Source: Microvirga arsenatis
Lineage (GTDB): Bacteria > Pseudomonadota > Alphaproteobacteria > Rhizobiales > Beijerinckiaceae
Length of the DNA: 64,000 nt
Reading direction: 5' to 3'
NCBI RefSeq assembly: GCF_009910705.1
Contig: NZ_JAAAXJ010000002.1
Location: 372,001 to 436,000 of the forward strand
The position numbers and the translations under genes were made by a program. A model generated the notes under the pieces. It ran no database searches, was not told the origin of the DNA, and saw nothing but the letters and a program-made list of their open reading frames with translations. Shown one piece after another: positions 1 to 64,000 of this stretch; position 1 is the first letter of the stretch, and each line of letters starts with the position of its first letter.

Positions 1-785
1 GATGCTCCCCTTGCGGCGGGAACGGTTTGGTGGGTGTCCGACAGCAACTCGAACATGTCCGCGAGCGCTGACAGTTTCTCGCCAAGACGGCGGTCCTCTA
101 GGCCTGGGCCGGGATCCAGCATGTCGGCAAGTCCTGCCCTGTCGAGGCAATCGGCGAACGGATCGGCGGCGGCGGCTTCCAAGGCGGCGGCCAGCAGAAG
201 CCCATGGCGCAGGATGGAGGGCGCCGGCGATCCCCCCATAAGCGCTGCGGTGTCGGCCCGGCGCAGGAGGGGCATCGCGAGGGGAAGAAGGCGGGTCGTC
301 TGCTGCCGCGTCGACGCTGTGCGTTCATCGTGAACGTTTCCGATAGTGTCCGCAACGTTGTGGTAGCCACAGGCAAGAAGCCAATGCGGCACGTCGCGGT
401 CCGACGGGGAAGCGTTCCTGAGCCTGTGGACAGCCTTCTTCATCGCGGCGGTCCCCATGAATGTCGCGCCACATGGCAGCACGGGCAGATGGCGGCAAGA
501 AGCCAGCAGCGGCGAGCGTATGAGATGCAGCGGAGCGGCCAGGATTAGATCGCCGTCCTCCTCCACCTGGTCGAGCAGCCGTCGCAGATCAGCGAGCGGG
601 CGGCTTCCTGCATCGATCCGCACGACCGGGACGGATGATGCTGTCGAGGGAGCACTCAGTGCGATGGCACCGGGGTGCGTGAACTGGACCAGCGTCGCCG
701 GCCTGTCGACGGTGGCAAGGCCACGGGCGGTCAGCAGCGCCGCATGGGATGCGGATGTATCGTCCGCGAAGAACGCAACGATCAT
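1..785 (-). CDS. Paralogue A of the 6292-7374 protein, partial (DUF6634-like C-terminus)
   Basis: The minus-strand frame opens at ATG 785 and stays open to the window edge, so the C-terminus is missing. A GGAGAGG ribosome site lies 5 nt upstream. The start MIVAFFADDTSASHAALL aligns with MIPAFVAVDGRSVSTHAALL of the gene at 6292-7374, and both share a middle part rich in Leu/Ala/Pro. The last visible stretch (ALADMFELLSD) aligns with DLADALQAIRD, where the other copy enters a region resembling DUF6634 (recalled from family memory, not searched). It is transcribed alone from its own promoter, which carries the palindrome at 887-901. Function unknown. The N-terminal part has a weak flavour of a nucleotide-binding alpha/beta fold, but no motif supports that. 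Confidence 0.75.
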   Translation of the reverse strand, partial: MIVAFFADDTSASHAALLTARGLATVDRPATLVQFTHPGAIALSAPSTASSVPVVRIDAGSRPLADLRRLLDQVEEDGDLILAAPLHLIRSPLLASCRHLPVLPCGATFMGTAAMKKAVHRLRNASPSDRDVPHWLLACGYHNVADTIGNVHDERTASTRQQTTRLLPLAMPLLRRADTAALMGGSPAPSILRHGLLLAAALEAAAADPFADCLDRAGLADMLDPGPGLEDRRLGEKLSALADMFELLSDTHQTVPAARGA

Positions 786-884
786 GGTACCTCTCCAGCC
801 CCCTGGTGCGCTGGTCCGCCCTCTTTTGTCGGGTCGATGTCCTAGTGCGTCTGGTACGGGCACGCCCTTTTCGAGCATGTAAGA

Positions 885-901
885 ATTATATCATTGATAT
901 A
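885..901 (-). promoter_or_regulatory. Promoter -10 with overlapping 15-bp palindromic operator, site 1
   Basis: TATATCATTGATATA at 887-901 is a perfect palindrome around one central base. Read on the minus strand it runs into a -10 hexamer TATAAT (positions 890-885), about 100 nt before the start at 785. No good -35 is visible. Sites 7475-7489 and 8101-8115 share its layout, which suggests one repressor, probably the XRE protein at 7538-7942. Confidence 0.6.
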
Positions 902-918
902 CCTCTAGAAACTAGAGG
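902..918. repeat. 17-bp palindrome abutting operator site 1
   Basis: CCTCTAG-AAA-CTAGAGG is a perfect 7-bp inverted repeat lying directly against the operator palindrome. It covers the -35 region of the promoter for the gene at 785 and ends 2 bp from the stop codon of the exonuclease gene. It could bind a second regulator or a second dimer. No copy was seen at the other two operators. Confidence 0.5.
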
Positions 919-919
919 G

Positions 920-1828
920 TCAGGCGAACAACATCGCTGCTTGGTTACCAAGAGGTTGCCGACGGGTCCGAGCACCACGGGTTTGCCGGCGCCGAAGCGC
1001 TGCGAGGCCCCGGGCCAGTGGGACAGGCATCACGGGTGTTGCGGCAACGGCCGGAACGGCAACAAGCATCGGGGAAGGACGATCCGACGATTGCCAGCGG
1101 TCGAGAAACTCGCCCAGGTGCGGGCGTTCCGCCCTCCCCGCCTCCAGGCAGCTGACGAGACTTTCCATGCTGGCGTTGTGCCCGGCCGCATCGATCCGCC
1201 CGGTGAGGAATGCCCAGCGAACGTACAGGGCATACAAGTTCAGGACATCGCCCTCGCAATAGGCCCTGACTTGCTCGATGTCGCCCCGCTCGACCATGGC
1301 CTCGACCTCGGAGCCGTGACCGCCGATCTTGCCGGGCAGGCCCATCGCGCGGGCCGCCTCGTCCAGGCCCATCCGTGCGCTCGCCCCATAGTCGGAGAGC
1401 ACCTCCATGAGGTCGCAATGCCAGTCCGGCGCAAAACGCTGGGCGTAGTTGTTCCACCTGTTGCCGCGTTGGCTCCAGGCGTCGGCGGTGATGCCATGGA
1501 TCAGGGAGCGCAGTTGCAGGACCGCGATGTCGAAGGCCCGCCCGTTCCAGGTCACCATGCGCATGTTCCGTTGCGCGAAGTGGCGCCAGAACGCGGTGAG
1601 GATGCGCCGCTCGTTCCAGTCGGGGCGTCCACCCGAGCGGCAGCACTCGACGACGTAGCGCTCCTGCTCCGTGCCTTCGTCGCGCTCGATCCTTGCCTCC
1701 ACCACCGAGATCGCGACGATGCGGTGCCAGATCGGTTTTGGGAACTTGTCGGCGGGCCAGTCCGCAGGAATGAGATCGCGGTCCGGAACGGTTTCGATGT
1801 CGAGGCAGATCAGGCGGTCGTGCTGCAT
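920..1828 (-). CDS. DnaQ/PolB-type 3'-5' exonuclease
   Basis: A 302-residue protein of the RNase H-like exonuclease fold, closest in pattern to the predicted PolB-like exonuclease family (DNA_pol_B_exo2). From the chosen start the motifs are Exo I LDIET (D10, E12), Exo II WNGRAFD (D100), HCDL (D139) and Exo III YCEGD (Y190-x3-D194), so the DEDD metal ligands appear complete and a YxxxD active site is expected. The start at 1828 is preferred because GGAG lies 6 nt upstream; another ATG is at 1840. It is the last gene of the leftward operon 7374-920, 81-93 nt behind the degenerate phosphoesterase. It probably trims DNA or RNA ends; the substrate is unknown. Confidence 0.8.
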   Translation of the reverse strand: MQHDRLICLDIETVPDRDLIPADWPADKFPKPIWHRIVAISVVEARIERDEGTEQERYVVECCRSGGRPDWNERRILTAFWRHFAQRNMRMVTWNGRAFDIAVLQLRSLIHGITADAWSQRGNRWNNYAQRFAPDWHCDLMEVLSDYGASARMGLDEAARAMGLPGKIGGHGSEVEAMVERGDIEQVRAYCEGDVLNLYALYVRWAFLTGRIDAAGHNASMESLVSCLEAGRAERPHLGEFLDRWQSSDRPSPMLVAVPAVAATPVMPVPLARGLAALRRRQTRGARTRRQPLGNQAAMLFA

Positions 1829-1921
1829 CGTGGACTCCATGGTGAACGACAGCGGTGTCAGGGGTGACGAAGTGGCCGTTGAAGGAAAGGCGACCGGGCA
1901 GGTGCAGGTGGGGCGAGCGGC

Positions 1922-2959
1922 TCAGACCTCGACGATGAGCCCCGGGCTGGGAGCGTCGGTGTGCCCGGTGCCACCGGGATTGCTCACGACACGGGTTTTC
2001 CCGACCCGGTAGTCGACGGCTCCCGCCACGTGTCCGTGGACCCACAGGGCGGGAGCGCCCCAGCTCTGCATGATCGGCTCTAGATCGGACGCATGGGCTG
2101 TGGGCAGCCAGCGCTCGGTGGAGCACCAGCCGATCCAGTCGTCAGGCAGGGAGCGTCGGGATGGGGCGTGATGGGTCAGCACGACGGCCCGGTCGCCCGG
2201 TCGCACGCCGGTGATCATCGACTCCGGGGACGGGCGAATGCCGTGCTCCTGGCAGACGATGCTGCCGAGGACGTCTTCAATGTAGGCACGTGACCGCGCG
2301 TGCGCGCCGGCGGCCACGTGCGGTGACCAAGACCGTTGTTGCGTCAGGATGATGCGCTGACAATCTGGCCACGAGCCGCGCGCAAAGCCACGTGCAACGG
2401 TGGCCCGGTCGGCGCCATTGAGGCCCCAATCGGTCCACAGCGTTGCACCGACGACGTGCACGCCCCGCCCCTGCCTGTCGACGAGGCTGGCGGTTTCGTC
2501 CGAGAGCAGCGTGATGCCAGTGTTGCGCGCGAACTCGCGACCGCGGGCCAAGGTCTCGGCCATCGGGCGCCCGTTCCAGTACTCCTCGTTGCCTGGGACC
2601 ATGAGGATGGGGTGATCGCGGCAACGGCTGCGCAAGGAGCGGTCGACCCACCGCAGCGCCTCCTCCAGATCCGAGGCCACGCCGCCCGCGATCAGGACTG
2701 CATCGCAGTCCGGCAGATGGTCCGGCAGCGTGAAGGGCGGGAGGCGTCCGTCATCAACGTGCAGGTCGGACATGATCCAGAACCGCATGCCGCAATCCGG
2801 CGCGGCCTTGGGACGCGCCGGTGCCGACCTGGCGGCCGCGCGCCCGCGGGAGGCGTCGTGGGTGGGCCGGCGCAGGGGAGCGGTCGGCGTGCCGGGAGTG
2901 GATTTCGGGAGCGGAGGAATGGTTCTTGGCTTCGGCGTGGTCCGAGGTGCGTCAGTCAT
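1922..2959 (-). CDS. Degenerate metallophosphoesterase-fold protein
   Basis: A 345-residue calcineurin-like phosphoesterase homologue, clearly paralogous to the gene at 4842-5630 (shared SDLH, ATLWTD/CTLWTD, THHAPSRRS, ALWVHGH, VDYR, TRVV.NP). It keeps D65 and H67 and the THH motif. The GD motif is AGGV (G93 replaces Asp), GNHE is GNEE (E125 replaces His) and GHMH is GHVA (A312 replaces His). Three metal or catalytic ligands are therefore lost, and hydrolysis is doubtful. A Pro/Arg-rich extension of about 57 residues precedes the fold. The start at 2959 has GGAG 11 nt upstream; a second ATG lies at the fold boundary (residue 58). It sits between the AAA+ ATPase and exonuclease genes and may be a structural or regulatory partner of the active copy. 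Confidence 0.8.
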   Translation of the reverse strand: MTDAPRTTPKPRTIPPLPKSTPGTPTAPLRRPTHDASRGRAAARSAPARPKAAPDCGMRFWIMSDLHVDDGRLPPFTLPDHLPDCDAVLIAGGVASDLEEALRWVDRSLRSRCRDHPILMVPGNEEYWNGRPMAETLARGREFARNTGITLLSDETASLVDRQGRGVHVVGATLWTDWGLNGADRATVARGFARGSWPDCQRIILTQQRSWSPHVAAGAHARSRAYIEDVLGSIVCQEHGIRPSPESMITGVRPGDRAVVLTHHAPSRRSLPDDWIGWCSTERWLPTAHASDLEPIMQSWGAPALWVHGHVAGAVDYRVGKTRVVSNPGGTGHTDAPSPGLIVEV

Positions 2960-3031
2960 TCTCGCGAGGTCTCCGCCATTGGGCTTTGGGCCGCAGGAGT
3001 TCAGCCGGTCGGGATCAAGGGAGGGAAAGCG

Positions 3032-4750
3032 TCACTGCGGCCTTGCAAGGCTGGCGTGTTCTCGGACCCGCAGGACCGCGTCGACCATGCGCCGAAGCCT
3101 GCGCACGGAGCCACCCTGCCAGCGCGTGCGGAGGGCATCCCGTTCGATGCCGTCCAAGGGCGGAAAGTAGCGCGCATCCAGTCCCCGCTCGCGGGCGATG
3201 TCCTCGACCAGGGCGGGCAGAAGGGCGTCCAGGTGCTCGGGACCCGGCTCGGGAAAGAACAGGACGGCGCGGAAGCGGTCGAGCAGGGGACTAGGGAGAC
3301 GCCAGACTTCGTTCGCGGTGCAGATCATGGACACCCAAGACAAGTCGAGGTCCGCCTGCAGGCAAGGGTCGGGAAAGCGGGCCGCCGTCTCCGGCTCCAT
3401 CGCCTGCAGCATGGAGTCCCACAGCCGGCCGTAATCCGAGCGGGTCGGCGCCTTGTCGACCTCGTCCACAAGCAGCAGCGGATTCGCTTGCTGGAACCGG
3501 GCGATGGCCATGAAGGGGCGGCACGGCTCGGTCGAATACCACCGCCGTTCGGTGCCGCCGAACGAGCCGCCTCCGTCGTTGGATCCATCCACGCGGAAGA
3601 CACCCATGCCCAAGGCCTCGCCGAGACGCCTCACGAAACGGCTTTTCCCCGACCCCGGCGCCCCTTCGACCAGAAGGTGTCCAAGATGCACATAAGGGCG
3701 GCCCACAAGCCACCGCAATGTTTGGTCGATGACAGCCTCAGCCTGCGGGAACTCACGGAGCAGGGTCCGGCGGACCGCCGGCAGGTCGGGGGTGGCGACC
3801 AGGGGCAACGCAGCGCCGATGACATGCTCGTAGCCGCGCCAAGCCTCCCTGCCCCGGCTGCTTCCTGTTTCGCCTGCGGACCGGCAGACAATCACATGGC
3901 CCTCTGGAGGCGGAGCGTCGGCCGGTGCCGCGTCCGGCTGGGACGCCGGTGTCTGCGTGCTCTTTTCCTGCTCTTTGCGGCGGGCGAGGGCCGCCTTGCG
4001 CTCCGCGACGCGGCGGCGTTCCTCCGCCACCGCAAGGCGCTCGACCGGTCCGAGGACGAGGCGGCCGGCCTTGAGGGCCACGGTCGCCAGTGTTTCGTAG
4101 GCATAGGCCTCCGGCACGCGTCCGACAGCCATGACTGACAACCCTGTGCCCAAGCAGGCGACGTCCTTCTTGAGCCCGTTGTAGGCCGCGCCGAGCGCTT
4201 GGCGCCATTGCTGGGCAGCATCCGTCCGGACGGCCGCACTCGCCGGGAAGGTGGCGCCCATCTCAGGATCGTCGACCTGGGCAAGAAGGTCATCGAACGG
4301 GTTCGGCGCCTCCTCCTGGTCTCCCTCGGATGCCAGGAGGAGGCTCAGCCGCGCAAGGGCCGTTCCGACCTCGTCGAGCCGCTCCGCGTCGCGCCAGACC
4401 GCCAAGGCGAGGCGCATGGCGATGTCCCGTTCACCCGCGGGGCCGAGGAGCATGAGCAAGGCGTCTGCCACCTCCCGCGCCGCGGGCCGGTCGGTGAGGG
4501 CGGCAACCTCATCGAGCATGGAGCAGGTGCCTGCCAGCGGGATGTCCGCCGGCAGGCGGAGCGTTCCAACGGCGGCGTCGAGGCAGCGCTGGACCGTCGC
4601 GCCAAGACCGGCGCCGAGCGCGCGGGCATCGACAATGAGCTGCTTCGCGGGCTCGCCGTGGATGCCGTCGGCGTCGAGAGCCGTCCGGAGGACCCGGGGA
4701 AACGCCCGAAGCACGATGGATCGTGCCAGCGCGGGCTTGATACGTGACAT
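3032..4750 (-). CDS. AAA+ ATPase with a helical N-terminal region
   Basis: A 572-residue protein. Residues 1-250 are mostly Ala/Leu-rich helix. A charged stretch and a Pro/Ala linker follow, then an AAA+ module from about 320 with Walker A GAPGSGKS (363-370), Walker B LLLVDEVDK (D429, E430), a sensor-1-like CTAN and a lid segment with QGGSVRRLRRM. The pattern recalls the ATPase part of Lon or MoxR proteins, but there is no protease domain. ATG 4750 is chosen because AAGG lies 7 nt upstream and the protein then no longer overlaps the phosphoesterase gene. It is the middle gene of the leftward operon and is likely the motor or remodelling subunit of the system. Substrate unknown. Confidence 0.8.
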   Translation of the reverse strand: MSRIKPALARSIVLRAFPRVLRTALDADGIHGEPAKQLIVDARALGAGLGATVQRCLDAAVGTLRLPADIPLAGTCSMLDEVAALTDRPAAREVADALLMLLGPAGERDIAMRLALAVWRDAERLDEVGTALARLSLLLASEGDQEEAPNPFDDLLAQVDDPEMGATFPASAAVRTDAAQQWRQALGAAYNGLKKDVACLGTGLSVMAVGRVPEAYAYETLATVALKAGRLVLGPVERLAVAEERRRVAERKAALARRKEQEKSTQTPASQPDAAPADAPPPEGHVIVCRSAGETGSSRGREAWRGYEHVIGAALPLVATPDLPAVRRTLLREFPQAEAVIDQTLRWLVGRPYVHLGHLLVEGAPGSGKSRFVRRLGEALGMGVFRVDGSNDGGGSFGGTERRWYSTEPCRPFMAIARFQQANPLLLVDEVDKAPTRSDYGRLWDSMLQAMEPETAARFPDPCLQADLDLSWVSMICTANEVWRLPSPLLDRFRAVLFFPEPGPEHLDALLPALVEDIARERGLDARYFPPLDGIERDALRTRWQGGSVRRLRRMVDAVLRVREHASLARPQ

Positions 4751-4841
4751 GGGGCAGCCTTGGTGTCGGGTAGACGGATCCGCAGTCCAACAGGGACGCG
4801 GATGGGCGAATTCGGTGCCTCTGATTGAGGCGGGCCCCAGC

Positions 4842-5630
4842 CTATGAGGCGACCTCCACGACGAGCGCCGGGTCGAATTTGCTGTTTTCGGTTCCGTATC
4901 CCTTTGGATTGCACACGACCCGCGTGCCGCCGATCCGGTAGTCGACGCTCGCATGCATATGGCCATGGACCCACAGGGTCGGCGCCGCCGCCTCGATGAG
5001 CGGCTCCAGATCGGATGCGTATGCCGGGTTCAGGGCGCTCTTGGCGAACTGTGGCGCCACCGACCGCCGGCTCGGAGCATGGTGCGTGATCACCACACGC
5101 GATACGAGGTCGTCCGCCACGCGCAGGTCGCCAAGCAGGACCTCCCTGAGATAGGCCCGCGAGGCCGCATGAAGGGCGGCGGCCTCCTCCGGTCGGAAGC
5201 GTCGCCACTGGGGCTTGGTCGCCCAGGCGATCCGTCGGTGGTCGTTCATGCCACGGCGCGCGGACTCCATCGCCAGCGGCCGCAGTACGGCACCGTCGAG
5301 GGCATAGTCCGTCCACAGGGTGCAACCCGTGATGCCCACCCGCCCGATCACGACGCTGTCGTTCTCCAGGAGGTGGATGCCGCGCTCGGCCGCCGCGGCC
5401 CGGCCTCTGGCCAGCTCCGCCGGCAGTTCGCTGCGGTAGAACTCATGGTTGCCCGCCACCATCAGCACGGGCATGTGCGGCCGTATCGTCTCGCCCGCCC
5501 AGGCGATGCTGTCCACGAGTCCTTCGCCGATGTCGCCGGCGATCACGGCCACGTCAGCCTGCGGGATGGTGGCAGGAGCCCATGCGGGCCCGACGTCCCG
5601 GTGAAGGTCGGACAAGATCCAAAGTCGCAA
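4842..5630 (-). CDS. Metallophosphoesterase (calcineurin-like), intact active site
   Basis: A 262-residue protein with the full set of dimetal phosphoesterase motifs: SDLH (D8, H10), AGDIGE (D33), GNHE (N61, H62), THHAPS and GHMH. Family members hydrolyse phosphomono- or phosphodiesters, including nucleic acids and cyclic nucleotides; the substrate cannot be read from sequence. The start is TTG 5630 with GGGAGG 5 nt upstream, leading at once into the first strand. It lies between a 180-residue hypothetical protein and the AAA+ ATPase. The gene at 1922-2959 is a paralogue lacking three of these ligands, so this copy probably supplies the catalysis. Confidence 0.85.
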   Translation of the reverse strand: MRLWILSDLHRDVGPAWAPATIPQADVAVIAGDIGEGLVDSIAWAGETIRPHMPVLMVAGNHEFYRSELPAELARGRAAAAERGIHLLENDSVVIGRVGITGCTLWTDYALDGAVLRPLAMESARRGMNDHRRIAWATKPQWRRFRPEEAAALHAASRAYLREVLLGDLRVADDLVSRVVITHHAPSRRSVAPQFAKSALNPAYASDLEPLIEAAAPTLWVHGHMHASVDYRIGGTRVVCNPKGYGTENSKFDPALVVEVAS

Positions 5631-5672
5631 GCAATCCTCCCAGGGCTGGGGTTAGGGACATTGGCAGGTCGG

Positions 5673-6215
5673 CTAGGCCGGTGGCTGCGGCGGGTCCGTC
5701 AGCGGGCCGGGTGCGGGACGGCGGCTCCATTGCCGCCACCGGACAGACAGGTCGAGGCACGCCGCATGCCGCTCCGACTGGCGGGCCAGGCGCGACAGCG
5801 CGTGGGCCAGAATGAACGGCGAGGCCGCATCGCCTTGCAGCCCGTGCGCGAGAAGGCAGCTCATGACGAAGTCGGCGTAGCGGCTGTCGAGCGCGCCGCG
5901 GCGCAGCAGGAGATCGACCGCGGCTCCGATCACGAGCGCCGAGTTGGCCCGCGCATGCAGGCGCCGGCTGCCAACGGACGCGGGGCCGTTCAGGGCGAGC
6001 ACCCGTTCCAGCACGCGCCGGCGCCCGGCCCCGATCTCCTCCGGGGCCAGGGTGCGCCAGAAAGCCAGGGCCTGCCGCTCCGTGGCCGTCACGTGCCGTT
6101 GCCGGCCGCCCCGTCGCGGCCGCCGACCGGCGCGGGCTCCACCGGGGGGCGAGACTTTGCGCGGCCGGGGGACGGCCGGCCTGATGTGCTGGGGGCGCTT
6201 GACGATGGGCGGCAT
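5673..6215 (-). CDS. Hypothetical protein, basic N-terminus, helical C-terminus
   Basis: A 180-residue protein with no recognised domain. The first 40 residues are Pro/Arg/Gly-rich and strongly basic, a pattern common in nucleic-acid-binding tails. From about residue 45 onward it looks like an all-helical domain with repeated Leu/Ala segments. ATG 6215 has GGAG 5 nt upstream; a longer frame would overlap the preceding gene. It is the second gene of the leftward operon, 76 nt after the DUF6634-like protein and 42 nt before the phosphoesterase. The product may be an adaptor, but nothing in the sequence proves a role. Confidence 0.55.
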   Translation of the reverse strand: MPPIVKRPQHIRPAVPRPRKVSPPGGARAGRRPRRGGRQRHVTATERQALAFWRTLAPEEIGAGRRRVLERVLALNGPASVGSRRLHARANSALVIGAAVDLLLRRGALDSRYADFVMSCLLAHGLQGDAASPFILAHALSRLARQSERHAACLDLSVRWRQWSRRPAPGPLTDPPQPPA

Positions 6216-6291
6216 GGTTGCTCCGTCGGCTGCCCGGGCCTGGTCCCGGGTTCGGTGTCTGATGGCTGGCGGGGTGATGGTCGGGATCGAC

Positions 6292-7374
6292 TCAGTGCAC
6301 CGAAGCGGCAGCGGACCCGTCCTGGGCCGGGGTCCCGAGCCTGTACAGGCGCGAAAGCGTGCGGGCGTAGGTGCGGCCGTCGGTGGCGTATACCTCCGAG
6401 GTCCGGACCAGCCGTCCGGAAGGAATGCTGGGATGGCCATAGGATCGGCCCTCCAGGATGCGGACGGGCCGGGTCGTCCGCACCCAATCATCGAGCACCG
6501 GCGCCGTGGCGAGTTCCTCCGGCGTGGGCGGGTTCCCGTCGCGGATCGCCTGGAGCGCGTCCGCAAGGTCGCGCAGCCGCTCCGGCTCGTCGCGCTCGTC
6601 CGCCGTGATCCGCGTCGGATCGCCCGCCCCCAGGATCTCGGCGAAGGCCGCAGGGTCGATGTCCGGCGCGGAGGGGGCCGCGGCGACGGCGCGCAGGGCG
6701 GCGGTGAGGAGCACGCCCGAGCGCAACAACCAGGGCCGGGGCTGTCCGGCCAGCAGCGAGGCCGCCTCGCCCCGGCTCAGCAGCGGCAGCGTGAGGGGCA
6801 GGACGCGGGCCGGCACGGGTCCGGCGTCGGCGGTGAGGAGCGCCTGCATGGTCTCGGTGAAGCCGGCCAGGGCGGGTCCGCCGCCGGAGCGCCCGCATCC
6901 CAGCAGCCACGGCACAGGGCGTGCGGCCTGCGGCCCCCCGTCCATGCCCTGCCGGGACCCAGGCTCCCGCGGACCCATGCCGGCCGCCAAGTCGTGGAGG
7001 GCCGAGGCGACGAGGTGCTCGTCCAGCGGGGCCGGGCCGACGGGAACGACCGGCAGCACTCGCGCGCGCGCCGGCCCGGCCCAGTCGGTGAGCTCGGCGA
7101 GTGGCATGTCGAGCACGACGGCCCGGCCGTCGCCCTCGGCGGCGGCAATGGCCCGGTCGACGGCTGGACGGTGTCCTGCCGCAGCGAGCGGATGCTCGAC
7201 GACGCGGACGGCATCTGGCATCGTTTCCGGACTCGGGAGCGCCGCCTCGGCCGCTCCCGTGATCCGGACCAGGGTCACGGGTCGGTTTGCGGCGATGCCG
7301 AGGCCACAGGCAGCAAGCAAGGCCGCGTGGGTGCTGACGGAGCGCCCATCGACGGCGACAAAGGCGGGGATCAT
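6292..7374 (-). CDS. Paralogue B: uncharacterised N-terminal domain plus DUF6634-like C-terminus
   Basis: A 360-residue protein, first gene of the leftward operon. About 250 N-terminal residues (Ala/Leu/Pro/Gly-rich) match only the partial paralogue at 1-785. The C-terminal ~95 residues (DLADALQAIRDG, GHPSIPSG, RTSEVYATDG, RTLSRLYRLG) fit my recollection of DUF6634, a small Rhizobiales domain of unknown function. The start at 7374 matches the paralogue's MI start and has GGGAGAG about 10 nt upstream; an earlier in-frame ATG at 7395 overlaps that site. The promoter 7473-7501 carries operator site 2. Function unknown. Confidence 0.7.
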   Translation of the reverse strand: MIPAFVAVDGRSVSTHAALLAACGLGIAANRPVTLVRITGAAEAALPSPETMPDAVRVVEHPLAAAGHRPAVDRAIAAAEGDGRAVVLDMPLAELTDWAGPARARVLPVVPVGPAPLDEHLVASALHDLAAGMGPREPGSRQGMDGGPQAARPVPWLLGCGRSGGGPALAGFTETMQALLTADAGPVPARVLPLTLPLLSRGEAASLLAGQPRPWLLRSGVLLTAALRAVAAAPSAPDIDPAAFAEILGAGDPTRITADERDEPERLRDLADALQAIRDGNPPTPEELATAPVLDDWVRTTRPVRILEGRSYGHPSIPSGRLVRTSEVYATDGRTYARTLSRLYRLGTPAQDGSAAASVH

Positions 7375-7472
7375 GGCGGAAAAACTCTCCCTCAAACAGG
7401 GCCGGCACCAAGGGCCGGACGTGGGGGCGACGTCCGGAGGAGATGGAACGGCAGGAGCGACGAAGAAATGGA

Positions 7473-7501
7473 ACTATACCATTGGTATACGAATTTTTCA
7501 A
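7473..7501 (-). promoter_or_regulatory. Sigma-70-type promoter with overlapping palindromic operator, site 2
   Basis: On the minus strand TTGAAA (7501-7496), a 17-nt spacer and TATAGT (7478-7473) form a good promoter for the leftward operon. The palindrome TATACCA-T-TGGTATA at 7475-7489 covers the -10 and half of the spacer. It lies between the divergent starts at 7374 and 7538, so a bound regulator could act on both genes. Confidence 0.7.
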
Positions 7502-7537
7502 GACAATCCTGCCCGGCCGCCTGCGCTCGAAGCGCTG

Positions 7538-7942
7538 ATGGTTAACGGCTTCCCGGCCGACGAGCCTATTCCGGGGGAGCTGTGCCAGGCGGCCAGGACG
7601 ATGCTCGGGCTTTCGCAGCGGCAGCTCGCGGAGGCGGCGGGCGTCTCGAAACTTTACATCAATGATTTTGAGAACGGCTTCCGCAGGATCGCAGCGAAGT
7701 CCGTCGCAAAGCTGCGCGCGGCGCTGGAGGCTGGCGGTGCCCGCTTCCTCAAGGGCGACGGCTGCACTGGCGTCGTCACGGAGATGGATCGGCCGGAGTT
7801 CGAGCGGCAGTCCCGCTCGCCGGAAAGACGGGAACGAGGCGCAGGATCGGACGCTGACGGAGCCGAGGCTGAAGGAGGGGGGCAGCAGGCGCCGCGTCCG
7901 CGGGGAAGGCCGCGCAAGGCGTCCTTGCCACCGGCCGCGTGA
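7538..7942 (+). CDS. XRE/Cro-type helix-turn-helix regulator
   Basis: A 134-residue protein. Residues 14-70 form an HTH_3 domain: helix one ELCQAARTMLGLS, then QRQLAEAAGVSKLYINDFENG, the usual turn and recognition helix, then KSVAKLRAALEAGGARFL. The C-terminal 60 residues are charged, Arg/Gly/Pro-rich and probably disordered. It is divergent from the operon starting at 7374, with the palindromic site 7475-7489 in between, so autoregulation and control of the operon are likely. Two further copies of the site (887-901, 8101-8115) suggest a small regulon. The ribosome site before ATG 7538 is weak. Confidence 0.8.
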   Translation: MVNGFPADEPIPGELCQAARTMLGLSQRQLAEAAGVSKLYINDFENGFRRIAAKSVAKLRAALEAGGARFLKGDGCTGVVTEMDRPEFERQSRSPERRERGAGSDADGAEAEGGGQQAPRPRGRPRKASLPPAA

Positions 7943-8100
7943 GCCTGGGCCTGCCAGCTCGGTGTCTCGCGCGCGAGGATGGACGGGACCGGGTGGCTTG
8001 GCATGCTTGCATGAACCGTCCCGATTGTGATTCGGCCCGGAGGCGTTAACCGAGATGGCCAGGCTTGACGCGGCGGCCTCGATTTGCCTCGCTTTTTGTT

Positions 8101-8117
8101 TATACCAATGGTATAAT
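8101..8117 (+). promoter_or_regulatory. Promoter -10 with palindromic operator, site 3
   Basis: TATACCA-A-TGGTATA at 8101-8115 has exactly the arms of site 2. On the plus strand it runs into TATAAT (8112-8117). The -35 is poor. The implied transcript runs rightwards toward a possible small ORF at 8202 and, further on, the transposition genes. Confidence 0.55.
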
Positions 8118-8201
8118 TGCCGGTCGCCGCGCCTCCGCCCAGGCTGACAGGGGCCCGGCTGCCGAACCCCGTGACGCGCCCGCCGGAGAAAGGAGCGTGG
8201 A

Positions 8202-8339
8202 TTGAATCCTTGTGCACATCGTTCGATACAAGCTTTTGCGAAGGATATCCCTAAGCCGTTGCGGAGATTGGAAAATCAAGCTCCAGCCCTGAAGATCCGG
8301 CAAAGAATCAAGTATTCAATCCTTTCCCACCAAGGATAA
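8202..8339 (+). CDS. Possible small basic protein (TTG start)
   Basis: A 45-residue frame beginning with TTG 8202, with AAAGGAG 6 nt upstream, about 80 nt behind the -10 of operator site 3. The product is basic, with a cluster of Lys/Arg around residues 18-38, and has no recognisable domain. Its base composition is clearly more AT-rich than its surroundings. Support is limited to the ribosome site, the spacing and the upstream promoter. It could equally be a leader peptide or not translated. Confidence 0.3.
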   Translation: MNPCAHRSIQAFAKDIPKPLRRLENQAPALKIRQRIKYSILSHQG

Positions 8340-9393
8340 GGCAAGGATTACAGCACTACTTCTTGCGTTTGCTTCTTGCCCGTGGACATGGCCAAAGTCG
8401 ACAGGCAGCTTCATGAAGTAAGCCTCCAATAATCCTGTTGACTCACCTGGGCTCGCTCAGGCAAACCATGCGCCGCAACGGCGGGCGGTGGCCAGCACGC
8501 ATGGGCGGCCCAGGCTTCCGCCGCTAGTTGCGACGCGAGGCTGCCGAAACCCAAGGAGGTCTGCCCATGTTTGCAAGCCCGCGGCCGTCCTGGCGGCCAA
8601 GTCTCCGCAAGGGCCGGCCACCGGCTCTGCCGGCGCGCCGTGTCCGCCCGGTTAACCAGTCATCAACCATGTCGGAGGAAAGATGTTGCTCCACGGCCGC
8701 GCTTAGGCTTAGCTGTGCGGATGCTGCGAAAACCGAAATCGACACCGCTCCCGCTGGGGCGCATCCGCCAGGCCTAACGGCCGGCCCATCGGTCGTCATG
8801 ATCGTGGCGTCGGCTCGTCGAGCCGGCCACGGCGCCGCCTCCCCGCCAGGGCGCCTATCCCCTCTGCCTGCGTTCGATGGGCCGGGCGGCATCTTCGCAA
8901 CAGCCCCACCCTTCCCCCACTGCGACCGGGCCCGGCATGGCCCCGTCCACCAGATGCCCTTGGCCTCCGTTCCCGGCCAGGGCGTCCAATCCGGGATCCG
9001 CCCCCGGACGATCCGCCCGGCCCCCAACGGCCGAGCCGCCTGTTCGGGCAAGGTCGTCCGCGGCCGGGTTTCCGGTGCGGGACCGGCAATGGCAACCGCC
9101 TGAGCCGAACCCAAAACAGAAAGCGCGCGGCCATCCGTGGCCACGCGCTTCTGAAACTGCAGGACCCCAAGGGTCGGGCCGGTGTGTTTTCCAGGCGCCC
9201 CGTACCGTCCCTGCCAAGGTCCACCGCAAGGAGCTCGACTTCCCAGCCCGATGACGGCTGTCGGGAGAAGGTCGGCCTGCGCCTTTGGGGGCGCAGCGTC
9301 TTTCTGACAGCTCCAGCGGCAAAGTGCAAGAGCGGGCGCCCCGAGCGCCCGTGCCATCCCGCGCAACCAAGCGCACCGCAAAGGAGCCGTACC
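8340..9393 (+). other. Long non-coding stretch between cargo and transposition genes
   Basis: About 1.05 kb without a convincing gene. Frames here are Arg/Pro-rich on both strands and lack ribosome sites. The first 110 bp continue an AT-richer tract with several AAGGAT/ATCCTT repeats (8205-8350). Further right are a strong hairpin (9117-9153) and a smaller one (CGGGCGC/GCGCCCG, 9333-9351). It may hold a regulatory RNA, a long leader or a degenerate region. Confidence 0.5.
9117..9153. terminator. Strong hairpin, possible terminator
   Basis: An inverted repeat with arms 9117-9133 and 9138-9153 around TCCG pairs 16 bp with one mismatch and one bulged A. There is no clear U-run on either strand, so a factor-independent terminator is uncertain. 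It could be a leader structure for the gene at 9394. Confidence 0.4.
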
Positions 9394-10344
9394 ATGGCAA
9401 AGTTTAAGAAGCCCTTGCCAACCAGGGAAGACGGGGCTGCCGGCCACCGCCGCAGATCCCGTCCCCCCGTGCGTCCGACGGACGGGCCCGTGGCAGACAT
9501 CGGTTTGCCCCTGACCGGCGACGCTCCGGCGCCCCGGCTGACCGGCCGGAGCGCCGCGCCGGACTACTCAGCGGAAAAGGCCGCCCGCGAGCGGCTGGCC
9601 AGGGCCCTGGCCCATGCGTCCGGACACCCCGTTCCGGCCGTCGCGCAGCCTGAGGGCCAGCCCGGATCGTCCCTGCCCCACCGGTCGACGCTGGAACGGT
9701 GGGTCCGCCGCCTTCGCGAGAGCGAAGAAGGTCAGAACACCGAACTGGTCGCCCGGACGAGGAACCGCGCCCGGCGGCGTTTCTCGCCCGTGGTCGAGAC
9801 CATTCTCACAGAGGCCGTGCTCTCCTACCGGGCGGCCCCCCGGGGAACCACCATCGACCAGGTCTGGCAGCAGGTCCGCCTCCAGGTCTGCGCCGCCTCG
9901 CGCAACTCGCGAAGGGAGCTGACGGTGCCGAGCCGGGAAACCGTGCGGCGCTACCTGAAGCGTGGACTCCAGTTCGCGGGCGATCCTTCGTCTGAGCAGC
10001 CCAAGACCCGACTGGTCCGCATTTCCGGCCACGGCCGGCCGTGCCTCATGCCCGCTGAACAAGGGCGGACGGTGTTGTCGGACGAGCCACCGGCGGATCC
10101 GGCGGCGACGGCAAAGGCGTGGCTTTTGATCCGACGGCTCACGGCCACCGGAATCCATGTTGGCGGGCGCCGGTACCAGGACCCGGGCTTGGCGGCGCTT
10201 CGGGCGGCAGGCGCCGATACGATCCTTGTGCGGGTCGATCCGTCCGATCCGTCCTGCATCGCGGTGCAGGAGCCATCGGGGCGGTGGATGCGGATCGCGG
10301 CGTGCCAAGGGTGCCGTGACAGGGGCAACGGGCCCAAAGGGTGA
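9394..10344 (+). CDS. TnsB/Mu-transposase-like protein lacking the DDE core
   Basis: A 316-residue protein starting at ATG 9394 (AAAGGAG upstream). Residues ~95-192 read like the N-terminal DNA-binding part of TniA/TnsB/MuA transposases: STLERWVRRLRE, then FSPVVETILTEAV, then PSRETVRRYLKRG. Residues ~252-300 (GIHVGGRRY...ILVRVDPSDPSCIAV) resemble the C-terminal Mu-transposase beta-barrel. The ~250-residue RNase H catalytic domain expected between them is absent; only about 60 residues join the parts. The true TnsB at 12403-14586 carries an equivalent barrel. Likely a DNA-binding accessory or regulator of transposition. The family assignment is by eye. Confidence 0.6.
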   Translation: MAKFKKPLPTREDGAAGHRRRSRPPVRPTDGPVADIGLPLTGDAPAPRLTGRSAAPDYSAEKAARERLARALAHASGHPVPAVAQPEGQPGSSLPHRSTLERWVRRLRESEEGQNTELVARTRNRARRRFSPVVETILTEAVLSYRAAPRGTTIDQVWQQVRLQVCAASRNSRRELTVPSRETVRRYLKRGLQFAGDPSSEQPKTRLVRISGHGRPCLMPAEQGRTVLSDEPPADPAATAKAWLLIRRLTATGIHVGGRRYQDPGLAALRAAGADTILVRVDPSDPSCIAVQEPSGRWMRIAACQGCRDRGNGPKG

Positions 10345-10442
10345 GCCGCACCGAAACCCGGCCGAAACGGCCCGGGGGCGGCTCAAGCCGCCCCGGATCG
10401 ACAACCACCCATCCAACCCAAGGACAGACAAGGAGCCTGACC

Positions 10443-10823
10443 ATGGCCACACATCCTGTGGCGACCGCCCCTGTGCAAGGCGGACGCGTGGAATTCCTGG
10501 ACCTCAACTACACCGGGGCGGGGCTCGACCGCCTGCGCGCGGAGATCGGCGACGAACTCAGGGAAGTGGAGGTGATCTTCGACCCGACCGACCTCCGCTT
10601 CATCGTCGTGCGGCACCGCCCCACGGGCTATGTCGGGCGGTTGCGCTGCACCGACCAGATCTATGCCGCCATGACCACCGTCGCCGTGCAGAGCACGCTG
10701 GCGCGGCGCGCGAAGTTCAGGGCCCTCGCGCAGGAGCTCGGGCAGGGTGGCGGGAGGGCGGCGCCCGGGCCGGATCCAACTCCGGGACAGCCCGTCAAAC
10801 CGGACGCTGGTCACCCCCTCTGA
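10443..10823 (+). CDS. Small protein resembling an isolated Mu-transposase C-terminal barrel
   Basis: A 126-residue protein, ATG 10443 with AAGGAGCC 9 nt upstream. Residues 13-65 (VEFLDLNYTGAGLDRLR, then EVEVIFDPTDLRFIVV and a tail with YVGRL) follow the pattern of the Mu_transpos_C beta-barrel. The same pattern occurs near residue 525 of the TnsB here and near residue 255 of the product of 9394-10344. Residues 90-126 are Gly/Pro-rich. It lies 98 nt after that gene, probably in one transcript. A stand-alone barrel might bind TnsB or TnsC, but that is inference; an unrelated beta-protein is possible. Confidence 0.5.
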   Translation: MATHPVATAPVQGGRVEFLDLNYTGAGLDRLRAEIGDELREVEVIFDPTDLRFIVVRHRPTGYVGRLRCTDQIYAAMTTVAVQSTLARRAKFRALAQELGQGGGRAAPGPDPTPGQPVKPDAGHPL

Positions 10824-10879
10824 TCTGGCGGCGACGTCTCCCATCCTCGCGGGCCCTCGGCCCCCGCCCTGTTCATCCG

Positions 10880-11335
10880 ATGGATCATCCCATGCGCTTC
10901 AACCTGATCACCACCACGCGTCCGAAGCTGCACGCCAAGAAGCTGAAGAAGTTCGTCGCCGCGCTCGGCTACGACCTGCCGCTTTTCGCCTGCCTGGACC
11001 TCGTCGCCGAGATGCTCGGCTATCGCGACTATCGTGAGCTTCACGCATGCGTCGGCTCCGCTCCTCCTTCACTTGGCGATGCCTTTGTCGACGATGCCAC
11101 CGCGGCAGCCCGCCGCCGCCGGCACATCGCCGTTCTCGTGGATGCCGGTCTCGATGCCGGGCATGCCGCGGCGGCGGTCGACGCCATCGGACCGACCGAC
11201 TACGGCGAGCCGCCTCCCGCCGAAGATGCCGACGACGGCAAGATGTCCGCATTCGAGTGCGAATGGGGCCTGTGCGGAGCACAGAAGTCCGTCGTCGTCG
11301 AAATCCGAAAGGCGAGGCGCTCCCGCCCGGGCTGA
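10880..11335 (+). CDS. Hypothetical protein with a small helical N-terminal motif
   Basis: A 151-residue protein. Residues 13-55 (HAKKLKKFVAALGYDLP, then CLDLVAEMLGYRDYRELHA) recall the short helical segment found at the start of some glyoxalase-superfamily proteins of alphaproteobacteria, where a similar segment precedes the catalytic part; no glyoxalase part follows here. The rest is Ala/Asp-rich and ends in a basic tail. ATG 10880 or ATG 10892 could be the start. It lies between the barrel protein and tnsA and is transcribed with them. Function unknown. Confidence 0.55.
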   Translation: MDHPMRFNLITTTRPKLHAKKLKKFVAALGYDLPLFACLDLVAEMLGYRDYRELHACVGSAPPSLGDAFVDDATAAARRRRHIAVLVDAGLDAGHAAAAVDAIGPTDYGEPPPAEDADDGKMSAFECEWGLCGAQKSVVVEIRKARRSRPG

Positions 11336-11435
11336 GCACCGGTCGGCACCGACGCCGGAGGCGCTCCTCCCCTCAACCTCACCCTCTCCAGCGGCCGCGT
11401 CGCCCCGGTGGCGCGCGGCATCAAGGAACCCCGCG

Positions 11436-12401
11436 ATGCGCATGACGCCCGCCCAATCCATTCTTGCGGCCCGCGCCGCCAACCGCGAGCAGACCCCGTT
11501 GACGCTGCCCGCATTCCCGAAGCCTGCCGCCGCGACGGCAGGCTCGGACCACACCGGAGACCTGGCGGCATACTTCCGCGCCAGGCTCGCCAGTCCGGTT
11601 CCCGAGCCGCTGACGCCCGATGACCCCGAACCGGTCGCGCGGGACTGGCCCGCCGCCGCAGGACCGGCCGAGCCGCTCTCGGGCGTCCGGATCACCCACC
11701 GCCATCCTGCCCTCGCCTTCGGCCTCGAAGCCGTCCCGGAGATGGCCATCGGACGCTCGCCCCGCAGCTCCCAGCGCGGCCGCCGGAGCCGGTTCCACAG
11801 CCTCAAGACGCGACGCACGCTGCGGGCGGCATCCAGCTCGGAGCATGACAATTTCCTGCACCACGAGCTTGATCCCTCGGTCCTGATGTTCGTCGAGCAG
11901 CCCATCCGTCTCCAGTACCTCGACCGGAGCGGCGCGGTGCGGTTCCACCGGCCGGACTGCCTCGTCCTGCGGCCCGACTGGGTGTTCGAGGAGGTCAAGC
12001 CGGAGGAGGACGCCGCGCGCGAGGAGAACGAGGCCCGCTGGCCCGAGATCGGCGCGGCGCTGAACAGCCTTGGCTACTCCTTCAGGGTCGTCACCGAGCG
12101 CCACCTGCACCGCAAGCCGCGCTGGCCCAACCTCACCCTGATCTGGCGGCACCGCCTCGCGCCGGTGCCGCAGACGGACCTGCGCGATGGGCTCGCCGCT
12201 GCCCTGCGCGACGCTGGCTGCCTGACCATCGCGGAGATCCTCACGCGCTTCCCGGCGCTGGAGGGCAAGCACGTCTACGCGCTCTGCCGCCGCGGCTTTC
12301 TGGCCGTCGACCTCGATGGCCCTCCGCTCGGTCCCGCCACCCCGGTGCGCCTGGGGCGCGGTCTGATGACTTGGCTCGGTTCGGTCGACGGGGAGGAATG
12401 A
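11436..12401 (+). CDS. tnsA: TnsA-like transposon endonuclease
   Basis: A 321-residue protein. Residues 130-215 carry the restriction-enzyme-like core of TnsA: FLHHELDP (E144), RFHRPDC (D174) and VFEEVK (E186, K188), the E...D...ExK arrangement that cuts the 5' ends of the transposon. The segment LGYSFRVVTERHL follows as in TnsA. The C-terminal ~110 residues would correspond to the winged-helix TnsC-contact domain. The first ~125 residues are Ala/Pro-rich and unusually long for the family. ATG 11436 is chosen with AAGGA upstream; ATG 11442 is an alternative. The stop is 1 nt before the ATG of the transposase, so the two are coupled. Confidence 0.8.
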   Translation: MRMTPAQSILAARAANREQTPLTLPAFPKPAAATAGSDHTGDLAAYFRARLASPVPEPLTPDDPEPVARDWPAAAGPAEPLSGVRITHRHPALAFGLEAVPEMAIGRSPRSSQRGRRSRFHSLKTRRTLRAASSSEHDNFLHHELDPSVLMFVEQPIRLQYLDRSGAVRFHRPDCLVLRPDWVFEEVKPEEDAAREENEARWPEIGAALNSLGYSFRVVTERHLHRKPRWPNLTLIWRHRLAPVPQTDLRDGLAAALRDAGCLTIAEILTRFPALEGKHVYALCRRGFLAVDLDGPPLGPATPVRLGRGLMTWLGSVDGEE

Positions 12402-12402
12402 C

Positions 12403-14586
12403 ATGGCCCGCCACAGCTTTGCCGTCGGCGTCCACATTTACATCGGCCGGACGCGGTACCAGATGGTGGCGTCCTTCCCCAAGGAAGGCGTGGAGCACTG
12501 GGAGCTCAAGAACACCAAGAACGGCGTCAGAACGGACAAGCCGCGCACCGAGCTCGAACACCTCTATGACGAGGGGGACCTGCGCTTCGACGGGGACCGG
12601 GACGAGGACACCGAGGACAAGCGCCGGGAGCGCCGTCGCCGGCACGGCGTGCCGCTGAGCGACATGGACCCGGCGAAGCAGAAGCGCGTGGCCTTCCGCC
12701 GGGCCGTGATCCGCACGGTCGACGAACGCACCGCTCCGGGCACCAAGACGGCGAAGGTGATCGTGAACGGCGCGGCCACCGGAACCACGGTGCTGCAGGC
12801 GCTGCTGGACGAACTCGGCCGCACGCTTGGGCTGGAGCATCTCGGGAAGGAGCAAACCGTCAGCCAGGCCACCTACTACCGGTGGTGCGCGATTTACCGT
12901 GCCTACGACGAGCACCGCGACCTCGGCGGCGACCATGACCAGCGCGGCAACCGCAAGCAGCTGCATCCCTTGGTGGCGAGGATCATGAAGGAGGAGATGG
13001 CGGCCGAGATCGAGGCGGCGCGCCACCGGAACCAGCCGGGAGGGAAGGTCCATCCCGTGATGGCCTCCATCATGGGCAGGGTCCTGAAGCGGGTCAAGGC
13101 CGAGCGCCTCAGGCACCCGGGCGAGACGCTGCGCATGCCCGAGAAGACCACGTTCTACAATCACTGGAACGAGTTCGACGCCCGCCTGCGCGACATCGCC
13201 AAGTACGGTCTTGTGAGAGCGCGGCAGATGCACCGCTTCCCGCGGCCGAGCGTCGATCCGGAGCACGCCCTCGACCTTGTGCAATTCGATGAGACGCGGC
13301 TGCCGATCTTCGTGATCGACGAGATCCTGGGCATCCCGCTCGGACGCCCGTGGCTGGCCTGGCTGGTCGACGTGTACACGGGCGCGATCATCGGGGTCTA
13401 CCTGGGGTTCGAGCCGCCGGGCGACCTGGTGATCGGCAGCACGCTCCGGCATGCCGCCTCGATGAAGAGCTATGTGGCGAAGGAGTACCCGGGCCTTCCC
13501 CCCTGGCGCTTCTCCGGCCTGCCGCGGCACATGACCTTCGACAACAGCCTTCAGGCCCACGGCAGGACCATCCAGACCATCGCCGGCAACCTCGACATTC
13601 CCTACGACTTCACCCCGGCCCGCATGCCCTGGACCAAGTCGGAGGTCGAGGGCGCCTTCCAGGTCGCCAACACGCAGTGGCTCCAGGAGATGAACGGCTT
13701 CGTGCTCGCCGCCAGGGACGAGATCGACGGCCAGGACTACGACCCCACGCGGAACGCCGTCATGGGCTTCCGGCACCTGTTCTACATCCTGCATTGCTGG
13801 CTGCTGGAGGTTTACCACCAGAAGCCGACGCCGGGAACGCGCCTCTCGCCCGACCAGCGCTGGAGCGCCGGCACGGCCCAGGTCGACCCTGAGTTCCCGG
13901 AAGACGGCACCGATCTCGACCTCATGTTCGGCATCGTCCGGGAGGGCCAGCTCCTCGACCACCGCGGCGTCGTCTACGAGAACATCCGCTATTACTCCGA
14001 GGGCCTCAGCCGCGTGCGCGACCGCAACGGCCACTCGCTGAAGGTGAGGGTCAAGGTGAACCCGCTCAACCTTGGCAAGATCCACGTCTGGGACCCGAAG
14101 GTGGAGATGTGGATCCCGGCGACGGCGCGGGAAATGGGGTACGGCGACTACGCGGAGGGCCTCGAACTCCACTGCCACAAGCTGTATCTGCGGCACGCCG
14201 ACCGCCTGTCCGGCCGGAAGTCGCTGGAGGCGCTCATCGAGTCGCGCCTCCACCTGCAGGATCTGATCGCGCATGCCCTGCCCGACGCGCTGAGCATCCG
14301 GACGAACACCCTGATCGCGCGCGCGATGGGTGTCGGCTCGCAGCACATCATCGCCAATCTCGATGCGGGCGGAAATCTGCCGCGGCTGACGGGTCCCTTC
14401 GCCGGCCTGCCGCTCAATCCGCTCCTGCCCCCGCCGCAGCCCGTCGCCGTGCCGCCCGTCAAGCAGATCGGCGGCCCCGCGCCGGCAGCCGCGGCACCGG
14501 CCTCGGAGGCCCCGGGCGCGGCCCCCGTCCGGCCGCGGCGCGCCATCCCAACCTTCAAGACCAACCGCTCCATTGGCCGCGGCTGA
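12403..14586 (+). CDS. tnsB: TnsB-like DD(35)E transposase
   Basis: A 727-residue transposase of the Mu/Tn7/Tn5053 group. Order: an N-terminal domain (1-60), helix-turn-helix regions (~125-285), the RNase H-like core with LVQFDET (D296), MTFDNS (D380) and PWTKSEVEG (E416), which gives an exact DD(35)E spacing, and a C-terminal barrel near 520-570 (GVVYENIRYYSEGL...KVNPLNLGKIHVWDP). A Pro/Ala-rich tail ends in a basic segment, where TnsB proteins contact TnsC. It makes the 3' cuts and strand transfer. It follows tnsA by 1 nt and precedes tnsC by 36 nt. All catalytic residues are present, so it is probably active. Confidence 0.9.
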   Translation: MARHSFAVGVHIYIGRTRYQMVASFPKEGVEHWELKNTKNGVRTDKPRTELEHLYDEGDLRFDGDRDEDTEDKRRERRRRHGVPLSDMDPAKQKRVAFRRAVIRTVDERTAPGTKTAKVIVNGAATGTTVLQALLDELGRTLGLEHLGKEQTVSQATYYRWCAIYRAYDEHRDLGGDHDQRGNRKQLHPLVARIMKEEMAAEIEAARHRNQPGGKVHPVMASIMGRVLKRVKAERLRHPGETLRMPEKTTFYNHWNEFDARLRDIAKYGLVRARQMHRFPRPSVDPEHALDLVQFDETRLPIFVIDEILGIPLGRPWLAWLVDVYTGAIIGVYLGFEPPGDLVIGSTLRHAASMKSYVAKEYPGLPPWRFSGLPRHMTFDNSLQAHGRTIQTIAGNLDIPYDFTPARMPWTKSEVEGAFQVANTQWLQEMNGFVLAARDEIDGQDYDPTRNAVMGFRHLFYILHCWLLEVYHQKPTPGTRLSPDQRWSAGTAQVDPEFPEDGTDLDLMFGIVREGQLLDHRGVVYENIRYYSEGLSRVRDRNGHSLKVRVKVNPLNLGKIHVWDPKVEMWIPATAREMGYGDYAEGLELHCHKLYLRHADRLSGRKSLEALIESRLHLQDLIAHALPDALSIRTNTLIARAMGVGSQHIIANLDAGGNLPRLTGPFAGLPLNPLLPPPQPVAVPPVKQIGGPAPAAAAPASEAPGAAPVRPRRAIPTFKTNRSIGRG

Positions 14587-14622
14587 GCCCGGCACCAACC
14601 GCACCCACGAAAGGTACCCCCC

Positions 14623-15768
14623 ATGAATGCCGTTGTCCCTGTCCCGACCCCGTCCAATCCGTGGGCCGTCATGCAAAGCGTCTTCGTCGAGCACCCCCTG
14701 TTCGACGACATCATGGTCGAGGTCGAGGACGTTCTAAGCCTCCACGGCTCCGCCGCCGAGGTTCCGTGCGTGATGATCAGCGGCGTCACCGGCATCGGCA
14801 AGTCGACCCTGTTCGGGAAGCTGGTGGAAAGATACCCCGTGACGAAGGACGGACGCCGGACGGTGCTGGCCTCCGGGGAGGAGCTGACCGTCGACGACGT
14901 GCCGCTCCTGGCCCTGGAGATGCCGTCGCGGCCGCGGGTGATCCCGGTGGCGAAGGCGATGCTCAAGGCCCTCGGCGACCCGCTCTGGAACAAGGGCAAG
15001 CGGGAGGATCTGGAGGACCGTGTCGACCTGTACCTGAGGGCTTGCGGCACCAAGGGAGTGCTGATCGACGAGGCGCAGCGCGCCGTCGACCGCAACGGCG
15101 CGCTGACCGCGGCGGACCTGATCGACTGGATCAAGTCGCGCCATGGCAACACCGGCATCAGCTTCATCTTCCTCGGCCTGCCCCGGATGCGGCTGCTGGT
15201 CGAACAGGATGGGCAGTTCGACCGCCGCTGGGACAACGACATCCCGATGCCGCCCTACGAATGGGGCCGGGACATTCCGCCGAAGGACGTCCCGGACGAG
15301 GAGGCCGACGACGAGGAGCCGGAGAGCCGCCTTTTCTTCTACGGCCTGCTTGCTGCCTTCCAACGCGAGAGCCCCTTCCCTTTCGCGGGGGAGATCGACA
15401 TTGGGGACTACACCACCGCGAAGCGCTTCTACTACGCCAGCCGCGGCGTGATCGGCCGGCTGAAGAAGCTGTTGGCCATGGCGATGCGCGTCATCATGCG
15501 CGAGAAGAAGGACAAGGAGATCACGTTCGCCGTGCTGGAGAAGGCGTTCGACCGCGCCTTCCGCAAGGACAAGGCGCTTGAGAGGCTCGTCAATCCCTTC
15601 GGCAAGGCGTGGAAGGGCGAACTCCCGCCGCCCCTGCCCCAGGACGATGTGCCCGTGCCAAGGGCTCGTCCCCAACCGCGGGGTGGACAGGCGCCGAAGC
15701 GGGGCGGGGGTGGACGCAAGTCCGAGCGCAATCTTGCCGTCATGGCCGCCCTGACGAAGAGGAGCTGA
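14623..15768 (+). CDS. tnsC: TnsC/TniB-like AAA+ transposition regulator
   Basis: A 381-residue protein. Walker A is GVTGIGKST (54-62), Walker B is GVLIDEAQ (D149, E150), and the sensor segment is ISFIFLGLP. FDRRWDNDIPMPPYEW follows, a conserved layout in TnsC/TniB, where the ATPase forms a filament on target DNA and connects TniQ/TnsD to the transposase. The C-terminal 50 residues are Pro/Gly/Arg-rich and basic. An AAAGG lies upstream of ATG 14623. The tniQ gene starts 6 nt after its stop. Confidence 0.88.
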   Translation: MNAVVPVPTPSNPWAVMQSVFVEHPLFDDIMVEVEDVLSLHGSAAEVPCVMISGVTGIGKSTLFGKLVERYPVTKDGRRTVLASGEELTVDDVPLLALEMPSRPRVIPVAKAMLKALGDPLWNKGKREDLEDRVDLYLRACGTKGVLIDEAQRAVDRNGALTAADLIDWIKSRHGNTGISFIFLGLPRMRLLVEQDGQFDRRWDNDIPMPPYEWGRDIPPKDVPDEEADDEEPESRLFFYGLLAAFQRESPFPFAGEIDIGDYTTAKRFYYASRGVIGRLKKLLAMAMRVIMREKKDKEITFAVLEKAFDRAFRKDKALERLVNPFGKAWKGELPPPLPQDDVPVPRARPQPRGGQAPKRGGGGRKSERNLAVMAALTKRS

Positions 15769-15774
15769 GTACGG

Positions 15775-17718
15775 ATGCCGGCTCACCACACCCACACGGC
15801 CGGATGCCTGGTCGTCCGGACCGCTCCGGATCCGGAGGAGGGACTTCACCAGTTCGTGTCCCGCCTGGCGGCGCTGAACGGCTACCACGACCCGCGCTGG
15901 CTCATCCGCGGTGCCGGGCTGTCGCGGGTGTTCCTCACGACGCCATGCGATCTGACACGCATGGTGGCCATGCTCGACGGGGCGGTGGACGCCGACACGC
16001 TGGCCGCAACGGCCTACTGGCCCCTGCCCGGCGCCCCGGACCGTGTCCGCTTCGGCGATGTGCCATCCGGTGTGAGCCCGCGGGGCCTGACGCTGGCGCG
16101 GGGCAAGGTGTGCCCGGCCTGCCATGCGGATGGGCGGCCGGCGCGCCGGACCTGGGACCTGTTCGGGATCGCGGTCTGCCTGCGCCATGGCTGCCTGCTG
16201 CGGGACGGCTGCACCGCCTGCGGCTCCGCGTTCCCGCTGCTTGGCCCTGGCCTCCCGGCCGGGCGCACCCGGTGCCTCTGGTGCGGCGGGCCGGTGCTTG
16301 CGGAGCCCGTCCCGGCACCTCCTCCGGCCTTGGCCCTCGCCGCTTGGCTTGATGCCTTGGCTCGGGGCGCAAACCCGCCTGGCCGTGCGGTGCCCCTGCG
16401 CGAGTTGGACGCGGCGGTCCACCTGGTCCGCTTCTTCGGAGCGAGGGACATGGAGGCCGGCGGACGCGGGTGGCGGTCCGGCTACATCGCCAAGCCGCGC
16501 ATGGACGACATGCTCACCGTGACCGAACGCGCCGCAACGGTTCTCCTCGACTGGCCGGGCGGGTTCATCGACTACCTCGAACGACACCGGCGCGCCCCGG
16601 ATGCCCGGGTCGGCCTTGCGGCGGAATTCGGGTCGCTGCTGGTTCGCCTGCGCTCCGCCCTCGATCAGCCGCGCTTCGAGGCCGTCCTGGAACTCGCCCG
16701 GCGCCACGTCGCCCGGTCCATTCCCGGCCCGACGCTGAAGCCGTGGTCGTTTTTCAGCGTCCCGCCGGATCATCACGGGCCGGCCGGAGCCTCAACCGTG
16801 AGCGGCGTGGCCGCAGCCCGGGCGCTTGGCGTCAGCGTCGCGGCGGTGGCCCGGATAATCGCGGCGGGGGAACTCAAGGGTGAAAGCCGTCGCATGGGCC
16901 GGCGTCAGGCGCATCTCGTCGACGCAGCGTCGTTGACGGCCCTGACCGCACAGCGGTCTGGATCCCTGTCGGCGGCCCAGGCCGCATCCGAGCTGGGCCT
17001 GACGTCGTATCAGGTCGAGCGCCTTCGGGCGGCTGGGCTCCTGCATGGCAGGCGCGGCCGGGGCACGCCCGCCCACGAGTATCGGTTCGCTCCGGCCGAC
17101 CTCGCCGCCTTTGTGGACCAGCTCCATCAGGCCGCCCAGGCTGACCGCGCGGCGCCGCCCCGCACCCATGCGGTCAGCCTGTCGGAGGTGGCGGGCATGC
17201 GGGCGTTCAGCCTCGTCGAGGTCGTCAGGCGGATCATCTCCGGGATCCTGCCCGTGTTCGCGGCGCCTGACGGCCTCTCCGGCTCGCGCGGACGCCTCGG
17301 CCGGCTGATGGTCTCACGCTCCGACTTGTTGGGGCAGCGGGCGGACCCGGCCGGCGGAGTCAGCCTTGACGTCCGGCGGGCCGCCAAGGGACTCGGCGTG
17401 TCGGTGCGCATGATCCCGGTGCTGGTTCGTGCCGGCTGCCTCAGCGCTGGCACCCGGAACGCGGACACGCTGGCCAGGCGCAGCGTCAGCGCATCGTCCG
17501 TTGCCCGGTTCCGGCGTGGCTTCGTGATGGCCCGCGCCTTGGCGGCCCAGCACCGGACCAGCACCCGCATGGTCGTGAAGGGGTTGGCCGCCGCCGGCGT
17601 CTCGCCGGTCGTGGCTTCGGATCCGCGTAAGGGGATCTCCGCCGTCTGGCGTCGCGACGATGTCGACGCGGTGGACCTCGGGCGGGTGCTCCGGCGCATC
17701 GGTGGGGACGCCTCATGA
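15775..17718 (+). CDS. tniQ: TniQ/TnsD-like target-selection protein 1
   Basis: A 647-residue protein. Residues 10-60 hold the TniQ start (VVRTAPDPEEGLHQFVSRLA) and 105-175 the zinc part: C113-x2-C116, C135-x2-H138, C146-x2-C149 and C167-x2-C170. From about 340 to the end come four or five modules of 60-80 residues that look like winged helix-turn-helix or excisionase-type DNA-binding units, for example VAAARALGVSVAAVARII and AAQAASELGLTSYQVERLRAAG. TniQ/TnsD proteins choose the target site and recruit TnsC; a long DNA-binding array suggests a fixed sequence target. The stop overlaps the next gene (ATGA), so the two TniQ proteins are co-made. Confidence 0.85.
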   Translation: MPAHHTHTAGCLVVRTAPDPEEGLHQFVSRLAALNGYHDPRWLIRGAGLSRVFLTTPCDLTRMVAMLDGAVDADTLAATAYWPLPGAPDRVRFGDVPSGVSPRGLTLARGKVCPACHADGRPARRTWDLFGIAVCLRHGCLLRDGCTACGSAFPLLGPGLPAGRTRCLWCGGPVLAEPVPAPPPALALAAWLDALARGANPPGRAVPLRELDAAVHLVRFFGARDMEAGGRGWRSGYIAKPRMDDMLTVTERAATVLLDWPGGFIDYLERHRRAPDARVGLAAEFGSLLVRLRSALDQPRFEAVLELARRHVARSIPGPTLKPWSFFSVPPDHHGPAGASTVSGVAAARALGVSVAAVARIIAAGELKGESRRMGRRQAHLVDAASLTALTAQRSGSLSAAQAASELGLTSYQVERLRAAGLLHGRRGRGTPAHEYRFAPADLAAFVDQLHQAAQADRAAPPRTHAVSLSEVAGMRAFSLVEVVRRIISGILPVFAAPDGLSGSRGRLGRLMVSRSDLLGQRADPAGGVSLDVRRAAKGLGVSVRMIPVLVRAGCLSAGTRNADTLARRSVSASSVARFRRGFVMARALAAQHRTSTRMVVKGLAAAGVSPVVASDPRKGISAVWRRDDVDAVDLGRVLRRIGGDAS

Positions 17719-19826
17719 CGCTGTTGCGGAGGGGAACCAGGAGCCCGGGGCACGCCGGGGCGCCACCCGCCCCCGCGGCGGACCCGCCCGACGTCCTGGC
17801 GAACCCGCCGACAGGCAGGCTTGTTGTGCGCTCGCCTCCCCTGCCGCAGGAAGGTTTTCTGGAGTGGCTCCTCCGCCTCTCCGCCCGCAACATCCTTCCC
17901 GGGCCACAGGCCATCCTCAAGGCCGCTGGCCTCGGCGGCGGCATTCGGAACCATGGCCGGGACAAGGTCGTTGCGAGGGTCGCCGCCCTGACCGGCACAC
18001 CGCCGGAATCGGTGTCGATCCGGCTTGCCGAACGCTGGGCTGGCCCCCGGGACGGCCTCTTCATCGTCCCCGGCCATCCGGACCTGCGTCGGCGCATGCT
18101 GCGTTTTCATGAACCTGCAGTGTGTCTGGCCTGCCTTGAGGAGGATGGCGGTGTCGTCCCCGCCGCATGGGGCCTGGCGGCCTGGGTGGCTTGCCCACGC
18201 CATGAGTGCCGGATGGTTAGGACGTGCCCGGCGTGCTCCACACCGTTGTCGTGGAGCCGGCCCGCGGCCGGCCGCTGTGGTGCTCCAGGTTGTGGAAGGG
18301 CTTTGTTCTGCGACGCGCCCGATCCCGCACCTGCCCCAGTTGTCGATCTCGTGCGTCTGATCGCCAAGGCGGCGGGCGTAGGGGACATGCCGCCCTCGTC
18401 TCTGGAGCCCGTGTTCGGTAGCCTGCCACTCAAGCACCTCCTGATGATGATATCGGCCTTGGACGCGCCACTGCCGAATACGCCGGACAAGAAGCTTTGG
18501 ACATCGCGGCGGTCGGGCGAGGACGCGGTTCATGCGGCTTCCGAGCTGCTTGCGGATTGGCCGAGGCAGTTCCACGCCCACCTGCACCGCATTCGCGATC
18601 CAGACGCGGCGGGCCGCCATGTAAGCCTTCAAAAGGAGTTCCCCGAGTTCTTCCGTCGGCTGTCGCTCCGGGCTTTCTTCCCTGAGGACGCGCGGACAAT
18701 CCTGCTCAAGGAGGCCGTGGCGTTCCTCGATGAGCACTGGACCGGCGATCCGGTGAAGTCACAGCGTCTAGCCCGCCTGGGCGGGGCGTTGCCCACCTCC
18801 AAGTGGATCAGCCGGGGACAGGCGGCGCGCCGGCTTCGGGTGAATACACCTGCCATCGTGGATCTGGTCAACAAAGGGCTTCTCAAGGGGGAAAGGCGGG
18901 TGGCGGCCGGCTCCAACCGCCTGTGGATCGACCGGGCCGATCTTGAGCGCTTCGTCGTCGAAGAGAGTCGGCATGTCAGCCGGGAGGCGTTCAAGGCGAC
19001 AAATGGCCTTTTGACCAAGCAGGAAATCGCACAGCGGCTCGGGGTCGACTTGCCCCGGGTTGTCCACCTGGCCGAGGCAGGTCACCTTGATCAGCGGGGC
19101 CGCTATCCGGACCTGTATTACACCGAGGCTTCGGCCGATGGGCTGGTCGCGATGTTCGAGCGCGCGGCCTCGGGCACCCTCCCTCCTGGCCAAACCGCGA
19201 GTTCCCGACGCTTGGTCAGCGAACGTGGGCTGCGGCAGGGACGCTTGTCCATCGACATCGTCAAGCTGGTGGAGGCCGTGTCGGCCGGCTTGGCCGCACC
19301 GGCGCACGTTGATCAGGCGAAATCCGGCCTGCGCCGCTACTCGTTCGATGCGGACGAGATGAAGGCTCTGGCCCGGACCCTGAGCGGCGACACGACCCTC
19401 GACGTCGTCGCGGCGCAGAAGGCCCTGGCATGCGGGACGAAGGACGTGCCGCGCCTCATTGCGGCTGGCCTCCTTGCAGACCTTCGGTCCGGCCTTGGCG
19501 ACTGTGGTGGCAAGGGCGTGCGCCGGCGGGTGACACGCGAGAGTGTCGAGAACCTTCGGCGGGACGTGGCGCCATCCTCTGTGTTGGCGCGCGAACACGG
19601 CGTCCCGGCAAGCGCCTTCGACCGGCTTATGGCGGGGTTTGGGATTGAGCCGGTGCTCGCGCGGGCCGGAGAGAACACGCGGTCATTCTGGCGCCGAGAG
19701 GAGGTCGCGGCGGCTCTCGCAGGTCGGGAAGCGCGAAACGCTTCGCAGGAATTGCGGGAAAGTGATGGTGGATTCGCAGGAATTGGTGGTCAGAATTCGC
19801 ATTCCTGCGTGGAAAGAAATTCGTAA
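17715..19826 (+). CDS. tniQ: TniQ/TnsD-like target-selection protein 2
   Basis: A 703-residue protein with the same layout as its neighbour. The TniQ start is at ~35-85 (LVVRSPPLPQEGFLEWLLRL). Zinc cysteines include C137-x2-C140 and further pairs in ACPRHECRMVRTCPAC and GRCGAPGCGRALFC. From ~360 a C-terminal run of helix-turn-helix modules follows (RGQAARRLRVNTPAIVDLV; KQEIAQRLGVDLPRVVHLAE; DVVAAQKALACGTKDVPRLI; SSVLAREHGVPASAFDRLM). The two TniQ proteins may form a hetero-oligomer or serve two target pathways, as TnsD and TnsE do in Tn7. The last ~30 codons overlap the TTCGCA repeats, so coding sequence and transposon end are superimposed. Confidence 0.83.
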   Translation: MTLLRRGTRSPGHAGAPPAPAADPPDVLANPPTGRLVVRSPPLPQEGFLEWLLRLSARNILPGPQAILKAAGLGGGIRNHGRDKVVARVAALTGTPPESVSIRLAERWAGPRDGLFIVPGHPDLRRRMLRFHEPAVCLACLEEDGGVVPAAWGLAAWVACPRHECRMVRTCPACSTPLSWSRPAAGRCGAPGCGRALFCDAPDPAPAPVVDLVRLIAKAAGVGDMPPSSLEPVFGSLPLKHLLMMISALDAPLPNTPDKKLWTSRRSGEDAVHAASELLADWPRQFHAHLHRIRDPDAAGRHVSLQKEFPEFFRRLSLRAFFPEDARTILLKEAVAFLDEHWTGDPVKSQRLARLGGALPTSKWISRGQAARRLRVNTPAIVDLVNKGLLKGERRVAAGSNRLWIDRADLERFVVEESRHVSREAFKATNGLLTKQEIAQRLGVDLPRVVHLAEAGHLDQRGRYPDLYYTEASADGLVAMFERAASGTLPPGQTASSRRLVSERGLRQGRLSIDIVKLVEAVSAGLAAPAHVDQAKSGLRRYSFDADEMKALARTLSGDTTLDVVAAQKALACGTKDVPRLIAAGLLADLRSGLGDCGGKGVRRRVTRESVENLRRDVAPSSVLAREHGVPASAFDRLMAGFGIEPVLARAGENTRSFWRREEVAAALAGREARNASQELRESDGGFAGIGGQNSHSCVERNS

Positions 19827-19887
19827 GCGATTGATTTTGCTTGAGGGCGATTCGCACTTATTGCGTGACTGTCCAATCTGCGAATCG
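19742..19887. repeat. Iterated TTCGCA motifs, putative TnsB-binding sites at the right end
   Basis: TTCGCA or TTCGTA occurs at 19742, 19773, 19796, 19820 and 19851, and inverted (TGCGAA) at 19879. The first two share TTCGCAGGAATTG exactly. CGATTCGCA (19848-19856) and TGCGAATCG (19879-19887) form an inverted pair. Spacings of 31, 23, 24 and 31 bp resemble arrays of transposase sites at Tn7-like ends. The terminal base and target duplication were not identified. Confidence 0.5.
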
Positions 19888-19909
19888 TCACCCGCTGCGG
19901 TGAAGATGG

Positions 19910-19942
19910 AGAGAGGCAGTTCAGCGAACTGCCTCTCTTTTT
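19910..19942 (+). terminator. Rho-independent terminator after the tniQ genes
   Basis: A perfect 13-bp stem (19910-19922 with 19926-19938), a 3-nt loop and five T residues (19938-19942). It lies 84 nt downstream of the second tniQ stop, just outside the TTCGCA cluster. Confidence 0.85.
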
Positions 19943-20284
19943 GCCCGCGAGGCTTCAAGGATTGGCAGCACCGGCCAACGCTTTGTTCTGGATCAAGGAG
20001 AGATCCCGCACGACCCGGCAGATTCTGCCCGACAATCTGAAAAGGTGCGGGTATGAACGGGAGAAGCGACAGAACCGTTCCGGTTTGGTGGCCATGGTTC
20101 CTGGCCAGTCTAGCGACCACGAGCTTTGCCTTGTCTTCATTGATCCGGTGAAAGACAGGACGGCGAGCGCCAACAGTCGTTCCGAAAACGGAAACAGCTC
20201 CGCTGAAACCGATCACGAGGGCATGAGTTGCCCCTTGGAGACAACAACAGGGGGAATGCAGGGCACTTTCACGAGAACAGAGCC
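19943..20284. other. Element / chromosome junction region without a clear gene
   Basis: About 340 bp. Plus-strand frames across it have no ribosome site and unusual composition (Ser/Thr/Arg-rich), so I do not call a gene. No tRNA or conserved gene end was recognised that would explain an attachment site. The sequence is less GC-rich than the tniQ genes and probably holds the upstream region of the gene at 20285. Confidence 0.4.
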
Positions 20285-20470
20285 ATGCAGCAGCAGAACA
20301 GCCGTGACTGGCCGCGCGACATTCCCAACAGCTTGAACTTCTCGCAAGAGCAGGTGGTCTTTTTCCTGGGGCACTCCCTGCGAAGCCTGTATGCCGACGT
20401 CGTCGCTGCCGACCTTCCGGATCATCTGAAGGCCATCGTTCTCAAGCTCGAAGAAAGAACTTCTCCATAG
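20285..20470 (+). CDS. Small NepR-like anti-sigma factor homologue
   Basis: A 61-residue protein. Its last 35 residues (FFLGHSLRSLYADVVAADLP, then DHLKAIVLKLE) fit the NepR pattern, in which an LG..LR..Y..VV.....PD motif precedes a second helix. NepR binds the EcfG sigma factor and is released by phosphorylated PhyR during the alphaproteobacterial general stress response. Neither phyR nor an ECF sigma gene is beside it, so it would be an orphan paralogue. ATG 20285 is chosen from the match; the ribosome site is poor and a TTG at 20228 is in frame. The assignment is by pattern only. Confidence 0.5.
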   Translation: MQQQNSRDWPRDIPNSLNFSQEQVVFFLGHSLRSLYADVVAADLPDHLKAIVLKLEERTSP

Positions 20471-20534
20471 CGCCGCTCCTTCGCGAGCGGCCGGAAGGGC
20501 AGTCCGATGCGAACCGCCCTTCCGCCACCTTGCA

Positions 20535-22508
20535 TCAAGCCGCGCGGATCTCGCGGAAGAAGTGCTCGACCCTTTGCTTCAGCAGCTCCGATTGGCGGGA
20601 CAATTCGCCTGCCGCATCGAGAACCTGGGCGGCGCCGGCGCCGGTGAGGCTTGCCCCCTGCGTCACGTTCGCCACGTTCTGCGAGACCTCCTGGGTGCCC
20701 TGGGCCGCCTGATGCACGTTGTGGGCGATCTCGCCGGTGGCGGCTCCCTGCTGCTCCATGGCACGGGCGATCTCGGCCGAGATCGCATTCATCTCGATGA
20801 CGATGTCGCTGATGGAGCGGATGGCCTGCGCCGCCTGATCGGAGACCTGCTGCATCTCCTGGATCTGGCGGGCGATGTCCTCCGTCGCCTTGGCGGTCTG
20901 CGAGGCCAGCGTCTTCACCTCCGTGGCCACCACCGCAAAGCCCTTGCCGGCCTCCCCGGCCCGTGCGGCTTCGATGGTGGCGTTGAGCGCCAGAAGATTC
21001 GTCTGCGAGGCGATGTCGCTGATGAGCCCGACGACCTGCCCGATTCCCTGCGTGGTCGAAACCAGGCTGCGCACCGTCTCGTCGGTCTGCTGCGCGGCCT
21101 GGGCGGCGTTCTCGGCGATCAGGCGCGAGGCTTCGACCCGGCTGGCGATCTCGCTCACCGAGGCCGCGAGCTCCTCGGAGGCCGCCGCGATGCTGCGCAC
21201 GTTCACGGAGGCCTCCTCGGACGCGGCCGCCACGCTCATGGCGTTCTGCGCGCTCGCTTCGGCGGTCTGGCTCAGGGTCTGCGCCGTCGCCTTGAGCTGG
21301 ACGGAAGCCGAAGCGACGGTCTGAAGCGCCTGCGCCATGTCGCCGTCGAAGGCGCTGATGAGGGCGTCCACCGCCGCCACACGGCGCTCCCGGGCGGACT
21401 GCTCCGCGAATTGCTGCGCCTCGAGGCGCTGCCGCGCGATGGCGTTCTCCTTGAACACCTGAACCGCCGCCGCCATGGCGCCGATCTCATCCTTGCGCCC
21501 GTGGCCCGGAATCGGGGCGGACAGGTCCCCGCCGGCCAGTCGCTTCATGGCTTCGGTCATCTGGTTGATCGGCCGGGCCACGAGCCTGTGGGTGAGGAAG
21601 CCGAGGAGGACGAGCATCAGCATCACCGCGCAAAGGGTCGCGATGGCCGCCGAGACCCGGAACTCGGAGAGGTTGGCATAGGCCTTGGCGCTGTCGATCG
21701 AGAGACCGACATACCACTTCACGGAAGGCAGGCCCGGAATCTCGAAGAACGTGACGATCCGGTCGTTCCCGTCCTGCACCGTCTCGCTCAGCACGCTCGC
21801 GATCTTGGGCGTGCTGACGGGATAGACGTCGCCGAGGCGCTTGTTGATCAGCTCCTTGTTGGGATGGACCAGGATCTTTCCCTCGGCGCTCATGAGGAAG
21901 GCCTGCCCCATGCCGCCGAGATCCATGGCGCCGATCATGTCCACCAGGGCATCGAGGTTCATGTCGGCGCCCGCCACGCCGACGAAGGCGCCGTTCTTCT
22001 GCACGGGAGTGGCCATCGACAGGATCAGCTTCTTCGTCGAGGCGTCGATATAGGGCTCCGTGAGCGTGCTGGTTCCCGCCGACACCGCGTCCTTGTACCA
22101 GGGGCGCACCCGCGGATCGTAATCCTTCGGCATCTCGGACGGAGGCCACATGGTGAACCGGCCGTCCTTCTCGCCGAGATAGGTGGTCTGGAAGCTGTCC
22201 ACATAGACCTTCTGCTGCAGCAGGGACAGGACTTGGGAAGGTTCCCCGAAGCTGGCGACGCCCTGGGCGACGCTCTGGTTCAGGGCCACCCGGCCGCCGA
22301 GCCAGTTCCTGATGCTCTCCGCCGTGGTGGAGCCGACATTCGACAGGTAGCGCTCGATTTGGGAGCGCGTCGCATTCCGTTGGAAGTAATCGTTGTAGAG
22401 CGAGAATGCCGAGAAGGCGCCAACGACCGCTAAAGCCGCAGCGAAAAGAATTCTCAGCATCAAAGACGATCTGCGGGGGATGAATCTGTTTTGCGCGAGA
22501 GATGACAC
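20535..22508 (-). CDS. Methyl-accepting chemotaxis protein with a Cache sensor domain
   Basis: A 657-residue chemoreceptor. Residues 18-40 are a membrane segment. Then comes a periplasmic dCache domain with the ligand motif RPWYKDA and the pattern [13 protein letters not shown], and a second membrane segment near 295-315. HAMP follows ([20 protein letters not shown]), then a long coiled-coil signalling domain whose hairpin tip includes [25 protein letters not shown] Cache domains usually bind amino acids or small organic acids. No C-terminal CheR pentapeptide is visible. The listed start is GTG 22508; ATG 22460, directly before the first membrane segment, is an alternative. Divergent from the diguanylate cyclase gene. 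Confidence 0.93.
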
Positions 22509-22673
22509 GGGATCGACCTAGTAATCTTATTGCCAATGCGAACATGCCTTTACGGCATGAACGTCCCGGTCGTCATAAGGTGAAATTATTAACGATAATC
22601 TTCTTTACTTTGAGCCTGTTGGCGCCCGGGAGCGTGGCTGATCCGCTGCGGTAGCCGACACCCAGGCACGAGC

Positions 22674-24416
22674 ATGGCGATCCAGACCAGCTTTCGAGGC
22701 GATCTCTTCGGCAGAATGCCCATGATGAGAATGCACCACCGATCACTCCGGCAGCAGCTCACCCTGCTGGTCAGCGTGCTGTGCCTCGCCCTCATGTGCA
22801 TCCTCGCGGCAGGGGCCGCCTATATCGCGCAGAGCCGGATCCGGCAGATCGTCATGCACTACGCGGCGCAGGAGGCGGCGCTCACCGCCAGCATCCTGGA
22901 CCGGGGCATGTTCGAACGCCATCGGGAGGCGCGCAACCTGGCGGCGATGGTGCCGCTGAAGACCGTTTGGTCGGGCAGCAAAGCCGGGATCCGCCAGGTG
23001 CTCGAGCAGCTGCAGGCCTCCTATCCCGACTATGCCTGGATCGGATACGTCACACCGGACGGGATCGTGCAGGCCGCCACCCAGGGCATGCTGGAGGGGC
23101 AATCCGTTCGGGCGCGCCCCTGGTTTCAGGACGGCCTCAAGGGACCCGCCGTCGGCGACGTTCACGAGGCCCAGCTCCTGGCGAAACTTCTCGGCCCTTC
23201 GCCCTCCGGAGAGCCTTTCCGCTTCGTGGACGTGGCCGCTCCGGTCCATGACTCCGCCGGGCAGGTGGCGGGCGTGATCGGCGTTCACCTGAGCTGGACA
23301 TGGGCGGACGAGGCGCGTGAGGCGATCCTCGGCGAGCAGGCTCGCGCAGCCGGCAAGTCGATCTGGATCCTGGCGGGCGACGGCACCATGCTGCTCGGAC
23401 CCGGCGTGGGGAGCAGGCCCTTCGGGGACGACATCGTTGCAGCCATGCGCCAGGCGAAGGCAGGAGCCTTCGAGGACGAAACCGGCTCCGAGGCCATGCT
23501 GACGGGCTTTGCCGTGGCCGAAGGGTACAGGGATTATTCCGGCCTCAACTGGATCGTCGTCTCGCGCCAGCCGGACAGCATCGCGTTCGCGGCCGCCAAG
23601 GGCATCGTCTGGACGATCCTCGGTCTCGGATGCGGCATCGCGCTGGCGGGACTGATCTTCACCCTTCTCATCGCCCGGCGCGTGACGCGGCCCTTGCGCG
23701 CCATCATCGAGGCTGCGAACCGGATCGGCCGGGATCCCACCATCTCGCAGGTTCCGCGCGTCTCCGGCTCGCTGGAGATCGTGCAGCTCTCCTCGGCGCT
23801 GCGCTCGCTGCTGCGCCGGGCAGGCGCCGCGGAGCAGCAGGTGATCGCAACCTCCTCCCAGCATGAGAAGGACGTGACGGTGCTGCGCCATCTGGCGGAG
23901 ACGGATGCCCTCTCGGGGCTCCTCAACCGCCGCGGCTTCAGCCTTCTCGCCGACGACGCCTTCGCCCTCTACAAGCGCTACGAGCGGCCGCTCGCGGTCC
24001 TCATCCTCGACATCGACTTCTTCAAGGCCATCAACGACACCTATGGCCATGCCGCCGGCGATGCGGTGATCCGCAGCGTCGGGGAGATCCTGACCCGGAC
24101 CCTGCGTTCGTCGGACAAGGTCGCCCGGTTCGGCGGCGAGGAGTTCGTGGTGCTCGTGCACGAGGTGGATGCCGGCGGCATCATCACCGTTGCCCAGAAC
24201 CTGCGCCGGGCCGTCGAGACCCTCGCGATCGAGCATCAGGAGCACAGCATCTCCGTGACGGTCAGCATCGGTGGCGCCATGGCCCATCGGGGCGATGCGG
24301 ACATCCAGGAGGTTCTCGAACGGGCGGACGCCGCTCTCTACAAGGCGAAGGCTGCAGGCCGCAACCGCGTGGTCGTGGACGGCCTGCAGATCCAGCTGGC
24401 CACGGCAGTCGCCTGA
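22674..24416 (+). CDS. Membrane diguanylate cyclase with Cache and GGDEF domains
   Basis: A 580-residue protein. A membrane segment lies at ~28-50, an extracytoplasmic Cache-type sensor at ~55-295 (with RPWFQDGL, a PWF ligand motif), and a second membrane segment at ~300-325. A HAMP-like region and coiled coil come next, and a GGDEF domain covers ~410-575. The active-site loop is GGEEF (487-491) and the inhibitory RxxD site (R478-D481) lies five residues before it. It should make cyclic di-GMP and be product-inhibited. It is divergent from a chemoreceptor with a similar sensor, so both may read related ligands. Several in-frame ATGs within the first 20 codons leave the start uncertain. Confidence 0.92.
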   Translation: MAIQTSFRGDLFGRMPMMRMHHRSLRQQLTLLVSVLCLALMCILAAGAAYIAQSRIRQIVMHYAAQEAALTASILDRGMFERHREARNLAAMVPLKTVWSGSKAGIRQVLEQLQASYPDYAWIGYVTPDGIVQAATQGMLEGQSVRARPWFQDGLKGPAVGDVHEAQLLAKLLGPSPSGEPFRFVDVAAPVHDSAGQVAGVIGVHLSWTWADEAREAILGEQARAAGKSIWILAGDGTMLLGPGVGSRPFGDDIVAAMRQAKAGAFEDETGSEAMLTGFAVAEGYRDYSGLNWIVVSRQPDSIAFAAAKGIVWTILGLGCGIALAGLIFTLLIARRVTRPLRAIIEAANRIGRDPTISQVPRVSGSLEIVQLSSALRSLLRRAGAAEQQVIATSSQHEKDVTVLRHLAETDALSGLLNRRGFSLLADDAFALYKRYERPLAVLILDIDFFKAINDTYGHAAGDAVIRSVGEILTRTLRSSDKVARFGGEEFVVLVHEVDAGGIITVAQNLRRAVETLAIEHQEHSISVTVSIGGAMAHRGDADIQEVLERADAALYKAKAAGRNRVVVDGLQIQLATAVA

Positions 24417-24500
24417 GGGCGAAAGGGCGCACGAACCTGTCCCCTCGAGGAGGGTTCTTGATACGGCTCAATAAGGCAAGCTGCGGCGATTGACCGTGTC

Positions 24501-24923
24501 TCAGCGGCCGGACAGTTGTTCGCGGAGCTGGTCTTCGCGTGCGGCGAGTTCCGGCGTCAGGGCCTCGCCGAAATCGGCCGCCTCCACCACCGGGCGGATC
24601 TCGATCTCGCTGGGTCCTGGCATCGGATTGGGGCAGCGCCTCACCCACTCGACCGCCTCGGCCATGTCCTTGACCTCCCAGAGCCAGAAGCCGGCCACCA
24701 GTTCGCGGGTTTCGGCAAAAGGCCCGTCGACGACGGTGCGGCTTGGGCCATCGAAGGCCACGCGCTTGCCCTGGGATGACGGCTTCAAGCCCTCGCCAGC
24801 CAGCAGAATGCCGGCCTTGACCAACTCCTCGTTGTACTTGCCCATGGCCTCAAGGAGCTCGGTCGAGGGCATGAGGCCTGCCTCGCTGTCCTTCGTCGCC
24901 TTCACCAGAACCATCACACGCAT
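24501..24923 (-). CDS. YCII-related (DGPF) family protein
   Basis: A 140-residue protein with the YCII/DGPF pattern: MRVMVLVKATKDSEAG at the start, GLKPSS, VVDGPFAETRELVAGFWLW, and WVRRCPNP near the end. The fold is a ferredoxin-like dimer; the family is annotated as possible enzymes but mostly lacks a proven reaction. It lies 66 nt downstream of the VOC gene on the same strand, so the two probably form one transcript controlled by the divergent MarR gene. Such YCII/VOC pairs are common near extracytoplasmic-stress and antibiotic-related regulators. Confidence 0.85.
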   Translation of the reverse strand: MRVMVLVKATKDSEAGLMPSTELLEAMGKYNEELVKAGILLAGEGLKPSSQGKRVAFDGPSRTVVDGPFAETRELVAGFWLWEVKDMAEAVEWVRRCPNPMPGPSEIEIRPVVEAADFGEALTPELAAREDQLREQLSGR

Positions 24924-24989
24924 CGTCTTCTCCCCTGCGCTCCAGGCAGGCCGTGTCGGCCTGCCGGCCTTGCCTCGGGCGGGCGCTGA

Positions 24990-25421
24990 TCAGGCCGACG
25001 CCGTCTCGCCCATGGCTTCCTTCGCCGCTTCCACGTCCATCCACATCACTTCCCAAATATGGCCATCGGGATCCTCGAAGCTGCGGCCGTACATGAAGCC
25101 GTAATCCTGCTTGGGGCCGGGATCGATGGCGCCGCCGGCCGCCTCCGCCCGGGCGATCATGCCGTCGACCGCCGCACGGCTCTCAGCCGAGATGCAGATC
25201 AGGACCTCCGTGGTCTCCCGCGCATCGGCGATCCGCCTGGGCGTGAACTGGCGGAACTTGTCGTGGGTGAGGAGCATCACGTGAATGGTCTCGGACAGAA
25301 CCATGCAGGCGGCCGTATGGTCGGTGAACTGCTCGTTCTTCACCGCGCCGACCGCCTCGTAGAAGGCGACGGCACGCGCAAGATCGCTCACAGGCAGGTT
25401 CACGAAGATCAGCTTGGACAT
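24990..25421 (-). CDS. VOC (glyoxalase/bleomycin-resistance fold) protein
   Basis: A 143-residue protein with two beta-alpha-beta-beta-beta units: residues 1-60 (SKLIFVNLPVSDLARAVAFYEAVG) and 75-130 (EVLICISAESRAAVD, ending FEDPDGHIWEVMWMD). This matches the PhnB / glyoxalase-like subgroup. ATG 25421 has GGGGGAG 4 nt upstream; a longer frame would run through the divergent promoter. The metal-binding E in IWEVMWMD is kept. Substrate unknown. Divergent from the MarR gene, with the operator-like palindrome in between. Confidence 0.88.
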   Translation of the reverse strand: MSKLIFVNLPVSDLARAVAFYEAVGAVKNEQFTDHTAACMVLSETIHVMLLTHDKFRQFTPRRIADARETTEVLICISAESRAAVDGMIARAEAAGGAIDPGPKQDYGFMYGRSFEDPDGHIWEVMWMDVEAAKEAMGETASA

Positions 25422-25451
25422 GAGGCTCCCCCGGATGGTGTATCGTCGGCC

Positions 25452-25480
25452 TTGACAAAAATCGTTGATATCAACATAAT
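25452..25480 (+). promoter_or_regulatory. MarR promoter with palindromic operator
   Basis: TTGACA (25452-25457), a 17-nt spacer and CATAAT (25475-25480) lie just before ATG 25487. The perfect palindrome GTTGATATCAAC (25464-25475) fills the spacer and touches the -10. The ATG is only 7 nt past the -10, implying a leaderless or near-leaderless transcript. It probably binds the MarR protein and controls both directions. Confidence 0.7.
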
Positions 25481-25486
25481 AGGTGC

Positions 25487-25930
25487 ATGTCAAACAGCCG
25501 TGACATTCCCTTCGAGACGACTCATCTGGTCCGCGACACCTGCCTCTGCCTTCATACGCAGCGTGCCGCGCGGGCGCTCGCCCGGCGCTTCGACGAGGCG
25601 CTGCGGCCCGTAGGGCTCACCAACGGCCAGTTCTCGCTGCTGATGTCCCTGAACCGGCCGCAGCCCGCCACCATGGGATCGGTGGCCTCGCTGCTCGCCA
25701 TGGACCGGACGACCCTGACCGCCGCCCTGAAGCCGCTGGAGCGGCGCGGGCTGGTGGAGGTGCGGCCGGATCCCAAGGACAGGCGCAGCCGGCTCATCGT
25801 GCTGACGCCGGAGGGCCTGAGCCTCCTCTCCCGTGCCGTTCCGATCTGGGAGGCGACGCACAAGGATGTGGAGGCCCTCACAGGCGGGGAGGCAGAGCGC
25901 CTCAGGCTGCATCTGCGCGCCCTGTCCTGA
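25487..25930 (+). CDS. MarR-family transcriptional regulator
   Basis: A 147-residue winged-helix repressor. The core is at ~50-105: QFSLLMSLNRPQPATMGSVA, LAMDRTTLTAALKPLERRGL (recognition helix), and the wing VRPDPKDRRSRLIVLT. Flanking helices form the dimer. A Cys pair (DTCLCLHTQ, near residues 17-19) in the first helix could sense oxidants, as in OhrR/DUF24-like regulators, but this is inference. It is divergent from the VOC-YCII pair, with the operator in the shared space. Confidence 0.92.
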   Translation: MSNSRDIPFETTHLVRDTCLCLHTQRAARALARRFDEALRPVGLTNGQFSLLMSLNRPQPATMGSVASLLAMDRTTLTAALKPLERRGLVEVRPDPKDRRSRLIVLTPEGLSLLSRAVPIWEATHKDVEALTGGEAERLRLHLRALS

Positions 25931-26010
25931 GCGGCCTCTCCTGCGCGGCTGCCGGCGCCCTATCTTCAAGCCCTGCAGACCAACAGGCTTTCCCTCTCCA
26001 AGGCACCCCG

Positions 26011-27090
26011 ATGACCGCTTCATCACAGCTCGGCCGGGAGCAGCCGCTCGTTCTTGCGCTCGGCGGCGGGAATGCGCTCGGCTCCTATCTCGCCGGCGCC
26101 TACGAGCACCTGCAGCAGCGAGGGATCGAGCCGCAATGGATCGTCGGCGGCTCCATCGGCGCGGTGACGGGGGCGATCATCGCCGGTAACGCGCCCGAGG
26201 ATCGCATGCCGCGGCTCAGGGCCTTCTGGGACGAGGCGATGATCCGCTCCCCCGGTCTGCTCGGGCGCGGCACGAAGATCCGCCACGCCTACAACGAGAT
26301 CCACACGATCACCGCGCTGCTGTTCGGGCGGCCGGGCCTGTTCGGGCACCGCTTTCCGGGGATGCTCTCCATGCTGCCCTGGATGCCGGGCGACGTGGCG
26401 CTCTACGATCACAAGCCCCTGCTGCAGACGCTGGAACGGCTCGTGGATTTCGAGCGGCTGAACCGGGGCGACATCCGGCTCACCGTCGGCTGCGTCGATC
26501 TGGAATCCGGGGAGGAGGTCTTCTTCGACACCGTGCGGGACACCCTCACGCCCGAGCACTTTCTCGCCTCCTCGGCCATCACCCCGGTCTTCCCGCCGGT
26601 CGAGATCGGCGGGCGTTTGCTCTGCGACCCGGGCTACACCAACAACCTGCCCCTCGACGTGCCGTTCGCCGAGCCCCTGCCGGACGATTTCACCTGCATT
26701 GCGGTGGAGCTGTTCAGCCTTCAGGCATCGCGCCCGGCTTCGCTCGATGCGACGGCAGAGCGGGCCAACGACCTGATCTTCGCAAGCCCCACGCGACGGA
26801 GCCTGGAGGCGCTCAAGCGCGAATACGCCCTGCGGGATCGGTGGGAGCCGGACGGCCCCCAGGCCACGCTGCTGCACATGGCCTATTACGCGGGAAGCGA
26901 CGAGCGGGCCGGCAAGACCTTCGACTATTCGCCGTCCTCCATCCAGGACCGCTGGGCGGCCGGGCGGCGCGACATGGAGCGCAGCCTCGCTCTGCTCGAC
27001 GGCGCGCCGGCCGAGGGGCGCCGCTTCCGCTATCTTGCCTTGGGCCCGCAGGAGGAAGCAGCTTCCGCCGAACGCGGCGCGGGGGCGTGA
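26011..27090 (+). CDS. Patatin-like phospholipase
   Basis: A 359-residue protein with the patatin fold. Oxyanion-hole glycines are in ALGGGNALGSY (near 17-26), the nucleophile is in GGSIG (S48), and the catalytic aspartate is in CDPGYTNN (D206), where families usually read DGG or DGA. It likely hydrolyses acyl esters of lipids in the cytoplasm or at the membrane. No signal peptide is seen. C-terminal helices (~230-330) are like those of the RssA/YchK-type bacterial patatins. It stands alone, transcribed in the same direction as marR after an 80-nt gap. Confidence 0.88.
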   Translation: MTASSQLGREQPLVLALGGGNALGSYLAGAYEHLQQRGIEPQWIVGGSIGAVTGAIIAGNAPEDRMPRLRAFWDEAMIRSPGLLGRGTKIRHAYNEIHTITALLFGRPGLFGHRFPGMLSMLPWMPGDVALYDHKPLLQTLERLVDFERLNRGDIRLTVGCVDLESGEEVFFDTVRDTLTPEHFLASSAITPVFPPVEIGGRLLCDPGYTNNLPLDVPFAEPLPDDFTCIAVELFSLQASRPASLDATAERANDLIFASPTRRSLEALKREYALRDRWEPDGPQATLLHMAYYAGSDERAGKTFDYSPSSIQDRWAAGRRDMERSLALLDGAPAEGRRFRYLALGPQEEAASAERGAGA

Positions 27091-27093
27091 TCG

Positions 27094-27273
27094 TCAGGGG
27101 CCGCCCGCGAGCGACCCCACCACCGCCATGGTCAGCTCGTCGAGGTTGATGCGGCCCTCGACGGTGATCGTCTCGGCCTCTCCCGTCTGGACGCGAAGGC
27201 CCCGCTGGCCCGCTTCCGACTGGCGCTTCAGCTCAGCGACGATGGCCTCGCGCACTTGATCCTCGATGTTCAT
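27094..27273 (-). CDS. Small conserved-looking hypothetical protein
   Basis: A 59-residue protein. ATG 27273 has GGGAG 6 nt upstream, which favours it over an ATG nine codons earlier. The sequence is a helix (NIEDQVREAIVAELKRQS) followed by short strands (GLRVQTGEAETITVEGRINL) and a helix with DELTMAVVGSLAG. No domain is recognised. It ends 3 nt from the patatin stop, on the opposite strand. Confidence 0.6.
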   Translation of the reverse strand: MNIEDQVREAIVAELKRQSEAGQRGLRVQTGEAETITVEGRINLDELTMAVVGSLAGGP

Positions 27274-27346
27274 CACTCGCTCCCGTTCGCCGGATGCCAC
27301 CTCGCTGGCGAACGCCCGTGCCGACCGCCCGTTCCATGCACCCCGT

Positions 27347-27619
27347 TCAGGTCTCGCGCCCGGCAGCCTTGACGGCGCGGAACGCCTCCACGTCCATCAC
27401 GCCGCGCTCGTTGTTGCAGGCGGAGCAGGCGAGCACGAGGTTCTCGCGGGTCAGCGGGCCGCCGAGGGATCGGGGCACCACATGGTCGAGGGTTGCCAGA
27501 TCGGCAGCGCGCCTCACGCCGCGGCCCGGCCGGCGCGCGACGATTCCGCAATAGACGCAGCGCCCGCCGTCGCGGGCGTAGACCTCCTCGAAGAGCCGGA
27601 TGCGTTGCGCGGGCTTCAT
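27347..27619 (-). CDS. HNH endonuclease family protein
   Basis: A 90-residue protein with a compact HNH domain: CVYCG, then [11 protein letters not shown] (D-H), [11 protein letters not shown] (N and the second Cys pair). The two CxxC pairs bind a structural zinc, as in the McrA-like HNH family. Stand-alone HNH proteins of this size nick or cut DNA; the role here is unknown. ATG 27619 fits the domain start; an upstream ATG (27676) would overlap the divergent BON gene. No phage or restriction genes are adjacent. Confidence 0.75.
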
Positions 27620-27674
27620 GGCGGGAACCACACGGAATTGGGTTGGTTGCTCCTGCGAAGACAGGAGCAGAACC

Positions 27675-28223
27675 ATGGTAGACACCCGCCGCAGGAACCG
27701 AAACCCCATCAACGACGACAACGGCTACGGCGACGTGCCCCAAGGCGCCGTGGGCTTCCGCGGCGAAGGGCGCGAGTATCCGGGCGGGTACGGCAGCGAC
27801 GCGAACGAATTTTCCGGCGGCGTGATCGACGACGGGCGCGGAGGTCCCCTTGACGACGAGGGCTTCGATCCCGGCTACAGCCGCCGCCGCTCGGGCTACG
27901 GCGGCTTAGGCGACCGCGATCCGAACGACGGGGATGTCCGGGGCGGGCGTGACGAAGGGCGATCCGGCGCAGGGCTCCATCGCGGCCGCGGTCCGAAAGG
28001 CTACAGGCGCTCCGACGAGCGCATCCATGAGGACGTATGCGAGCGCCTGACCGAGGATCCCTTCATCGATGCTTCGGACATCGAGGTTGCCGTGAAGGAC
28101 GGCGAGGTCACGCTCAGCGGCACCGTCTCCAGCCGCGGACTCAAGCGTCGCGCGGAGGATCTCGCGGAACTCGCCTCGGGCGTCGCCCACGTGCAGAACA
28201 ATCTTCGGGTGCAGGGAGCCTGA
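27675..28223 (+). CDS. BON-domain protein with a Gly/Arg/Asp-rich N-terminus
   Basis: A 182-residue protein. Residues 1-110 are low-complexity (Gly, Arg, Asp, Tyr) and probably disordered. Residues ~113-180 form a BON domain: [40 protein letters not shown], then a helix and [13 protein letters not shown] domains bind membranes or lipids and occur in OsmY-type stress proteins. No signal peptide is present, so a cytoplasmic place is expected, unlike OsmY. ATG 27675 has AGGAGCAG upstream. It is convergent with the HAD gene. Confidence 0.85.
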
Positions 28224-28233
28224 GGATCGTCGC

Positions 28234-28257
28234 AGCCCGCATCGCGCGGTGCGGGCT
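28234..28257. terminator. Bidirectional terminator hairpin
   Basis: AGCCCGCA/TGCGGGCT form an 8-bp stem around an 8-nt loop between the convergent BON and HAD genes. The T-run is short (TTG), so strength is uncertain. Confidence 0.5.
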
Positions 28258-28269
28258 TGCCGTCATGTC

Positions 28270-28935
28270 TCACCGGGCCAGGGGCGAGCTGTCGTAGTGC
28301 TGAAGCAGGTGCTCCGGTCCCTCGTAGACCGCCATGCAGCCGGCATCGCGGAGGGCCTGCTCGGCGAAGCCGCCCGACAGCACCCCGACGGATTTCGTCC
28401 CGGCGTTGCGCGCGGCCTCCGCATCGTAGGGCGTGTCGCCGATCACCACGGCCTGTTCAGGGCTCACCGACGGCAGCTTGGCGAGGGCGGCTTGAAAGAT
28501 GTCCGGAAAAGGCTTCGAGCGCTCCGCATCGTCCGAGGACGTGGCCCCGTCGATCAGATCCGCGATGCCCGCGATCTCCTTGTACCGCTCGACTTCGTCC
28601 GCAGTGCCGGAGGAGGCCAGCACCGCCTGCTGCCCCGCCGCGCGGATGCGCTCGAAGAGCGCGCGGACGCCCGGAAAGGCGCGGGCCTTGTGCAGGTACT
28701 CGCGCTTGAACAGGCTGGCGCGGAAGTCCTTGATCTCCTCGCTCTGCCGCTCGACGGCCTCGGGCGGCAGGAGCCCGTGCAGGATCTGGTCGCCGCCCTT
28801 GCCGATCTGCGCGCGCATGTCCTGGAACGCGATGTCGTAGCCGAAATGCGCGAGCGCCTTCACCCAGGCCTCGGCGTGCAGATCGACGGTGTCGATGAGG
28901 GTGCCGTCGATATCGAAAATGACTGCCTTGATCAT
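28270..28935 (-). CDS. HAD-superfamily phosphatase (beta-phosphoglucomutase-like)
   Basis: A 221-residue hydrolase. Motif I is FDIDGTLIDT (nucleophile D and acid D), motif II LASSG, motif III is the K in RSKPFPD, and motif IV is GDTPYDAEAA. The cap between I and II is the small helical type of phosphoglycolate/phosphoglucomutase relatives. It acts on small phosphorylated metabolites in the cytoplasm; substrate unassigned. ATG 28935 leads directly into motif I. A SemiSWEET gene lies 28 nt upstream on the same strand, so a sugar-related context is possible. Confidence 0.9.
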   Translation of the reverse strand: MIKAVIFDIDGTLIDTVDLHAEAWVKALAHFGYDIAFQDMRAQIGKGGDQILHGLLPPEAVERQSEEIKDFRASLFKREYLHKARAFPGVRALFERIRAAGQQAVLASSGTADEVERYKEIAGIADLIDGATSSDDAERSKPFPDIFQAALAKLPSVSPEQAVVIGDTPYDAEAARNAGTKSVGVLSGGFAEQALRDAGCMAVYEGPEHLLQHYDSSPLAR

Positions 28936-28963
28936 GGGATAGGGTGCTCCACGCGCTGCGGCG

Positions 28964-29218
28964 TCATCCGTGCTTGAGCTTGAAATAGAGGATCGTGCCC
29001 GCAAGCATGAGCGTGACGCCGTTTGCAGCGACGAGCGGAATCTCTCCCTTCCAGAAGCCGTAGGTCAGCCAGAGGGCGAGACCGGTGACGAGCACCAGAA
29101 ACATCTTGAGCGAGATATCCTTGGTGGAACGCGTGCGCCACACCCTGACCACCTGCGGAATGTAGGCCGAGGTGGTGCAGATCGCGGCCGCGTAGCCGGT
29201 ATAGTCCATAAGCGACAT
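28964..29218 (-). CDS. SemiSWEET-type sugar transporter
   Basis: An 84-residue protein with three membrane helices and the PQ-loop signature: YAAAICTTSAYIPQVVRVWR, then STKDISLKMFLVLVTGLALW, then IPLVAANGVTLMLAGTILYF. SemiSWEETs dimerise to form a sugar or small-molecule uniporter. ATG 29218 gives the usual family length. It precedes the HAD phosphatase by 28 nt and probably shares a transcript. Confidence 0.9.
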   Translation of the reverse strand: MSLMDYTGYAAAICTTSAYIPQVVRVWRTRSTKDISLKMFLVLVTGLALWLTYGFWKGEIPLVAANGVTLMLAGTILYFKLKHG

Positions 29219-29360
29219 GGGGAGGTCACCGTCCTGCAAGAAGCCTCCAACGCTGCGGGGGCAGCGATGTTCCAGCGCCTTCTGCCGCGCCGCCGCACGG
29301 GAGGGGAACAGCGGCCCCTGCTCCGGCGTTGGCGCGGCTTGAAGGGAAGGGCGCAGCGCC

Positions 29361-30044
29361 ATGGCCGGGACAGATTACACGTCAGGGGTTCTCAAGGCGC
29401 GTCCGGAGAGGATCGCAGGCCCCGGTGCGGCCAAGCCGGGCCGCCAGCCTCTCGGGCTGGACGTCCGGCGTGACGGAGCCGTTCTGGTGCCGGACGGGCT
29501 CGACCCGGCCGTGCCCGCGCCGCTCATCGTCGCCCTTCACGGAGCCGGGGGCATCGCCTCGCACATCATCGATCTCGTCGCCCCGCAGGCGCAGCAGCAT
29601 GGGATCATCGTTCTGGCGCCCGAGTCGCGCGGTTTGACGTGGGACGTGATCCGCGGCGGGTACGGCCGCGACGTGGCATTCATCGACCGCGCCCTGGCGA
29701 CGGTCTTCGGGATCCATCCCATCGATCCCGCCCGCATCGCCGTTGCGGGGTTTTCGGACGGTGCGTCCTATGCGCTGTCGCTCGGCGTCGTCAACGGCGA
29801 GCTGTTCGACCACATCCTCGCTTTCTCCCCGGGCTTCATGGTGCCGACGAAGACGGCGGACACGCCGCGGATCTTCGTGTCTCACGGCACCCAAGACGAG
29901 GTGCTGCCCATCGATCCCTGCAGCCGCAGGATCGTGCCGTCGCTCCGGCGGGCCGGCTACGACGTGGACTATCGGGAATTCGACGGCGGCCATGTGGTGC
30001 CGCCCGGAATGGTCGACCGTGCGGTGGCCCGCTTCCTCGGCTGA
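29361..30044 (+). CDS. Alpha/beta hydrolase (phospholipase/carboxylesterase type)
   Basis: A 227-residue protein. The oxyanion strand is VALHGAGG, the nucleophile is in AGFSDGAS (GxSxG), the catalytic Asp is in SHGTQDEVLP and the His in FDGGHVVPPG, so the triad is complete. The layout matches the short carboxylesterase/lysophospholipase family. No signal peptide. The N-terminal 40 residues are a Pro/Ala/Gly-rich extension. Divergent from the SemiSWEET gene by about 140 nt; substrate unknown. Confidence 0.88.
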   Translation: MAGTDYTSGVLKARPERIAGPGAAKPGRQPLGLDVRRDGAVLVPDGLDPAVPAPLIVALHGAGGIASHIIDLVAPQAQQHGIIVLAPESRGLTWDVIRGGYGRDVAFIDRALATVFGIHPIDPARIAVAGFSDGASYALSLGVVNGELFDHILAFSPGFMVPTKTADTPRIFVSHGTQDEVLPIDPCSRRIVPSLRRAGYDVDYREFDGGHVVPPGMVDRAVARFLG

Positions 30045-30069
30045 GAGCTCACGGCCGAGGAAGCGAGCC

Positions 30070-30276
30070 TCACGGCACCTCGGGCTGAGGCGTCGGGTGG
30101 ATCACCGGCCTGTCGGGCTCGGGCGGCTGCTCGGGCAGGGAGGAGGGCACGCTCGGTGACGTGGTGGGAGCCGGGGCTCCGGGCGGCATCGGCGGCGCGG
30201 CGGCCGGTTCCGTCGGAGGCGGCTTGGGATAGAACTCGTCCGGCTGCGGACGGCTGCTGGCGCTGTACGGGAACAC
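30070..30276 (-). CDS. Possible small proline-rich protein (GTG start)
   Basis: A 68-residue frame from GTG 30276 with AAGGAG 6 nt upstream. It is about one third proline (PKPPPTEPAAAPPMPPG, PSLPEQPPEPDRP-like runs) with no hydrophobic segment. The ribosome site is the best evidence. Proline-rich tracts also arise by chance in GC-rich DNA, so confidence is low. It lies alone between the esterase and the mipA gene. Confidence 0.35.
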   Translation of the reverse strand: MFPYSASSRPQPDEFYPKPPPTEPAAAPPMPPGAPAPTTSPSVPSSLPEQPPEPDRPVIHPTPQPEVP

Positions 30277-30453
30277 GCGGGTCTCCTTCGATCCTGAGAT
30301 GGTCAACAGCCCGGCTGCGGGAAAGTTCTCCGCGGTCCGCCCCGGTTCGCCGGGCCTGGTGAGAATGGCGAAACCATAGGCGCGATCCCCGGCTTGACCT
30401 TGCGTCCGTTTGCGGCCACCACGGCAGGGTGGAATTGCGAGCCTGGAGGAATC

Positions 30454-31272
30454 ATGCACCTCGCCCGATCCTTTGCCCTGCTCACCCTGCTCGTGACGGG
30501 CTCGACCCTCGCCGAGGCCGCCGATCCCCTGTTCTCGCCCCAGCCGCTACAGAACGCGTCCGGATGGATCGTCACCGTGAAGGGCAACCTGCGGGTGGGG
30601 CCGTCCTATCCCGGCTCGGACGAGTTCAGCGTCATCGGCTATCCGTCCTTCAGCATCCGCCGGGCGGGCACGGTGGAGCGCTTCAGCGCCCCCGACGACG
30701 GGCTGAGCTTCTCGTTCCTGGAGGAATCCGCATTCCGCTTCGGCGTCGTCGGCCGCTTCCAGGGCGGACGCTACCTGCAGGACGACCGGCGCCTGTTCGG
30801 CCTGGAGAAGATCGACTGGGCGGTGGAGCCCGGCGTGTTCGTCGAGTACTGGCCCCTCGAATTCCTGCGCGCCCGGGCCGAGATCCGGCGCGGCTTCAAC
30901 GGGCATGAGGGCTTCGTGGCCGATCTGGGCCTCGACGCGGTCCAGCGGTTCGGCGCCTTCACCCTTTCGGTCGGGCCCCGCCTGTCCCTGGGCGACAGCG
31001 AGTTCGCGCGCACCTATTTCGGCGTGACGCCGGCGGAGGCGGCGCTCAACGGGCAGGTCGCGGCCTACCGGCCTTCCGGCGGCATCACCTCGGTGGGGGC
31101 CACCGGCGCGGTGAGCTACGACTGGTCGCCGCAATGGTCGACGACCGCCTTCGTCACCTACAAGCATCTGGTGGGCGACGCCGCCGACAGCCCCATCGTC
31201 CAGCGCTTCGGCTCCGAGCATCAGGTCGGCCTCGGCCTCACCGTATCCTATTCCTTCGGCTACACGCCGTAG
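30454..31272 (+). CDS. MipA/OmpV-family outer-membrane protein
   Basis: A 272-residue protein. Residues 1-22 are a signal peptide (LARSFALLTLLVTGSTLAEA). Alternating beta-strands follow with the family marks VGPSYPGSDEFSVIGYPSF, GRFQGGRYLQDD and a C-terminal GLGLTVSYSFGYTP ending near the C-terminus. MipA in E. coli scaffolds MltA and PBP1B; other members are porin-like or salt-induced. ATG 30454 has GGAGGA upstream. A terminator follows at 31297. Confidence 0.9.
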   Translation: MHLARSFALLTLLVTGSTLAEAADPLFSPQPLQNASGWIVTVKGNLRVGPSYPGSDEFSVIGYPSFSIRRAGTVERFSAPDDGLSFSFLEESAFRFGVVGRFQGGRYLQDDRRLFGLEKIDWAVEPGVFVEYWPLEFLRARAEIRRGFNGHEGFVADLGLDAVQRFGAFTLSVGPRLSLGDSEFARTYFGVTPAEAALNGQVAAYRPSGGITSVGATGAVSYDWSPQWSTTAFVTYKHLVGDAADSPIVQRFGSEHQVGLGLTVSYSFGYTP

Positions 31273-31296
31273 GCCGAGCACCGCTTCTCGAACAAG

Positions 31297-31323
31297 AAAG
31301 CCGCCCCTAAAGGCGGCTTTTTT
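31297..31323 (+). terminator. Rho-independent terminator of the mipA-like gene
   Basis: AAAGCCGCC/GGCGGCTTT is a 9-bp stem around a 6-nt loop, followed by three more T residues. It is 24 nt past the stop at 31272. The A-rich start also allows function for the opposite strand. Confidence 0.8.
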
Positions 31324-31343
31324 CATGAGGGAGAGCTCTCCCC

Positions 31344-31733
31344 TCAGGCTGCGAGGCTGGAGCCTCCGACATCGCCTTCGCCGCGATAGATGCAGCCCTC
31401 CGACGATCCGGCCATGCCGCGCTTGAGCTCGACCTCCTCGAGGCCGGGGAAGCGCTCCTTCACCAGCTTCCAGATGTACTTGGTGACGTTCTCGAGGGAG
31501 GCGATCCCGATGGCCGGGTTCAGATCCAGGTTGCCGTGATCGAGGCCGGACCCGTGCTCGCCCTTGATCTCCTTGATGAAGTTCTCGACGTCGTAGAGAT
31601 TGACCGGCCAGCCATAGACCTCGTCCACCGGCCCGCCGAAGGTGAGCTTGACGATGAAGGTGTGCCCGTGAAGCCCCGAATAGGGGGCGACCGAGTGAGC
31701 CGCTTCGAACGTGAACTCGCAATAGGTCTTCAT
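31344..31733 (-). CDS. QueD/PTPS-family protein lacking the usual catalytic cysteine
   Basis: A 129-residue member of the 6-pyruvoyl-tetrahydropterin / 6-carboxytetrahydropterin synthase family. Zinc histidines are in FEAAHS and GLHGHTF; the glutamate in SSEGCIYRGE-like context and the GLDHGNLD segment are kept. In E. coli QueD the stretch before LHGH reads HKCGRLHGH and its Cys is the catalytic residue; here it is APYSGLHGH, with Tyr at that place and a shortened loop. QueD makes 6-carboxytetrahydropterin for queuosine; loss of Cys suggests altered chemistry. No queC, queE or folE neighbours. Confidence 0.85.
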   Translation of the reverse strand: MKTYCEFTFEAAHSVAPYSGLHGHTFIVKLTFGGPVDEVYGWPVNLYDVENFIKEIKGEHGSGLDHGNLDLNPAIGIASLENVTKYIWKLVKERFPGLEEVELKRGMAGSSEGCIYRGEGDVGGSSLAA

Positions 31734-31860
31734 TCATCCTGCTCCGGAAACGATGGGAAGGACCGTCTGGAAAAGCGCCGGCGTCGAAACTGCGACAGGG
31801 CTCTGCCTACCATAACCCGCGAAGCGCACCAACGGGGTCCGCCCAGGACTCTCCCAGGAC

Positions 31861-33795
31861 TCATGCGACCTCGGTGGGCTGCCTGAGAGCGGCGAGCGTA
31901 TGCACGAGGTCCCGCGCCGGCCTCGGGCGGCCGAAATAGTAGCCCTGCGCGTCCGTGCATCCGGCCGCTTCGATCCGGCGCAGCTGGTCCTCGGTCTCGA
32001 TGCCCTCGGCCACGGTGGGCATGCCGAGATTGGCGCCGAGGCTGGCGACGGATTGCACGATGGCCGCGCAATCGGCCCTCTGCGACATCTCCCGCACGAA
32101 GGACTGGTCGATCTTGATCTTGTCGAACGGGAAGCTGCGCAGGTAGCTCAGGGAGGAATAGCCGGTGCCGAAATCGTCCATGGCGATGCGCACCCCGAGA
32201 CGGCGCAGCTGGTGCAGCATGGACAGGGTGGCTTCGTTGTCCTGCAGCAGGACCGACTCGGTGATCTCCAGCTCCAGCCGTTCGGGAGCCAGTCCCGACA
32301 CGGCCAGCGCGCGGCTGACGCTCTGCACGAGCCCGCGGCTGCGGAACTGCACCGGCGAGAGATTGACCGCCACATGGATGTTGCGCGGCCATCCGGCGGC
32401 TTCGCGGCAGGCCTGCTCGAGGATCCACTCGCCCAGGGTCGAGAGCAGGCCCGTATCCTCGGCGACGGGGATGAACTCCGAGGGCGGAATCGGGCCGCGC
32501 TCCGGATGATGCCAGCGCAGGAGGGTTTCGAAACCGGTGATCTCGTTGGCCTTGAGGTTGATCTGCGGCTGGTAATGGAGCTCGAACTCCCCGTTGGCCA
32601 TGGCCTTGCGCAGATCGGCCTCGAGCAGGCGCCGGGCATGGAGCTGCTCGTCCATGGCCGGCTCGAAGAAGCGGAAGGTGCCGCGCCCGTCGGCCTTGGC
32701 GTGGTAGAGCGCCATGTCCGCGTGCTTGAGGATCTGGCTCGACGTGACGCCGCCCTGCGCGAGGGCGATGCCGATGCTCGTGCCGATGAAGATCTCCTGG
32801 CCGTTGACGCTGAACGGTGCCCGCAGGGCTTCGACGATGCGGGCGGCAAGAGCCGCGCTCTCTTCCGGGCGGCGGATGCCCGTCTGCAGGATGGCGAACT
32901 CGTCGCCGCCGAAGCGCGAGATCAGGTTCTTCGTATGGCCTTCGTCGACGGGGATGCAGTCGCGCAGCCGTTCGGCCACGGCCTTGAGCAGCTCGTCGCC
33001 CGTCTCGTGCCCGAAGGAATCGTTCACGTCCTTGAAGTGGTCGAGATCGAGATAGGCCACCGCCAGGGAGGGCCCTTTGGCCCGCAGGCCGGCAAGGCCC
33101 TGCTCGAGCCGCTCGCGCAGCACCACGCGGTTGGGCAATCCGGTCAGGGCATCCTGGTGGGCGAGGACGTGGAGTTCCTGATGGGCCCTCGTGAGCAGGC
33201 GGTTGTGCCTGTCGAGGAGGAGGATGAGGACAACCCCGATGAGGATCAGGCTCACGGCGATGCCGGAGAACAGCCAGTGCAGGCGCACCAGTTCCTGCTG
33301 GTCCTTCTGCACGAGCGCCGCCCCGTGGTTGTGCGCCGCTGACGCCAGCTGCGCGAGCTTGCCCTCGAGGGGCCTCAGGATGTCCAGGGCCTGACGGGCT
33401 GCGGCCGGGTTCCGGTCGAGCTCCCCGACGAGCGGCTGGATGGCGGCGAGCCTGTCCTGTAACTCGCGCAGGGTCGCGCCGTGTTCCGGATTGCGCTCGA
33501 GAAGGCCCTGGAAGCGTCCCTCGGTGAGGATCTGCGCCCGGCCCACCAGAATGTCGTAGCGCAGCTCCACCTCGTTCCTGTCGACCGTGCTGCCGGGCCT
33601 GCCGAGCTCGGAGAGGCGCTGCTCGAGCCTGATGAACTCCGATGCCGCCTGCCCCGCCTCCCAGGCAGGATTGTAGAGGGAGATCTGCCTCAGGGCGCCC
33701 TGGCGCTCGACCACGAGCACCGAGATATAGATCCCGGCGATCAGGAACCCGCCGATGACGATGGCGATCACCATCTTGAATGTGCGCAGCGACAA
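31861..33795 (-). CDS. Membrane GGDEF-EAL cyclic di-GMP protein
   Basis: A 644-residue protein. A membrane segment lies at 8-28, a helical extracytoplasmic region at ~30-175 and a second segment at ~178-200. A GGDEF domain follows (FGGDEF intact, no RxxD inhibitory site) and then an EAL domain with ETLLRW in place of EAL, DDFGTGYSSL, KIDQSF and AEGIET. Both active sites look able to work, so it could make or break cyclic di-GMP. The start is TTG 33795 with GGAGG 7 nt upstream; ATG 33774 has no ribosome site. It follows the molybdopterin-fold gene by 31 nt on the same strand. Confidence 0.92.
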   Translation of the reverse strand: MSLRTFKMVIAIVIGGFLIAGIYISVLVVERQGALRQISLYNPAWEAGQAASEFIRLEQRLSELGRPGSTVDRNEVELRYDILVGRAQILTEGRFQGLLERNPEHGATLRELQDRLAAIQPLVGELDRNPAAARQALDILRPLEGKLAQLASAAHNHGAALVQKDQQELVRLHWLFSGIAVSLILIGVVLILLLDRHNRLLTRAHQELHVLAHQDALTGLPNRVVLRERLEQGLAGLRAKGPSLAVAYLDLDHFKDVNDSFGHETGDELLKAVAERLRDCIPVDEGHTKNLISRFGGDEFAILQTGIRRPEESAALAARIVEALRAPFSVNGQEIFIGTSIGIALAQGGVTSSQILKHADMALYHAKADGRGTFRFFEPAMDEQLHARRLLEADLRKAMANGEFELHYQPQINLKANEITGFETLLRWHHPERGPIPPSEFIPVAEDTGLLSTLGEWILEQACREAAGWPRNIHVAVNLSPVQFRSRGLVQSVSRALAVSGLAPERLELEITESVLLQDNEATLSMLHQLRRLGVRIAMDDFGTGYSSLSYLRSFPFDKIKIDQSFVREMSQRADCAAIVQSVASLGANLGMPTVAEGIETEDQLRRIEAAGCTDAQGYYFGRPRPARDLVHTLAALRQPTEVA

Positions 33796-33826
33796 TGGGG
33801 CGCCTCCGGGCCACGCCGGCCTTGGA

Positions 33827-34345
33827 TTATCTCACCTCGATCTTGGCGACCTGCCAGGCGGAGCGCGCATAGTAGGTCTGGGTCCTCAGGTCGGGATTGC
33901 TGTCGAACGGATAAACGATGAAGAGCGGGCCCTTGTCGCGCACGGGCATGTACTCGCCGTTGCGCTTGAGCGCGAGGATCACGTTGAACCGGCTGACATC
34001 CTCGATCGGGATCTCCGTGGCATAGTCGTTGAGCGCGACGACGATGAGCCGCTGCCCCGCCGCCCCCACATGCTTCATCAGCCTGTCCATGGGGACGCCC
34101 TCGAACCTGACCTTGCCCTCGTGCCAGGGCGTCGTCGTCTCCACGGCCGTCATGCCGAGGGCTTCCAGCATCGCCCGGTCGAACTGCGCCGTGCCGTCCT
34201 TGTTGGTGTTGGAGATCTTGCCCGAGATCGTCAGGATCGGCCTTTCAGCCGGTGCGGCCAGCGAGGCGGCATGAGCCGCAGCCATGAGGGCCACGAATGC
34301 AATGAAGGCCCCTGCCAGGCCCCTTCCCGTCTTGGCGCCGAACAT
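33827..34345 (-). CDS. Exported molybdopterin-oxidoreductase-fold protein
   Basis: A 172-residue protein with a signal peptide (residues ~8-30, ending AAHAASLA). The rest follows the sulfite-oxidase-type molybdopterin-binding fold in a short form: ILTISGKI, FDRAMLEALG, then FEGVPMDRLMKHVG, VVALNDYATEIPIED and PVRDKGPLFIVYPFD. The cofactor-binding Cys of true sulfite oxidases is not seen, so it may be a ligand-binding rather than a redox protein. ATG 34345 has AGGGG upstream. It is 31 nt ahead of the GGDEF-EAL gene; a sensory partner role in the periplasm is inferred from this pairing. Confidence 0.8.
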   Translation of the reverse strand: MFGAKTGRGLAGAFIAFVALMAAAHAASLAAPAERPILTISGKISNTNKDGTAQFDRAMLEALGMTAVETTTPWHEGKVRFEGVPMDRLMKHVGAAGQRLIVVALNDYATEIPIEDVSRFNVILALKRNGEYMPVRDKGPLFIVYPFDSNPDLRTQTYYARSAWQVAKIEVR

Positions 34346-34486
34346 CAAGATCCCCTACGAGGCACAATCTGAAAAAACACGAATAGACATAGAATTCGGG
34401 CAAGTCTTGCACAACAGTGCAGACGAAGCAAAAGCCTCGTGCAGGTATTGTTACGGTTTACGGACCTTTACCGTGTGGCAGGCTCG

Positions 34487-35425
34487 CTAGAGCGGCTTGA
34501 GTCCGGCCTCGATCTGCGCCCGGCGCGGCTCCAGGAAAGGCGGCAGGGCGAGACGCTCGCCAAGCTTGTCCATGGGCTCGTCGGTGGCGAAGCCCGGCCC
34601 GTCGGTGGCGATCTCGAACAGGATGCCGTTGGGCTCGCGGAAATAGAGGCTGCGGAAGTAGTAGCGATCCACCGGGCCGCTGGAGGGCGCCCGCAAGGAT
34701 TGCAGGCGCTCCCAGCATTCCTGGTAGCTCCGCTCGTCCGGCGTCCGAAAGGCCACGTGATGCACCCCGCCCGCGCCGGGCCGGGCCGGCGGGAGCCCCG
34801 GCTCGACGGCGATGTGCAGTTCGGCCGCGGGGCCGCCTTCGCCCATGTCGAAGACATGAACCGGGGTGTCGCCCACGCGGTATTCCCGCGCGGCCCGCAT
34901 GCCCATGGCCTCGGTCAGGACCCGGGCCGTGCGCTCAAGCTTCGGCACGCTGAGCCGGATCGGGCCGAGCCCCCGGATCTGGTACTCGGCCGGCACGGGG
35001 CTGCGCTCCCAGGGATGCGCCTCGCCCTGCCCGCCGTCATCCACGAAGCTGAGGCGCTGGCCCTCGAAATCCTCGAAGTCGAGGGAGAGGCGCCCGTCGC
35101 GCTCGACGATCTCGCTGCTGCGCACATGGCGGCTGTCGAGGCGCTCCTTCCACCATTGCAGCGCCTTCATCCCGTTCACCCGCAGCGCCGTCTGCGAAAT
35201 GCTGTGGGTGCCGCGCCGCTCGCGCTCCACCGGCCAGTCGAAGAAGGTGAGGTCGGTGCCGGGAGAGGCCAGCCCGTCCGCATAGAAGAGGTGATAGGCG
35301 CTCACATCGTCCTGATTGACCGTCTTCTTCACGAGCCGCATGCCGAGCACCTGCGTGTAGAAGGCGTGGTTGCCGCGCGCATCGGCGGTGACGGCGGTGA
35401 GATGGTGAATTCCGGTCAGCTTCAT
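34487..35425 (-). CDS. Ring-cleaving dioxygenase (VOC superfamily)
   Basis: A 312-residue protein of two VOC modules. The N-terminal one has [20 protein letters not shown] and [14 protein letters not shown]; the C-terminal one starts near 150 with [15 protein letters not shown] and has [13 protein letters not shown] and [20 protein letters not shown]. Metal ligands (His in GIHHL, His in VHHVAF, Glu in ILFEIA) are kept. It matches the MhqO/PcpA-like family that opens hydroquinone rings and is often induced by quinone stress. It stands alone. Confidence 0.9.
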
Positions 35426-35566
35426 GGGAGGCTCTCTTCGTTGCAGGAGCGTAGATAAGTCTGCACCGGCGCCAGGGCGAGCCCTTCAGGGTCAAGATGG
35501 GTTTGCCGAAATGCAAGAACGCCCCGGCTCCCGGCGGAACGTTCACGGCCATGGGCCGTCCTGCCG

Positions 35567-37003
35567 TCAGGCGGCCTTGGCGCGCAGGTCATCGGGCGTC
35601 ACATCGTCCGGGATCGGGCAGCGGTAGGGCTGTCCGCCGGTGCGCTCCTTCAGCTCCGCCTTGGCGCGGGCGACGAGATCCGGGTTGCGCAGGCAGTCGG
35701 CGGCGGTGGCCGCCATGGCCTTGGCGGCGAGCACCATGCCCTTGTGCGCCGCAGGCAGGTTGCCCTGCGCCACGAGCTGCCAGGTGTGGAACGGGGTGCC
35801 GATGGCGAAGCAGGCCGTGTGGCACTGCACGGTCGGCACGATCCAGCTCACGTCGCCCACATCGGTGGTGCCCATGGAGACTTCCTCCCGCGCCGGCATG
35901 GCGAGCACGCCGTCGTGCAGCACCTTGGTCTTGAGCGAGAGATCGTGCGGCTTCACGCTGGCAAGGATCTCTTCCTCCGTGAGCGCGGCCTTCTGCAGCT
36001 TCTCCGCGAAGGCGAGGTCCGCCTCGTCGAAGGCGGGCGGACCGAGGCGGCGCATGTTCTCGTACATGGCCTCCTGCAGCGCCCTGTTGGGCACGATGTT
36101 GGAGGTGGCGTCCGTGATCTGCACCGAGACGGCGGTTTCCGTCATCAGCGCCGCGCCTTCCGCGATCTTCTTCACGCGCTCGAACAGGCGCTCCGCGTCC
36201 GGCAGATGCGGCGAGCGCACGAGGTAGAGCGCCTCCGCATAGGCCTGCACCACGTTGGGCGCATCGCCGCCGGTGTTGGTGATGGCGTAGTGCACGCGCG
36301 CATCGGAGGGCATGTGCTCGCGCATGTAGTTCACGCCCACATTCATCAGCTCCACCGCATCGAGCGCCGAGCGGCCCACATGGGGCGCGGCGGCCGCATG
36401 CGCCGCGCGGCCGCGGAAGCGAAAGTAAGCCTGGATGCAGGCAAGCGACGAGGTGGTCTGCACCTCGTTGACCACGCTCGGATGCCAGCAGAAGGCGGCA
36501 TCGAGATCGTCGAACAGGCCGGCGCGGGCCATGAAGGTCTTGCCGGATCCGCTCTCCTCCGCCGGGCAGCCGTAATAGCGCACCCGGCCGGCGATGCCCT
36601 CCGCTTGGAGCGCATCTTTCAGCGCGACGGCGGCGAGCGCGGAACCGGCGCCGAGCAGGTTGTGGCCGCAGCCATGGCCCGGCGCGCCCCTCACCGTCGG
36701 CCTGTGCTCGGTGCGGCCGGATTCCTGCGCCAGATCGGGGAGGGCGTCGAACTCGCCGAGGATCCCGACCACGGGACCGCCCGAGCCCCATTCGGCCACG
36801 AAGGCGGTGGCCATGCCGGCGACGTTCCTCGCGATGCGAAAGCCCTCGCGCTCCAGGATAGTGATCTGCTCCTGAACCGAGCGATGCTCCTCGAAGGCGA
36901 GTTCCGGCATTGCCCAGATGCGGTCGCTCAAGGCGCAGTAATCCTCGGCTTTCGCGTCCACATGGCGGGCAATGGCCTCGAGGCTCAGGCGATCGTTGTG
37001 CAT
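35567..37003 (-). CDS. M20-family amidohydrolase (AbgB-like)
   Basis: A 478-residue metallohydrolase. Dizinc ligands sit in GILGEFDALPDL, PGHGCGHNLLG (C and H), GCPAEESGSGK (E pair) and FCWHPS. The dimerisation domain is at ~190-310. This layout is that of AbgB and related aminobenzoyl-glutamate or N-acyl amino-acid hydrolases. Cytoplasmic, no signal peptide. ATG 37003 gives the usual family length; longer frames upstream lack a ribosome site. Transcribed alone, head-to-head with a repeat-rich gap. Confidence 0.9.
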   Translation of the reverse strand: MHNDRLSLEAIARHVDAKAEDYCALSDRIWAMPELAFEEHRSVQEQITILEREGFRIARNVAGMATAFVAEWGSGGPVVGILGEFDALPDLAQESGRTEHRPTVRGAPGHGCGHNLLGAGSALAAVALKDALQAEGIAGRVRYYGCPAEESGSGKTFMARAGLFDDLDAAFCWHPSVVNEVQTTSSLACIQAYFRFRGRAAHAAAAPHVGRSALDAVELMNVGVNYMREHMPSDARVHYAITNTGGDAPNVVQAYAEALYLVRSPHLPDAERLFERVKKIAEGAALMTETAVSVQITDATSNIVPNRALQEAMYENMRRLGPPAFDEADLAFAEKLQKAALTEEEILASVKPHDLSLKTKVLHDGVLAMPAREEVSMGTTDVGDVSWIVPTVQCHTACFAIGTPFHTWQLVAQGNLPAAHKGMVLAAKAMAATAADCLRNPDLVARAKAELKERTGGQPYRCPIPDDVTPDDLRAKAA

Positions 37004-37660
37004 GGCGTGACGACATCTCGGACAATGGGGATGGCGCGAACTTACCCATGATCGGGCGCGGGTGAAAGGGTGCGATGCGGCCAGGCTTTTATTTCCGCCG
37101 TCGCCGGCCTCGTGCGGACGATCCCGGTCGTGTGAAGCGCGGCGCTGGATGACGGTGCCGGCTGGTTTGCGCGATCCCGGATCGGCTTCGCCGTCCGGGA
37201 TGACGCTGATGAATGTCACAGATCCAGCGCCTTCGGGCCCGCAGCGTGAGCTGCGAGCCGTCAGGGTTGCTCGAGGGTGGCGCTTGGGGCAGCCCGGCTC
37301 GATGGGTGGTGGTGTGGATGGAAGAGCCGGACGGCCTCTTCGCGCACGGTTCTTTTCAGGCGGACCTCCTGCGGCAGAGCCCAGGGTCGGCCTCCCGCGA
37401 CCACAGGTTTGCGAGACCTGCGGCGGGACCGCGCCCCGTCCCGCATCTGCGACGCCTCGCGAGCGCGCCCCTCACCGGACGAGGATGAGCCATGATATAG
37501 CCGAGCTTAGGCGAACTGTCAAGAACAAAGTAAGAACATTGCACCCGCGCCTCGCCCTCTCCCCGCTGCGGGATAGGGTGGCCTGCACAGCAGGCCGGGA
37601 GAGGGGCCGTGCTCACCCAGTACTCCCCCTCTCCCGGCCCGCCCCGAACGACCCCGCCCC
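37004..37660. other. Intergenic region with palindromic repeats
   Basis: About 650 bp without a convincing gene. It holds a hairpin ATCCCGGA/TCCGGGAT (37174-37202) of the same family as repeats at 48.77 and 52.03 kb, and a compound palindrome of CCTCTCCC-type arms at 37,556-37,646 with an inner GGCCTGC-type stem (37580-37595). The middle part (37,480-37,550) is locally AT-richer and may hold a promoter for the gene at 37003. Confidence 0.5.
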
Positions 37661-39514
<1,854 letters not shown>

Positions 39515-39628
39515 CAGGGCCTGCGTGCGTTTCGACCCGAATCAAACGGGCCAGCGGCCGGAATGATGCAGCAATGTTTGGCTTGAGGGTGACGATTGCC
39601 TCATCAATCCGTCGACTGTTTACAGCAG

Positions 39629-40279
39629 TCACGTACAATCGGATCTGTCCTCCCGACGTGCTCTGTATATGAGCGCCGCTTTCTTCAACTGCATTACGAA
39701 ACAAAGAAAAAGAGTCATTGCCACTGGAAAGGCGATGGGAACAAACATCAAAAGTTTTATATCATTAAACTTGTTTTTCTTGCTCAATGTAGAGGCATCT
39801 ATATACTGTATGATGAAAATCATGAACAATCCAAAGGCCAAGCCCCCTATCCCAGTCATGATCTCGGAACTTACATGGCGTATGCGGACTTTATCGCTGC
39901 TTTGCGACTCAACTTTGTAGTACTCTAGTCCAAGATCTTTTATGACGAGAAATAGGATCGGCAGAGACAAGAGTGATGTTGCGAGAGAAACATTGAAGGC
40001 AATCAACACAAAAACATCCCTGAACGAAGCTTTCCACTTGATGTTAAATCTGATGAAATCAGCAATTCCTGGCGCAGAAAAATCTAGAACGCTCATCATG
40101 ATATATGTTGCTGTTGAACAGCATATATCTTGCGAATGTATGTAAAACGCTGAAATGATTAGGCTGATGATGGGAGACAAATAGATCATCAGCACAAACA
40201 AACCGAGCCGTTTCTTCGTGACAGCGGCACGCGCGAGTTCAGCCTCAGTAAGAGGGATAGAAGATATGTCCTGCGTCAC
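39629..40279 (-). CDS. AT-rich orphan membrane protein, probably transferred
   Basis: A 216-residue protein with four likely membrane helices: LGLFVLMIYLSPIISLIISA, a pair near 85-110 (VFVLIAFNVSLATSLLSLPI), GIGGLAFGLFMIFIIQYI and LLMFVPIAFPVAMTLFLCFV. It has two Cys in the first loop (DICCSTA). No family is recognised. Base composition is far lower in GC than the flanks (the whole 39.6-40.3 kb patch is rich in AAA, ATA and TTA), and codon use is unlike the neighbours. The start is GTG 40279 without a clear ribosome site, so the exact N-terminus is uncertain. Confidence 0.65.
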   Translation of the reverse strand: MTQDISSIPLTEAELARAAVTKKRLGLFVLMIYLSPIISLIISAFYIHSQDICCSTATYIMMSVLDFSAPGIADFIRFNIKWKASFRDVFVLIAFNVSLATSLLSLPILFLVIKDLGLEYYKVESQSSDKVRIRHVSSEIMTGIGGLAFGLFMIFIIQYIDASTLSKKNKFNDIKLLMFVPIAFPVAMTLFLCFVMQLKKAALIYRARREDRSDCT

Positions 40280-40379
40280 TGTGCTGAACCGGTGAATTAA
40301 TCCAACAGATGTTCTATGACGGTTTCTAGTCAGATGACAATTTAGGGACCTGCACTCTTACGAAGCTCGACTAAACGGC

Positions 40380-41924
40380 CTACCCCACCGCGAACAGATC
40401 CCGCGTCTCCGGTCCCTGCGGCTCCTCGAAGGCGTTGGGGTCGCCGGGGCCGGTTTCCCAGCCGAGATCGGGCAGCGCGATGATGCGCAAGCCCCGCGGG
40501 TCGTTGCGGGTCACGACGATGTTGCGGCTTTCCATATAGGCGATGAGGCGCCGGGCGCGGCCCGGCGAGCGGCTGCCGCAGGCCCGGGCGATCTCGCCGT
40601 CCGGCGGGCAGGGCGAGCCCTCCATGGCGGCGCGGGCGATGAGCAGATAGATGCCCTGGATGTCCTCGGCGAGATCCGACGCGAAGGCCACCGCCCGGTC
40701 CCATTCGGTGCCATCAGTGGTGGCGGTGTCGACGCCGGCGCGGGCGACCGCGAGGCGGCGGCGGAAGGCGTTGAGGTTCAGGGGCTCGCCGGAAACCCGG
40801 CGGATCCGGCAGCGGACGAGAAAATCCTGATACAGCACGGCCACGGAGCGGAAGGCGGCTTCCCTGTCGTCCAGGATCTCGCGCAGGATCGCGTCGAGGG
40901 CGGCCTCGCGCTCGGCCCTGGACTGCTCGGTCTCTTCGGCCTGCAGCTCGGGTGCTGCGGCCGGGCGCGAGCGGGCGAGCTGGGCGAGAAGATCGTTGGT
41001 GGAGGGGGCCGGCGGCGGCGGGGGCGCGCGGCGCGGCATCGCCGGGCGGGCGGCCACCTCGTCCTCGCCCGCCTTGAAGATGAGGTCGCGGGCCTCCTCC
41101 TTCGGCTGCTCGGGCAAGGGCACGAGCTTGAAGGTGCCGGTGCGGGTGGAGGTTTCCACCGGGCCGATGCGGATGGGGAGCGGGCGGCGCGACAGGGCCG
41201 GCCCGAGGGCCACGAAATGGCCGCGCTCGAGGTCGCGGAACATCTCGGCCTGGCGGCGCTCCATGCCCAGAAGGTCGGCGGCGCGGGCCATGTCGATGTC
41301 GAGGAAGGTGCGGCCCATGAGGAAGTTCGAGGCCTCCGCGGCCACGTTCTTGGCGAGCTTGGCGAGGCGCTGGGTGGCAATGATGCCGGCAAGCCCGCGC
41401 TTGCGGCCGCGGCACATGAGGTTGGTCATGGCCCCGAGCGAGACCTTTCGCGCCTCGTCCGACACCTCGCCCGCGGCGGCGGGGGCGAAGAGCTGCGCCT
41501 CGTCCACCACCACCAGCATCGGGTACCAGTAATCGCGCTCCGCATCGAAGAGGCCGCCGAGGAAGGCCGCCGCGCAGCGCATCTGCGCCTCGGCGTCGAG
41601 ACCCTCCAGGCTCAGCACCACCGAGACCCGGTGCTGGCGCACGCGGGCGGCGATGCGTTGCAGGTCGCCCTCGGAGCGGGAGGCGTCCACCACCACATGG
41701 CCGAACTTGTCGGCGAGCGTCACGAAATCGCCCTCCGGGTCGATGACGGCCTGCTGGACGAGATGGGCGCTCTGCTCGAGAAGGCGGCGCAGGAGATGCG
41801 ACTTGCCGGAGCCGGAATTGCCCTGGACGAGCAGACGCGTCGCCAGAAGCTCCTCCAGATCGAGCAGCGCCGGTTGCCCCCCCGGAGCGGAGGACGTCAC
41901 TCCCATGTCGATGCCAGCCTTCAT
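40380..41924 (-). CDS. HerA-like / FtsK-fold ATP-binding protein
   Basis: A 514-residue P-loop ATPase. Walker A is GNSGSGKSHLL (near 35-45), Walker B is MLVVVDEAQLF (near 140), and CRGRKRGLAGIIATQRLAKL follows, the arginine-finger and sensor region typical of HerA/VirB4-type ATPases. A Pro-rich linker follows, and then an Ala/Arg-rich C-terminal domain with a winged-helix-like end (GEIARACGSRSPGRARRLIAYM). HerA proteins translocate DNA with a NurA nuclease, but no nuclease gene is adjacent. ATG 41924 has GGGAGG upstream. Confidence 0.82.
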   Translation of the reverse strand: MKAGIDMGVTSSAPGGQPALLDLEELLATRLLVQGNSGSGKSHLLRRLLEQSAHLVQQAVIDPEGDFVTLADKFGHVVVDASRSEGDLQRIAARVRQHRVSVVLSLEGLDAEAQMRCAAAFLGGLFDAERDYWYPMLVVVDEAQLFAPAAAGEVSDEARKVSLGAMTNLMCRGRKRGLAGIIATQRLAKLAKNVAAEASNFLMGRTFLDIDMARAADLLGMERRQAEMFRDLERGHFVALGPALSRRPLPIRIGPVETSTRTGTFKLVPLPEQPKEEARDLIFKAGEDEVAARPAMPRRAPPPPPAPSTNDLLAQLARSRPAAAPELQAEETEQSRAEREAALDAILREILDDREAAFRSVAVLYQDFLVRCRIRRVSGEPLNLNAFRRRLAVARAGVDTATTDGTEWDRAVAFASDLAEDIQGIYLLIARAAMEGSPCPPDGEIARACGSRSPGRARRLIAYMESRNIVVTRNDPRGLRIIALPDLGWETGPGDPNAFEEPQGPETRDLFAVG

Positions 41925-42136
41925 CAGCCTCCCTCGTGCGATTGCCGTCGAAACCCGGCACGGTCCTAACACGGCAAGGCTTATGGAAGTGCCGGGCGAT
42001 CGAGAGCTCTCCACAGGCGAGAGGCCCTATCCCCAGCCACGACGCCGCAGGATGAAGGAAACCCTTGCGCCGGAGGATCATTGGTTCCGGCCACGAGCCC
42101 CTTCGAGCTTGGCTCATAAAGCCATAAGCTGCTCTT

Positions 42137-42306
42137 CCCTCCCCCTTGCGGGGAGGGGTAGGGGTGAGGGTGGTGCGACCGGGTGAGCAGCCTAACGTGA
42201 GAAGCGCTGTAGCAGCCTTATTGATCTCTGAAGCTGTGGGGAGTTCCGACTTTGCGACCCCCACCCGGCCGCTACGCGGCCCTCCCTCCCCGCAAGAGGG
42301 GAGGGA
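42137..42306. repeat. 170-bp inverted-repeat element (REP/MITE-like)
   Basis: Arms 42137-42158 and 42284-42306 are inverted copies of the CCCTCCCCCTTGCGGGGAGG type. The same arm occurs at 48.83-48.94 and 53.86-53.98 kb. Non-coding. Confidence 0.65.
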
Positions 42307-42347
42307 AACGTACGGCACCCTTTATGAGCCAAATCATAGGATGGACG

Positions 42348-42560
42348 ATGCCGATTCCCGCCCACCGAATCACCCATGACGCCCTGGTCGTCCGCGCCCA
42401 GGGCACGACCCCCGGCATCGAGACGCCGGGATCGCAGACCACGCCGCCCGGCGCGGCGGAGACGGAGGGGGCCTTCGGCATTTTCGGGATGATGATCTCG
42501 GGGCTGATCATCATCTTCGCCATCGTGCTGCTCTACCTGCGCTCGCGGAACCGGGGCTGA
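42348..42560 (+). CDS. Small single-pass membrane protein
   Basis: A 70-residue protein. Residues 1-40 are polar and Pro/Thr-rich; residues 42-66 form one membrane helix (GIFGMMISGLIIIFAIVLLY) with a basic end (RSRNRG), so the C-terminus should be cytoplasmic. AGGATGG lies 3 nt before ATG 42348; ATG 42324 is an alternative. The stop at 42560 abuts the stop of the convergent MFS gene. Function unknown. Confidence 0.6.
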   Translation: MPIPAHRITHDALVVRAQGTTPGIETPGSQTTPPGAAETEGAFGIFGMMISGLIIIFAIVLLYLRSRNRG

Positions 42561-44072
42561 CTAATCCGCGACGGCCGCCTCCGCGGCCTTCGCGGCGCCG
42601 CCGCGCAGGGGCCGCTCCTCCAGGGCGAGCAGGAAGGCGAGGGACAGGCCGAAGCCCAGGATGGCCGCCACGAACACGGAGCGGAAGACATCCGCGAGAT
42701 CGATGCCGCTTCGGGCGGCCGCCTCGCCCAGGGCCTCGAAGCTCGCGGCTCCCGTCACGCCCGAGCCGCTGAGCACGATGGCGCCGAAGACCGCCACGAT
42801 GAAGGCGCCGCCGAGGGAACGGAAGAAATTGGCCGTGCCGGTCGCCGTGCCCATCTGGTGCGGCGCCACCGCGTTCTGGGTCGTGACCATGGTGACGGGC
42901 AGGACCGTGCCGAGGCCGATGCTGACGATGGCGAGAATGACCTCGACGGCGGCGATCGACAGGGCCTCCCCGTAGAGAACGAGCACGCCCGTGGCCGCCA
43001 TCGCCACCAGGAGCCCGGCGATCGGCAGCCGCTTGTAGTGCGTCACCTTCGCCATGGTGCGGCCGGACAGGGTCGCGCCCACCACGGTGCCGGCCATCAG
43101 GGGGATGAGGGCCAGCCCCGAGAGGCTCGCGGAGAGGCCGCGCACCGTCTCGAAATAGACCGGCAGGTAGATGGTCAGCCCGATATAGGTGCCCATGCCG
43201 AAGCAGGCGGAGAGGGTCGCCATGCGCACGACGGGATTGTGCAGCACGCCCGGCGGGATCAGCGGCTCGGGGGCGAGACGCATGCGCAGAGCGAAGAGAA
43301 CCCACAGGGCGAGCGAGCCCGCCAGAAGCCCGAGGATCGGCCCGGAGCCCCAGGCATAGCGGATGCCGCCCCAGCTCAGGGCCAGGAGCAGGACGACGGT
43401 GGCCGTGACGAGCAGGGCGGCCCCGAGAAGATCGAGCCGGTGCGGGCGCTCGAACCGGGGCAGGCGCTTCAGGCTGCGATAGGCGATCGCGAAGGCGAGG
43501 AGGCCGAGCGGCAGGTTGATCCAGAAGATCACCGACCAGTGCAGCTTCTCGGCGAAGAAGCCGCCGAGCACCGGCCCGAGCAGGCTCGACGTCATGAACA
43601 CGCTCGCGAAATAGACCTGATAGCGCCCGCGCTCCTTCGGCGGCACGAGATCGGCGATGATGGTCTGGGCCAGCGCGATCAGCCCGCCCCCGCCGATGCC
43701 CTGCAGGCCGCGGGCGAGGATGAGCGCGAACATGGTCGGAGCCAGCGCGCAGGCGATGGAGCCGACGATGAAGACCACGATGCCGATCAGCATGATGCTG
43801 CGCCGGCCATAGGAATCGCTGAGCTTGCCGTAGAGCGGCGTCACGGCGGTGGAGGTCAGGAGATAGACCGTCACGATCCAGGACAGGTGCTCCAGGTCGC
43901 CGAGCTCGCGCCCGATGGTCGGAAGGGCGGTCGCGATGATCGTCTGGTCGAGCGCCGCCAGGAACATGGCGAGCAGCACGCCCACGATGATGGTGCGGAT
44001 CTCGGCCTGGCTCAGGGCGGGTTTCCGGTCGGCACGGGTCTGTGGTGCGGGTGATTGATCCATCGGGTCCAT
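42561..44072 (-). CDS. MFS multidrug transporter of the DHA2 (EmrB/QacA) type
   Basis: A 503-residue protein with 14 predicted membrane helices. Family marks are FLAALDQTIIATALPTIG in helix 1, the loop motif GKLSDSYGRRSIMLIG and helix 5 motif GPVLGGFF. These transporters export drugs or organic acids with protons. No EmrA-type adaptor or TetR regulator is adjacent. ATG 44072 (MDPMDQ) is chosen; an ATG nine bases later is possible. Confidence 0.92.
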   Translation of the reverse strand: MDPMDQSPAPQTRADRKPALSQAEIRTIIVGVLLAMFLAALDQTIIATALPTIGRELGDLEHLSWIVTVYLLTSTAVTPLYGKLSDSYGRRSIMLIGIVVFIVGSIACALAPTMFALILARGLQGIGGGGLIALAQTIIADLVPPKERGRYQVYFASVFMTSSLLGPVLGGFFAEKLHWSVIFWINLPLGLLAFAIAYRSLKRLPRFERPHRLDLLGAALLVTATVVLLLALSWGGIRYAWGSGPILGLLAGSLALWVLFALRMRLAPEPLIPPGVLHNPVVRMATLSACFGMGTYIGLTIYLPVYFETVRGLSASLSGLALIPLMAGTVVGATLSGRTMAKVTHYKRLPIAGLLVAMAATGVLVLYGEALSIAAVEVILAIVSIGLGTVLPVTMVTTQNAVAPHQMGTATGTANFFRSLGGAFIVAVFGAIVLSGSGVTGAASFEALGEAAARSGIDLADVFRSVFVAAILGFGLSLAFLLALEERPLRGGAAKAAEAAVAD

Positions 44073-44239
44073 CGCGTTCCGGCAGGCACATCTAGGGGAG
44101 GGGCCGCCGCCGTGCCGGATCATCCTTTGCAGGTCTGGTATGCGTTCGCGTCGAAGAATGGACCAAGCGCCGGCTCCGTCCACAGGTTCCGTCCGCGGAT
44201 GCTGGCACCGGAGAGCGCTGTTCCTCTATTGTTCGCGCC

Positions 44240-45430
44240 ATGCCGATCCGCACCCGAATCACCCTCGCCCAGGCCCGGCGCATCGCCCTGGCGGCCCAGG
44301 GGCTTCACGAGGGCCGCCCCGCCGCCGCCTCCCGGCGCCACCTGAGCCGTGCGCTGCAGCGCTCGCACCTCCTGCAGATCGACTCGGTCAACGTGCTGGT
44401 GCGGGCCCATTACATGCCCCTGTTCTCGCGGCTCGGGGCCTATGACCGGGGCCTTCTCGAAACGATCGCCTACCACCGGCGCAGGCGCGAGACCTTCGAG
44501 TACTGGGGCCACGAGGCCTCCCTGATCCGCCTCGACCTGCAGCCGCTCTTCCGCTGGCGCATGGCCCGCGCCGCCCGGGGCGAGGGCATCTATGGGGGCC
44601 TCGCCCGATTCGGGCGCGAGAAGCGCGCCTTCATCGAGGAGGTGCGCCGCGAGATCGCGCTGCGCGGACCCATCGGGGCGGGCGAGCTCTCCATCGGCGG
44701 CAAGGGCCAGGGCTCCTGGTGGGGCTGGAGCGACGGCAAGCGGGCGCTCGAATGGCTGTTCTGGGCCGGCGAGGTCACCACCGCGGCGCGGCGCGGCTTC
44801 GAGCGCCTCTACGACCTGCCGGAGCGGGTGCTGCCGCCCGAGATCCTGAACGCGCCGACACCCTCGGCGGAGGAGGCGCAGCGGGAACTCCTGCGCCTCT
44901 CCATCCGCGCGCTCGGCATCGCCTCGGAGCGCTGCCTGCGCGACTATTTCCGCCTGGAGCCGCAGGACGCCAAGGCGCGCATTCCCGAACTGGTGGAGGC
45001 GGGCGATCTCATCCCGGTCACGGTCGAGGGCTGGGGCCCGGTCTATCTCGACCCGCAGGCGAAGATCCCGCGCCGGGTCGAGGCGCGGGCGCTGGTGTCG
45101 CCCTTCGACCCCATCGTCTGGGAGCGCACGCGCACGGAGCGCCTGTTCGACTTCCGCTACCGCATCGAGATCTACACGCCCGCCGAGAAGCGGGAATTCG
45201 GCTATTACTGCCTGCCCTTCGTGCTGGGCGAGCGGATCGTCGCCCGCACGGACCTGAAGGCCGACCGCGCCGCGGGCAATCTCATCGTCCATTCCATTCA
45301 TCCGGAGGCCGGGGTTACGCCGGAGGAGATCGCCCCCGCGCTTGGAGATGAATTGCGTCTCATGACCGAGTGGCTCAACCTCGGCTCCATCACCGCGCCG
45401 AAGGAGTGGCGGAGGCGGCTGCAGGTTTGA
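44240..45430 (+). CDS. YcaQ/AlkX-type winged-helix DNA glycosylase
   Basis: A 396-residue protein of the HTH_42 family. Residues 40-65 (LLQIDSVNVLVRAHYMPLFS) hold the QxD-type catalytic region of YcaQ and relatives, which excise alkylated bases and unhook DNA interstrand crosslinks. Three winged-helix units are suggested by GPIGAGELSIGGKG, EWLFWAGEVTTAARRGFERL and RLSIRALGIASERCLRDYF; ALVSPFDPIVWERTRTERLF near 300 is a family mark. Divergent from the MFS gene; it is not in an operon. Confidence 0.88.
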   Translation: MPIRTRITLAQARRIALAAQGLHEGRPAAASRRHLSRALQRSHLLQIDSVNVLVRAHYMPLFSRLGAYDRGLLETIAYHRRRRETFEYWGHEASLIRLDLQPLFRWRMARAARGEGIYGGLARFGREKRAFIEEVRREIALRGPIGAGELSIGGKGQGSWWGWSDGKRALEWLFWAGEVTTAARRGFERLYDLPERVLPPEILNAPTPSAEEAQRELLRLSIRALGIASERCLRDYFRLEPQDAKARIPELVEAGDLIPVTVEGWGPVYLDPQAKIPRRVEARALVSPFDPIVWERTRTERLFDFRYRIEIYTPAEKREFGYYCLPFVLGERIVARTDLKADRAAGNLIVHSIHPEAGVTPEEIAPALGDELRLMTEWLNLGSITAPKEWRRRLQV

Positions 45431-45475
45431 CGGCAGCGATCCCAGCCTGCAAGCACCAAGACTGATGACCACCGC

Positions 45476-45563
45476 GTCATGGCCGGGCTTGTCCCGGCCA
45501 TCTCGATCCGAAGAGCGCGGCGCTTCAAAAAATTCGGATCACCGGCACAAGGCCGGTGATGAC
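45476..45563. repeat. Short inverted-repeat element
   Basis: Imperfect inverted arms: GTCATGGCCGGGCTTGTCCC at one end and ACAAGGCCGGTGATGAC at the other, each also a hairpin on its own, with GATCCGAA/TTCGGATC inside. It is a common alphaproteobacterial intergenic palindrome type. Confidence 0.6.
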
Positions 45564-45622
45564 GTCCGTAGAGAACTGAAGCCCCTCGCCAGACGCCCCA
45601 TCCTTTCCTATGTCATGAGGCC

Positions 45623-46375
45623 ATGAACACGCTTCTCGCCCCCGCCACCCGCCTGTGGATCCGCCTGCGGCTCAACGAGATCGGCCCGCTCCTGTCGCTT
45701 TCGGCCTGCGGCTTCTTCGCCTGGGCCTTCATCGAGCTTGCCGACGAGGTGCAGGAGGGCGAGACCCATGCGCTCGACAGCGAGCTCCTGCTGGCCCTGC
45801 GCGATCCGCAGAACCCGGCCAATCCCCTCGGCCCCTCCTGGCTCGAGGAATCGGCGCGGGACATCACGGGGCTCGGCGGCTACGCCATCCTGTCGATCAT
45901 CACCCTGGCCACATGGGTCTATCTGCTCATGACCCGCAGGCAGGGCGCGGCGCTTCTGGTGCTGATCGCCATCGTCGGCGGCATGCTGATCTCCACCGGC
46001 CTCAAGATGGGCTTCGAGCGGCCCCGTCCTGACCTGGTGCCCCATGCCACCCGGATCTACACCGCAAGCTTCCCCAGCGGCCATGCCATGATGTCGGCCA
46101 TCACCTATCTGACCCTCGGCGCCCTGCTCGCCCGGGTGGAGAGGAGCCGGCGCGCCAGCGCCTTCATCATGGGGCTTGCCATCGTCATGACCCTGCTGGT
46201 CGGCGTGAGCCGCGTCTATCTCGGCGTCCACTGGCCGAGCGACGTGGTGGCCGGCTGGGCGGTGGGTGCCGCGTGGGCGGCCCTGTGCTGGTTCGTGGCC
46301 CTGCAGCTGCAGCGGCGCGGGCAAGTAGAGAGGCCGGGAGAGACCTCGCCCGCATCGGACGCCAAGCCGGAATGA
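45623..46375 (+). CDS. PAP2-family membrane phosphatase
   Basis: A 250-residue protein with six membrane helices and the three-part acid phosphatase signature: KMGFERPRPD, PSGHAM and SRVYLGVHWPSDVVAGW. It probably dephosphorylates a lipid such as undecaprenyl pyrophosphate or phosphatidic acid at the periplasmic face. ATG 45623 sits just after a short CDS-free gap. Its stop overlaps the recX start (ATGA), so the two are translationally coupled. Confidence 0.92.
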   Translation: MNTLLAPATRLWIRLRLNEIGPLLSLSACGFFAWAFIELADEVQEGETHALDSELLLALRDPQNPANPLGPSWLEESARDITGLGGYAILSIITLATWVYLLMTRRQGAALLVLIAIVGGMLISTGLKMGFERPRPDLVPHATRIYTASFPSGHAMMSAITYLTLGALLARVERSRRASAFIMGLAIVMTLLVGVSRVYLGVHWPSDVVAGWAVGAAWAALCWFVALQLQRRGQVERPGETSPASDAKPE

Positions 46376-46920
46376 CGGACGCAACCGACAAGCCCCTCGC
46401 TAAACCGCCGCGCAAGGTGACGGAGGCCTATCTGCAGCGGGCGGCGCTCGCCTATCTGGAGCGCTATGCCTCCTCGGCGGAGAACCTGCGCCGCGTGCTC
46501 CGGCGCAAGGTGGACAAGCGCTGCCGCCTGCGCGGCGAGGACCCGGCCGAGTTCCAGGACATGATCGACGAGGCGGTGGCCAAAAGCCTGCGCAGCGGCC
46601 TCATCGACGACACGCGCTATGCGCAGGCCCGCGTCGCCACCCTGCGCCGCCGGGGCGGCTCCGCCCGCGCCATCCAGGCGAAGCTCTCCGCCAAGGGAGT
46701 CGACCGCACCACCATCGCGGCAGCGCTCGAAGATGGCCACGAGGACGACGAGGAGCAGGCGGCCCGCGCCTTCGCCCGCCGCCGCAAGCTCGGACCCTTC
46801 CGGCCCGGCGAGCGCGCGCCCTACCGCGACAAGGATCTGGCCGCCATGGCCCGCGCGGGCTTCCGCTTCGACGTGGCGCGCAGCGTCATCGAGGGCGAGC
46901 GGGACAAGGACGAAGCCTAG
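46372..46920 (+). CDS. recX: RecX-family regulatory protein
   Basis: A 182-residue protein with the RecX three-helix repeats: ALAYLERYASSAENLRRVLR, LIDDTRYAQARVATLRRRGG and RAIQAKLSAKGVDRTTIAAA. The N-terminal 20 and C-terminal 25 residues are charged. RecX normally inhibits RecA filaments. recA is not beside it; instead it is coupled to a PAP2 phosphatase (4-bp overlap). A hairpin terminator follows. Confidence 0.85.
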   Translation: MTDATDKPLAKPPRKVTEAYLQRAALAYLERYASSAENLRRVLRRKVDKRCRLRGEDPAEFQDMIDEAVAKSLRSGLIDDTRYAQARVATLRRRGGSARAIQAKLSAKGVDRTTIAAALEDGHEDDEEQAARAFARRRKLGPFRPGERAPYRDKDLAAMARAGFRFDVARSVIEGERDKDEA

Positions 46921-46948
46921 AGCTGATTCCTCTGACGTGGAATCAGCT
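46921..46948. terminator. Terminator between convergent genes
   Basis: AGCTGATTCC (46921-46930) pairs with GGAATCAGCT (46939-46948), a perfect 10-bp stem directly after the recX stop codon. No strong T-run follows. It resembles a recurrent rhizobial intergenic palindrome. Confidence 0.6.
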
Positions 46949-47010
46949 CTAGTCTTTGCTTAGCCACGCTTTTTGGCGGCGAACCGGACCCACTTCGCTA
47001 AAAAAGCGCT

Positions 47011-47559
47011 TTAGGTGCCGTCCCGCACGAACATGATCGTGGGATTGTCCTTGTAGGTGGTGCGGCACAGTTCCCGGTAGCCGCATTTCTGAGCCACGCG
47101 AATGGAGGGCGCGTTCTCCGGAGCAATGATGCAGGCGGTCCGCACCGGGCCGAAATGCGCCTCGCCCCAGGCAATGACGGCGCGCGCAGCCTCCGTCGCA
47201 TAGCCCCTGCCCTGCGCATGGGGCGCGAGCGCCCAGCCGATCTCGGGCATGCCGTCGAGGGACGGCTCGATCTCGCGCCGGAAATTGGAGAAGCCCGCCT
47301 CGCCGACGAAGCGTCCGGTCTCCCTTTCCACGACGACCCAGTAGCCGAAGCCGAGCAGCGACCAATGGCCGGCATAGCGCAGGAGGCGCGACCAGGTCTC
47401 CTCGCGGGTGGAGGGCTTGCCGCCGATGAAGCGGGTCACCTCCGGATCGCTCCACAGGGCGAGGCTGTCGGGAAAGTCGTCCAGCCGGTGCCCGCGCAGG
47501 ATCAGGCGCTCGGTCTCAATGTCGGGAGCAAGACCAGGCGAAGGAGCGTGACTGGACAT
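47011..47559 (-). CDS. GNAT acetyltransferase (RimJ/RimL-like)
   Basis: A 182-residue protein with the Acetyltransf_3 layout: ERLILRGHRLDDFPD at the start, GEAGFSNFRREIEPSLDG, and the acetyl-CoA loop APHAQGRGYATEAARAV, then ENAPSIRVAQKCGYRELCR. Members acetylate ribosomal proteins, other protein N-termini or small amines. Substrate unknown. ATG 47559. It is convergent with recX. Confidence 0.9.
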   Translation of the reverse strand: MSSHAPSPGLAPDIETERLILRGHRLDDFPDSLALWSDPEVTRFIGGKPSTREETWSRLLRYAGHWSLLGFGYWVVVERETGRFVGEAGFSNFRREIEPSLDGMPEIGWALAPHAQGRGYATEAARAVIAWGEAHFGPVRTACIIAPENAPSIRVAQKCGYRELCRTTYKDNPTIMFVRDGT

Positions 47560-47601
47560 CGGAAAACCCGGTTGTAGCAGTGTTTGCAGGATCGACCGTG
47601 T

Positions 47602-48243
47602 TCATAGCAGCCCGGCCCCCACATTGACCGCAAGCGCCAGAACAGTGGTGTTGAAGAGGAAGGACAGGATCGTGTGCGCCAGCGCGAGGCGGCGCATGCG
47701 CCGGGAGACGATCGCCACGTCGGAGGTCTGGGCCGCCGCACCGAGATTGAACGAGAAATACAGGAAGTCCCAGTAGTCAGGCCGGTTTTCATGCGGGAAG
47801 ACCAGGCCCCGGCGCTCGCCCCCATCGCCGTAATATTCGTGCGCGTAGTGAATGGCGTAGATGGTGTGCACGAAGAACCATGAGCACAGGATGGTGACAG
47901 CGGCGATCCCGAGGCGGGAGGCCTGCTGCCCCGCCTGACCATCGCGGATCCCGGCGAGCTCCACGGCGATGGCGGCGAGGCTGGCGACGGAGGCCGCCAG
48001 CGTCAGGGCGAGAACCACGACGGCGCTCTCGTCCTCTTGCGCCGCCCGCTCCTGCATCTTGGCCGTGGAGGAACGCAAGGCCATGATCCCGGCGAGCGCG
48101 AGGTAGCACACGACCCCGATGTCCCACGCCGCGAGCAGGCGCGAGTTCACCAGCCACGACCACGGCAGAGCGGCAAAGACCAGGCAGGCCACGACGGCCG
48201 AGCCGAGAAGCCGCGGACGCAGGCGGGCCTCGAGATGGATCAT
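47602..48243 (-). CDS. DUF1345 membrane protein
   Basis: A 213-residue protein with five or six membrane helices. The C-terminal half carries the DUF1345 pattern: SWFFVHTIYAIHYAHEYYGD, NRPDYWDFLYFSFNLGAAAQ and SDVAIVSRRMRRLALAH, a region resembling the pore part of small ion channels. Function not established. It lies 42 nt upstream of the GNAT gene on the same strand. Confidence 0.85.
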   Translation of the reverse strand: MIHLEARLRPRLLGSAVVACLVFAALPWSWLVNSRLLAAWDIGVVCYLALAGIMALRSSTAKMQERAAQEDESAVVVLALTLAASVASLAAIAVELAGIRDGQAGQQASRLGIAAVTILCSWFFVHTIYAIHYAHEYYGDGGERRGLVFPHENRPDYWDFLYFSFNLGAAAQTSDVAIVSRRMRRLALAHTILSFLFNTTVLALAVNVGAGLL

Positions 48244-48330
48244 GGCTCACCTCGTCACGCAAATGGCGGCCTCTGGAGGTTGGCCGTCCCTGTTCTAGAT
48301 CACCAAGCCTCACTGCATAAGGAGATCAGG

Positions 48331-48753
48331 ATGAACCGCAAGGCAAGAGCCGTCTGGCAGGGCACGGGCAAGGAGGGCACCGGCCACCTCACCTCGGATT
48401 CCGGCGTTCTGTCCTCGACGCCCTATTCCTTCAAGACCCGCTTCGAGAACGAGAAGGGCACGAACCCGGAGGAGCTGATCGCGGCCGCCCATGCGGGCTG
48501 CTTCACCATGGCGCTCGCCTTCCAGCTTCAGGGCGCGGGCTTCACGCCGACCGAGCTCGCCACGGAGGCGGTGGTCTCCCTCGAGCAGGAAGGCAGCGGA
48601 TTTGCGATCAGGAAATCGGCGCTTACCCTCAAGGCCAATGTGCCGGGCATCGACCGCGGCAAATTCGAGGAGCTCGCCCGCGCGGCGGAGAAGAACTGCC
48701 CCGTGTCGAAGGTGCTCAACGCCGAGATCACGATGGATTTCACGCTGGCGTAA
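48331..48753 (+). CDS. OsmC-family peroxiredoxin
   Basis: A 140-residue protein of the OsmC/Ohr group. The two redox cysteines are in AAHAGCFTMAL (C57) and KNCPVSKVL (C123); GTNPEELIAAAH is a family mark. It reduces organic hydroperoxides using dihydrolipoamide. AGGAGATCAGG lies before ATG 48331. Divergent from the DUF1345 gene. Confidence 0.92.
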   Translation: MNRKARAVWQGTGKEGTGHLTSDSGVLSSTPYSFKTRFENEKGTNPEELIAAAHAGCFTMALAFQLQGAGFTPTELATEAVVSLEQEGSGFAIRKSALTLKANVPGIDRGKFEELARAAEKNCPVSKVLNAEITMDFTLA

Positions 48754-48770
48754 CTTCCCTATCAATCACC

Positions 48771-48991
48771 CGTCATCCCGGGGCTGCGCGGCAGAACCCG
48801 GGATCGTCCGACGAGAGTGGCGCCGGAAACCCTCCTCCCCCCTTGTGGGGTGGAGGTGTGAGCGCTCACCTCATAAGGTCTGGCGCCGTTTCAGTGCCGG
48901 CACCCCACCCTGGCCCTCCCCACAAGGGGGAGGGAAACCCGCGCTCGATTCTGAAGGCGATCCCGGATCGGCTGGCGCGTCCGGGATGACG
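48771..48991. repeat. Nested inverted-repeat element (REP/MITE-like)
   Basis: Outer arms CGTCATCCCGG (48771-48781) and CCGGGATGACG (48981-48991). Inner arms 48826-48850 and 48914-48939 are of the CCTCCCCCTTGTGGGG type seen at 42.14, 52.08 and 53.86 kb. Two repeat families are nested in one intergenic space. Confidence 0.7.
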
Positions 48992-49008
48992 CGTGAAGCT
49001 TCGGCCTG

Positions 49009-49992
49009 CTACGACCCCGCCTTCTTATAGGCATCCACGATGGCCTGACCTTCGGGACCGGCCTTCTTCAGCCAATCCGCCGTGAGCTGCTCGCCGATCT
49101 TCAGGAGGCCTGCCTTCAGCTCGGGGCCGGGGGGCTGCACCTTCATGCCCTTGGCGGCCATCTGCTCCACGTACCACTTGGTCTTTTCCTGCGCGGTCTT
49201 CCAGCCGCGCTCCTCGGCCGTCTTGGCGGCCTTGAGCACCGCCTCCTGCGCTGGCTTGTCGAGGGCATCGAACGCGGCCTTGTTGACGAAGGTGATGTTC
49301 TTCGGGATCCAGGCCTGGGTGTCGTAGAAGTGGGTGAGCGATTCCCACACCTTCGAATCGTAGCCGGTCGCGCCCGAGGTCATGAAGGTGTTGACCACGC
49401 CGGTGGCGAGCGCCTGGGGCAGATCGGCGGCCTGCACCGTCACCGGCTGCGCGCCGACGAGCTCGGCGATGCGCGCGGTGCCCGGATTGTAGGAGCGCCA
49501 CTTCACGCCCTTCAGGTCCTCGACGGTGTTGATGTCCTTCTTGGCGAAGATGCCTTGCGGCGGCCATGGAACGGCAAAGAGCAGCATCAGGCCCTGGCCG
49601 GACAGCTTCTTCTCCAGGGCCGGGCGCTGCACGTCCCAGAGCTTCTTCGCCTGGTCGAACGAGGTGGCGAGGAAGGGCACCACGTCGAGGCCGTAGACCG
49701 GATCCTCGTTCTCGTGGAGCGACATCAGCACCTCGCCGGCCTGGGCCTGGCCGGTCTGCACCGCGCGCTTGATCTCCGGCGCCTTGAACAGGGAGGCGTT
49801 GCCGTGAACCGCGATCTGCAGCTTGCCGCCGGTGGCGTCCGCCACGTCCTTGGCGAAGAGCGACAGGTTCTCGGTATGGAAGTTGTCCTGCGGATAGGCC
49901 GCGGGCAGGTTCCACTTGGTCTGCGCCAGCGCGGGGGCTGCCATCAGCAGCGCACCGGCGAGGCTTAGGGTGAGGCGCGTCATGTGTTTCAT
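49009..49992 (-). CDS. dctP: TRAP transporter substrate-binding protein (DctP)
   Basis: A 327-residue periplasmic protein. Residues 1-24 are a signal peptide ending in ALAQ. The DctP marks are FHTENLSLFAKDVADATGG near 40, NASLFKAPEIKRAVQTGQ, WPPQGIFAKKDINTVEDLKG and the carboxylate-contact region KWRSYNPGTARIAELVGAQP with its Arg. It delivers an organic acid to the DctQM membrane part encoded just upstream on the same strand (32-nt gap). Ligand unknown. Confidence 0.92.
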   Translation of the reverse strand: MKHMTRLTLSLAGALLMAAPALAQTKWNLPAAYPQDNFHTENLSLFAKDVADATGGKLQIAVHGNASLFKAPEIKRAVQTGQAQAGEVLMSLHENEDPVYGLDVVPFLATSFDQAKKLWDVQRPALEKKLSGQGLMLLFAVPWPPQGIFAKKDINTVEDLKGVKWRSYNPGTARIAELVGAQPVTVQAADLPQALATGVVNTFMTSGATGYDSKVWESLTHFYDTQAWIPKNITFVNKAAFDALDKPAQEAVLKAAKTAEERGWKTAQEKTKWYVEQMAAKGMKVQPPGPELKAGLLKIGEQLTADWLKKAGPEGQAIVDAYKKAGS

Positions 49993-50024
49993 CGGTCTGT
50001 CTCCCTCTGCTGTTGTGAACGACG

Positions 50025-51332
50025 CTAGTCCGGAAAGGCCATCTGCGGAAGCACCATGACGATCTGCGGAAAGACCGTGATGATCGCCACCGCCACCACG
50101 AGCAGGAAAAAGAACGGCAGCGAGGCGAGCGCCACCGTGTTCGAATCCCTGCCCGACATGGTCTGGAGCACGAAGAGGTTGAAGCCGACCGGCGGCGACA
50201 CCTCCGCCATCTCGACCACGAGAATGAGGAAGATGCCGAACCAGATCAGATCGAAGCCCGCCGTCTTCACCATCGGTATCACCACCGCCGTGGTGAGCAC
50301 GATCATGGAGATGCCGTCGAGCGCGGTGCCGAGCAGGATGTACATGATCGTGAGCGCGGCGATGAGCGCATAGGGCGAGAGGTTCAGCCCGTCGACCCAA
50401 GTGGCGAGCGCCTGCGGAATGCCCGTATAGGCCATGGAGGTCGACATGAACGAGGCACCCGCCAGGATCAGCATGATCATGCAGGTGATCCGCGTCGTGC
50501 CCATGACGCTCTTCCAGAACGAATCCCACGACAGGGAGCCCGACCACCAGGCGATGGCGAGAGAGCCGAGCACGCCCCAGGCGGCGCATTCCGTCGCCGT
50601 GGCCCAGCCGAGCAGCAGGGTGAGGAAGACGAGCGCGATCAGGAGCGCCACGGGGATGAGGTTGGCCGATTCCCGCACCTTCTCGCGAAAGCTCATGGCG
50701 GGCTCGGGCGGCGGCGCCTTCTTCGGGTTGAGCAGCGACCAGACGGCGATATAGCCGGAATAGAGCGCCATCACGAGAAGGCCCGGCAGGAAGCCTGCCA
50801 GAAAAATCTGGATGATGGAGACGTTCGCGGCCACCGCATAGACCACCATGGTGATCGAGGGCGGGATGAGGATGCCGAGCGTGCCGGCACCCGCGAGGCT
50901 GCCTAGGCTCACCATGTCGTCGTAGCCGCGCTTCTTGAGTTCCGGCAGGGCGATCTTGGCCACCGTCGCGCAGGTGGCGGCGGACGAGCCGGAGACGGAG
51001 CCGAAGAGGCCGCAGGCGAGCACGTTGACGTGCATCAGCCGCCCGGGCAGCCAGTTGAGCCAGGGGGCAAGCCCCCGGAACATCTCCTCCGACAGGCGCG
51101 TGCGGAACAGGATCTCGCCCATCCAGATGAAGAGCGGCAAGGCGGCCAGCGTCCAGGAGGCGGAATTGCCCCAGATCGTGGTGGCGAGCACCGAGCCCGC
51201 CGGAATGCCGCCGCCCACGAACTGCATGCCGACCCAGCCGCAGGCCATGAGCGCGATGGCGATCCAGACGCCGCCGGCGAGCAGCACCGCCAGCAGCAGG
51301 AGCAGAAGCCCTGAGATCTCGATGAGCTCCAT
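50025..51332 (-). CDS. dctM: TRAP transporter large permease (DctM)
   Basis: A 435-residue protein with about 12 membrane helices. Family segments are LFIWMGEILFRTRLSEEMFR, LACGLFGSVSGSSAATCATV, GTLGILIPPSITMVVYAVAA and LNLSPYALIAALTIMYILLG. It forms the Na+-driven transport unit with DctQ. It follows dctQ by 6 nt and precedes dctP by 32 nt. Confidence 0.95.
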   Translation of the reverse strand: MELIEISGLLLLLLAVLLAGGVWIAIALMACGWVGMQFVGGGIPAGSVLATTIWGNSASWTLAALPLFIWMGEILFRTRLSEEMFRGLAPWLNWLPGRLMHVNVLACGLFGSVSGSSAATCATVAKIALPELKKRGYDDMVSLGSLAGAGTLGILIPPSITMVVYAVAANVSIIQIFLAGFLPGLLVMALYSGYIAVWSLLNPKKAPPPEPAMSFREKVRESANLIPVALLIALVFLTLLLGWATATECAAWGVLGSLAIAWWSGSLSWDSFWKSVMGTTRITCMIMLILAGASFMSTSMAYTGIPQALATWVDGLNLSPYALIAALTIMYILLGTALDGISMIVLTTAVVIPMVKTAGFDLIWFGIFLILVVEMAEVSPPVGFNLFVLQTMSGRDSNTVALASLPFFFLLVVAVAIITVFPQIVMVLPQMAFPD

Positions 51333-51338
51333 TGCGCC

Positions 51339-51884
51339 CTACACCCCGCTCTGGAGCGCGCGCTCCACCACCTCTTCGGCGGTGGCGGGAGGCGGCTTCT
51401 CGTAGCGCGGATCGCCGCCGCGCAGCACGTGGACGAACTCGTCCAGGAAAGCGATGAACAGGATCACGAGACCGGTGGCATAGCCGATCTGCGGGATCCA
51501 GAGCGGGATCGCCAGCACCCCTTGAGCCATGTCGTTGAAGCGCCAGCTGTCATAGGTGAGCTGCACCGCGTGCCAGGCGAAGAAGCCCACGAAGCCGAGG
51601 CCGATCACCAGAGAGAAGATTTCGAACCACCAGCGGGTTCGCCCCTGCAGACGATCGACCAGCAATCCCACCCGGATCATCTCCCCGGACCGGAAGGTAT
51701 GGGCCAACCCCAAGAACGCCATCGCGGCCATCGACCAGGAGGCGAGATCGTCCCCGGCCGGAATGTTGATTCCCACACCGCGCCCGAGGGACAGGCCCAT
51801 CATGAGGAGAAAGATGATGAGGAGAAACAGGCCGGCGAGATAGCCGGCGAGGAGGTAGAGACCGTCGAGGGCGGAACGGAGCAT
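51339..51884 (-). CDS. dctQ: TRAP transporter small permease (DctQ)
   Basis: A 181-residue protein with four membrane helices: YLLAGYLAGLFLLIIFLLMM, DDLASWSMAAMAFLGLAHTF, WWFEIFSLVIGLGFVGFFAW and QIGYATGLVILFIAFLDEFV. RSGEMIRVGLLVDRL is the DctQ mark. First gene of the dctQMP operon; ATG 51884. Confidence 0.9.
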   Translation of the reverse strand: MLRSALDGLYLLAGYLAGLFLLIIFLLMMGLSLGRGVGINIPAGDDLASWSMAAMAFLGLAHTFRSGEMIRVGLLVDRLQGRTRWWFEIFSLVIGLGFVGFFAWHAVQLTYDSWRFNDMAQGVLAIPLWIPQIGYATGLVILFIAFLDEFVHVLRGGDPRYEKPPPATAEEVVERALQSGV

Positions 51885-52569
51885 GCAGCCTGATTTCTTT
51901 CGCGCCCGATGCGCGAGCCAGAGCTTAACCCGACGGCAGGCGGGGGCAAGGGTCTCTTCCTGACCGAATGCACAAGCTTTCCGTCTCTGGTGCGCAAGTC
52001 GTGGGCAGGCATGTTTCGAGACTTGCGCTGTCATCCCGGACGGCGAAGCCGATCCGGGATCGCGTGCAGGATCGAGCGCAGGTTTCCCTCCCCCTTGTGG
52101 GGAGGGTCAGGGTGGGGGTGCCGGCGCTGACCTGGACCAGCGTGACGCAGGTTCACCTCTCCCCGGCGGGGAGAGGTCGAGCACAGCGAGGGTGAGGGGG
52201 AGAGCGGTCTCCGGAGAGGGCTGTCACCCCTCACCCGGACCTGACGGTCCGACCTCTCCCTCAGGGAGAGGTGAACAGGCGCCACACGCGGATAGGCTCT
52301 CGCTCACACCCCCACCTCCAACTCCTCCCCGCCGCAAGTCGGGTGTTCCCGACTTGCGGCAGACCAAAGGCAAGTCTCGGGCAGGCCCGAGGCTTGTGGG
52401 GGAGGAGAGTTCCAGCGCCACTCTCTTCGGACGATCCCGGGTTCCGCTGCGCAGCCCCGGGATGACGCAGAGCCCCCTTCCTCGTGCGACCTCCCGCCCT
52501 CTTCCGAAACCCTCGCCAGCGCCCCATCTCCGTGCTAGAACAAAACACGAACAATTGTGCGGAAGATCC
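51885..52569. other. Repeat-rich intergenic region
   Basis: About 690 bp with no real gene. From the left: a TGTCATCCCGGA-type hairpin (from 52029), a CCCTCCCCCTTGTGGGGAGGG arm (52086-52106), and a complete 126-bp inverted-repeat element with GTTCACCTCTCCC at 52151-52163 and GGGAGAGGTGAAC at 52264-52276. Then a perfect 13-bp hairpin (52331-52343 with 52348-52360) and another CCCGGGATGAC arm near 52,463. Frames crossing it are repeat-derived. Confidence 0.6.
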
Positions 52570-53784
52570 ATGGACGAGAAGCTTTCGAAGAAGCTGCGCA
52601 TCCTGGCGGACGCGGCGAAATACGACGCCTCCTGCTCCTCCTCCGGCGCGCCCAAGCGCAAGGCGGATGTGGGCGGCCTCGGCTCCACGGTCGGAACCGG
52701 CATCTGCCACGCCTACACGCCGGACGGGCGCTGCGTGTCGCTGTTGAAAATCCTGCTCACCAATTACTGCCTGTTCGACTGCGCCTATTGCGTGAACCGG
52801 CGCTCGTCCAACGTGAAGCGGGCGAAGTTCTCCGTCGACGAGGTGGTGACGCTGACCGTCGAGTTCTACAAGCGCAACTACATCGAGGGCCTGTTCCTCT
52901 CATCCGGCATCATCCGCTCGCCCGACTACACCATGGAGCAGATGATCCTGGTGGCGAAGAAGCTGCGGCGCGATCACGGCTTTCGCGGCTACATCCACCT
53001 GAAGACCATCCCCGAGGCGAGCCCCTGGCTCATCGAGGAGGCGGGGCTTTGGGCCGACCGCCTGTCGATCAACCTCGAACTGCCGACGGAGCGCAGCCTG
53101 GAGCAGCTGGCGCCCGAGAAGGACGGCGCCTCCATCGAAACCGCCATGGCGCAGATGTTCGAGCGCATCGAGGAGGCCCGGGAGGAGCGCCGCCATTTTT
53201 CCCCCGCCGGCCAGACCACGCAGATGATCGTCGGTGCCGACGAGAGCACGGATGCGGATGTGTTGCGCACATCGGCCAAGCTCTACGGCCACTACGACAT
53301 GAGGCGCGTCTACTACTCCGCCTTCAGCCCAATCCCGGATTCGAGCGCGATCCTGCCCCTGAAATCGCCGCCGCTCATGCGCGAGAGCAGGCTGTACCAG
53401 GCCGATTGGCTGCTGCGCTATTACGGCTTCGACGTGGACGAGATCGCATCCAGCGGAGAGAAAGGGATGCTCGACCTCGACGTCGACCCGAAGCTCGCCT
53501 GGGCGCTCAAGAACCGCCACCGCTTCCCGGTCGACGTGAACCGGGCCGAGCGCGAGATGCTGCTGCGCGTGCCGGGCCTCGGCGCCCGCGCCGTGGACAA
53601 GATCGTGGTGGCGCGACGGCACACGATGCTGCGCCTCGAGGATGTCGCCCGCCTCACCTCGGGCCTGAAGCGCGCAAAACCCTTCCTCGTCACAACCGAT
53701 CATCATCCGAAAGCCAGGCTCGACAAGCTCGACCTGCGCGAGCGGCTGATCGAGAAGCCTGAACAGCTGAGCTTGTTTGCATGA
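52570..53784 (+). CDS. Putative DNA modification/repair radical SAM protein
   Basis: A 404-residue protein. The iron-sulphur site is CLFDCAYC (C67, C71, C74), the classic CX3CX2C. FLSSGIIRSPDYTMEQM and RGYIHLKTIPEASP fit the radical SAM barrel. Residues ~320-360 have a helix-hairpin-helix (LLRVPGLGARAVDKIVVARR) for DNA contact. The family is named for its link to UdgX, whose gene follows 253 nt later on the same strand, and resembles spore photoproduct lyase. The substrate lesion is unknown. ATG 52570. Confidence 0.9.
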   Translation: MDEKLSKKLRILADAAKYDASCSSSGAPKRKADVGGLGSTVGTGICHAYTPDGRCVSLLKILLTNYCLFDCAYCVNRRSSNVKRAKFSVDEVVTLTVEFYKRNYIEGLFLSSGIIRSPDYTMEQMILVAKKLRRDHGFRGYIHLKTIPEASPWLIEEAGLWADRLSINLELPTERSLEQLAPEKDGASIETAMAQMFERIEEAREERRHFSPAGQTTQMIVGADESTDADVLRTSAKLYGHYDMRRVYYSAFSPIPDSSAILPLKSPPLMRESRLYQADWLLRYYGFDVDEIASSGEKGMLDLDVDPKLAWALKNRHRFPVDVNRAEREMLLRVPGLGARAVDKIVVARRHTMLRLEDVARLTSGLKRAKPFLVTTDHHPKARLDKLDLRERLIEKPEQLSLFA

Positions 53785-53855
53785 GCAGAGGTTCAGCCGT
53801 CATCCCAGGGTTGCGAAACAGAACCCCAGACTGTTGGACGCCAAGAGCGCTGGAG

Positions 53856-53975
53856 CCCTCTCCCCCCTTGTGGGGGAGAGTTGGAGAGGGGGGTAGCCAC
53901 GGGTCAACCGGATGCAACGGTCAGCCTGTAAGCGCCGTACCCCCCTCCCTGGCCCTCCCCCACAAGGGGAGAGGG
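53856..53975. repeat. 120-bp inverted-repeat element (REP/MITE-like)
   Basis: Arms 53856-53880 (CCCTCTCCCCCCTTGTGGGG type) and 53953-53975 are inverted copies. The element lies between the radical SAM gene and the UdgX gene. Same family as 42.14 and 48.83 kb. Confidence 0.7.
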
Positions 53976-54037
53976 GAACCGCGCTTTGTCCTTAAACTCC
54001 GATGCGCTCTGGCTGGGAATGACAATGGAGAGCACTC

Positions 54038-55477
54038 ATGAGTCTCCACCGCATCACTCTCAAGGCAGGCGCCGATCTGAACGGCTTTCGCAAGGCGGTG
54101 CGGCAGCTCGTTGCGGAGGAGCTGGCGCCGCAGCATGTGGTGTTCGCCATCGACGATGCGCCGGGCCTCTTCGGCGACGAGACGGTTGCCGACGCGCCGC
54201 CCGTCTCCATCCCGAAGGGCGTGGCGCGGCTGATCGAGCAGGTGGTCTGCCATCACGATCCCGAACGCTACGCCCTGCTCTACCAGCTCGTCTGGCGCGT
54301 GCTCAACGGCGAGCGCGACCTTCTGGAGGTCGCAAGCGACCCGCTCGTCCACCGCATCGACCTGATGGCGCGCTCCGTCAGGCGCGACCTGCACAAGATG
54401 CACGCCTTCGTGCGCTTCCGCCGGATGCAGGGAGAACTTGAGCGCTTCGCCGCCTGGTTCGAGCCGGAGCACTATATTCTCGAGGCAGCGGCCCCGTTCT
54501 TCGTCGACCGCTTCCGCTCCCTCGACTGGACGATCCTCACGCCCATCGGCTCCATGCGCTGGGACCGCGCGGCGCTCGCCTTCGGCCCGCCTGCCTCGCG
54601 GGAGGAGGCGCCCGACGGCGACAGCTTCGAGGAGGGCTGGCGCGGCTATTACGAGAGCGTGTTCAACCCGGCGCGGGTCAACCCCACCGCGATGCGGGCC
54701 GAGATGCCCAAAAAATACTGGCGCAACATGCCCGAGACCGCCGCCATTCCCGGGTTGATCCAAACCGCCGCCCAGCGCGTTGAACGGATGATCGAACAGG
54801 AGGCGACCATGCCCGCCAAACGCACGCCCGAACGCGCGATTCAAGCCATGTGGGATCAGGAGCCGAAGACGCTGAAGGAGCTCAACGCCATCATCGCGAA
54901 GGCGGGACCGCTGGTGCCCGGCGCCACCCAGGCCGTGTTCGGCGAGGGGCCTCAACATGCGGAGATCGTCTTCGTGGGCGAGCAGCCGGGCGACCAGGAG
55001 GACCTGCAGGGCCGGCCCTTCGTCGGTCCCGCGGGCAAGCTTCTGGCCAAGGCCATGAAGGAAGCGGGCATCGATCGCGAGAAGGCGTACCTCACCAATG
55101 CGGTCAAGCACTTCAAGTTCGAGCAGCGCGGCCACCGGCGCATCCACGCCAAGCCCACCGCCGGCGAGGTGAAGCATTACCGGCCCTGGCTCATGAAGGA
55201 GCTGGAGCTGGTGAAACCGAAGCTCGTGGTGGCCTTGGGCGCAACCGCCGTGCTCGCGCTCACGGGCAAGGCGACGCCGATCACCCGCTCGCGCGGACGG
55301 GCGCAGCTCGGGCCTTATCAGGGCTACATCACCGTGCATCCGAGCTACCTGCTGCGCCTGCCCGACGAGGCCACGAAGCGGGAGGCCTACGAGGCGTTCC
55401 TCGACGACCTGCGCCGCATCCACGATCTCGCGCAGGCGGACCTGGACACGGGCGAGCTGCCGCTGGCGGCGGAGTAG
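54038..55477 (+). CDS. udgX: UdgX uracil-DNA glycosylase with N-terminal DUF4130
   Basis: A 479-residue fusion. Residues 1-250 match DUF4130, the partner domain of the radical SAM protein encoded before it. Residues ~280-470 are a family-4-like uracil-DNA glycosylase: VGEQPGDQEDLQG (G314-D319 region), PFVGPAGK, and GHRRIHAKP with H370, the residue that in UdgX forms a covalent bond to the uracil site; VHPSYLLRL ends the fold. Covalent capture of uracil-DNA is expected. Cytoplasmic; works in repair of deaminated DNA. Confidence 0.9.
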   Translation: MSLHRITLKAGADLNGFRKAVRQLVAEELAPQHVVFAIDDAPGLFGDETVADAPPVSIPKGVARLIEQVVCHHDPERYALLYQLVWRVLNGERDLLEVASDPLVHRIDLMARSVRRDLHKMHAFVRFRRMQGELERFAAWFEPEHYILEAAAPFFVDRFRSLDWTILTPIGSMRWDRAALAFGPPASREEAPDGDSFEEGWRGYYESVFNPARVNPTAMRAEMPKKYWRNMPETAAIPGLIQTAAQRVERMIEQEATMPAKRTPERAIQAMWDQEPKTLKELNAIIAKAGPLVPGATQAVFGEGPQHAEIVFVGEQPGDQEDLQGRPFVGPAGKLLAKAMKEAGIDREKAYLTNAVKHFKFEQRGHRRIHAKPTAGEVKHYRPWLMKELELVKPKLVVALGATAVLALTGKATPITRSRGRAQLGPYQGYITVHPSYLLRLPDEATKREAYEAFLDDLRRIHDLAQADLDTGELPLAAE

Positions 55478-55564
55478 CATCGTCCGCGAGCATGCGCAGC
55501 GGGGAGGGTTTTCGGCAGGCAGCATTGCGCAGGTTCGAACCATGATCGACCCTGCGACGGCCGA

Positions 55565-55843
55565 TCAAGGCAGCTTCGAACCGGGCAAGCTGCCCCGATG
55601 GATGTCCGGGGCGAGCCGCTGGCTGATCCAGGCCTGGGCCTGGTCGAGATCGGGGAAAATCGGATGGCTCAGCCCGTCGATCCGGCCGAAGCCGGCTTCC
55701 AGGTACCACTGCCCCGGAGCCACCTCGTTCCGGTCTGAGAGGCGCACCAGCACCGCCACCAGCCTCTGCTCCTCATCGAGGACCATCATGCCTTCCTCGT
55801 CGAAGCCCGTCGCAACGCGTATGGGCCGAAGGGTGAAACTCAT
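55565..55843 (-). CDS. Hypothetical protein coupled to a Crp/Fnr regulator
   Basis: A 92-residue protein. It is beta-rich at first (FTLRPIRVATGFDEEGMMVL, EEQRLVAVLVRLSD) and ends with a helix (LDQAQAWISQRLAPD). No family is recognised. Its ATG overlaps the stop of the regulator gene by 4 nt, so translation is coupled. Possibly a small stress protein under that regulator. Confidence 0.65.
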   Translation of the reverse strand: MSFTLRPIRVATGFDEEGMMVLDEEQRLVAVLVRLSDRNEVAPGQWYLEAGFGRIDGLSHPIFPDLDQAQAWISQRLAPDIHRGSLPGSKLP

Positions 55844-56586
55844 GCAGCTACCTGGTGGCTCTCCAGATGAAGATAGGTTGGGTCGAAGTCACCTGCCTGC
55901 ATCAACTTCTCCCAGTCGGGAATGTTCAGCCGGTCGCCTTTCAGCTCGATGAGGCCGTCGGCCCGCATGGCTTTCAGAACCCGGTTGACGTGCACCGTCG
56001 TGATGCCGAGCGCATCGCCGATCTCGGCCTGGGTGATCGGCCAATGACAGCTAGAGCCGTTGACCAGCCCTACCGCCCTCAGCCGCATCATCATCTCGCA
56101 TAGAAGATGGGCGACGCGCGAATAGGCTTCGCGCTGCCCGATGCTGGTCATCCACTCCCGGAAGATCGCCCCATCGATCAAGGTCTCGCGCCAGAAGGCC
56201 TTTGCAATCCGGTAGTGGCGCTCGCACAGCTCGTCCAGGGCCTCATGGGTGATGAACCCGACACTGCAGGGGGTGAGAGTGCCGAGGCTGTTGTCCAGCA
56301 CCTTCAGGTGGAGGCTTTGCAGGTCGGGAATGTCGCCGGGGACGTGGAAGTTGTGGATCTGGCGCTTGCCGTCTCCCGTGATCTTGTAGGTGCAGGCAAT
56401 GCCGCTCAGGATCAAGCAGGACCGGGAGGGGTTATCGCCCACGCGCACGATGTCCTGGTTTTCCTTGATGGCCACGATCTGCATCGGCAAGGCTTCGACG
56501 GCTTGGCGCTCGTCATCGGTCAGCGTGAAGAGGCTCTCCAGCTTGCGGATGAGAATGGCCGTCGTGAAAGGATGAGTGGCGTCCAA
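55840..56586 (-). CDS. Crp/Fnr-family transcriptional regulator
   Basis: A 248-residue protein. A cyclic-nucleotide-binding-like beta-roll lies at ~20-130 (SCLILSGIACTYKITGDGKR), a dimer helix at ~130-165 and a winged helix at ~175-235 (WPITQAEIGDALGITTVHVN, then RVLKAMRADGLIELKGD). No Fnr iron-sulphur cysteines are present. The start is TTG 56586 with GGGAG 8 nt upstream; later ATGs would cut into the beta-roll. It is coupled to the 92-residue protein gene. Confidence 0.9.
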   Translation of the reverse strand: MDATHPFTTAILIRKLESLFTLTDDERQAVEALPMQIVAIKENQDIVRVGDNPSRSCLILSGIACTYKITGDGKRQIHNFHVPGDIPDLQSLHLKVLDNSLGTLTPCSVGFITHEALDELCERHYRIAKAFWRETLIDGAIFREWMTSIGQREAYSRVAHLLCEMMMRLRAVGLVNGSSCHWPITQAEIGDALGITTVHVNRVLKAMRADGLIELKGDRLNIPDWEKLMQAGDFDPTYLHLESHQVAA

Positions 56587-56701
56587 GATGGCGCTCCCCT
56601 GTTGACAGGCGGGAGCACACGGATCTCTCAGGCATCAGCGCCTATGATCGGTTGCCGATGATGAGAACATCATGGCACGGAAGTAAACGACCGTCACTAA
56701 C

Positions 56702-57955
56702 CTATGTTGGTCTCTCGGCCGAGCCTTCCGCCTTTCGGCGTTGATCAAGGTGCCGCATGGCCGGCGTGACCGTGATGCCGTGGAGCACGATGGAGACCAG
56801 GATGATGAAGCCGGCGGTGCTCCAGAGAAGATCGGCATTGTCGAACTTCGCGTGGTTCAGGGCGTAGGCGAGATAGTAGATCGAGCCGAGCCCCCGGATG
56901 CCGAAGAAGCCGATCGCTGCCTTCTCGCCGGGCGGCGGATCGGTGCCGACGAGGCTGACCCAGCCGGCGAGCGGGCGCACCACGAAGAGCGCCAGGAGGC
57001 CGAATGCGGCTGCCGGCCAGGTGAGCGCATCGAACAGGCCGCCGCCGGTCATCGCGCCGCCGAACAGGACGAGCAGCACCATCATCATGAGGCGCTCCAG
57101 CTCCTCCGCGAAGTCGTGGAGCTTCTGGTGATATTCGTGCTCCGGCTCCGTGGCCCGCAGGGCCAGGGCCGCCACGAAGACGGCAAGGAAGCCGTAGCCC
57201 TTCACCATCTCCGTCAGGCCATAGGCGATGCAGGTGATGCCGAGCGCCACGAAGCCCGCCCCCGTGCGCGACAGCTTGGCCCGGTTCGGCAGGTGGAAGG
57301 TGAGCCAGCCCAGCGCCCGCCCGATCCCATAGCCCATGCCGATGCCGGCGGCGATCTTCCAGAGCACCGCATAGGCGAACCACTCCGCCACGCCCGTGAG
57401 GCTGATCTCGTGGGCGAAGGCGATGGCCAGCAGAACGAAGGGAAAGGCGAGGCCGTCGTTGAGGCCGGCCTCCGAGGTCAGCGTGAAGCGCACCTCGTCC
57501 TCCTCCCGGTCCCCCGGCGGTCCCACCTGCACGTCGCTGGCAAGCACCGGATCGGTGGGGGCAAGGGAGGCCGCCAGCAGCAAAGCGGCGGCCAGGCTCA
57601 CCCCCAGAAGGCTCGTGCCGAGCCAGGCGAGCGCCAGGATCGTGAGGGGCATGGCAAGGCCGAGGAGCCGCCAGGTGAGCCGCCAGCGCGTCCAGCCGAA
57701 GGGCCGGTCGATCTTCAGGCCCGCGCCCATGAGCGAGATGATGACCACGAACTCGCTCAGGCGCTCGACCATGGCGAGCTCCTCGTTCGGATGGGGAATG
57801 ACTCCGGGAAGATCCGGAAAGGCGAAGATGAGCGCGCCCAGCCCGACGCAGAAGATCGGCAGGGAGAGCGGCAGCTCCTTGAGGACCATGGGGAGCCAGG
57901 CGGTCAGCAGCACGACCACCCCGAACCCGGCGAGCACGACGATGTAGGCGTTCAT
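56702..57955 (-). CDS. CPA1-type Na+(K+)/H+ antiporter (NhaP-like)
   Basis: A 417-residue protein with about 12 membrane helices. Ion-site marks are LAPTDPVLASDVQVG and EAGLNDGLAFPFVLLA (the ND pair). The C-terminal tail is short and charged. It exchanges cations for protons at the inner membrane. ATG 57955. Divergent from the PBP1A gene. Confidence 0.92.
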   Translation of the reverse strand: MNAYIVVLAGFGVVVLLTAWLPMVLKELPLSLPIFCVGLGALIFAFPDLPGVIPHPNEELAMVERLSEFVVIISLMGAGLKIDRPFGWTRWRLTWRLLGLAMPLTILALAWLGTSLLGVSLAAALLLAASLAPTDPVLASDVQVGPPGDREEDEVRFTLTSEAGLNDGLAFPFVLLAIAFAHEISLTGVAEWFAYAVLWKIAAGIGMGYGIGRALGWLTFHLPNRAKLSRTGAGFVALGITCIAYGLTEMVKGYGFLAVFVAALALRATEPEHEYHQKLHDFAEELERLMMMVLLVLFGGAMTGGGLFDALTWPAAAFGLLALFVVRPLAGWVSLVGTDPPPGEKAAIGFFGIRGLGSIYYLAYALNHAKFDNADLLWSTAGFIILVSIVLHGITVTPAMRHLDQRRKAEGSAERPT

Positions 57956-58207
57956 CAGCGGGCGAACGCGGTCCGGACTCGGCAGTTCCGGAGAAGAAGG
58001 GGTTAACCCCCGTTAACCGCCCCTTAAACCGCCACAATTAGGGTGCTCCACAGCATCAAAGGCTGGAACCCACCGGCCGGGTGCATGCGGGGTTACAACA
58101 ACGTGGCGAACGGACGCGACCGGCGCGAGCCGGTCTTCGACGCGCCCGCGACGCAAGCGGGGGAGCTGGATTTTCGCCTCTCGCCCGACGATCGGGCAGG
58201 GGGAACC

Positions 58208-60226
58208 ATGGCGCGCAGGCGAGCTTCTCAGGACGACGATCGGCCCCGCCGCGCCGCCCGCCCCAGGAAGGCCAAGCGGCGCAGCGGCCGCTCCTTCTTC
58301 AGCAAGCTGGTCTATGCCGGGCTGGTGCTGTGCCTGTGGGGCGTGATCGGGGTCGGCGGCATCGTGGCCTATTACGCCTCGCAGCTGCCGCCCATCGACC
58401 AGCTCACCGTGCCCAAGCGCCCTCCCAACATCGCCGTCATGGCAAGCGACGGCTCGCTGCTTGCCAACCGCGGCGAGACCGGCGGACGCACCGTCACGCT
58501 CAAGGAGCTTCCGCCGTACCTGCCCAAGGCTTTCGTGGCCATCGAGGACCGGCGCTTCTACGATCATTTCGGCATCGACCCCATCGGCATCGCCCGCGCG
58601 GTGTACCGCAACTTGAGCAACAGCGGCGGCCTGCAGGGCGGCTCGACCCTGACGCAGCAGCTTGCGAAAAACCTCTTCCTGACCCAGGAGCGCACCGCCT
58701 CGCGCAAGATCCAGGAGGCGATCCTGGCGCTCTGGCTCGAGCGCAACTACTCGAAGGACCAGATCCTCGAGCTCTACCTCAACCGGGTCTATTTCGGCGC
58801 CGGCGCCTATGGCGTCGAGGCCGCCGCCCAGCGCTATTACGGCAAGTCGGCCCGCAGCGTCTCGCTTGCGGAGGCCGCCGTGCTGGCGGGCCTCGTCCAG
58901 TCCCCGTCGCGGCTGGCCCCCAACCGCTATCCCGAGCGCGCCCAGGCCCGGGCGGAGCTCGTGATCGCGGCCATGAACGAGCTCGGCTTCATCACGCCCG
59001 GCATGACCAAGACGGCGCTCGGCGATCCCGCCGAGCCGGTCCGGCCGCGCGGCGCAGGATCGGCCAATTATGCCGCCGACTACGTCATGGACGTGCTCGA
59101 CGACTTCGTCGGCACCATCGAATCGGACATCGTGGTCTCGACCACGATCGAGCCCGCCATGCAGGCGGCGGCCGAGCGCGTGCTGGTGGAGGAGCTCAAC
59201 GCCAAGGGCCAGAAGTTCAACGTGAGCCAGGGCGCCATCGTCGCCCTGCAGCCGGACGGCGCCGTGAAGGCGCTGGTCGGCGGCCGCAACTACGAGACGA
59301 GCCAGTTCAACCGGGCCACCGCCGCCCGCCGCCAGCCCGGCTCGGCCTTCAAGCCCTTCGTCTATCTCACCGCCCTGGAGCGGGGCTACACGCCGGACAT
59401 GGTGCTGGAAGACGCCCCCGTCGCCTACAAGGGCTGGGCCCCCAAGAACTACGACCGCAAGTACCGGGGGCCGATCACGATCCGCGATGCGCTGGCGCTC
59501 TCGCTCAACACCATCGCGGTGAAGCTCAACATGGAGGTGGGACCCAAGGCCGTGGTGCAGACCGCGCAGCGGCTCGGCATCTCCTCGCCGCTCCAGGCCA
59601 ACGGCTCGCTGGCGCTCGGCACCTCGGAGGTCACGCCGCTCGAGCTCGTCAGCGCCTATGCGGCCTTCGCCAACGGGGGCATCGGCGTCGTTCCTTACGT
59701 GATCACCCAGGTGAAGACCACCGACGGCAAGCTCATCTACAAGCGCCCGAATTCGGGCGGCCTCGGCCGCGTGATCGATCCGGGCATCGTGGCCCAGATG
59801 AACGACATGATGCACAACGTCTTCGTCATCGGCACGGCGCAGAAGGCGCAGATTCCGGGCTGGTCCCTCGCCGGCAAGACCGGCACCACCGACGACTACA
59901 AGGATGCCTGGTTCGTGGGCTTCTCCGGCAGCCTCGTGGCCGGCGTCTGGCTCGGCAACGACGACGGCGCGCTCACCAAGCGCGTCACCGGCGGCAACCT
60001 GCCCACGGAGGTCTGGCACAACTTCATGACGGCGGCCCTCAAGGACCAGCAGCCCGTGCCCCTGCCCGGCAGCGAGCGCTTCCGGACCCCGGCGGACGTG
60101 CCGGTGGCCAGCGCCGGAGCCGATCCGCGCTACGCCAATGCGGGCGACAGAAGCTGGGTGCAGCCCGCGCCCCAGCGCCGCGCCAGCCGCGAGAAGAACT
60201 TTTTCGAGAAGCTGTTCGGGCTTTAA
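58208..60226 (+). CDS. Class A penicillin-binding protein (PBP1A-like)
   Basis: A 672-residue bifunctional cell-wall synthase. A basic cytoplasmic tail (1-30) and one membrane helix (~37-60) come first. The GT51 glycosyltransferase holds AIEDRRFYDHFG (near 112) and GGSTLTQQLAKN. The transpeptidase has the acylation serine in PGSAFKPF (near 378), SLN and KTGTT (near 558). ATG 58208 has a GGGGGA site; longer frames begin at GTG 58043 or ATG 58085. It makes and crosslinks peptidoglycan in the periplasm. Confidence 0.94.
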   Translation: MARRRASQDDDRPRRAARPRKAKRRSGRSFFSKLVYAGLVLCLWGVIGVGGIVAYYASQLPPIDQLTVPKRPPNIAVMASDGSLLANRGETGGRTVTLKELPPYLPKAFVAIEDRRFYDHFGIDPIGIARAVYRNLSNSGGLQGGSTLTQQLAKNLFLTQERTASRKIQEAILALWLERNYSKDQILELYLNRVYFGAGAYGVEAAAQRYYGKSARSVSLAEAAVLAGLVQSPSRLAPNRYPERAQARAELVIAAMNELGFITPGMTKTALGDPAEPVRPRGAGSANYAADYVMDVLDDFVGTIESDIVVSTTIEPAMQAAAERVLVEELNAKGQKFNVSQGAIVALQPDGAVKALVGGRNYETSQFNRATAARRQPGSAFKPFVYLTALERGYTPDMVLEDAPVAYKGWAPKNYDRKYRGPITIRDALALSLNTIAVKLNMEVGPKAVVQTAQRLGISSPLQANGSLALGTSEVTPLELVSAYAAFANGGIGVVPYVITQVKTTDGKLIYKRPNSGGLGRVIDPGIVAQMNDMMHNVFVIGTAQKAQIPGWSLAGKTGTTDDYKDAWFVGFSGSLVAGVWLGNDDGALTKRVTGGNLPTEVWHNFMTAALKDQQPVPLPGSERFRTPADVPVASAGADPRYANAGDRSWVQPAPQRRASREKNFFEKLFGL

Positions 60227-60246
60227 GCCTCGGATGTTCCCGACAC

Positions 60247-60373
60247 TGTCATTCCGGGGCCGCGCAGCGGAGCCCGGAACCCATGACCGCCAACGGCGCA
60301 GGAAGAAGCGCGACGCGGCTCGCCTCTTCTTGAGCTGTGGCGGTCATGGATCCCCGCCTGCGCGGGGATGACA
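60247..60373. repeat. 127-bp inverted-repeat element
   Basis: Ends TGTCAT (60247) and ATGACA (60368-60373), with longer imperfect arms (…CCCATGACCGCCA and TGGCGGTCATGG…). It belongs to the GTCAT…CCGG family of intergenic palindromes seen at 37.2, 45.5, 48.8 and 52.0 kb. Confidence 0.65.
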
Positions 60374-60474
60374 GGGGGTGCTTTTGAGCGAACCTTCGAA
60401 CATTACCTCGCACGTCATCGCCAACCCTCTCTCCATGCAGCATGCTCCGTTCATCACCTGAGAAGGAGCCTGCC

Positions 60475-60822
60475 ATGTCCACCTACGCCATCGGTCATCT
60501 GCACGACGTGAATGTCGGTCCGGATGTCGTCGAGTATCTCCGGCGGATCGACGAGACGCTCGCCCCTTTCGGCGGGCGGTTCATCATCCACGGAGGACCT
60601 GCGACGGTCATGGAGGGATCGTGGTCGGGAGACCTGATCGTGATCGCATTCCCGGACCGGGACAGCGCCCATGCTTGGTATGAATCCGCTGCCTATCAGC
60701 GGATCCTGCCCCTGCGCACCGGGAACTCGCGCGGCGACGTGTTCTTCATCGAGGGCGTCGATGCCGGCCACAGGGCGACGGATGTCCTCGCCGGAATCCC
60801 CGCGCATCAGCCCCCCGGCTGA
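60475..60822 (+). CDS. DUF1330 protein
   Basis: A 115-residue protein with the DUF1330 ferredoxin-like pattern: YLRRIDETLAPFGGRFIIHG, GSWSGDLIVIAFPDRDSAHA, WYESAAYQRILPLR. Function unknown; related dimers resemble ABM/EthD proteins. GAAGGAGCC lies before ATG 60475. Its end overlaps the end of the convergent MFS gene by 16 bp. Confidence 0.88.
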   Translation: MSTYAIGHLHDVNVGPDVVEYLRRIDETLAPFGGRFIIHGGPATVMEGSWSGDLIVIAFPDRDSAHAWYESAAYQRILPLRTGNSRGDVFFIEGVDAGHRATDVLAGIPAHQPPG

Positions 60823-62006
60823 TGCCTCCGCGCCCGCCCCGTCGTCACGAAGAGGATGAGCGCCAGCACGCCGGTGGCGGCGATGGTGGCGGGCAGGGGA
60901 ATGGCCGATCCGTCGAGGTTGCGTCCGAGCCCGATGCCGACGATGGCGGCAAAGGTCATCTGGCAGATGCCCAGCAGCGAGGAGGCCGCGCCGGCGCGCT
61001 CCGGGAAGGGCATCAGCGCCGAGGCCATGGATTGCGGCATGGTGAGCCCGACGCCGATGCCGTAGACCGCCATGGGGGCGCTGATGCCGAGTGAGGACGG
61101 CACGCCCAGGAGCACCAGGACGAGCATGGTCGCGCCGCCGAGCGCCAGGCATGTCACCCCGAGCTGGATCGTGCCGTCGAGCCCGCGCCGGCCGACGAGA
61201 TGCTGCGCGAGATACGTGCCGCCGATGAAGCCCACCACCACGAAGGTGAAGGAGAAGGCGTAGGACAGCTCGTCCAGGCCGTAGATCCTCTGCAGCACGA
61301 AGGACGAACCGGAGATGAAGGCGAAGAGCCCGCCATAGGTGAGCATGGAGAGGCCCACATAGGTGCGGTAGCCCTTGTGCCCGAGCAGGATTCCGAAGCC
61401 GCGCAGGATGGCCGCGAAGGAGATCGGCACCTCCGATTTCTTCCGGATGCTCTCGGGCATGCGCAGGCCGATGACGGCCGCCATGGCGATGCCGAACAGG
61501 ATCGACACCGCGAAGGTCACGCGCCACCCGCTGAACCGCTCGATGACGCCGCCGAGGATCGGGGCTGCCGCCGGCACGACGCCCATGATCGTGCCCATGC
61601 GCGACAATTCCCGGCCCGCCCGCGGGCCCTCGTAGAAGTCGCGCACGATGGCGCGCCCGAGCACGATGGGGCCGGAGGCGCCCAGCGCCTGCAGGAAGCG
61701 GGCGCCGATCAGGGTCTCGATATTGGGCGAGAGCGCGCAGATCAGGCTCGCCAGCGTGAAGAGCCCGAGCCCGAAGAGCAGCACGGGCTTCCTTCCGATC
61801 CGGTCGGACACCGGACCGTAGACGAACTGGCCGGCCGCGAAGCCGAGGAGGAAGGCCGAGAGCGTGAGCTGCGTCTGGCCCGTGGTGGCCTCGAGCCCCG
61901 ACGCGATCGCGGGAAGCGACGGCAGGTACATGTCCGTGGACAGGGGTCCGAGCGCGGTGAGCAGCGCCAGGACGACGGTGAGGGCCAGGGTGTCGGGCTT
62001 GAGCAT
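60807..62006 (-). CDS. Bcr/CflA-type MFS multidrug exporter
   Basis: A 399-residue, 12-helix transporter. Marks: LGPLSTDMYLPSLPAIASG in helix 1 (Bcr/CflA D-motif), GPVSDRIGRKPVLLFGLGLF in loop 2-3, and RAIVRDFYEGPRAGRELSRM after helix 4. It exports drugs or sulfonamide-like compounds by proton exchange. ATG 62006 is chosen; a longer frame starts in unlikely sequence. Confidence 0.92.
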   Translation of the reverse strand: MLKPDTLALTVVLALLTALGPLSTDMYLPSLPAIASGLEATTGQTQLTLSAFLLGFAAGQFVYGPVSDRIGRKPVLLFGLGLFTLASLICALSPNIETLIGARFLQALGASGPIVLGRAIVRDFYEGPRAGRELSRMGTIMGVVPAAAPILGGVIERFSGWRVTFAVSILFGIAMAAVIGLRMPESIRKKSEVPISFAAILRGFGILLGHKGYRTYVGLSMLTYGGLFAFISGSSFVLQRIYGLDELSYAFSFTFVVVGFIGGTYLAQHLVGRRGLDGTIQLGVTCLALGGATMLVLVLLGVPSSLGISAPMAVYGIGVGLTMPQSMASALMPFPERAGAASSLLGICQMTFAAIVGIGLGRNLDGSAIPLPATIAATGVLALILFVTTGRARRHQPGG

Positions 62007-62181
62007 GTCTTCGGGACGGCAGCGATGGTGACAGGTGGGACTAAGCCGAAATGCGGGACCTGTCACTCTTTAAGACGGCTGCTCGCAGGATCGCCGGCTG
62101 AAGACAGCGCCGTCCTTAAACTTCCTGCGGCGGATCGAACGCAAGCCCTCTGCCGCATCCGGCCGGGATCGGCAGCCTGGC

Positions 62182-62865
62182 TCAATCGCGAAAGGCGCCT
62201 TCGACCGGCGCCGACAGCCTTTCATCCGCCGCGCGGATCTCCGCCACGACCCTCGCGCAGGAGGGACGCTCGCCCAGCCGCGCATACCAGGCCGCCAGAG
62301 CCTCGTGCCCTCTCAGCGACGGGCCGGCCAGGCGCCTCGTCCAGAACACGCTCATGAACACGGCGATGTCGGCGGCCGAGAAGGCGCCGCAGAAATAGTC
62401 CCGGCCCCGGAGCTGCCGGTCGAGTTCGGCGAAATGGCCGGCGAGCGCCGGCTCGGCCTCCCTGGCCTTCAGCTCCTTCGCGTTCCAGCGCTCCGGATCG
62501 TCCGGCCTCGGCTCGGTGCGGTGCATGAGAAAGCGCAAGGGGGCGAGCATCACCTCGTCGGCGAACACGTCGAGGAGGCGGCAGCGGGCGCGCTCCTGGG
62601 CCAAGCGCGGATAGAGCGAGGGCTCGGGATAGGCATCCTCGAGATATTCGAGGATCACGGTCGAATCGTAGAGGGACAGGCTCCCGTCCACGAGGACCGG
62701 AACCTGTCCCTTGGGGTTGGCGGCCAGAACGTCCGGGTGCTTGGGGGCATAGCCCGCCGTCTGGCTGAAGGCGACCTCGACGCGCTCGAAGGCGAGCCCC
62801 TTCTCGTGAAGAGCGATCTCCACCTTGCGGGAGAAAAGGCTCAAGGGGCCGGAATAGAGCTTCAT
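62182..62865 (-). CDS. Glutathione S-transferase
   Basis: A 227-residue protein. The thioredoxin-like domain is at 1-78 with SLFSRKVEIALHEKG, the Pro-containing QVPVLVD and DSTVILEYLE (Ser contacts glutathione). A helical domain follows with FSAADIAVFMSVFW. Conjugates or isomerises small electrophiles in the cytoplasm. ATG 62865. Confidence 0.92.
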   Translation of the reverse strand: MKLYSGPLSLFSRKVEIALHEKGLAFERVEVAFSQTAGYAPKHPDVLAANPKGQVPVLVDGSLSLYDSTVILEYLEDAYPEPSLYPRLAQERARCRLLDVFADEVMLAPLRFLMHRTEPRPDDPERWNAKELKAREAEPALAGHFAELDRQLRGRDYFCGAFSAADIAVFMSVFWTRRLAGPSLRGHEALAAWYARLGERPSCARVVAEIRAADERLSAPVEGAFRD

Positions 62866-62884
62866 CGGGGCGCCTTTCGTGGGA

Positions 62885-63124
62885 TCAACGGCTGAAGGGT
62901 GACGGCAGGTGGTCCTGCCAGGAAGCCTCATTCAAGCCGTCCACATCGGCCCGCGACAACCCGATATCGGCGAGCGCATGGTCGTCGAGTTCGTAGAGCG
63001 TCTTCACGGTCCGACGCCGGTCGAGCCAGGCCTCGTAGCGCAGCAGCAGGCCCATGATCGTGGTCCGGCTCTCGCGGCGGGCAGTGTGGAGCCCAAGATT
63101 TGCTGTGGCATATCCGGTCGCCAT
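62885..63124 (-). CDS. DUF1127 small protein
   Basis: A 79-residue protein whose residues 30-65 (WLDRRRTVKTLYELDDHALA, then DIGLSRADVD) are the Arg-rich DUF1127 (YjiS-like) motif. In alphaproteobacteria these proteins bind RNA or take part in phosphate and carbon metabolism. AAGGAG precedes ATG 63124. It is 19 nt upstream of the GST gene and divergent from the LysR gene. Confidence 0.88.
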   Translation of the reverse strand: MATGYATANLGLHTARRESRTTIMGLLLRYEAWLDRRRTVKTLYELDDHALADIGLSRADVDGLNEASWQDHLPSPFSR

Positions 63125-63247
63125 GACAGATCTCCTTCGATGGCGTTTCGCTGGAGAAGAATGTGCTCCCGTGATAGGCTTCCGGCAAACGAGAAGTTCT
63201 TGCCTCTCGCCCAAGAAAAACTTGGGCTGAACAGCCCCCGGAGCGTC

Positions 63248-64000
63248 ATGTCCCGCCGCCGACTGCCCCCGCTCAATGCCCTGCGCGCCTTCGAGGCCGC
63301 CGCCCGCCACCTCAATTTCGAGAAGGCGGGCGACGAGATCGCGGTGACGGCCAGCGCCGTGGGCCAGCAGGTGAAGGCGCTCGAGGCCTGGCTCGGGCGC
63401 CCGCTCTTCCTGCGCCACCCGAGCCGCGGCGTGGCGCTCACGCCCTTGGGGGAGCGCTACGCCGCGGCGCTCTCCGGCATCCTCGACCGGCTCGACGAGG
63501 CCACCGCCCAGGCCCTGCGGCCGGAGGCGTCGAACGTCATCACCGTGAGCGCCATGCCGAGCCTCGCCTCGAACTGGCTCATCCCCCGCCTCGGCTCGTT
63601 CCGGGACCGTCACCCGGAGCTCGACGTCCGGGTCTCGGTCTCGATGAAGCTCACCGATTTCGCGCGGGAGGACGTGGACATCGCGATCCGCTTCGGGCGC
63701 GGGGATTACCCGGGCCTGCGCACGGACCTGCTGATGGAGGAGTTCTTCTTTGCCGTGTGCAGCGCGAACCTGCTCAACAATCCGGAGCGGCCCCTGAGGG
63801 AGCCTGCGGACCTGCGCCATCACACGCTCATCCACGAGACCGTGGACGGCGTGCTCGACTACGTCACCTGGGACCGATGGCTGAAGGCCGTCGGCGTCGA
63901 GGGCGTCGACACCTCCCGCGGCCCGCGCTTCACCCACACCTATCTCTGCCTGCAGGCGGCGGCCTCCGGCCAGGGCGTGGCGCTCGCCACCAGCGTCCTC
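63248..64000 (+). CDS. LysR-family regulator (GcvA-like), 3'-truncated by the window
   Basis: 251 residues are visible; the frame is open at the right edge. The N-terminal winged helix is at ~5-65 (LNALRAFEAAARHLNFEKAG, then VTASAVGQQVKALEAWLGRP), and the effector domain starts near 95 (ITVSAMPSLASNWLIPRLGS) with DIAIRFGRGDYPGL. PLNALRAFEAAARHLNF is typical of GcvA-type LysR proteins. Divergent from the DUF1127 gene, a likely target. Confidence 0.92.
   Translation, partial: MSRRRLPPLNALRAFEAAARHLNFEKAGDEIAVTASAVGQQVKALEAWLGRPLFLRHPSRGVALTPLGERYAAALSGILDRLDEATAQALRPEASNVITVSAMPSLASNWLIPRLGSFRDRHPELDVRVSVSMKLTDFAREDVDIAIRFGRGDYPGLRTDLLMEEFFFAVCSANLLNNPERPLREPADLRHHTLIHETVDGVLDYVTWDRWLKAVGVEGVDTSRGPRFTHTYLCLQAAASGQGVALATSVL

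Follow-up and report, generated by a model that had tools for sequence, protein, structure and literature searches.

The leftward operon at positions 7374 to 920 of the window, the whole 64,000-nucleotide stretch of Microvirga arsenatis DNA analysed here, is reasonably likely to represent one form of a mobile anti-invader system with a modular make-up, which is probably nucleolytic; DNA processing of another kind may be its role instead. Sequence comparison across genomes shows a conserved set composed of an AAA+ protein, a small protein called B, an active-looking phosphoesterase and exchangeable proteins resembling nucleic acid enzymes. The family is found on Tn7-like elements and plasmids, often near known defence genes. 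The operon and the gene that follows it are composed as follows:

6292..7374, minus strand: gene A (360 aa), a ParA/MinD-fold and DUF6634-like fusion, operon slot 1
5673..6215, minus strand: gene B (180 aa), small helical protein of no known family
4842..5630, minus strand: MPE1 (262 aa, TTG start), intact calcineurin-like metallophosphoesterase (Pfam Metallophos)
3032..4750, minus strand: AAA+ ATPase (572 aa), helical N-terminal part and Lon-like AAA+ module
1922..2959, or from a start at 2788 (288 aa) by homology, minus strand: MPE2, degenerate phosphoesterase
920..1840, minus strand: predicted DEDDy 3'-5' exonuclease (306 aa, Pfam PF10108)
1..785, minus strand: gene G (318 aa in all), paralogue of the ParA-fold domain of gene A

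The six closely spaced leftward genes of the original prediction were borne out at the same coordinates and on the minus strand, with spacings of 42-91 bp, or 243 bp ahead of MPE2 if this gene starts at 2788. Gene G has 261 of its 318 residues within the window and 172 further bases past the window edge. The dN/dS values against the G006 copy lie between 0.16 and 0.37 across the seven genes A to G (0.17 for MPE2, 0.37 for gene G), and these are therefore not chance open reading frames; the six operon genes are real and under purifying selection. The single good promoter that had also been predicted did not hold up: one sigma-70-like site (7501 to 7473) occurs in the 12 kb scanned, where 0.5 would be expected by chance, which is no evidence for a promoter.

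The predicted pairing of an intact phosphoesterase with a degenerate twin was recovered. MPE1 matches Pfam Metallophos with 36.4 bits (cut-off 21.5) and its metal-ligand motifs are intact, as they are in 17 of the 18 operons compared, a hand-chosen set from Methylobacteriaceae in which L086 has no exonuclease call. MPE2 scores 21.3 bits, just under the same cut-off, and carries AGG and GNEE where AGD and GNHE are expected. The GNH histidine is absent from MPE2 in 17/17 rows of this comparison and the DxE, D and YxxxD residues of the exonuclease are retained in 17/17, although these rows do not represent 17 independent events, because they include close copies (L034/L036; L147/L182 and L146/L184 also look alike). 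The exonuclease matches PF10108 (DNA_pol_B_exo2) with 204.6 bits (cut-off 24) and the AAA+ protein matches Pfam AAA with 45.4 bits (cut-off 21.2), so that both of these earlier assignments stand. The enzymes of the operon probably cut DNA or RNA; the substrates of MPE1 and of the exonuclease could be nucleotides or RNA.

The AAA+ core is of the Lon type. Its family profile matches Lon structures (E 5e-29), Walker A, Walker B and further ATPase positions are conserved, and residues 361-496 give a partial match to the NCBIfam lon model, far under the equivalog cut-off of that model. The operon core shares the AAA+ module with Lon protease but is without the protease domain, which is absent by Pfam, the chain stopping just past the AAA+ module. 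In other operons, the AAA+ slot is filled by an alternative core, an FtsH-like AAA+/M41 protein, which shares both the AAA+ module and Peptidase_M41 with FtsH (E 1.2e-16 and 2.5e-14 for the two proteins tested against the Pfam family) and in which HExGH is invariant (9/9). Unlike Lon and FtsH themselves, both kinds of core share operons with B, MPE or genes of nuclease type, although such partners do not accompany every copy.

The original label of gene A, DUF6634-like, refers to its C-terminal domain (about residues 282-348; 21.9 bits against PF20339, below the Pfam gathering cut-off of 27) and was incomplete in leaving out a degenerate domain of ParA/MinD fold at about residues 1-237. This domain shares the fold of the ParA/MinD ATPases without the ParA-type Walker A motif: the deviant Walker A with its lysines is gone and the sequence reads DGRSVST at this place. 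Several stand-alone ParA-fold relatives read KGGA(G/A)RT, with an arginine replacing the usual lysine. Gene B matches no family above cut-off in Pfam, NCBIfam or PADLOC; its predicted structure is mostly helical (pLDDT 84) and gave no significant match in a fold search. The mechanism proposed below, including any role for gene B, for the DUF6634-like part and for the ParA fold, is a matter of inference.

The order A-B-MPE1-AAA+-MPE2-exonuclease recurs in Microvirga, Methylobacterium and Methylorubrum, with an altered form in Enterovirga; gene order is kept across genera, and the scattering of homologues that would have spoken against the original prediction did not occur. In Bradyrhizobium operons, slot 1 holds GIY-YIG, PD-(D/E)XK-like or HNH genes. 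The survey dropped 12 of 98 loci, whose core was at least 90% identical to that of a retained locus, and L132-L134 (25-32% identity) were excluded from the counts. In 23 carrier genomes, 35 of 39 B places have an AAA+ gene of the Lon-like or FtsH-like kind no more than 6 kb away, against 0.2 expected. Of 17 B genes at loci that had not been used for genome choice, 13 are near an AAA+ gene and four are not; these four places, in three loci, keep MPE and nuclease-type partners. Across 199 genomes of the family, each of the nine B places shares its operon with an AAA+ gene of Lon-like or FtsH-like type. In the reverse direction the association is looser, a B gene lying within 6 kb of just 26 of the 48 AAA+ places and of nine of the 20 FtsH-like ones, and many AAA+ relatives are without B, MPE and exonuclease calls. 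The survey of loci used our own gene calling, which recovered 14 of the 19 genes annotated in L077 and, for L079, 11 of 13, with some different starts; since it missed small genes, the absences and operon counts of the survey are to be read as lower bounds. Some relatives sit amid core genes, for example L054, where the adjoining genes presumably correspond to gyrB, recF, dnaN and dnaA.

Partner exchange can be followed on the AAA+ tree (n=49), on which slot 1 switched at least 10 times for GIY-YIG, at least seven times for PD-(D/E)XK-like and at least three times for HNH genes. Taken jointly, the partner labels are nevertheless clustered on the tree (21 changes versus a shuffled mean of 30.4, with 0 of 200 shuffles as low), and the ParA-DUF6634 type of slot 1 seen in the window is confined to one group (3 changes, 0/500 as low). 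These data bear on the proposal, which we consider unlikely, that the AAA+ protein and the phosphoesterases form a quality-control or unfoldase module, acting in host stress or nucleotide metabolism and merely riding on mobile DNA. The Lon and FtsH types of core, with the invariant HExGH of the latter, would suit such a role, some copies do lie amid core genes and the substrate of MPE1 could be other than invader DNA. It is less easily reconciled with the repeated change of nuclease-type partners, with surroundings rich in defence genes and with the patchy presence of the AAA+ gene, which 26 of the 101 genomes sampled among relatives contain (42 AAA+ places, 39 of which were examined).

The regulator gene and the Tn7-like module that had been noted beside the operon are as follows, with PDB matches where given:

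7535..7942, plus strand: divergent regulator gene (start from the G006 homologue)
11436..12401, plus strand: TnsA-like protein of the Tn7-like element (PDB TnsA-TnsB fusion, E 7e-5)
12403..14586, plus strand: TnsB-like transposase (PDB Tn6677 TnsB, E 1e-40)
14623..15768, plus strand: TnsC-like ATPase (PDB Tn6677 TnsC, E 1e-13)
15775..17718, plus strand: TniQ-like target selector, first of two (PDB TniQ, E 5e-5, residues 100-193)
17715..19826, plus strand: second TniQ-like gene, of the same protein cluster, whose profile matches both
19750..19876, no strand: right-hand end of the Tn7-like element (end sequence, with motifs that are repeated)

Homology to two other copies (G042 and G006) ends at 19875/19876. 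The regulator, presumably a helix-turn-helix protein of XRE type, is at the same place in both copies and its protein cluster is present in 14 loci. More widely, the operon family is carried by mobile DNA of soil- and plant-associated bacteria. A contribution of the operon to Tn7-like movement, target choice or DNA-end processing could be suggested by the TnsB/TnsC-like genes near it in the window, G042 and G006 copies and also near L045, L055, L085, L094, L118, L186 and L187, and by the TnsA-like k10 genes within several Bradyrhizobium operons. This accessory role appears improbable: just 14 scanned loci have any Tns-type match (E<=1e-4), several of them weak, and there are further copies on plasmids and next to tyrosine recombinases. 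The flanks scanned were at most 10 kb and would miss larger elements; a control stretch on the L083 contig, outside the L083 flank, holds a TniQ match.

The candidate defence role raised by the original prediction is supported by association. A Gabija pair is aboard the same element (PADLOC; GajA E 2.6e-229, GajB E 8.8e-184), and neighbours of the operon family exceed random regions of the same contigs in two comparisons: 123 proteins match 173 PADLOC models against 8 for 135 controls, and 137 proteins match 59 models against 7 for 140 controls, these model counts being inflated by single proteins that match many models. Among the models listed for neighbours sampled at 40 loci are pAgo, SIR2/TIR-Aga, Cas8c, GajA and restriction; the few control matches are mostly to generic models, and targeted follow-up was given to the case neighbours and not to the controls. 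Counted among the neighbours are the regulator gene next to the operon (L034 and L037) and also, downstream of the AAA+ gene, a few genes that resemble its N-terminal part. What this enrichment shows is that the operons sit in accessory islands, which carry cargo of other functions as well. A weapon between elements, or an anti-defence module shielding the transposon or plasmid and not the host, would share the mobile location, including the plasmids and the few IMG/VR contigs on which copies are found. This seems very unlikely; it has no specific support, and nuclease-type enzymes in defence islands suit host defence at least equally.

The gene set corresponds to no known system in PADLOC 2023 and no description of it was found in the published literature searched, in line with the earlier view that no named system has this set. 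The same literature searches yielded nothing on DUF6634 or PDC-S10, and a term search in the main text of PMC8649781 gave no mention of phosphoesterase or exonuclease. Two PADLOC candidates have matches, one of them partial, among members of the family: the first part of MPE1 matches PDC-S10 (E 6e-11, strongest over residues 2-104 of 262 and profile positions 11-108 of 223), and a GIY-YIG partner from a Bradyrhizobium version (L130, the one protein tested) matches PDC-S14 over residues 48-327 of 345 (E 1.4e-28). From their names, we take PDC-S14 and PDC-S10 to be single-gene candidates, whereas the matching proteins here are members of one multi-gene operon family. Gabija (GajAB) is a mobile defence pair with ATPase and nuclease/helicase parts; the operon resembles it in combining mobile ATPase and nuclease parts, but the nearby pair is separate from the operon, and the seven operon proteins gave no hit to either GajA or GajB at E<=1 (PADLOC). 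MADS, BREX and other multi-gene defence systems with AAA+ proteins and nucleases show a general likeness, with several genes, an ATPase core and nucleic acid enzymes. Among mad1-mad8 of MADS, the sole match is to the generic AAA region of mad8 (E 2.5e-4), with no other component matched.

For the preferred reading as an anti-invader system, the following mechanism can be proposed. The ParA-fold/DUF6634 proteins without the normal nucleotide-binding motif, together with B and MPE2, would form a sensor/adaptor layer that either recognises invading nucleic acid or protein or assembles on it. With ATP, the AAA+ ring would remodel this complex, and the remodelling may license nucleic acid cleavage and degradation by MPE1 and the DEDDy exonuclease; in other versions, GIY-YIG, PD-(D/E)XK-like or HNH proteins could take the nuclease role. 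Through the divergent helix-turn-helix protein, expression is probably kept at a low level. It is conceivable, and here put forward tentatively, that the family represents a new class of bacterial immune system in which interchangeable Lon-like and FtsH-like AAA+ rings of the proteolysis type serve as the hub for swappable nucleases, with a conserved pair of active and inactive phosphoesterases and, in the version described here, a sensor of ParA fold in which the nucleotide-binding motif is lost.

If this is correct, one system spanning Methylobacteriaceae and Nitrobacteraceae would bring together several families of nuclease type, a Pfam domain of unknown function and two defence candidates that are so far orphans. 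Its natural series of swapped nucleases and AAA+ cores would offer a way to understand how an AAA+ protein licenses the degradation of invader nucleic acid.

Operons with the arrangement seen in the window, ParA-DUF6634, B, MPE1, (DUF6634), AAA+, MPE2 and exonuclease, occur at loci L082, L084, L087 and L088 and in the near copies of L088. Here B is a small, predicted mostly helical protein, MPE a calcineurin-like metallophosphoesterase and AAA+ a Lon-like ATPase lacking the protease domain. The Enterovirga locus L094 has A (the ParA-DUF6634 fusion), B, AAA+, a single MPE and the exonuclease. The order is maintained in L145, L147, L179 and L182, with an FtsH-like AAA+/M41 protein replacing the Lon-like core, and L083, L085 and L090 carry both cores. 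Nine Microvirga loci (L046, L053, L054, L056, L059, L060, L061, L062 and L066) encode the ParA-like and DUF6634 domains in two neighbouring genes that precede AAA+. The ParA-like/DUF6634/AAA+ trio at L054:6312-9244 lies next to genes which we take to be gyrB, recF, dnaN and dnaA.

Of the 18 Methylobacteriaceae operons whose motifs were surveyed, 17 encode an MPE1 with all its motifs preserved; L094 differs, its sole MPE being of the degenerate type. The GNH histidine is absent from all 17 MPE2 proteins; DxE, D and YxxxD are kept in 17/17 exonucleases, none being called in L086. Because an intact enzyme is kept next to a consistently inactivated twin, the motifs suggest a regulatory or scaffold role for MPE2.

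A B profile search of 199 genomes of the family, including the window's genome and G042, gave nine B places in eight genomes. Each of the nine shares its operon with an AAA+ of Lon-like or FtsH-like type; at one (G211), however, the B hit is weak (E 5e-10) and no B gene was drawn by the caller. Twenty-three genomes selected for carrying AAA+ contain 39 B places: a Lon-like core alone is close to 25, an FtsH-like core alone to 8, both to 2 and neither to 4, whereas chance would put such a core near 0.2 of them. Of the 39, 22 are at loci that served to select the genomes; AAA+ is near 13 of the other 17 but not near the remaining four. The four B places without AAA+, at three loci, retain MPE and nuclease-type partners with no adjoining AAA+ call. 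Conversely, B lies no more than 6 kb from 26 of the 48 AAA+ places and from only 9 of the 20 FtsH-like ones; both AAA+ families thus extend beyond B operons.

Fifteen plasmid records, from Bradyrhizobium, Methylobacterium, Acidiphilium, Azospirillum and others, carry relatives of the AAA+ protein, as do 53 loci in named genomes, 50 being counted as family members; ten loci on nine contigs were fetched from IMG/VR, two of them weak. The 98 loci with a called core reduce to 86 non-redundant ones. The number of their operons containing each gene type is at least 80 for AAA+, 36 for B, 30 for MPE, 28 for DUF6634, 21 for GIY-YIG, 10 for FtsH-like, 10 for the ParA-DUF6634 fusion, 10 for exonuclease, 10 for DUF2130 and 8 for PD-(D/E)XK-like, labels being taken from profiles and genes from a simple codon-usage caller that misses small ones. 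The DUF2130 gene lies immediately downstream of AAA+ in ten non-redundant Bradyrhizobium operons (L076, L100, L101, L108, L110, L113, L114, L117, L120 and L122). At L045, L047, L049, L051, L057 and L060, gene pairs downstream of AAA+ resemble its N-terminal part and lack the ATPase.

A tree of 49 AAA+ proteins, some of them long-branched, served to count partner changes. At the gene-A position, GIY-YIG (a sub-threshold Pfam match, E 0.001-0.002) requires 12 changes, of which well-supported branches force 10; the PD-(D/E)XK-like protein (our own reading of a sequence without a match in the Pfam scan) requires 7, and a putative HNH 3. Shuffled labels gave counts as low in 153, 171 and 500 of 500 trials, respectively: these distributions are no better than shuffled ones. 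ParA-DUF6634 keeps to one Methylobacteriaceae group (3 changes) and the TnsA-like cluster k10 to another group (2 changes), each count being reached by 0/500 shuffles. Partner exchange is frequent, yet not free, because all labels jointly cluster on the tree (21 changes versus a shuffled mean of 30.4; 0/200 as low).

The operon is carried by a mobile Tn7-like element. Rightward of it are genes for TnsA-, TnsB- and TnsC-like proteins and for two TniQ-like ones. AAA+ occupies 42 places in 26 of the 101 genomes of the relatives sample; the full gene set plus Tns module is present in three of the 39 examined (the window's own, G042 and G006). The sequence shared by these copies ends at window 19875/19876, beyond which the window's genome and G006 have common genes and G042 has different ones; the element therefore moves. 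A search for its left end found none. Three genes at window 9394-11335, between the regulator gene and TnsA, are all called in G042 and the last two in G006. The own and G042 copies carry putative metal-resistance-like genes immediately to the left of the window.

Elsewhere, k10 lies within or adjoins AAA+/FtsH operons (L103:8604-9200, L107:8625-9452, L186 and L187), with TnsB- and TnsC-like genes also present in L186 and L187. The L083 operon may likewise travel on a Tn7-like element, because a TniQ match lies on its contig (control stretch L188:4600-6534, G277:C38, outside the fetched L083 flank). Recombinase-type gene groups common to L051, L052, L056, L057 and L066 adjoin AAA+ modules, Phage_integrase being confirmed in L051 and L052, which suggests a second carrier type.

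The surroundings are rich in defence genes. On the same element as the operon, both the own and the G042 copy have a complete Gabija pair (GajA, E 2.6e-229; GajB, E 8.8e-184) immediately leftward of the window (L034:8164-11296, roughly -3840 to -700 in window coordinates); it is absent from the 40 kb fetched around the G006 copy. PADLOC matches of neighbours were compared with those of proteins at random places of the same contigs. In the first 20 loci, 173 models (E<=1e-8) were matched by 123 sampled neighbours outside the operon and 8 by 135 controls; in the second 20, 137 neighbours matched 59 and 140 controls 7, model counts being inflated since one protein matches many. Named models matched close to the loci include:

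L148, Cas8c, Cas7c and Cas4c
L152, type IIG restriction
L070, type II methyltransferase
L046, second GajA and partial GajB (picked by eye, outside the sample)
L056, pAgo with SIR2
L108, SIR2-Aga
L117, Upx (picked by eye, outside the sample)
L114, PDC-S37/Hhe (large gene picked by eye, outside the sample)

Matches below E 1e-100 occur in five of the first 20 loci (L034, L056, L070, L148 and L152), against one region at most among their controls (dGTPase, 2e-105) and none among the second-set controls (best 7e-27). Control matches are largely generic (mad2, mad3, mad8, SspA and DndA).

No PADLOC 2023 model covers the operon's gene set, and no description of it was found in the literature searched. 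On balance, we favour the view that the operon is a modular anti-invader system; given the enzymes it encodes, its action would be nucleolytic and AAA+-driven.
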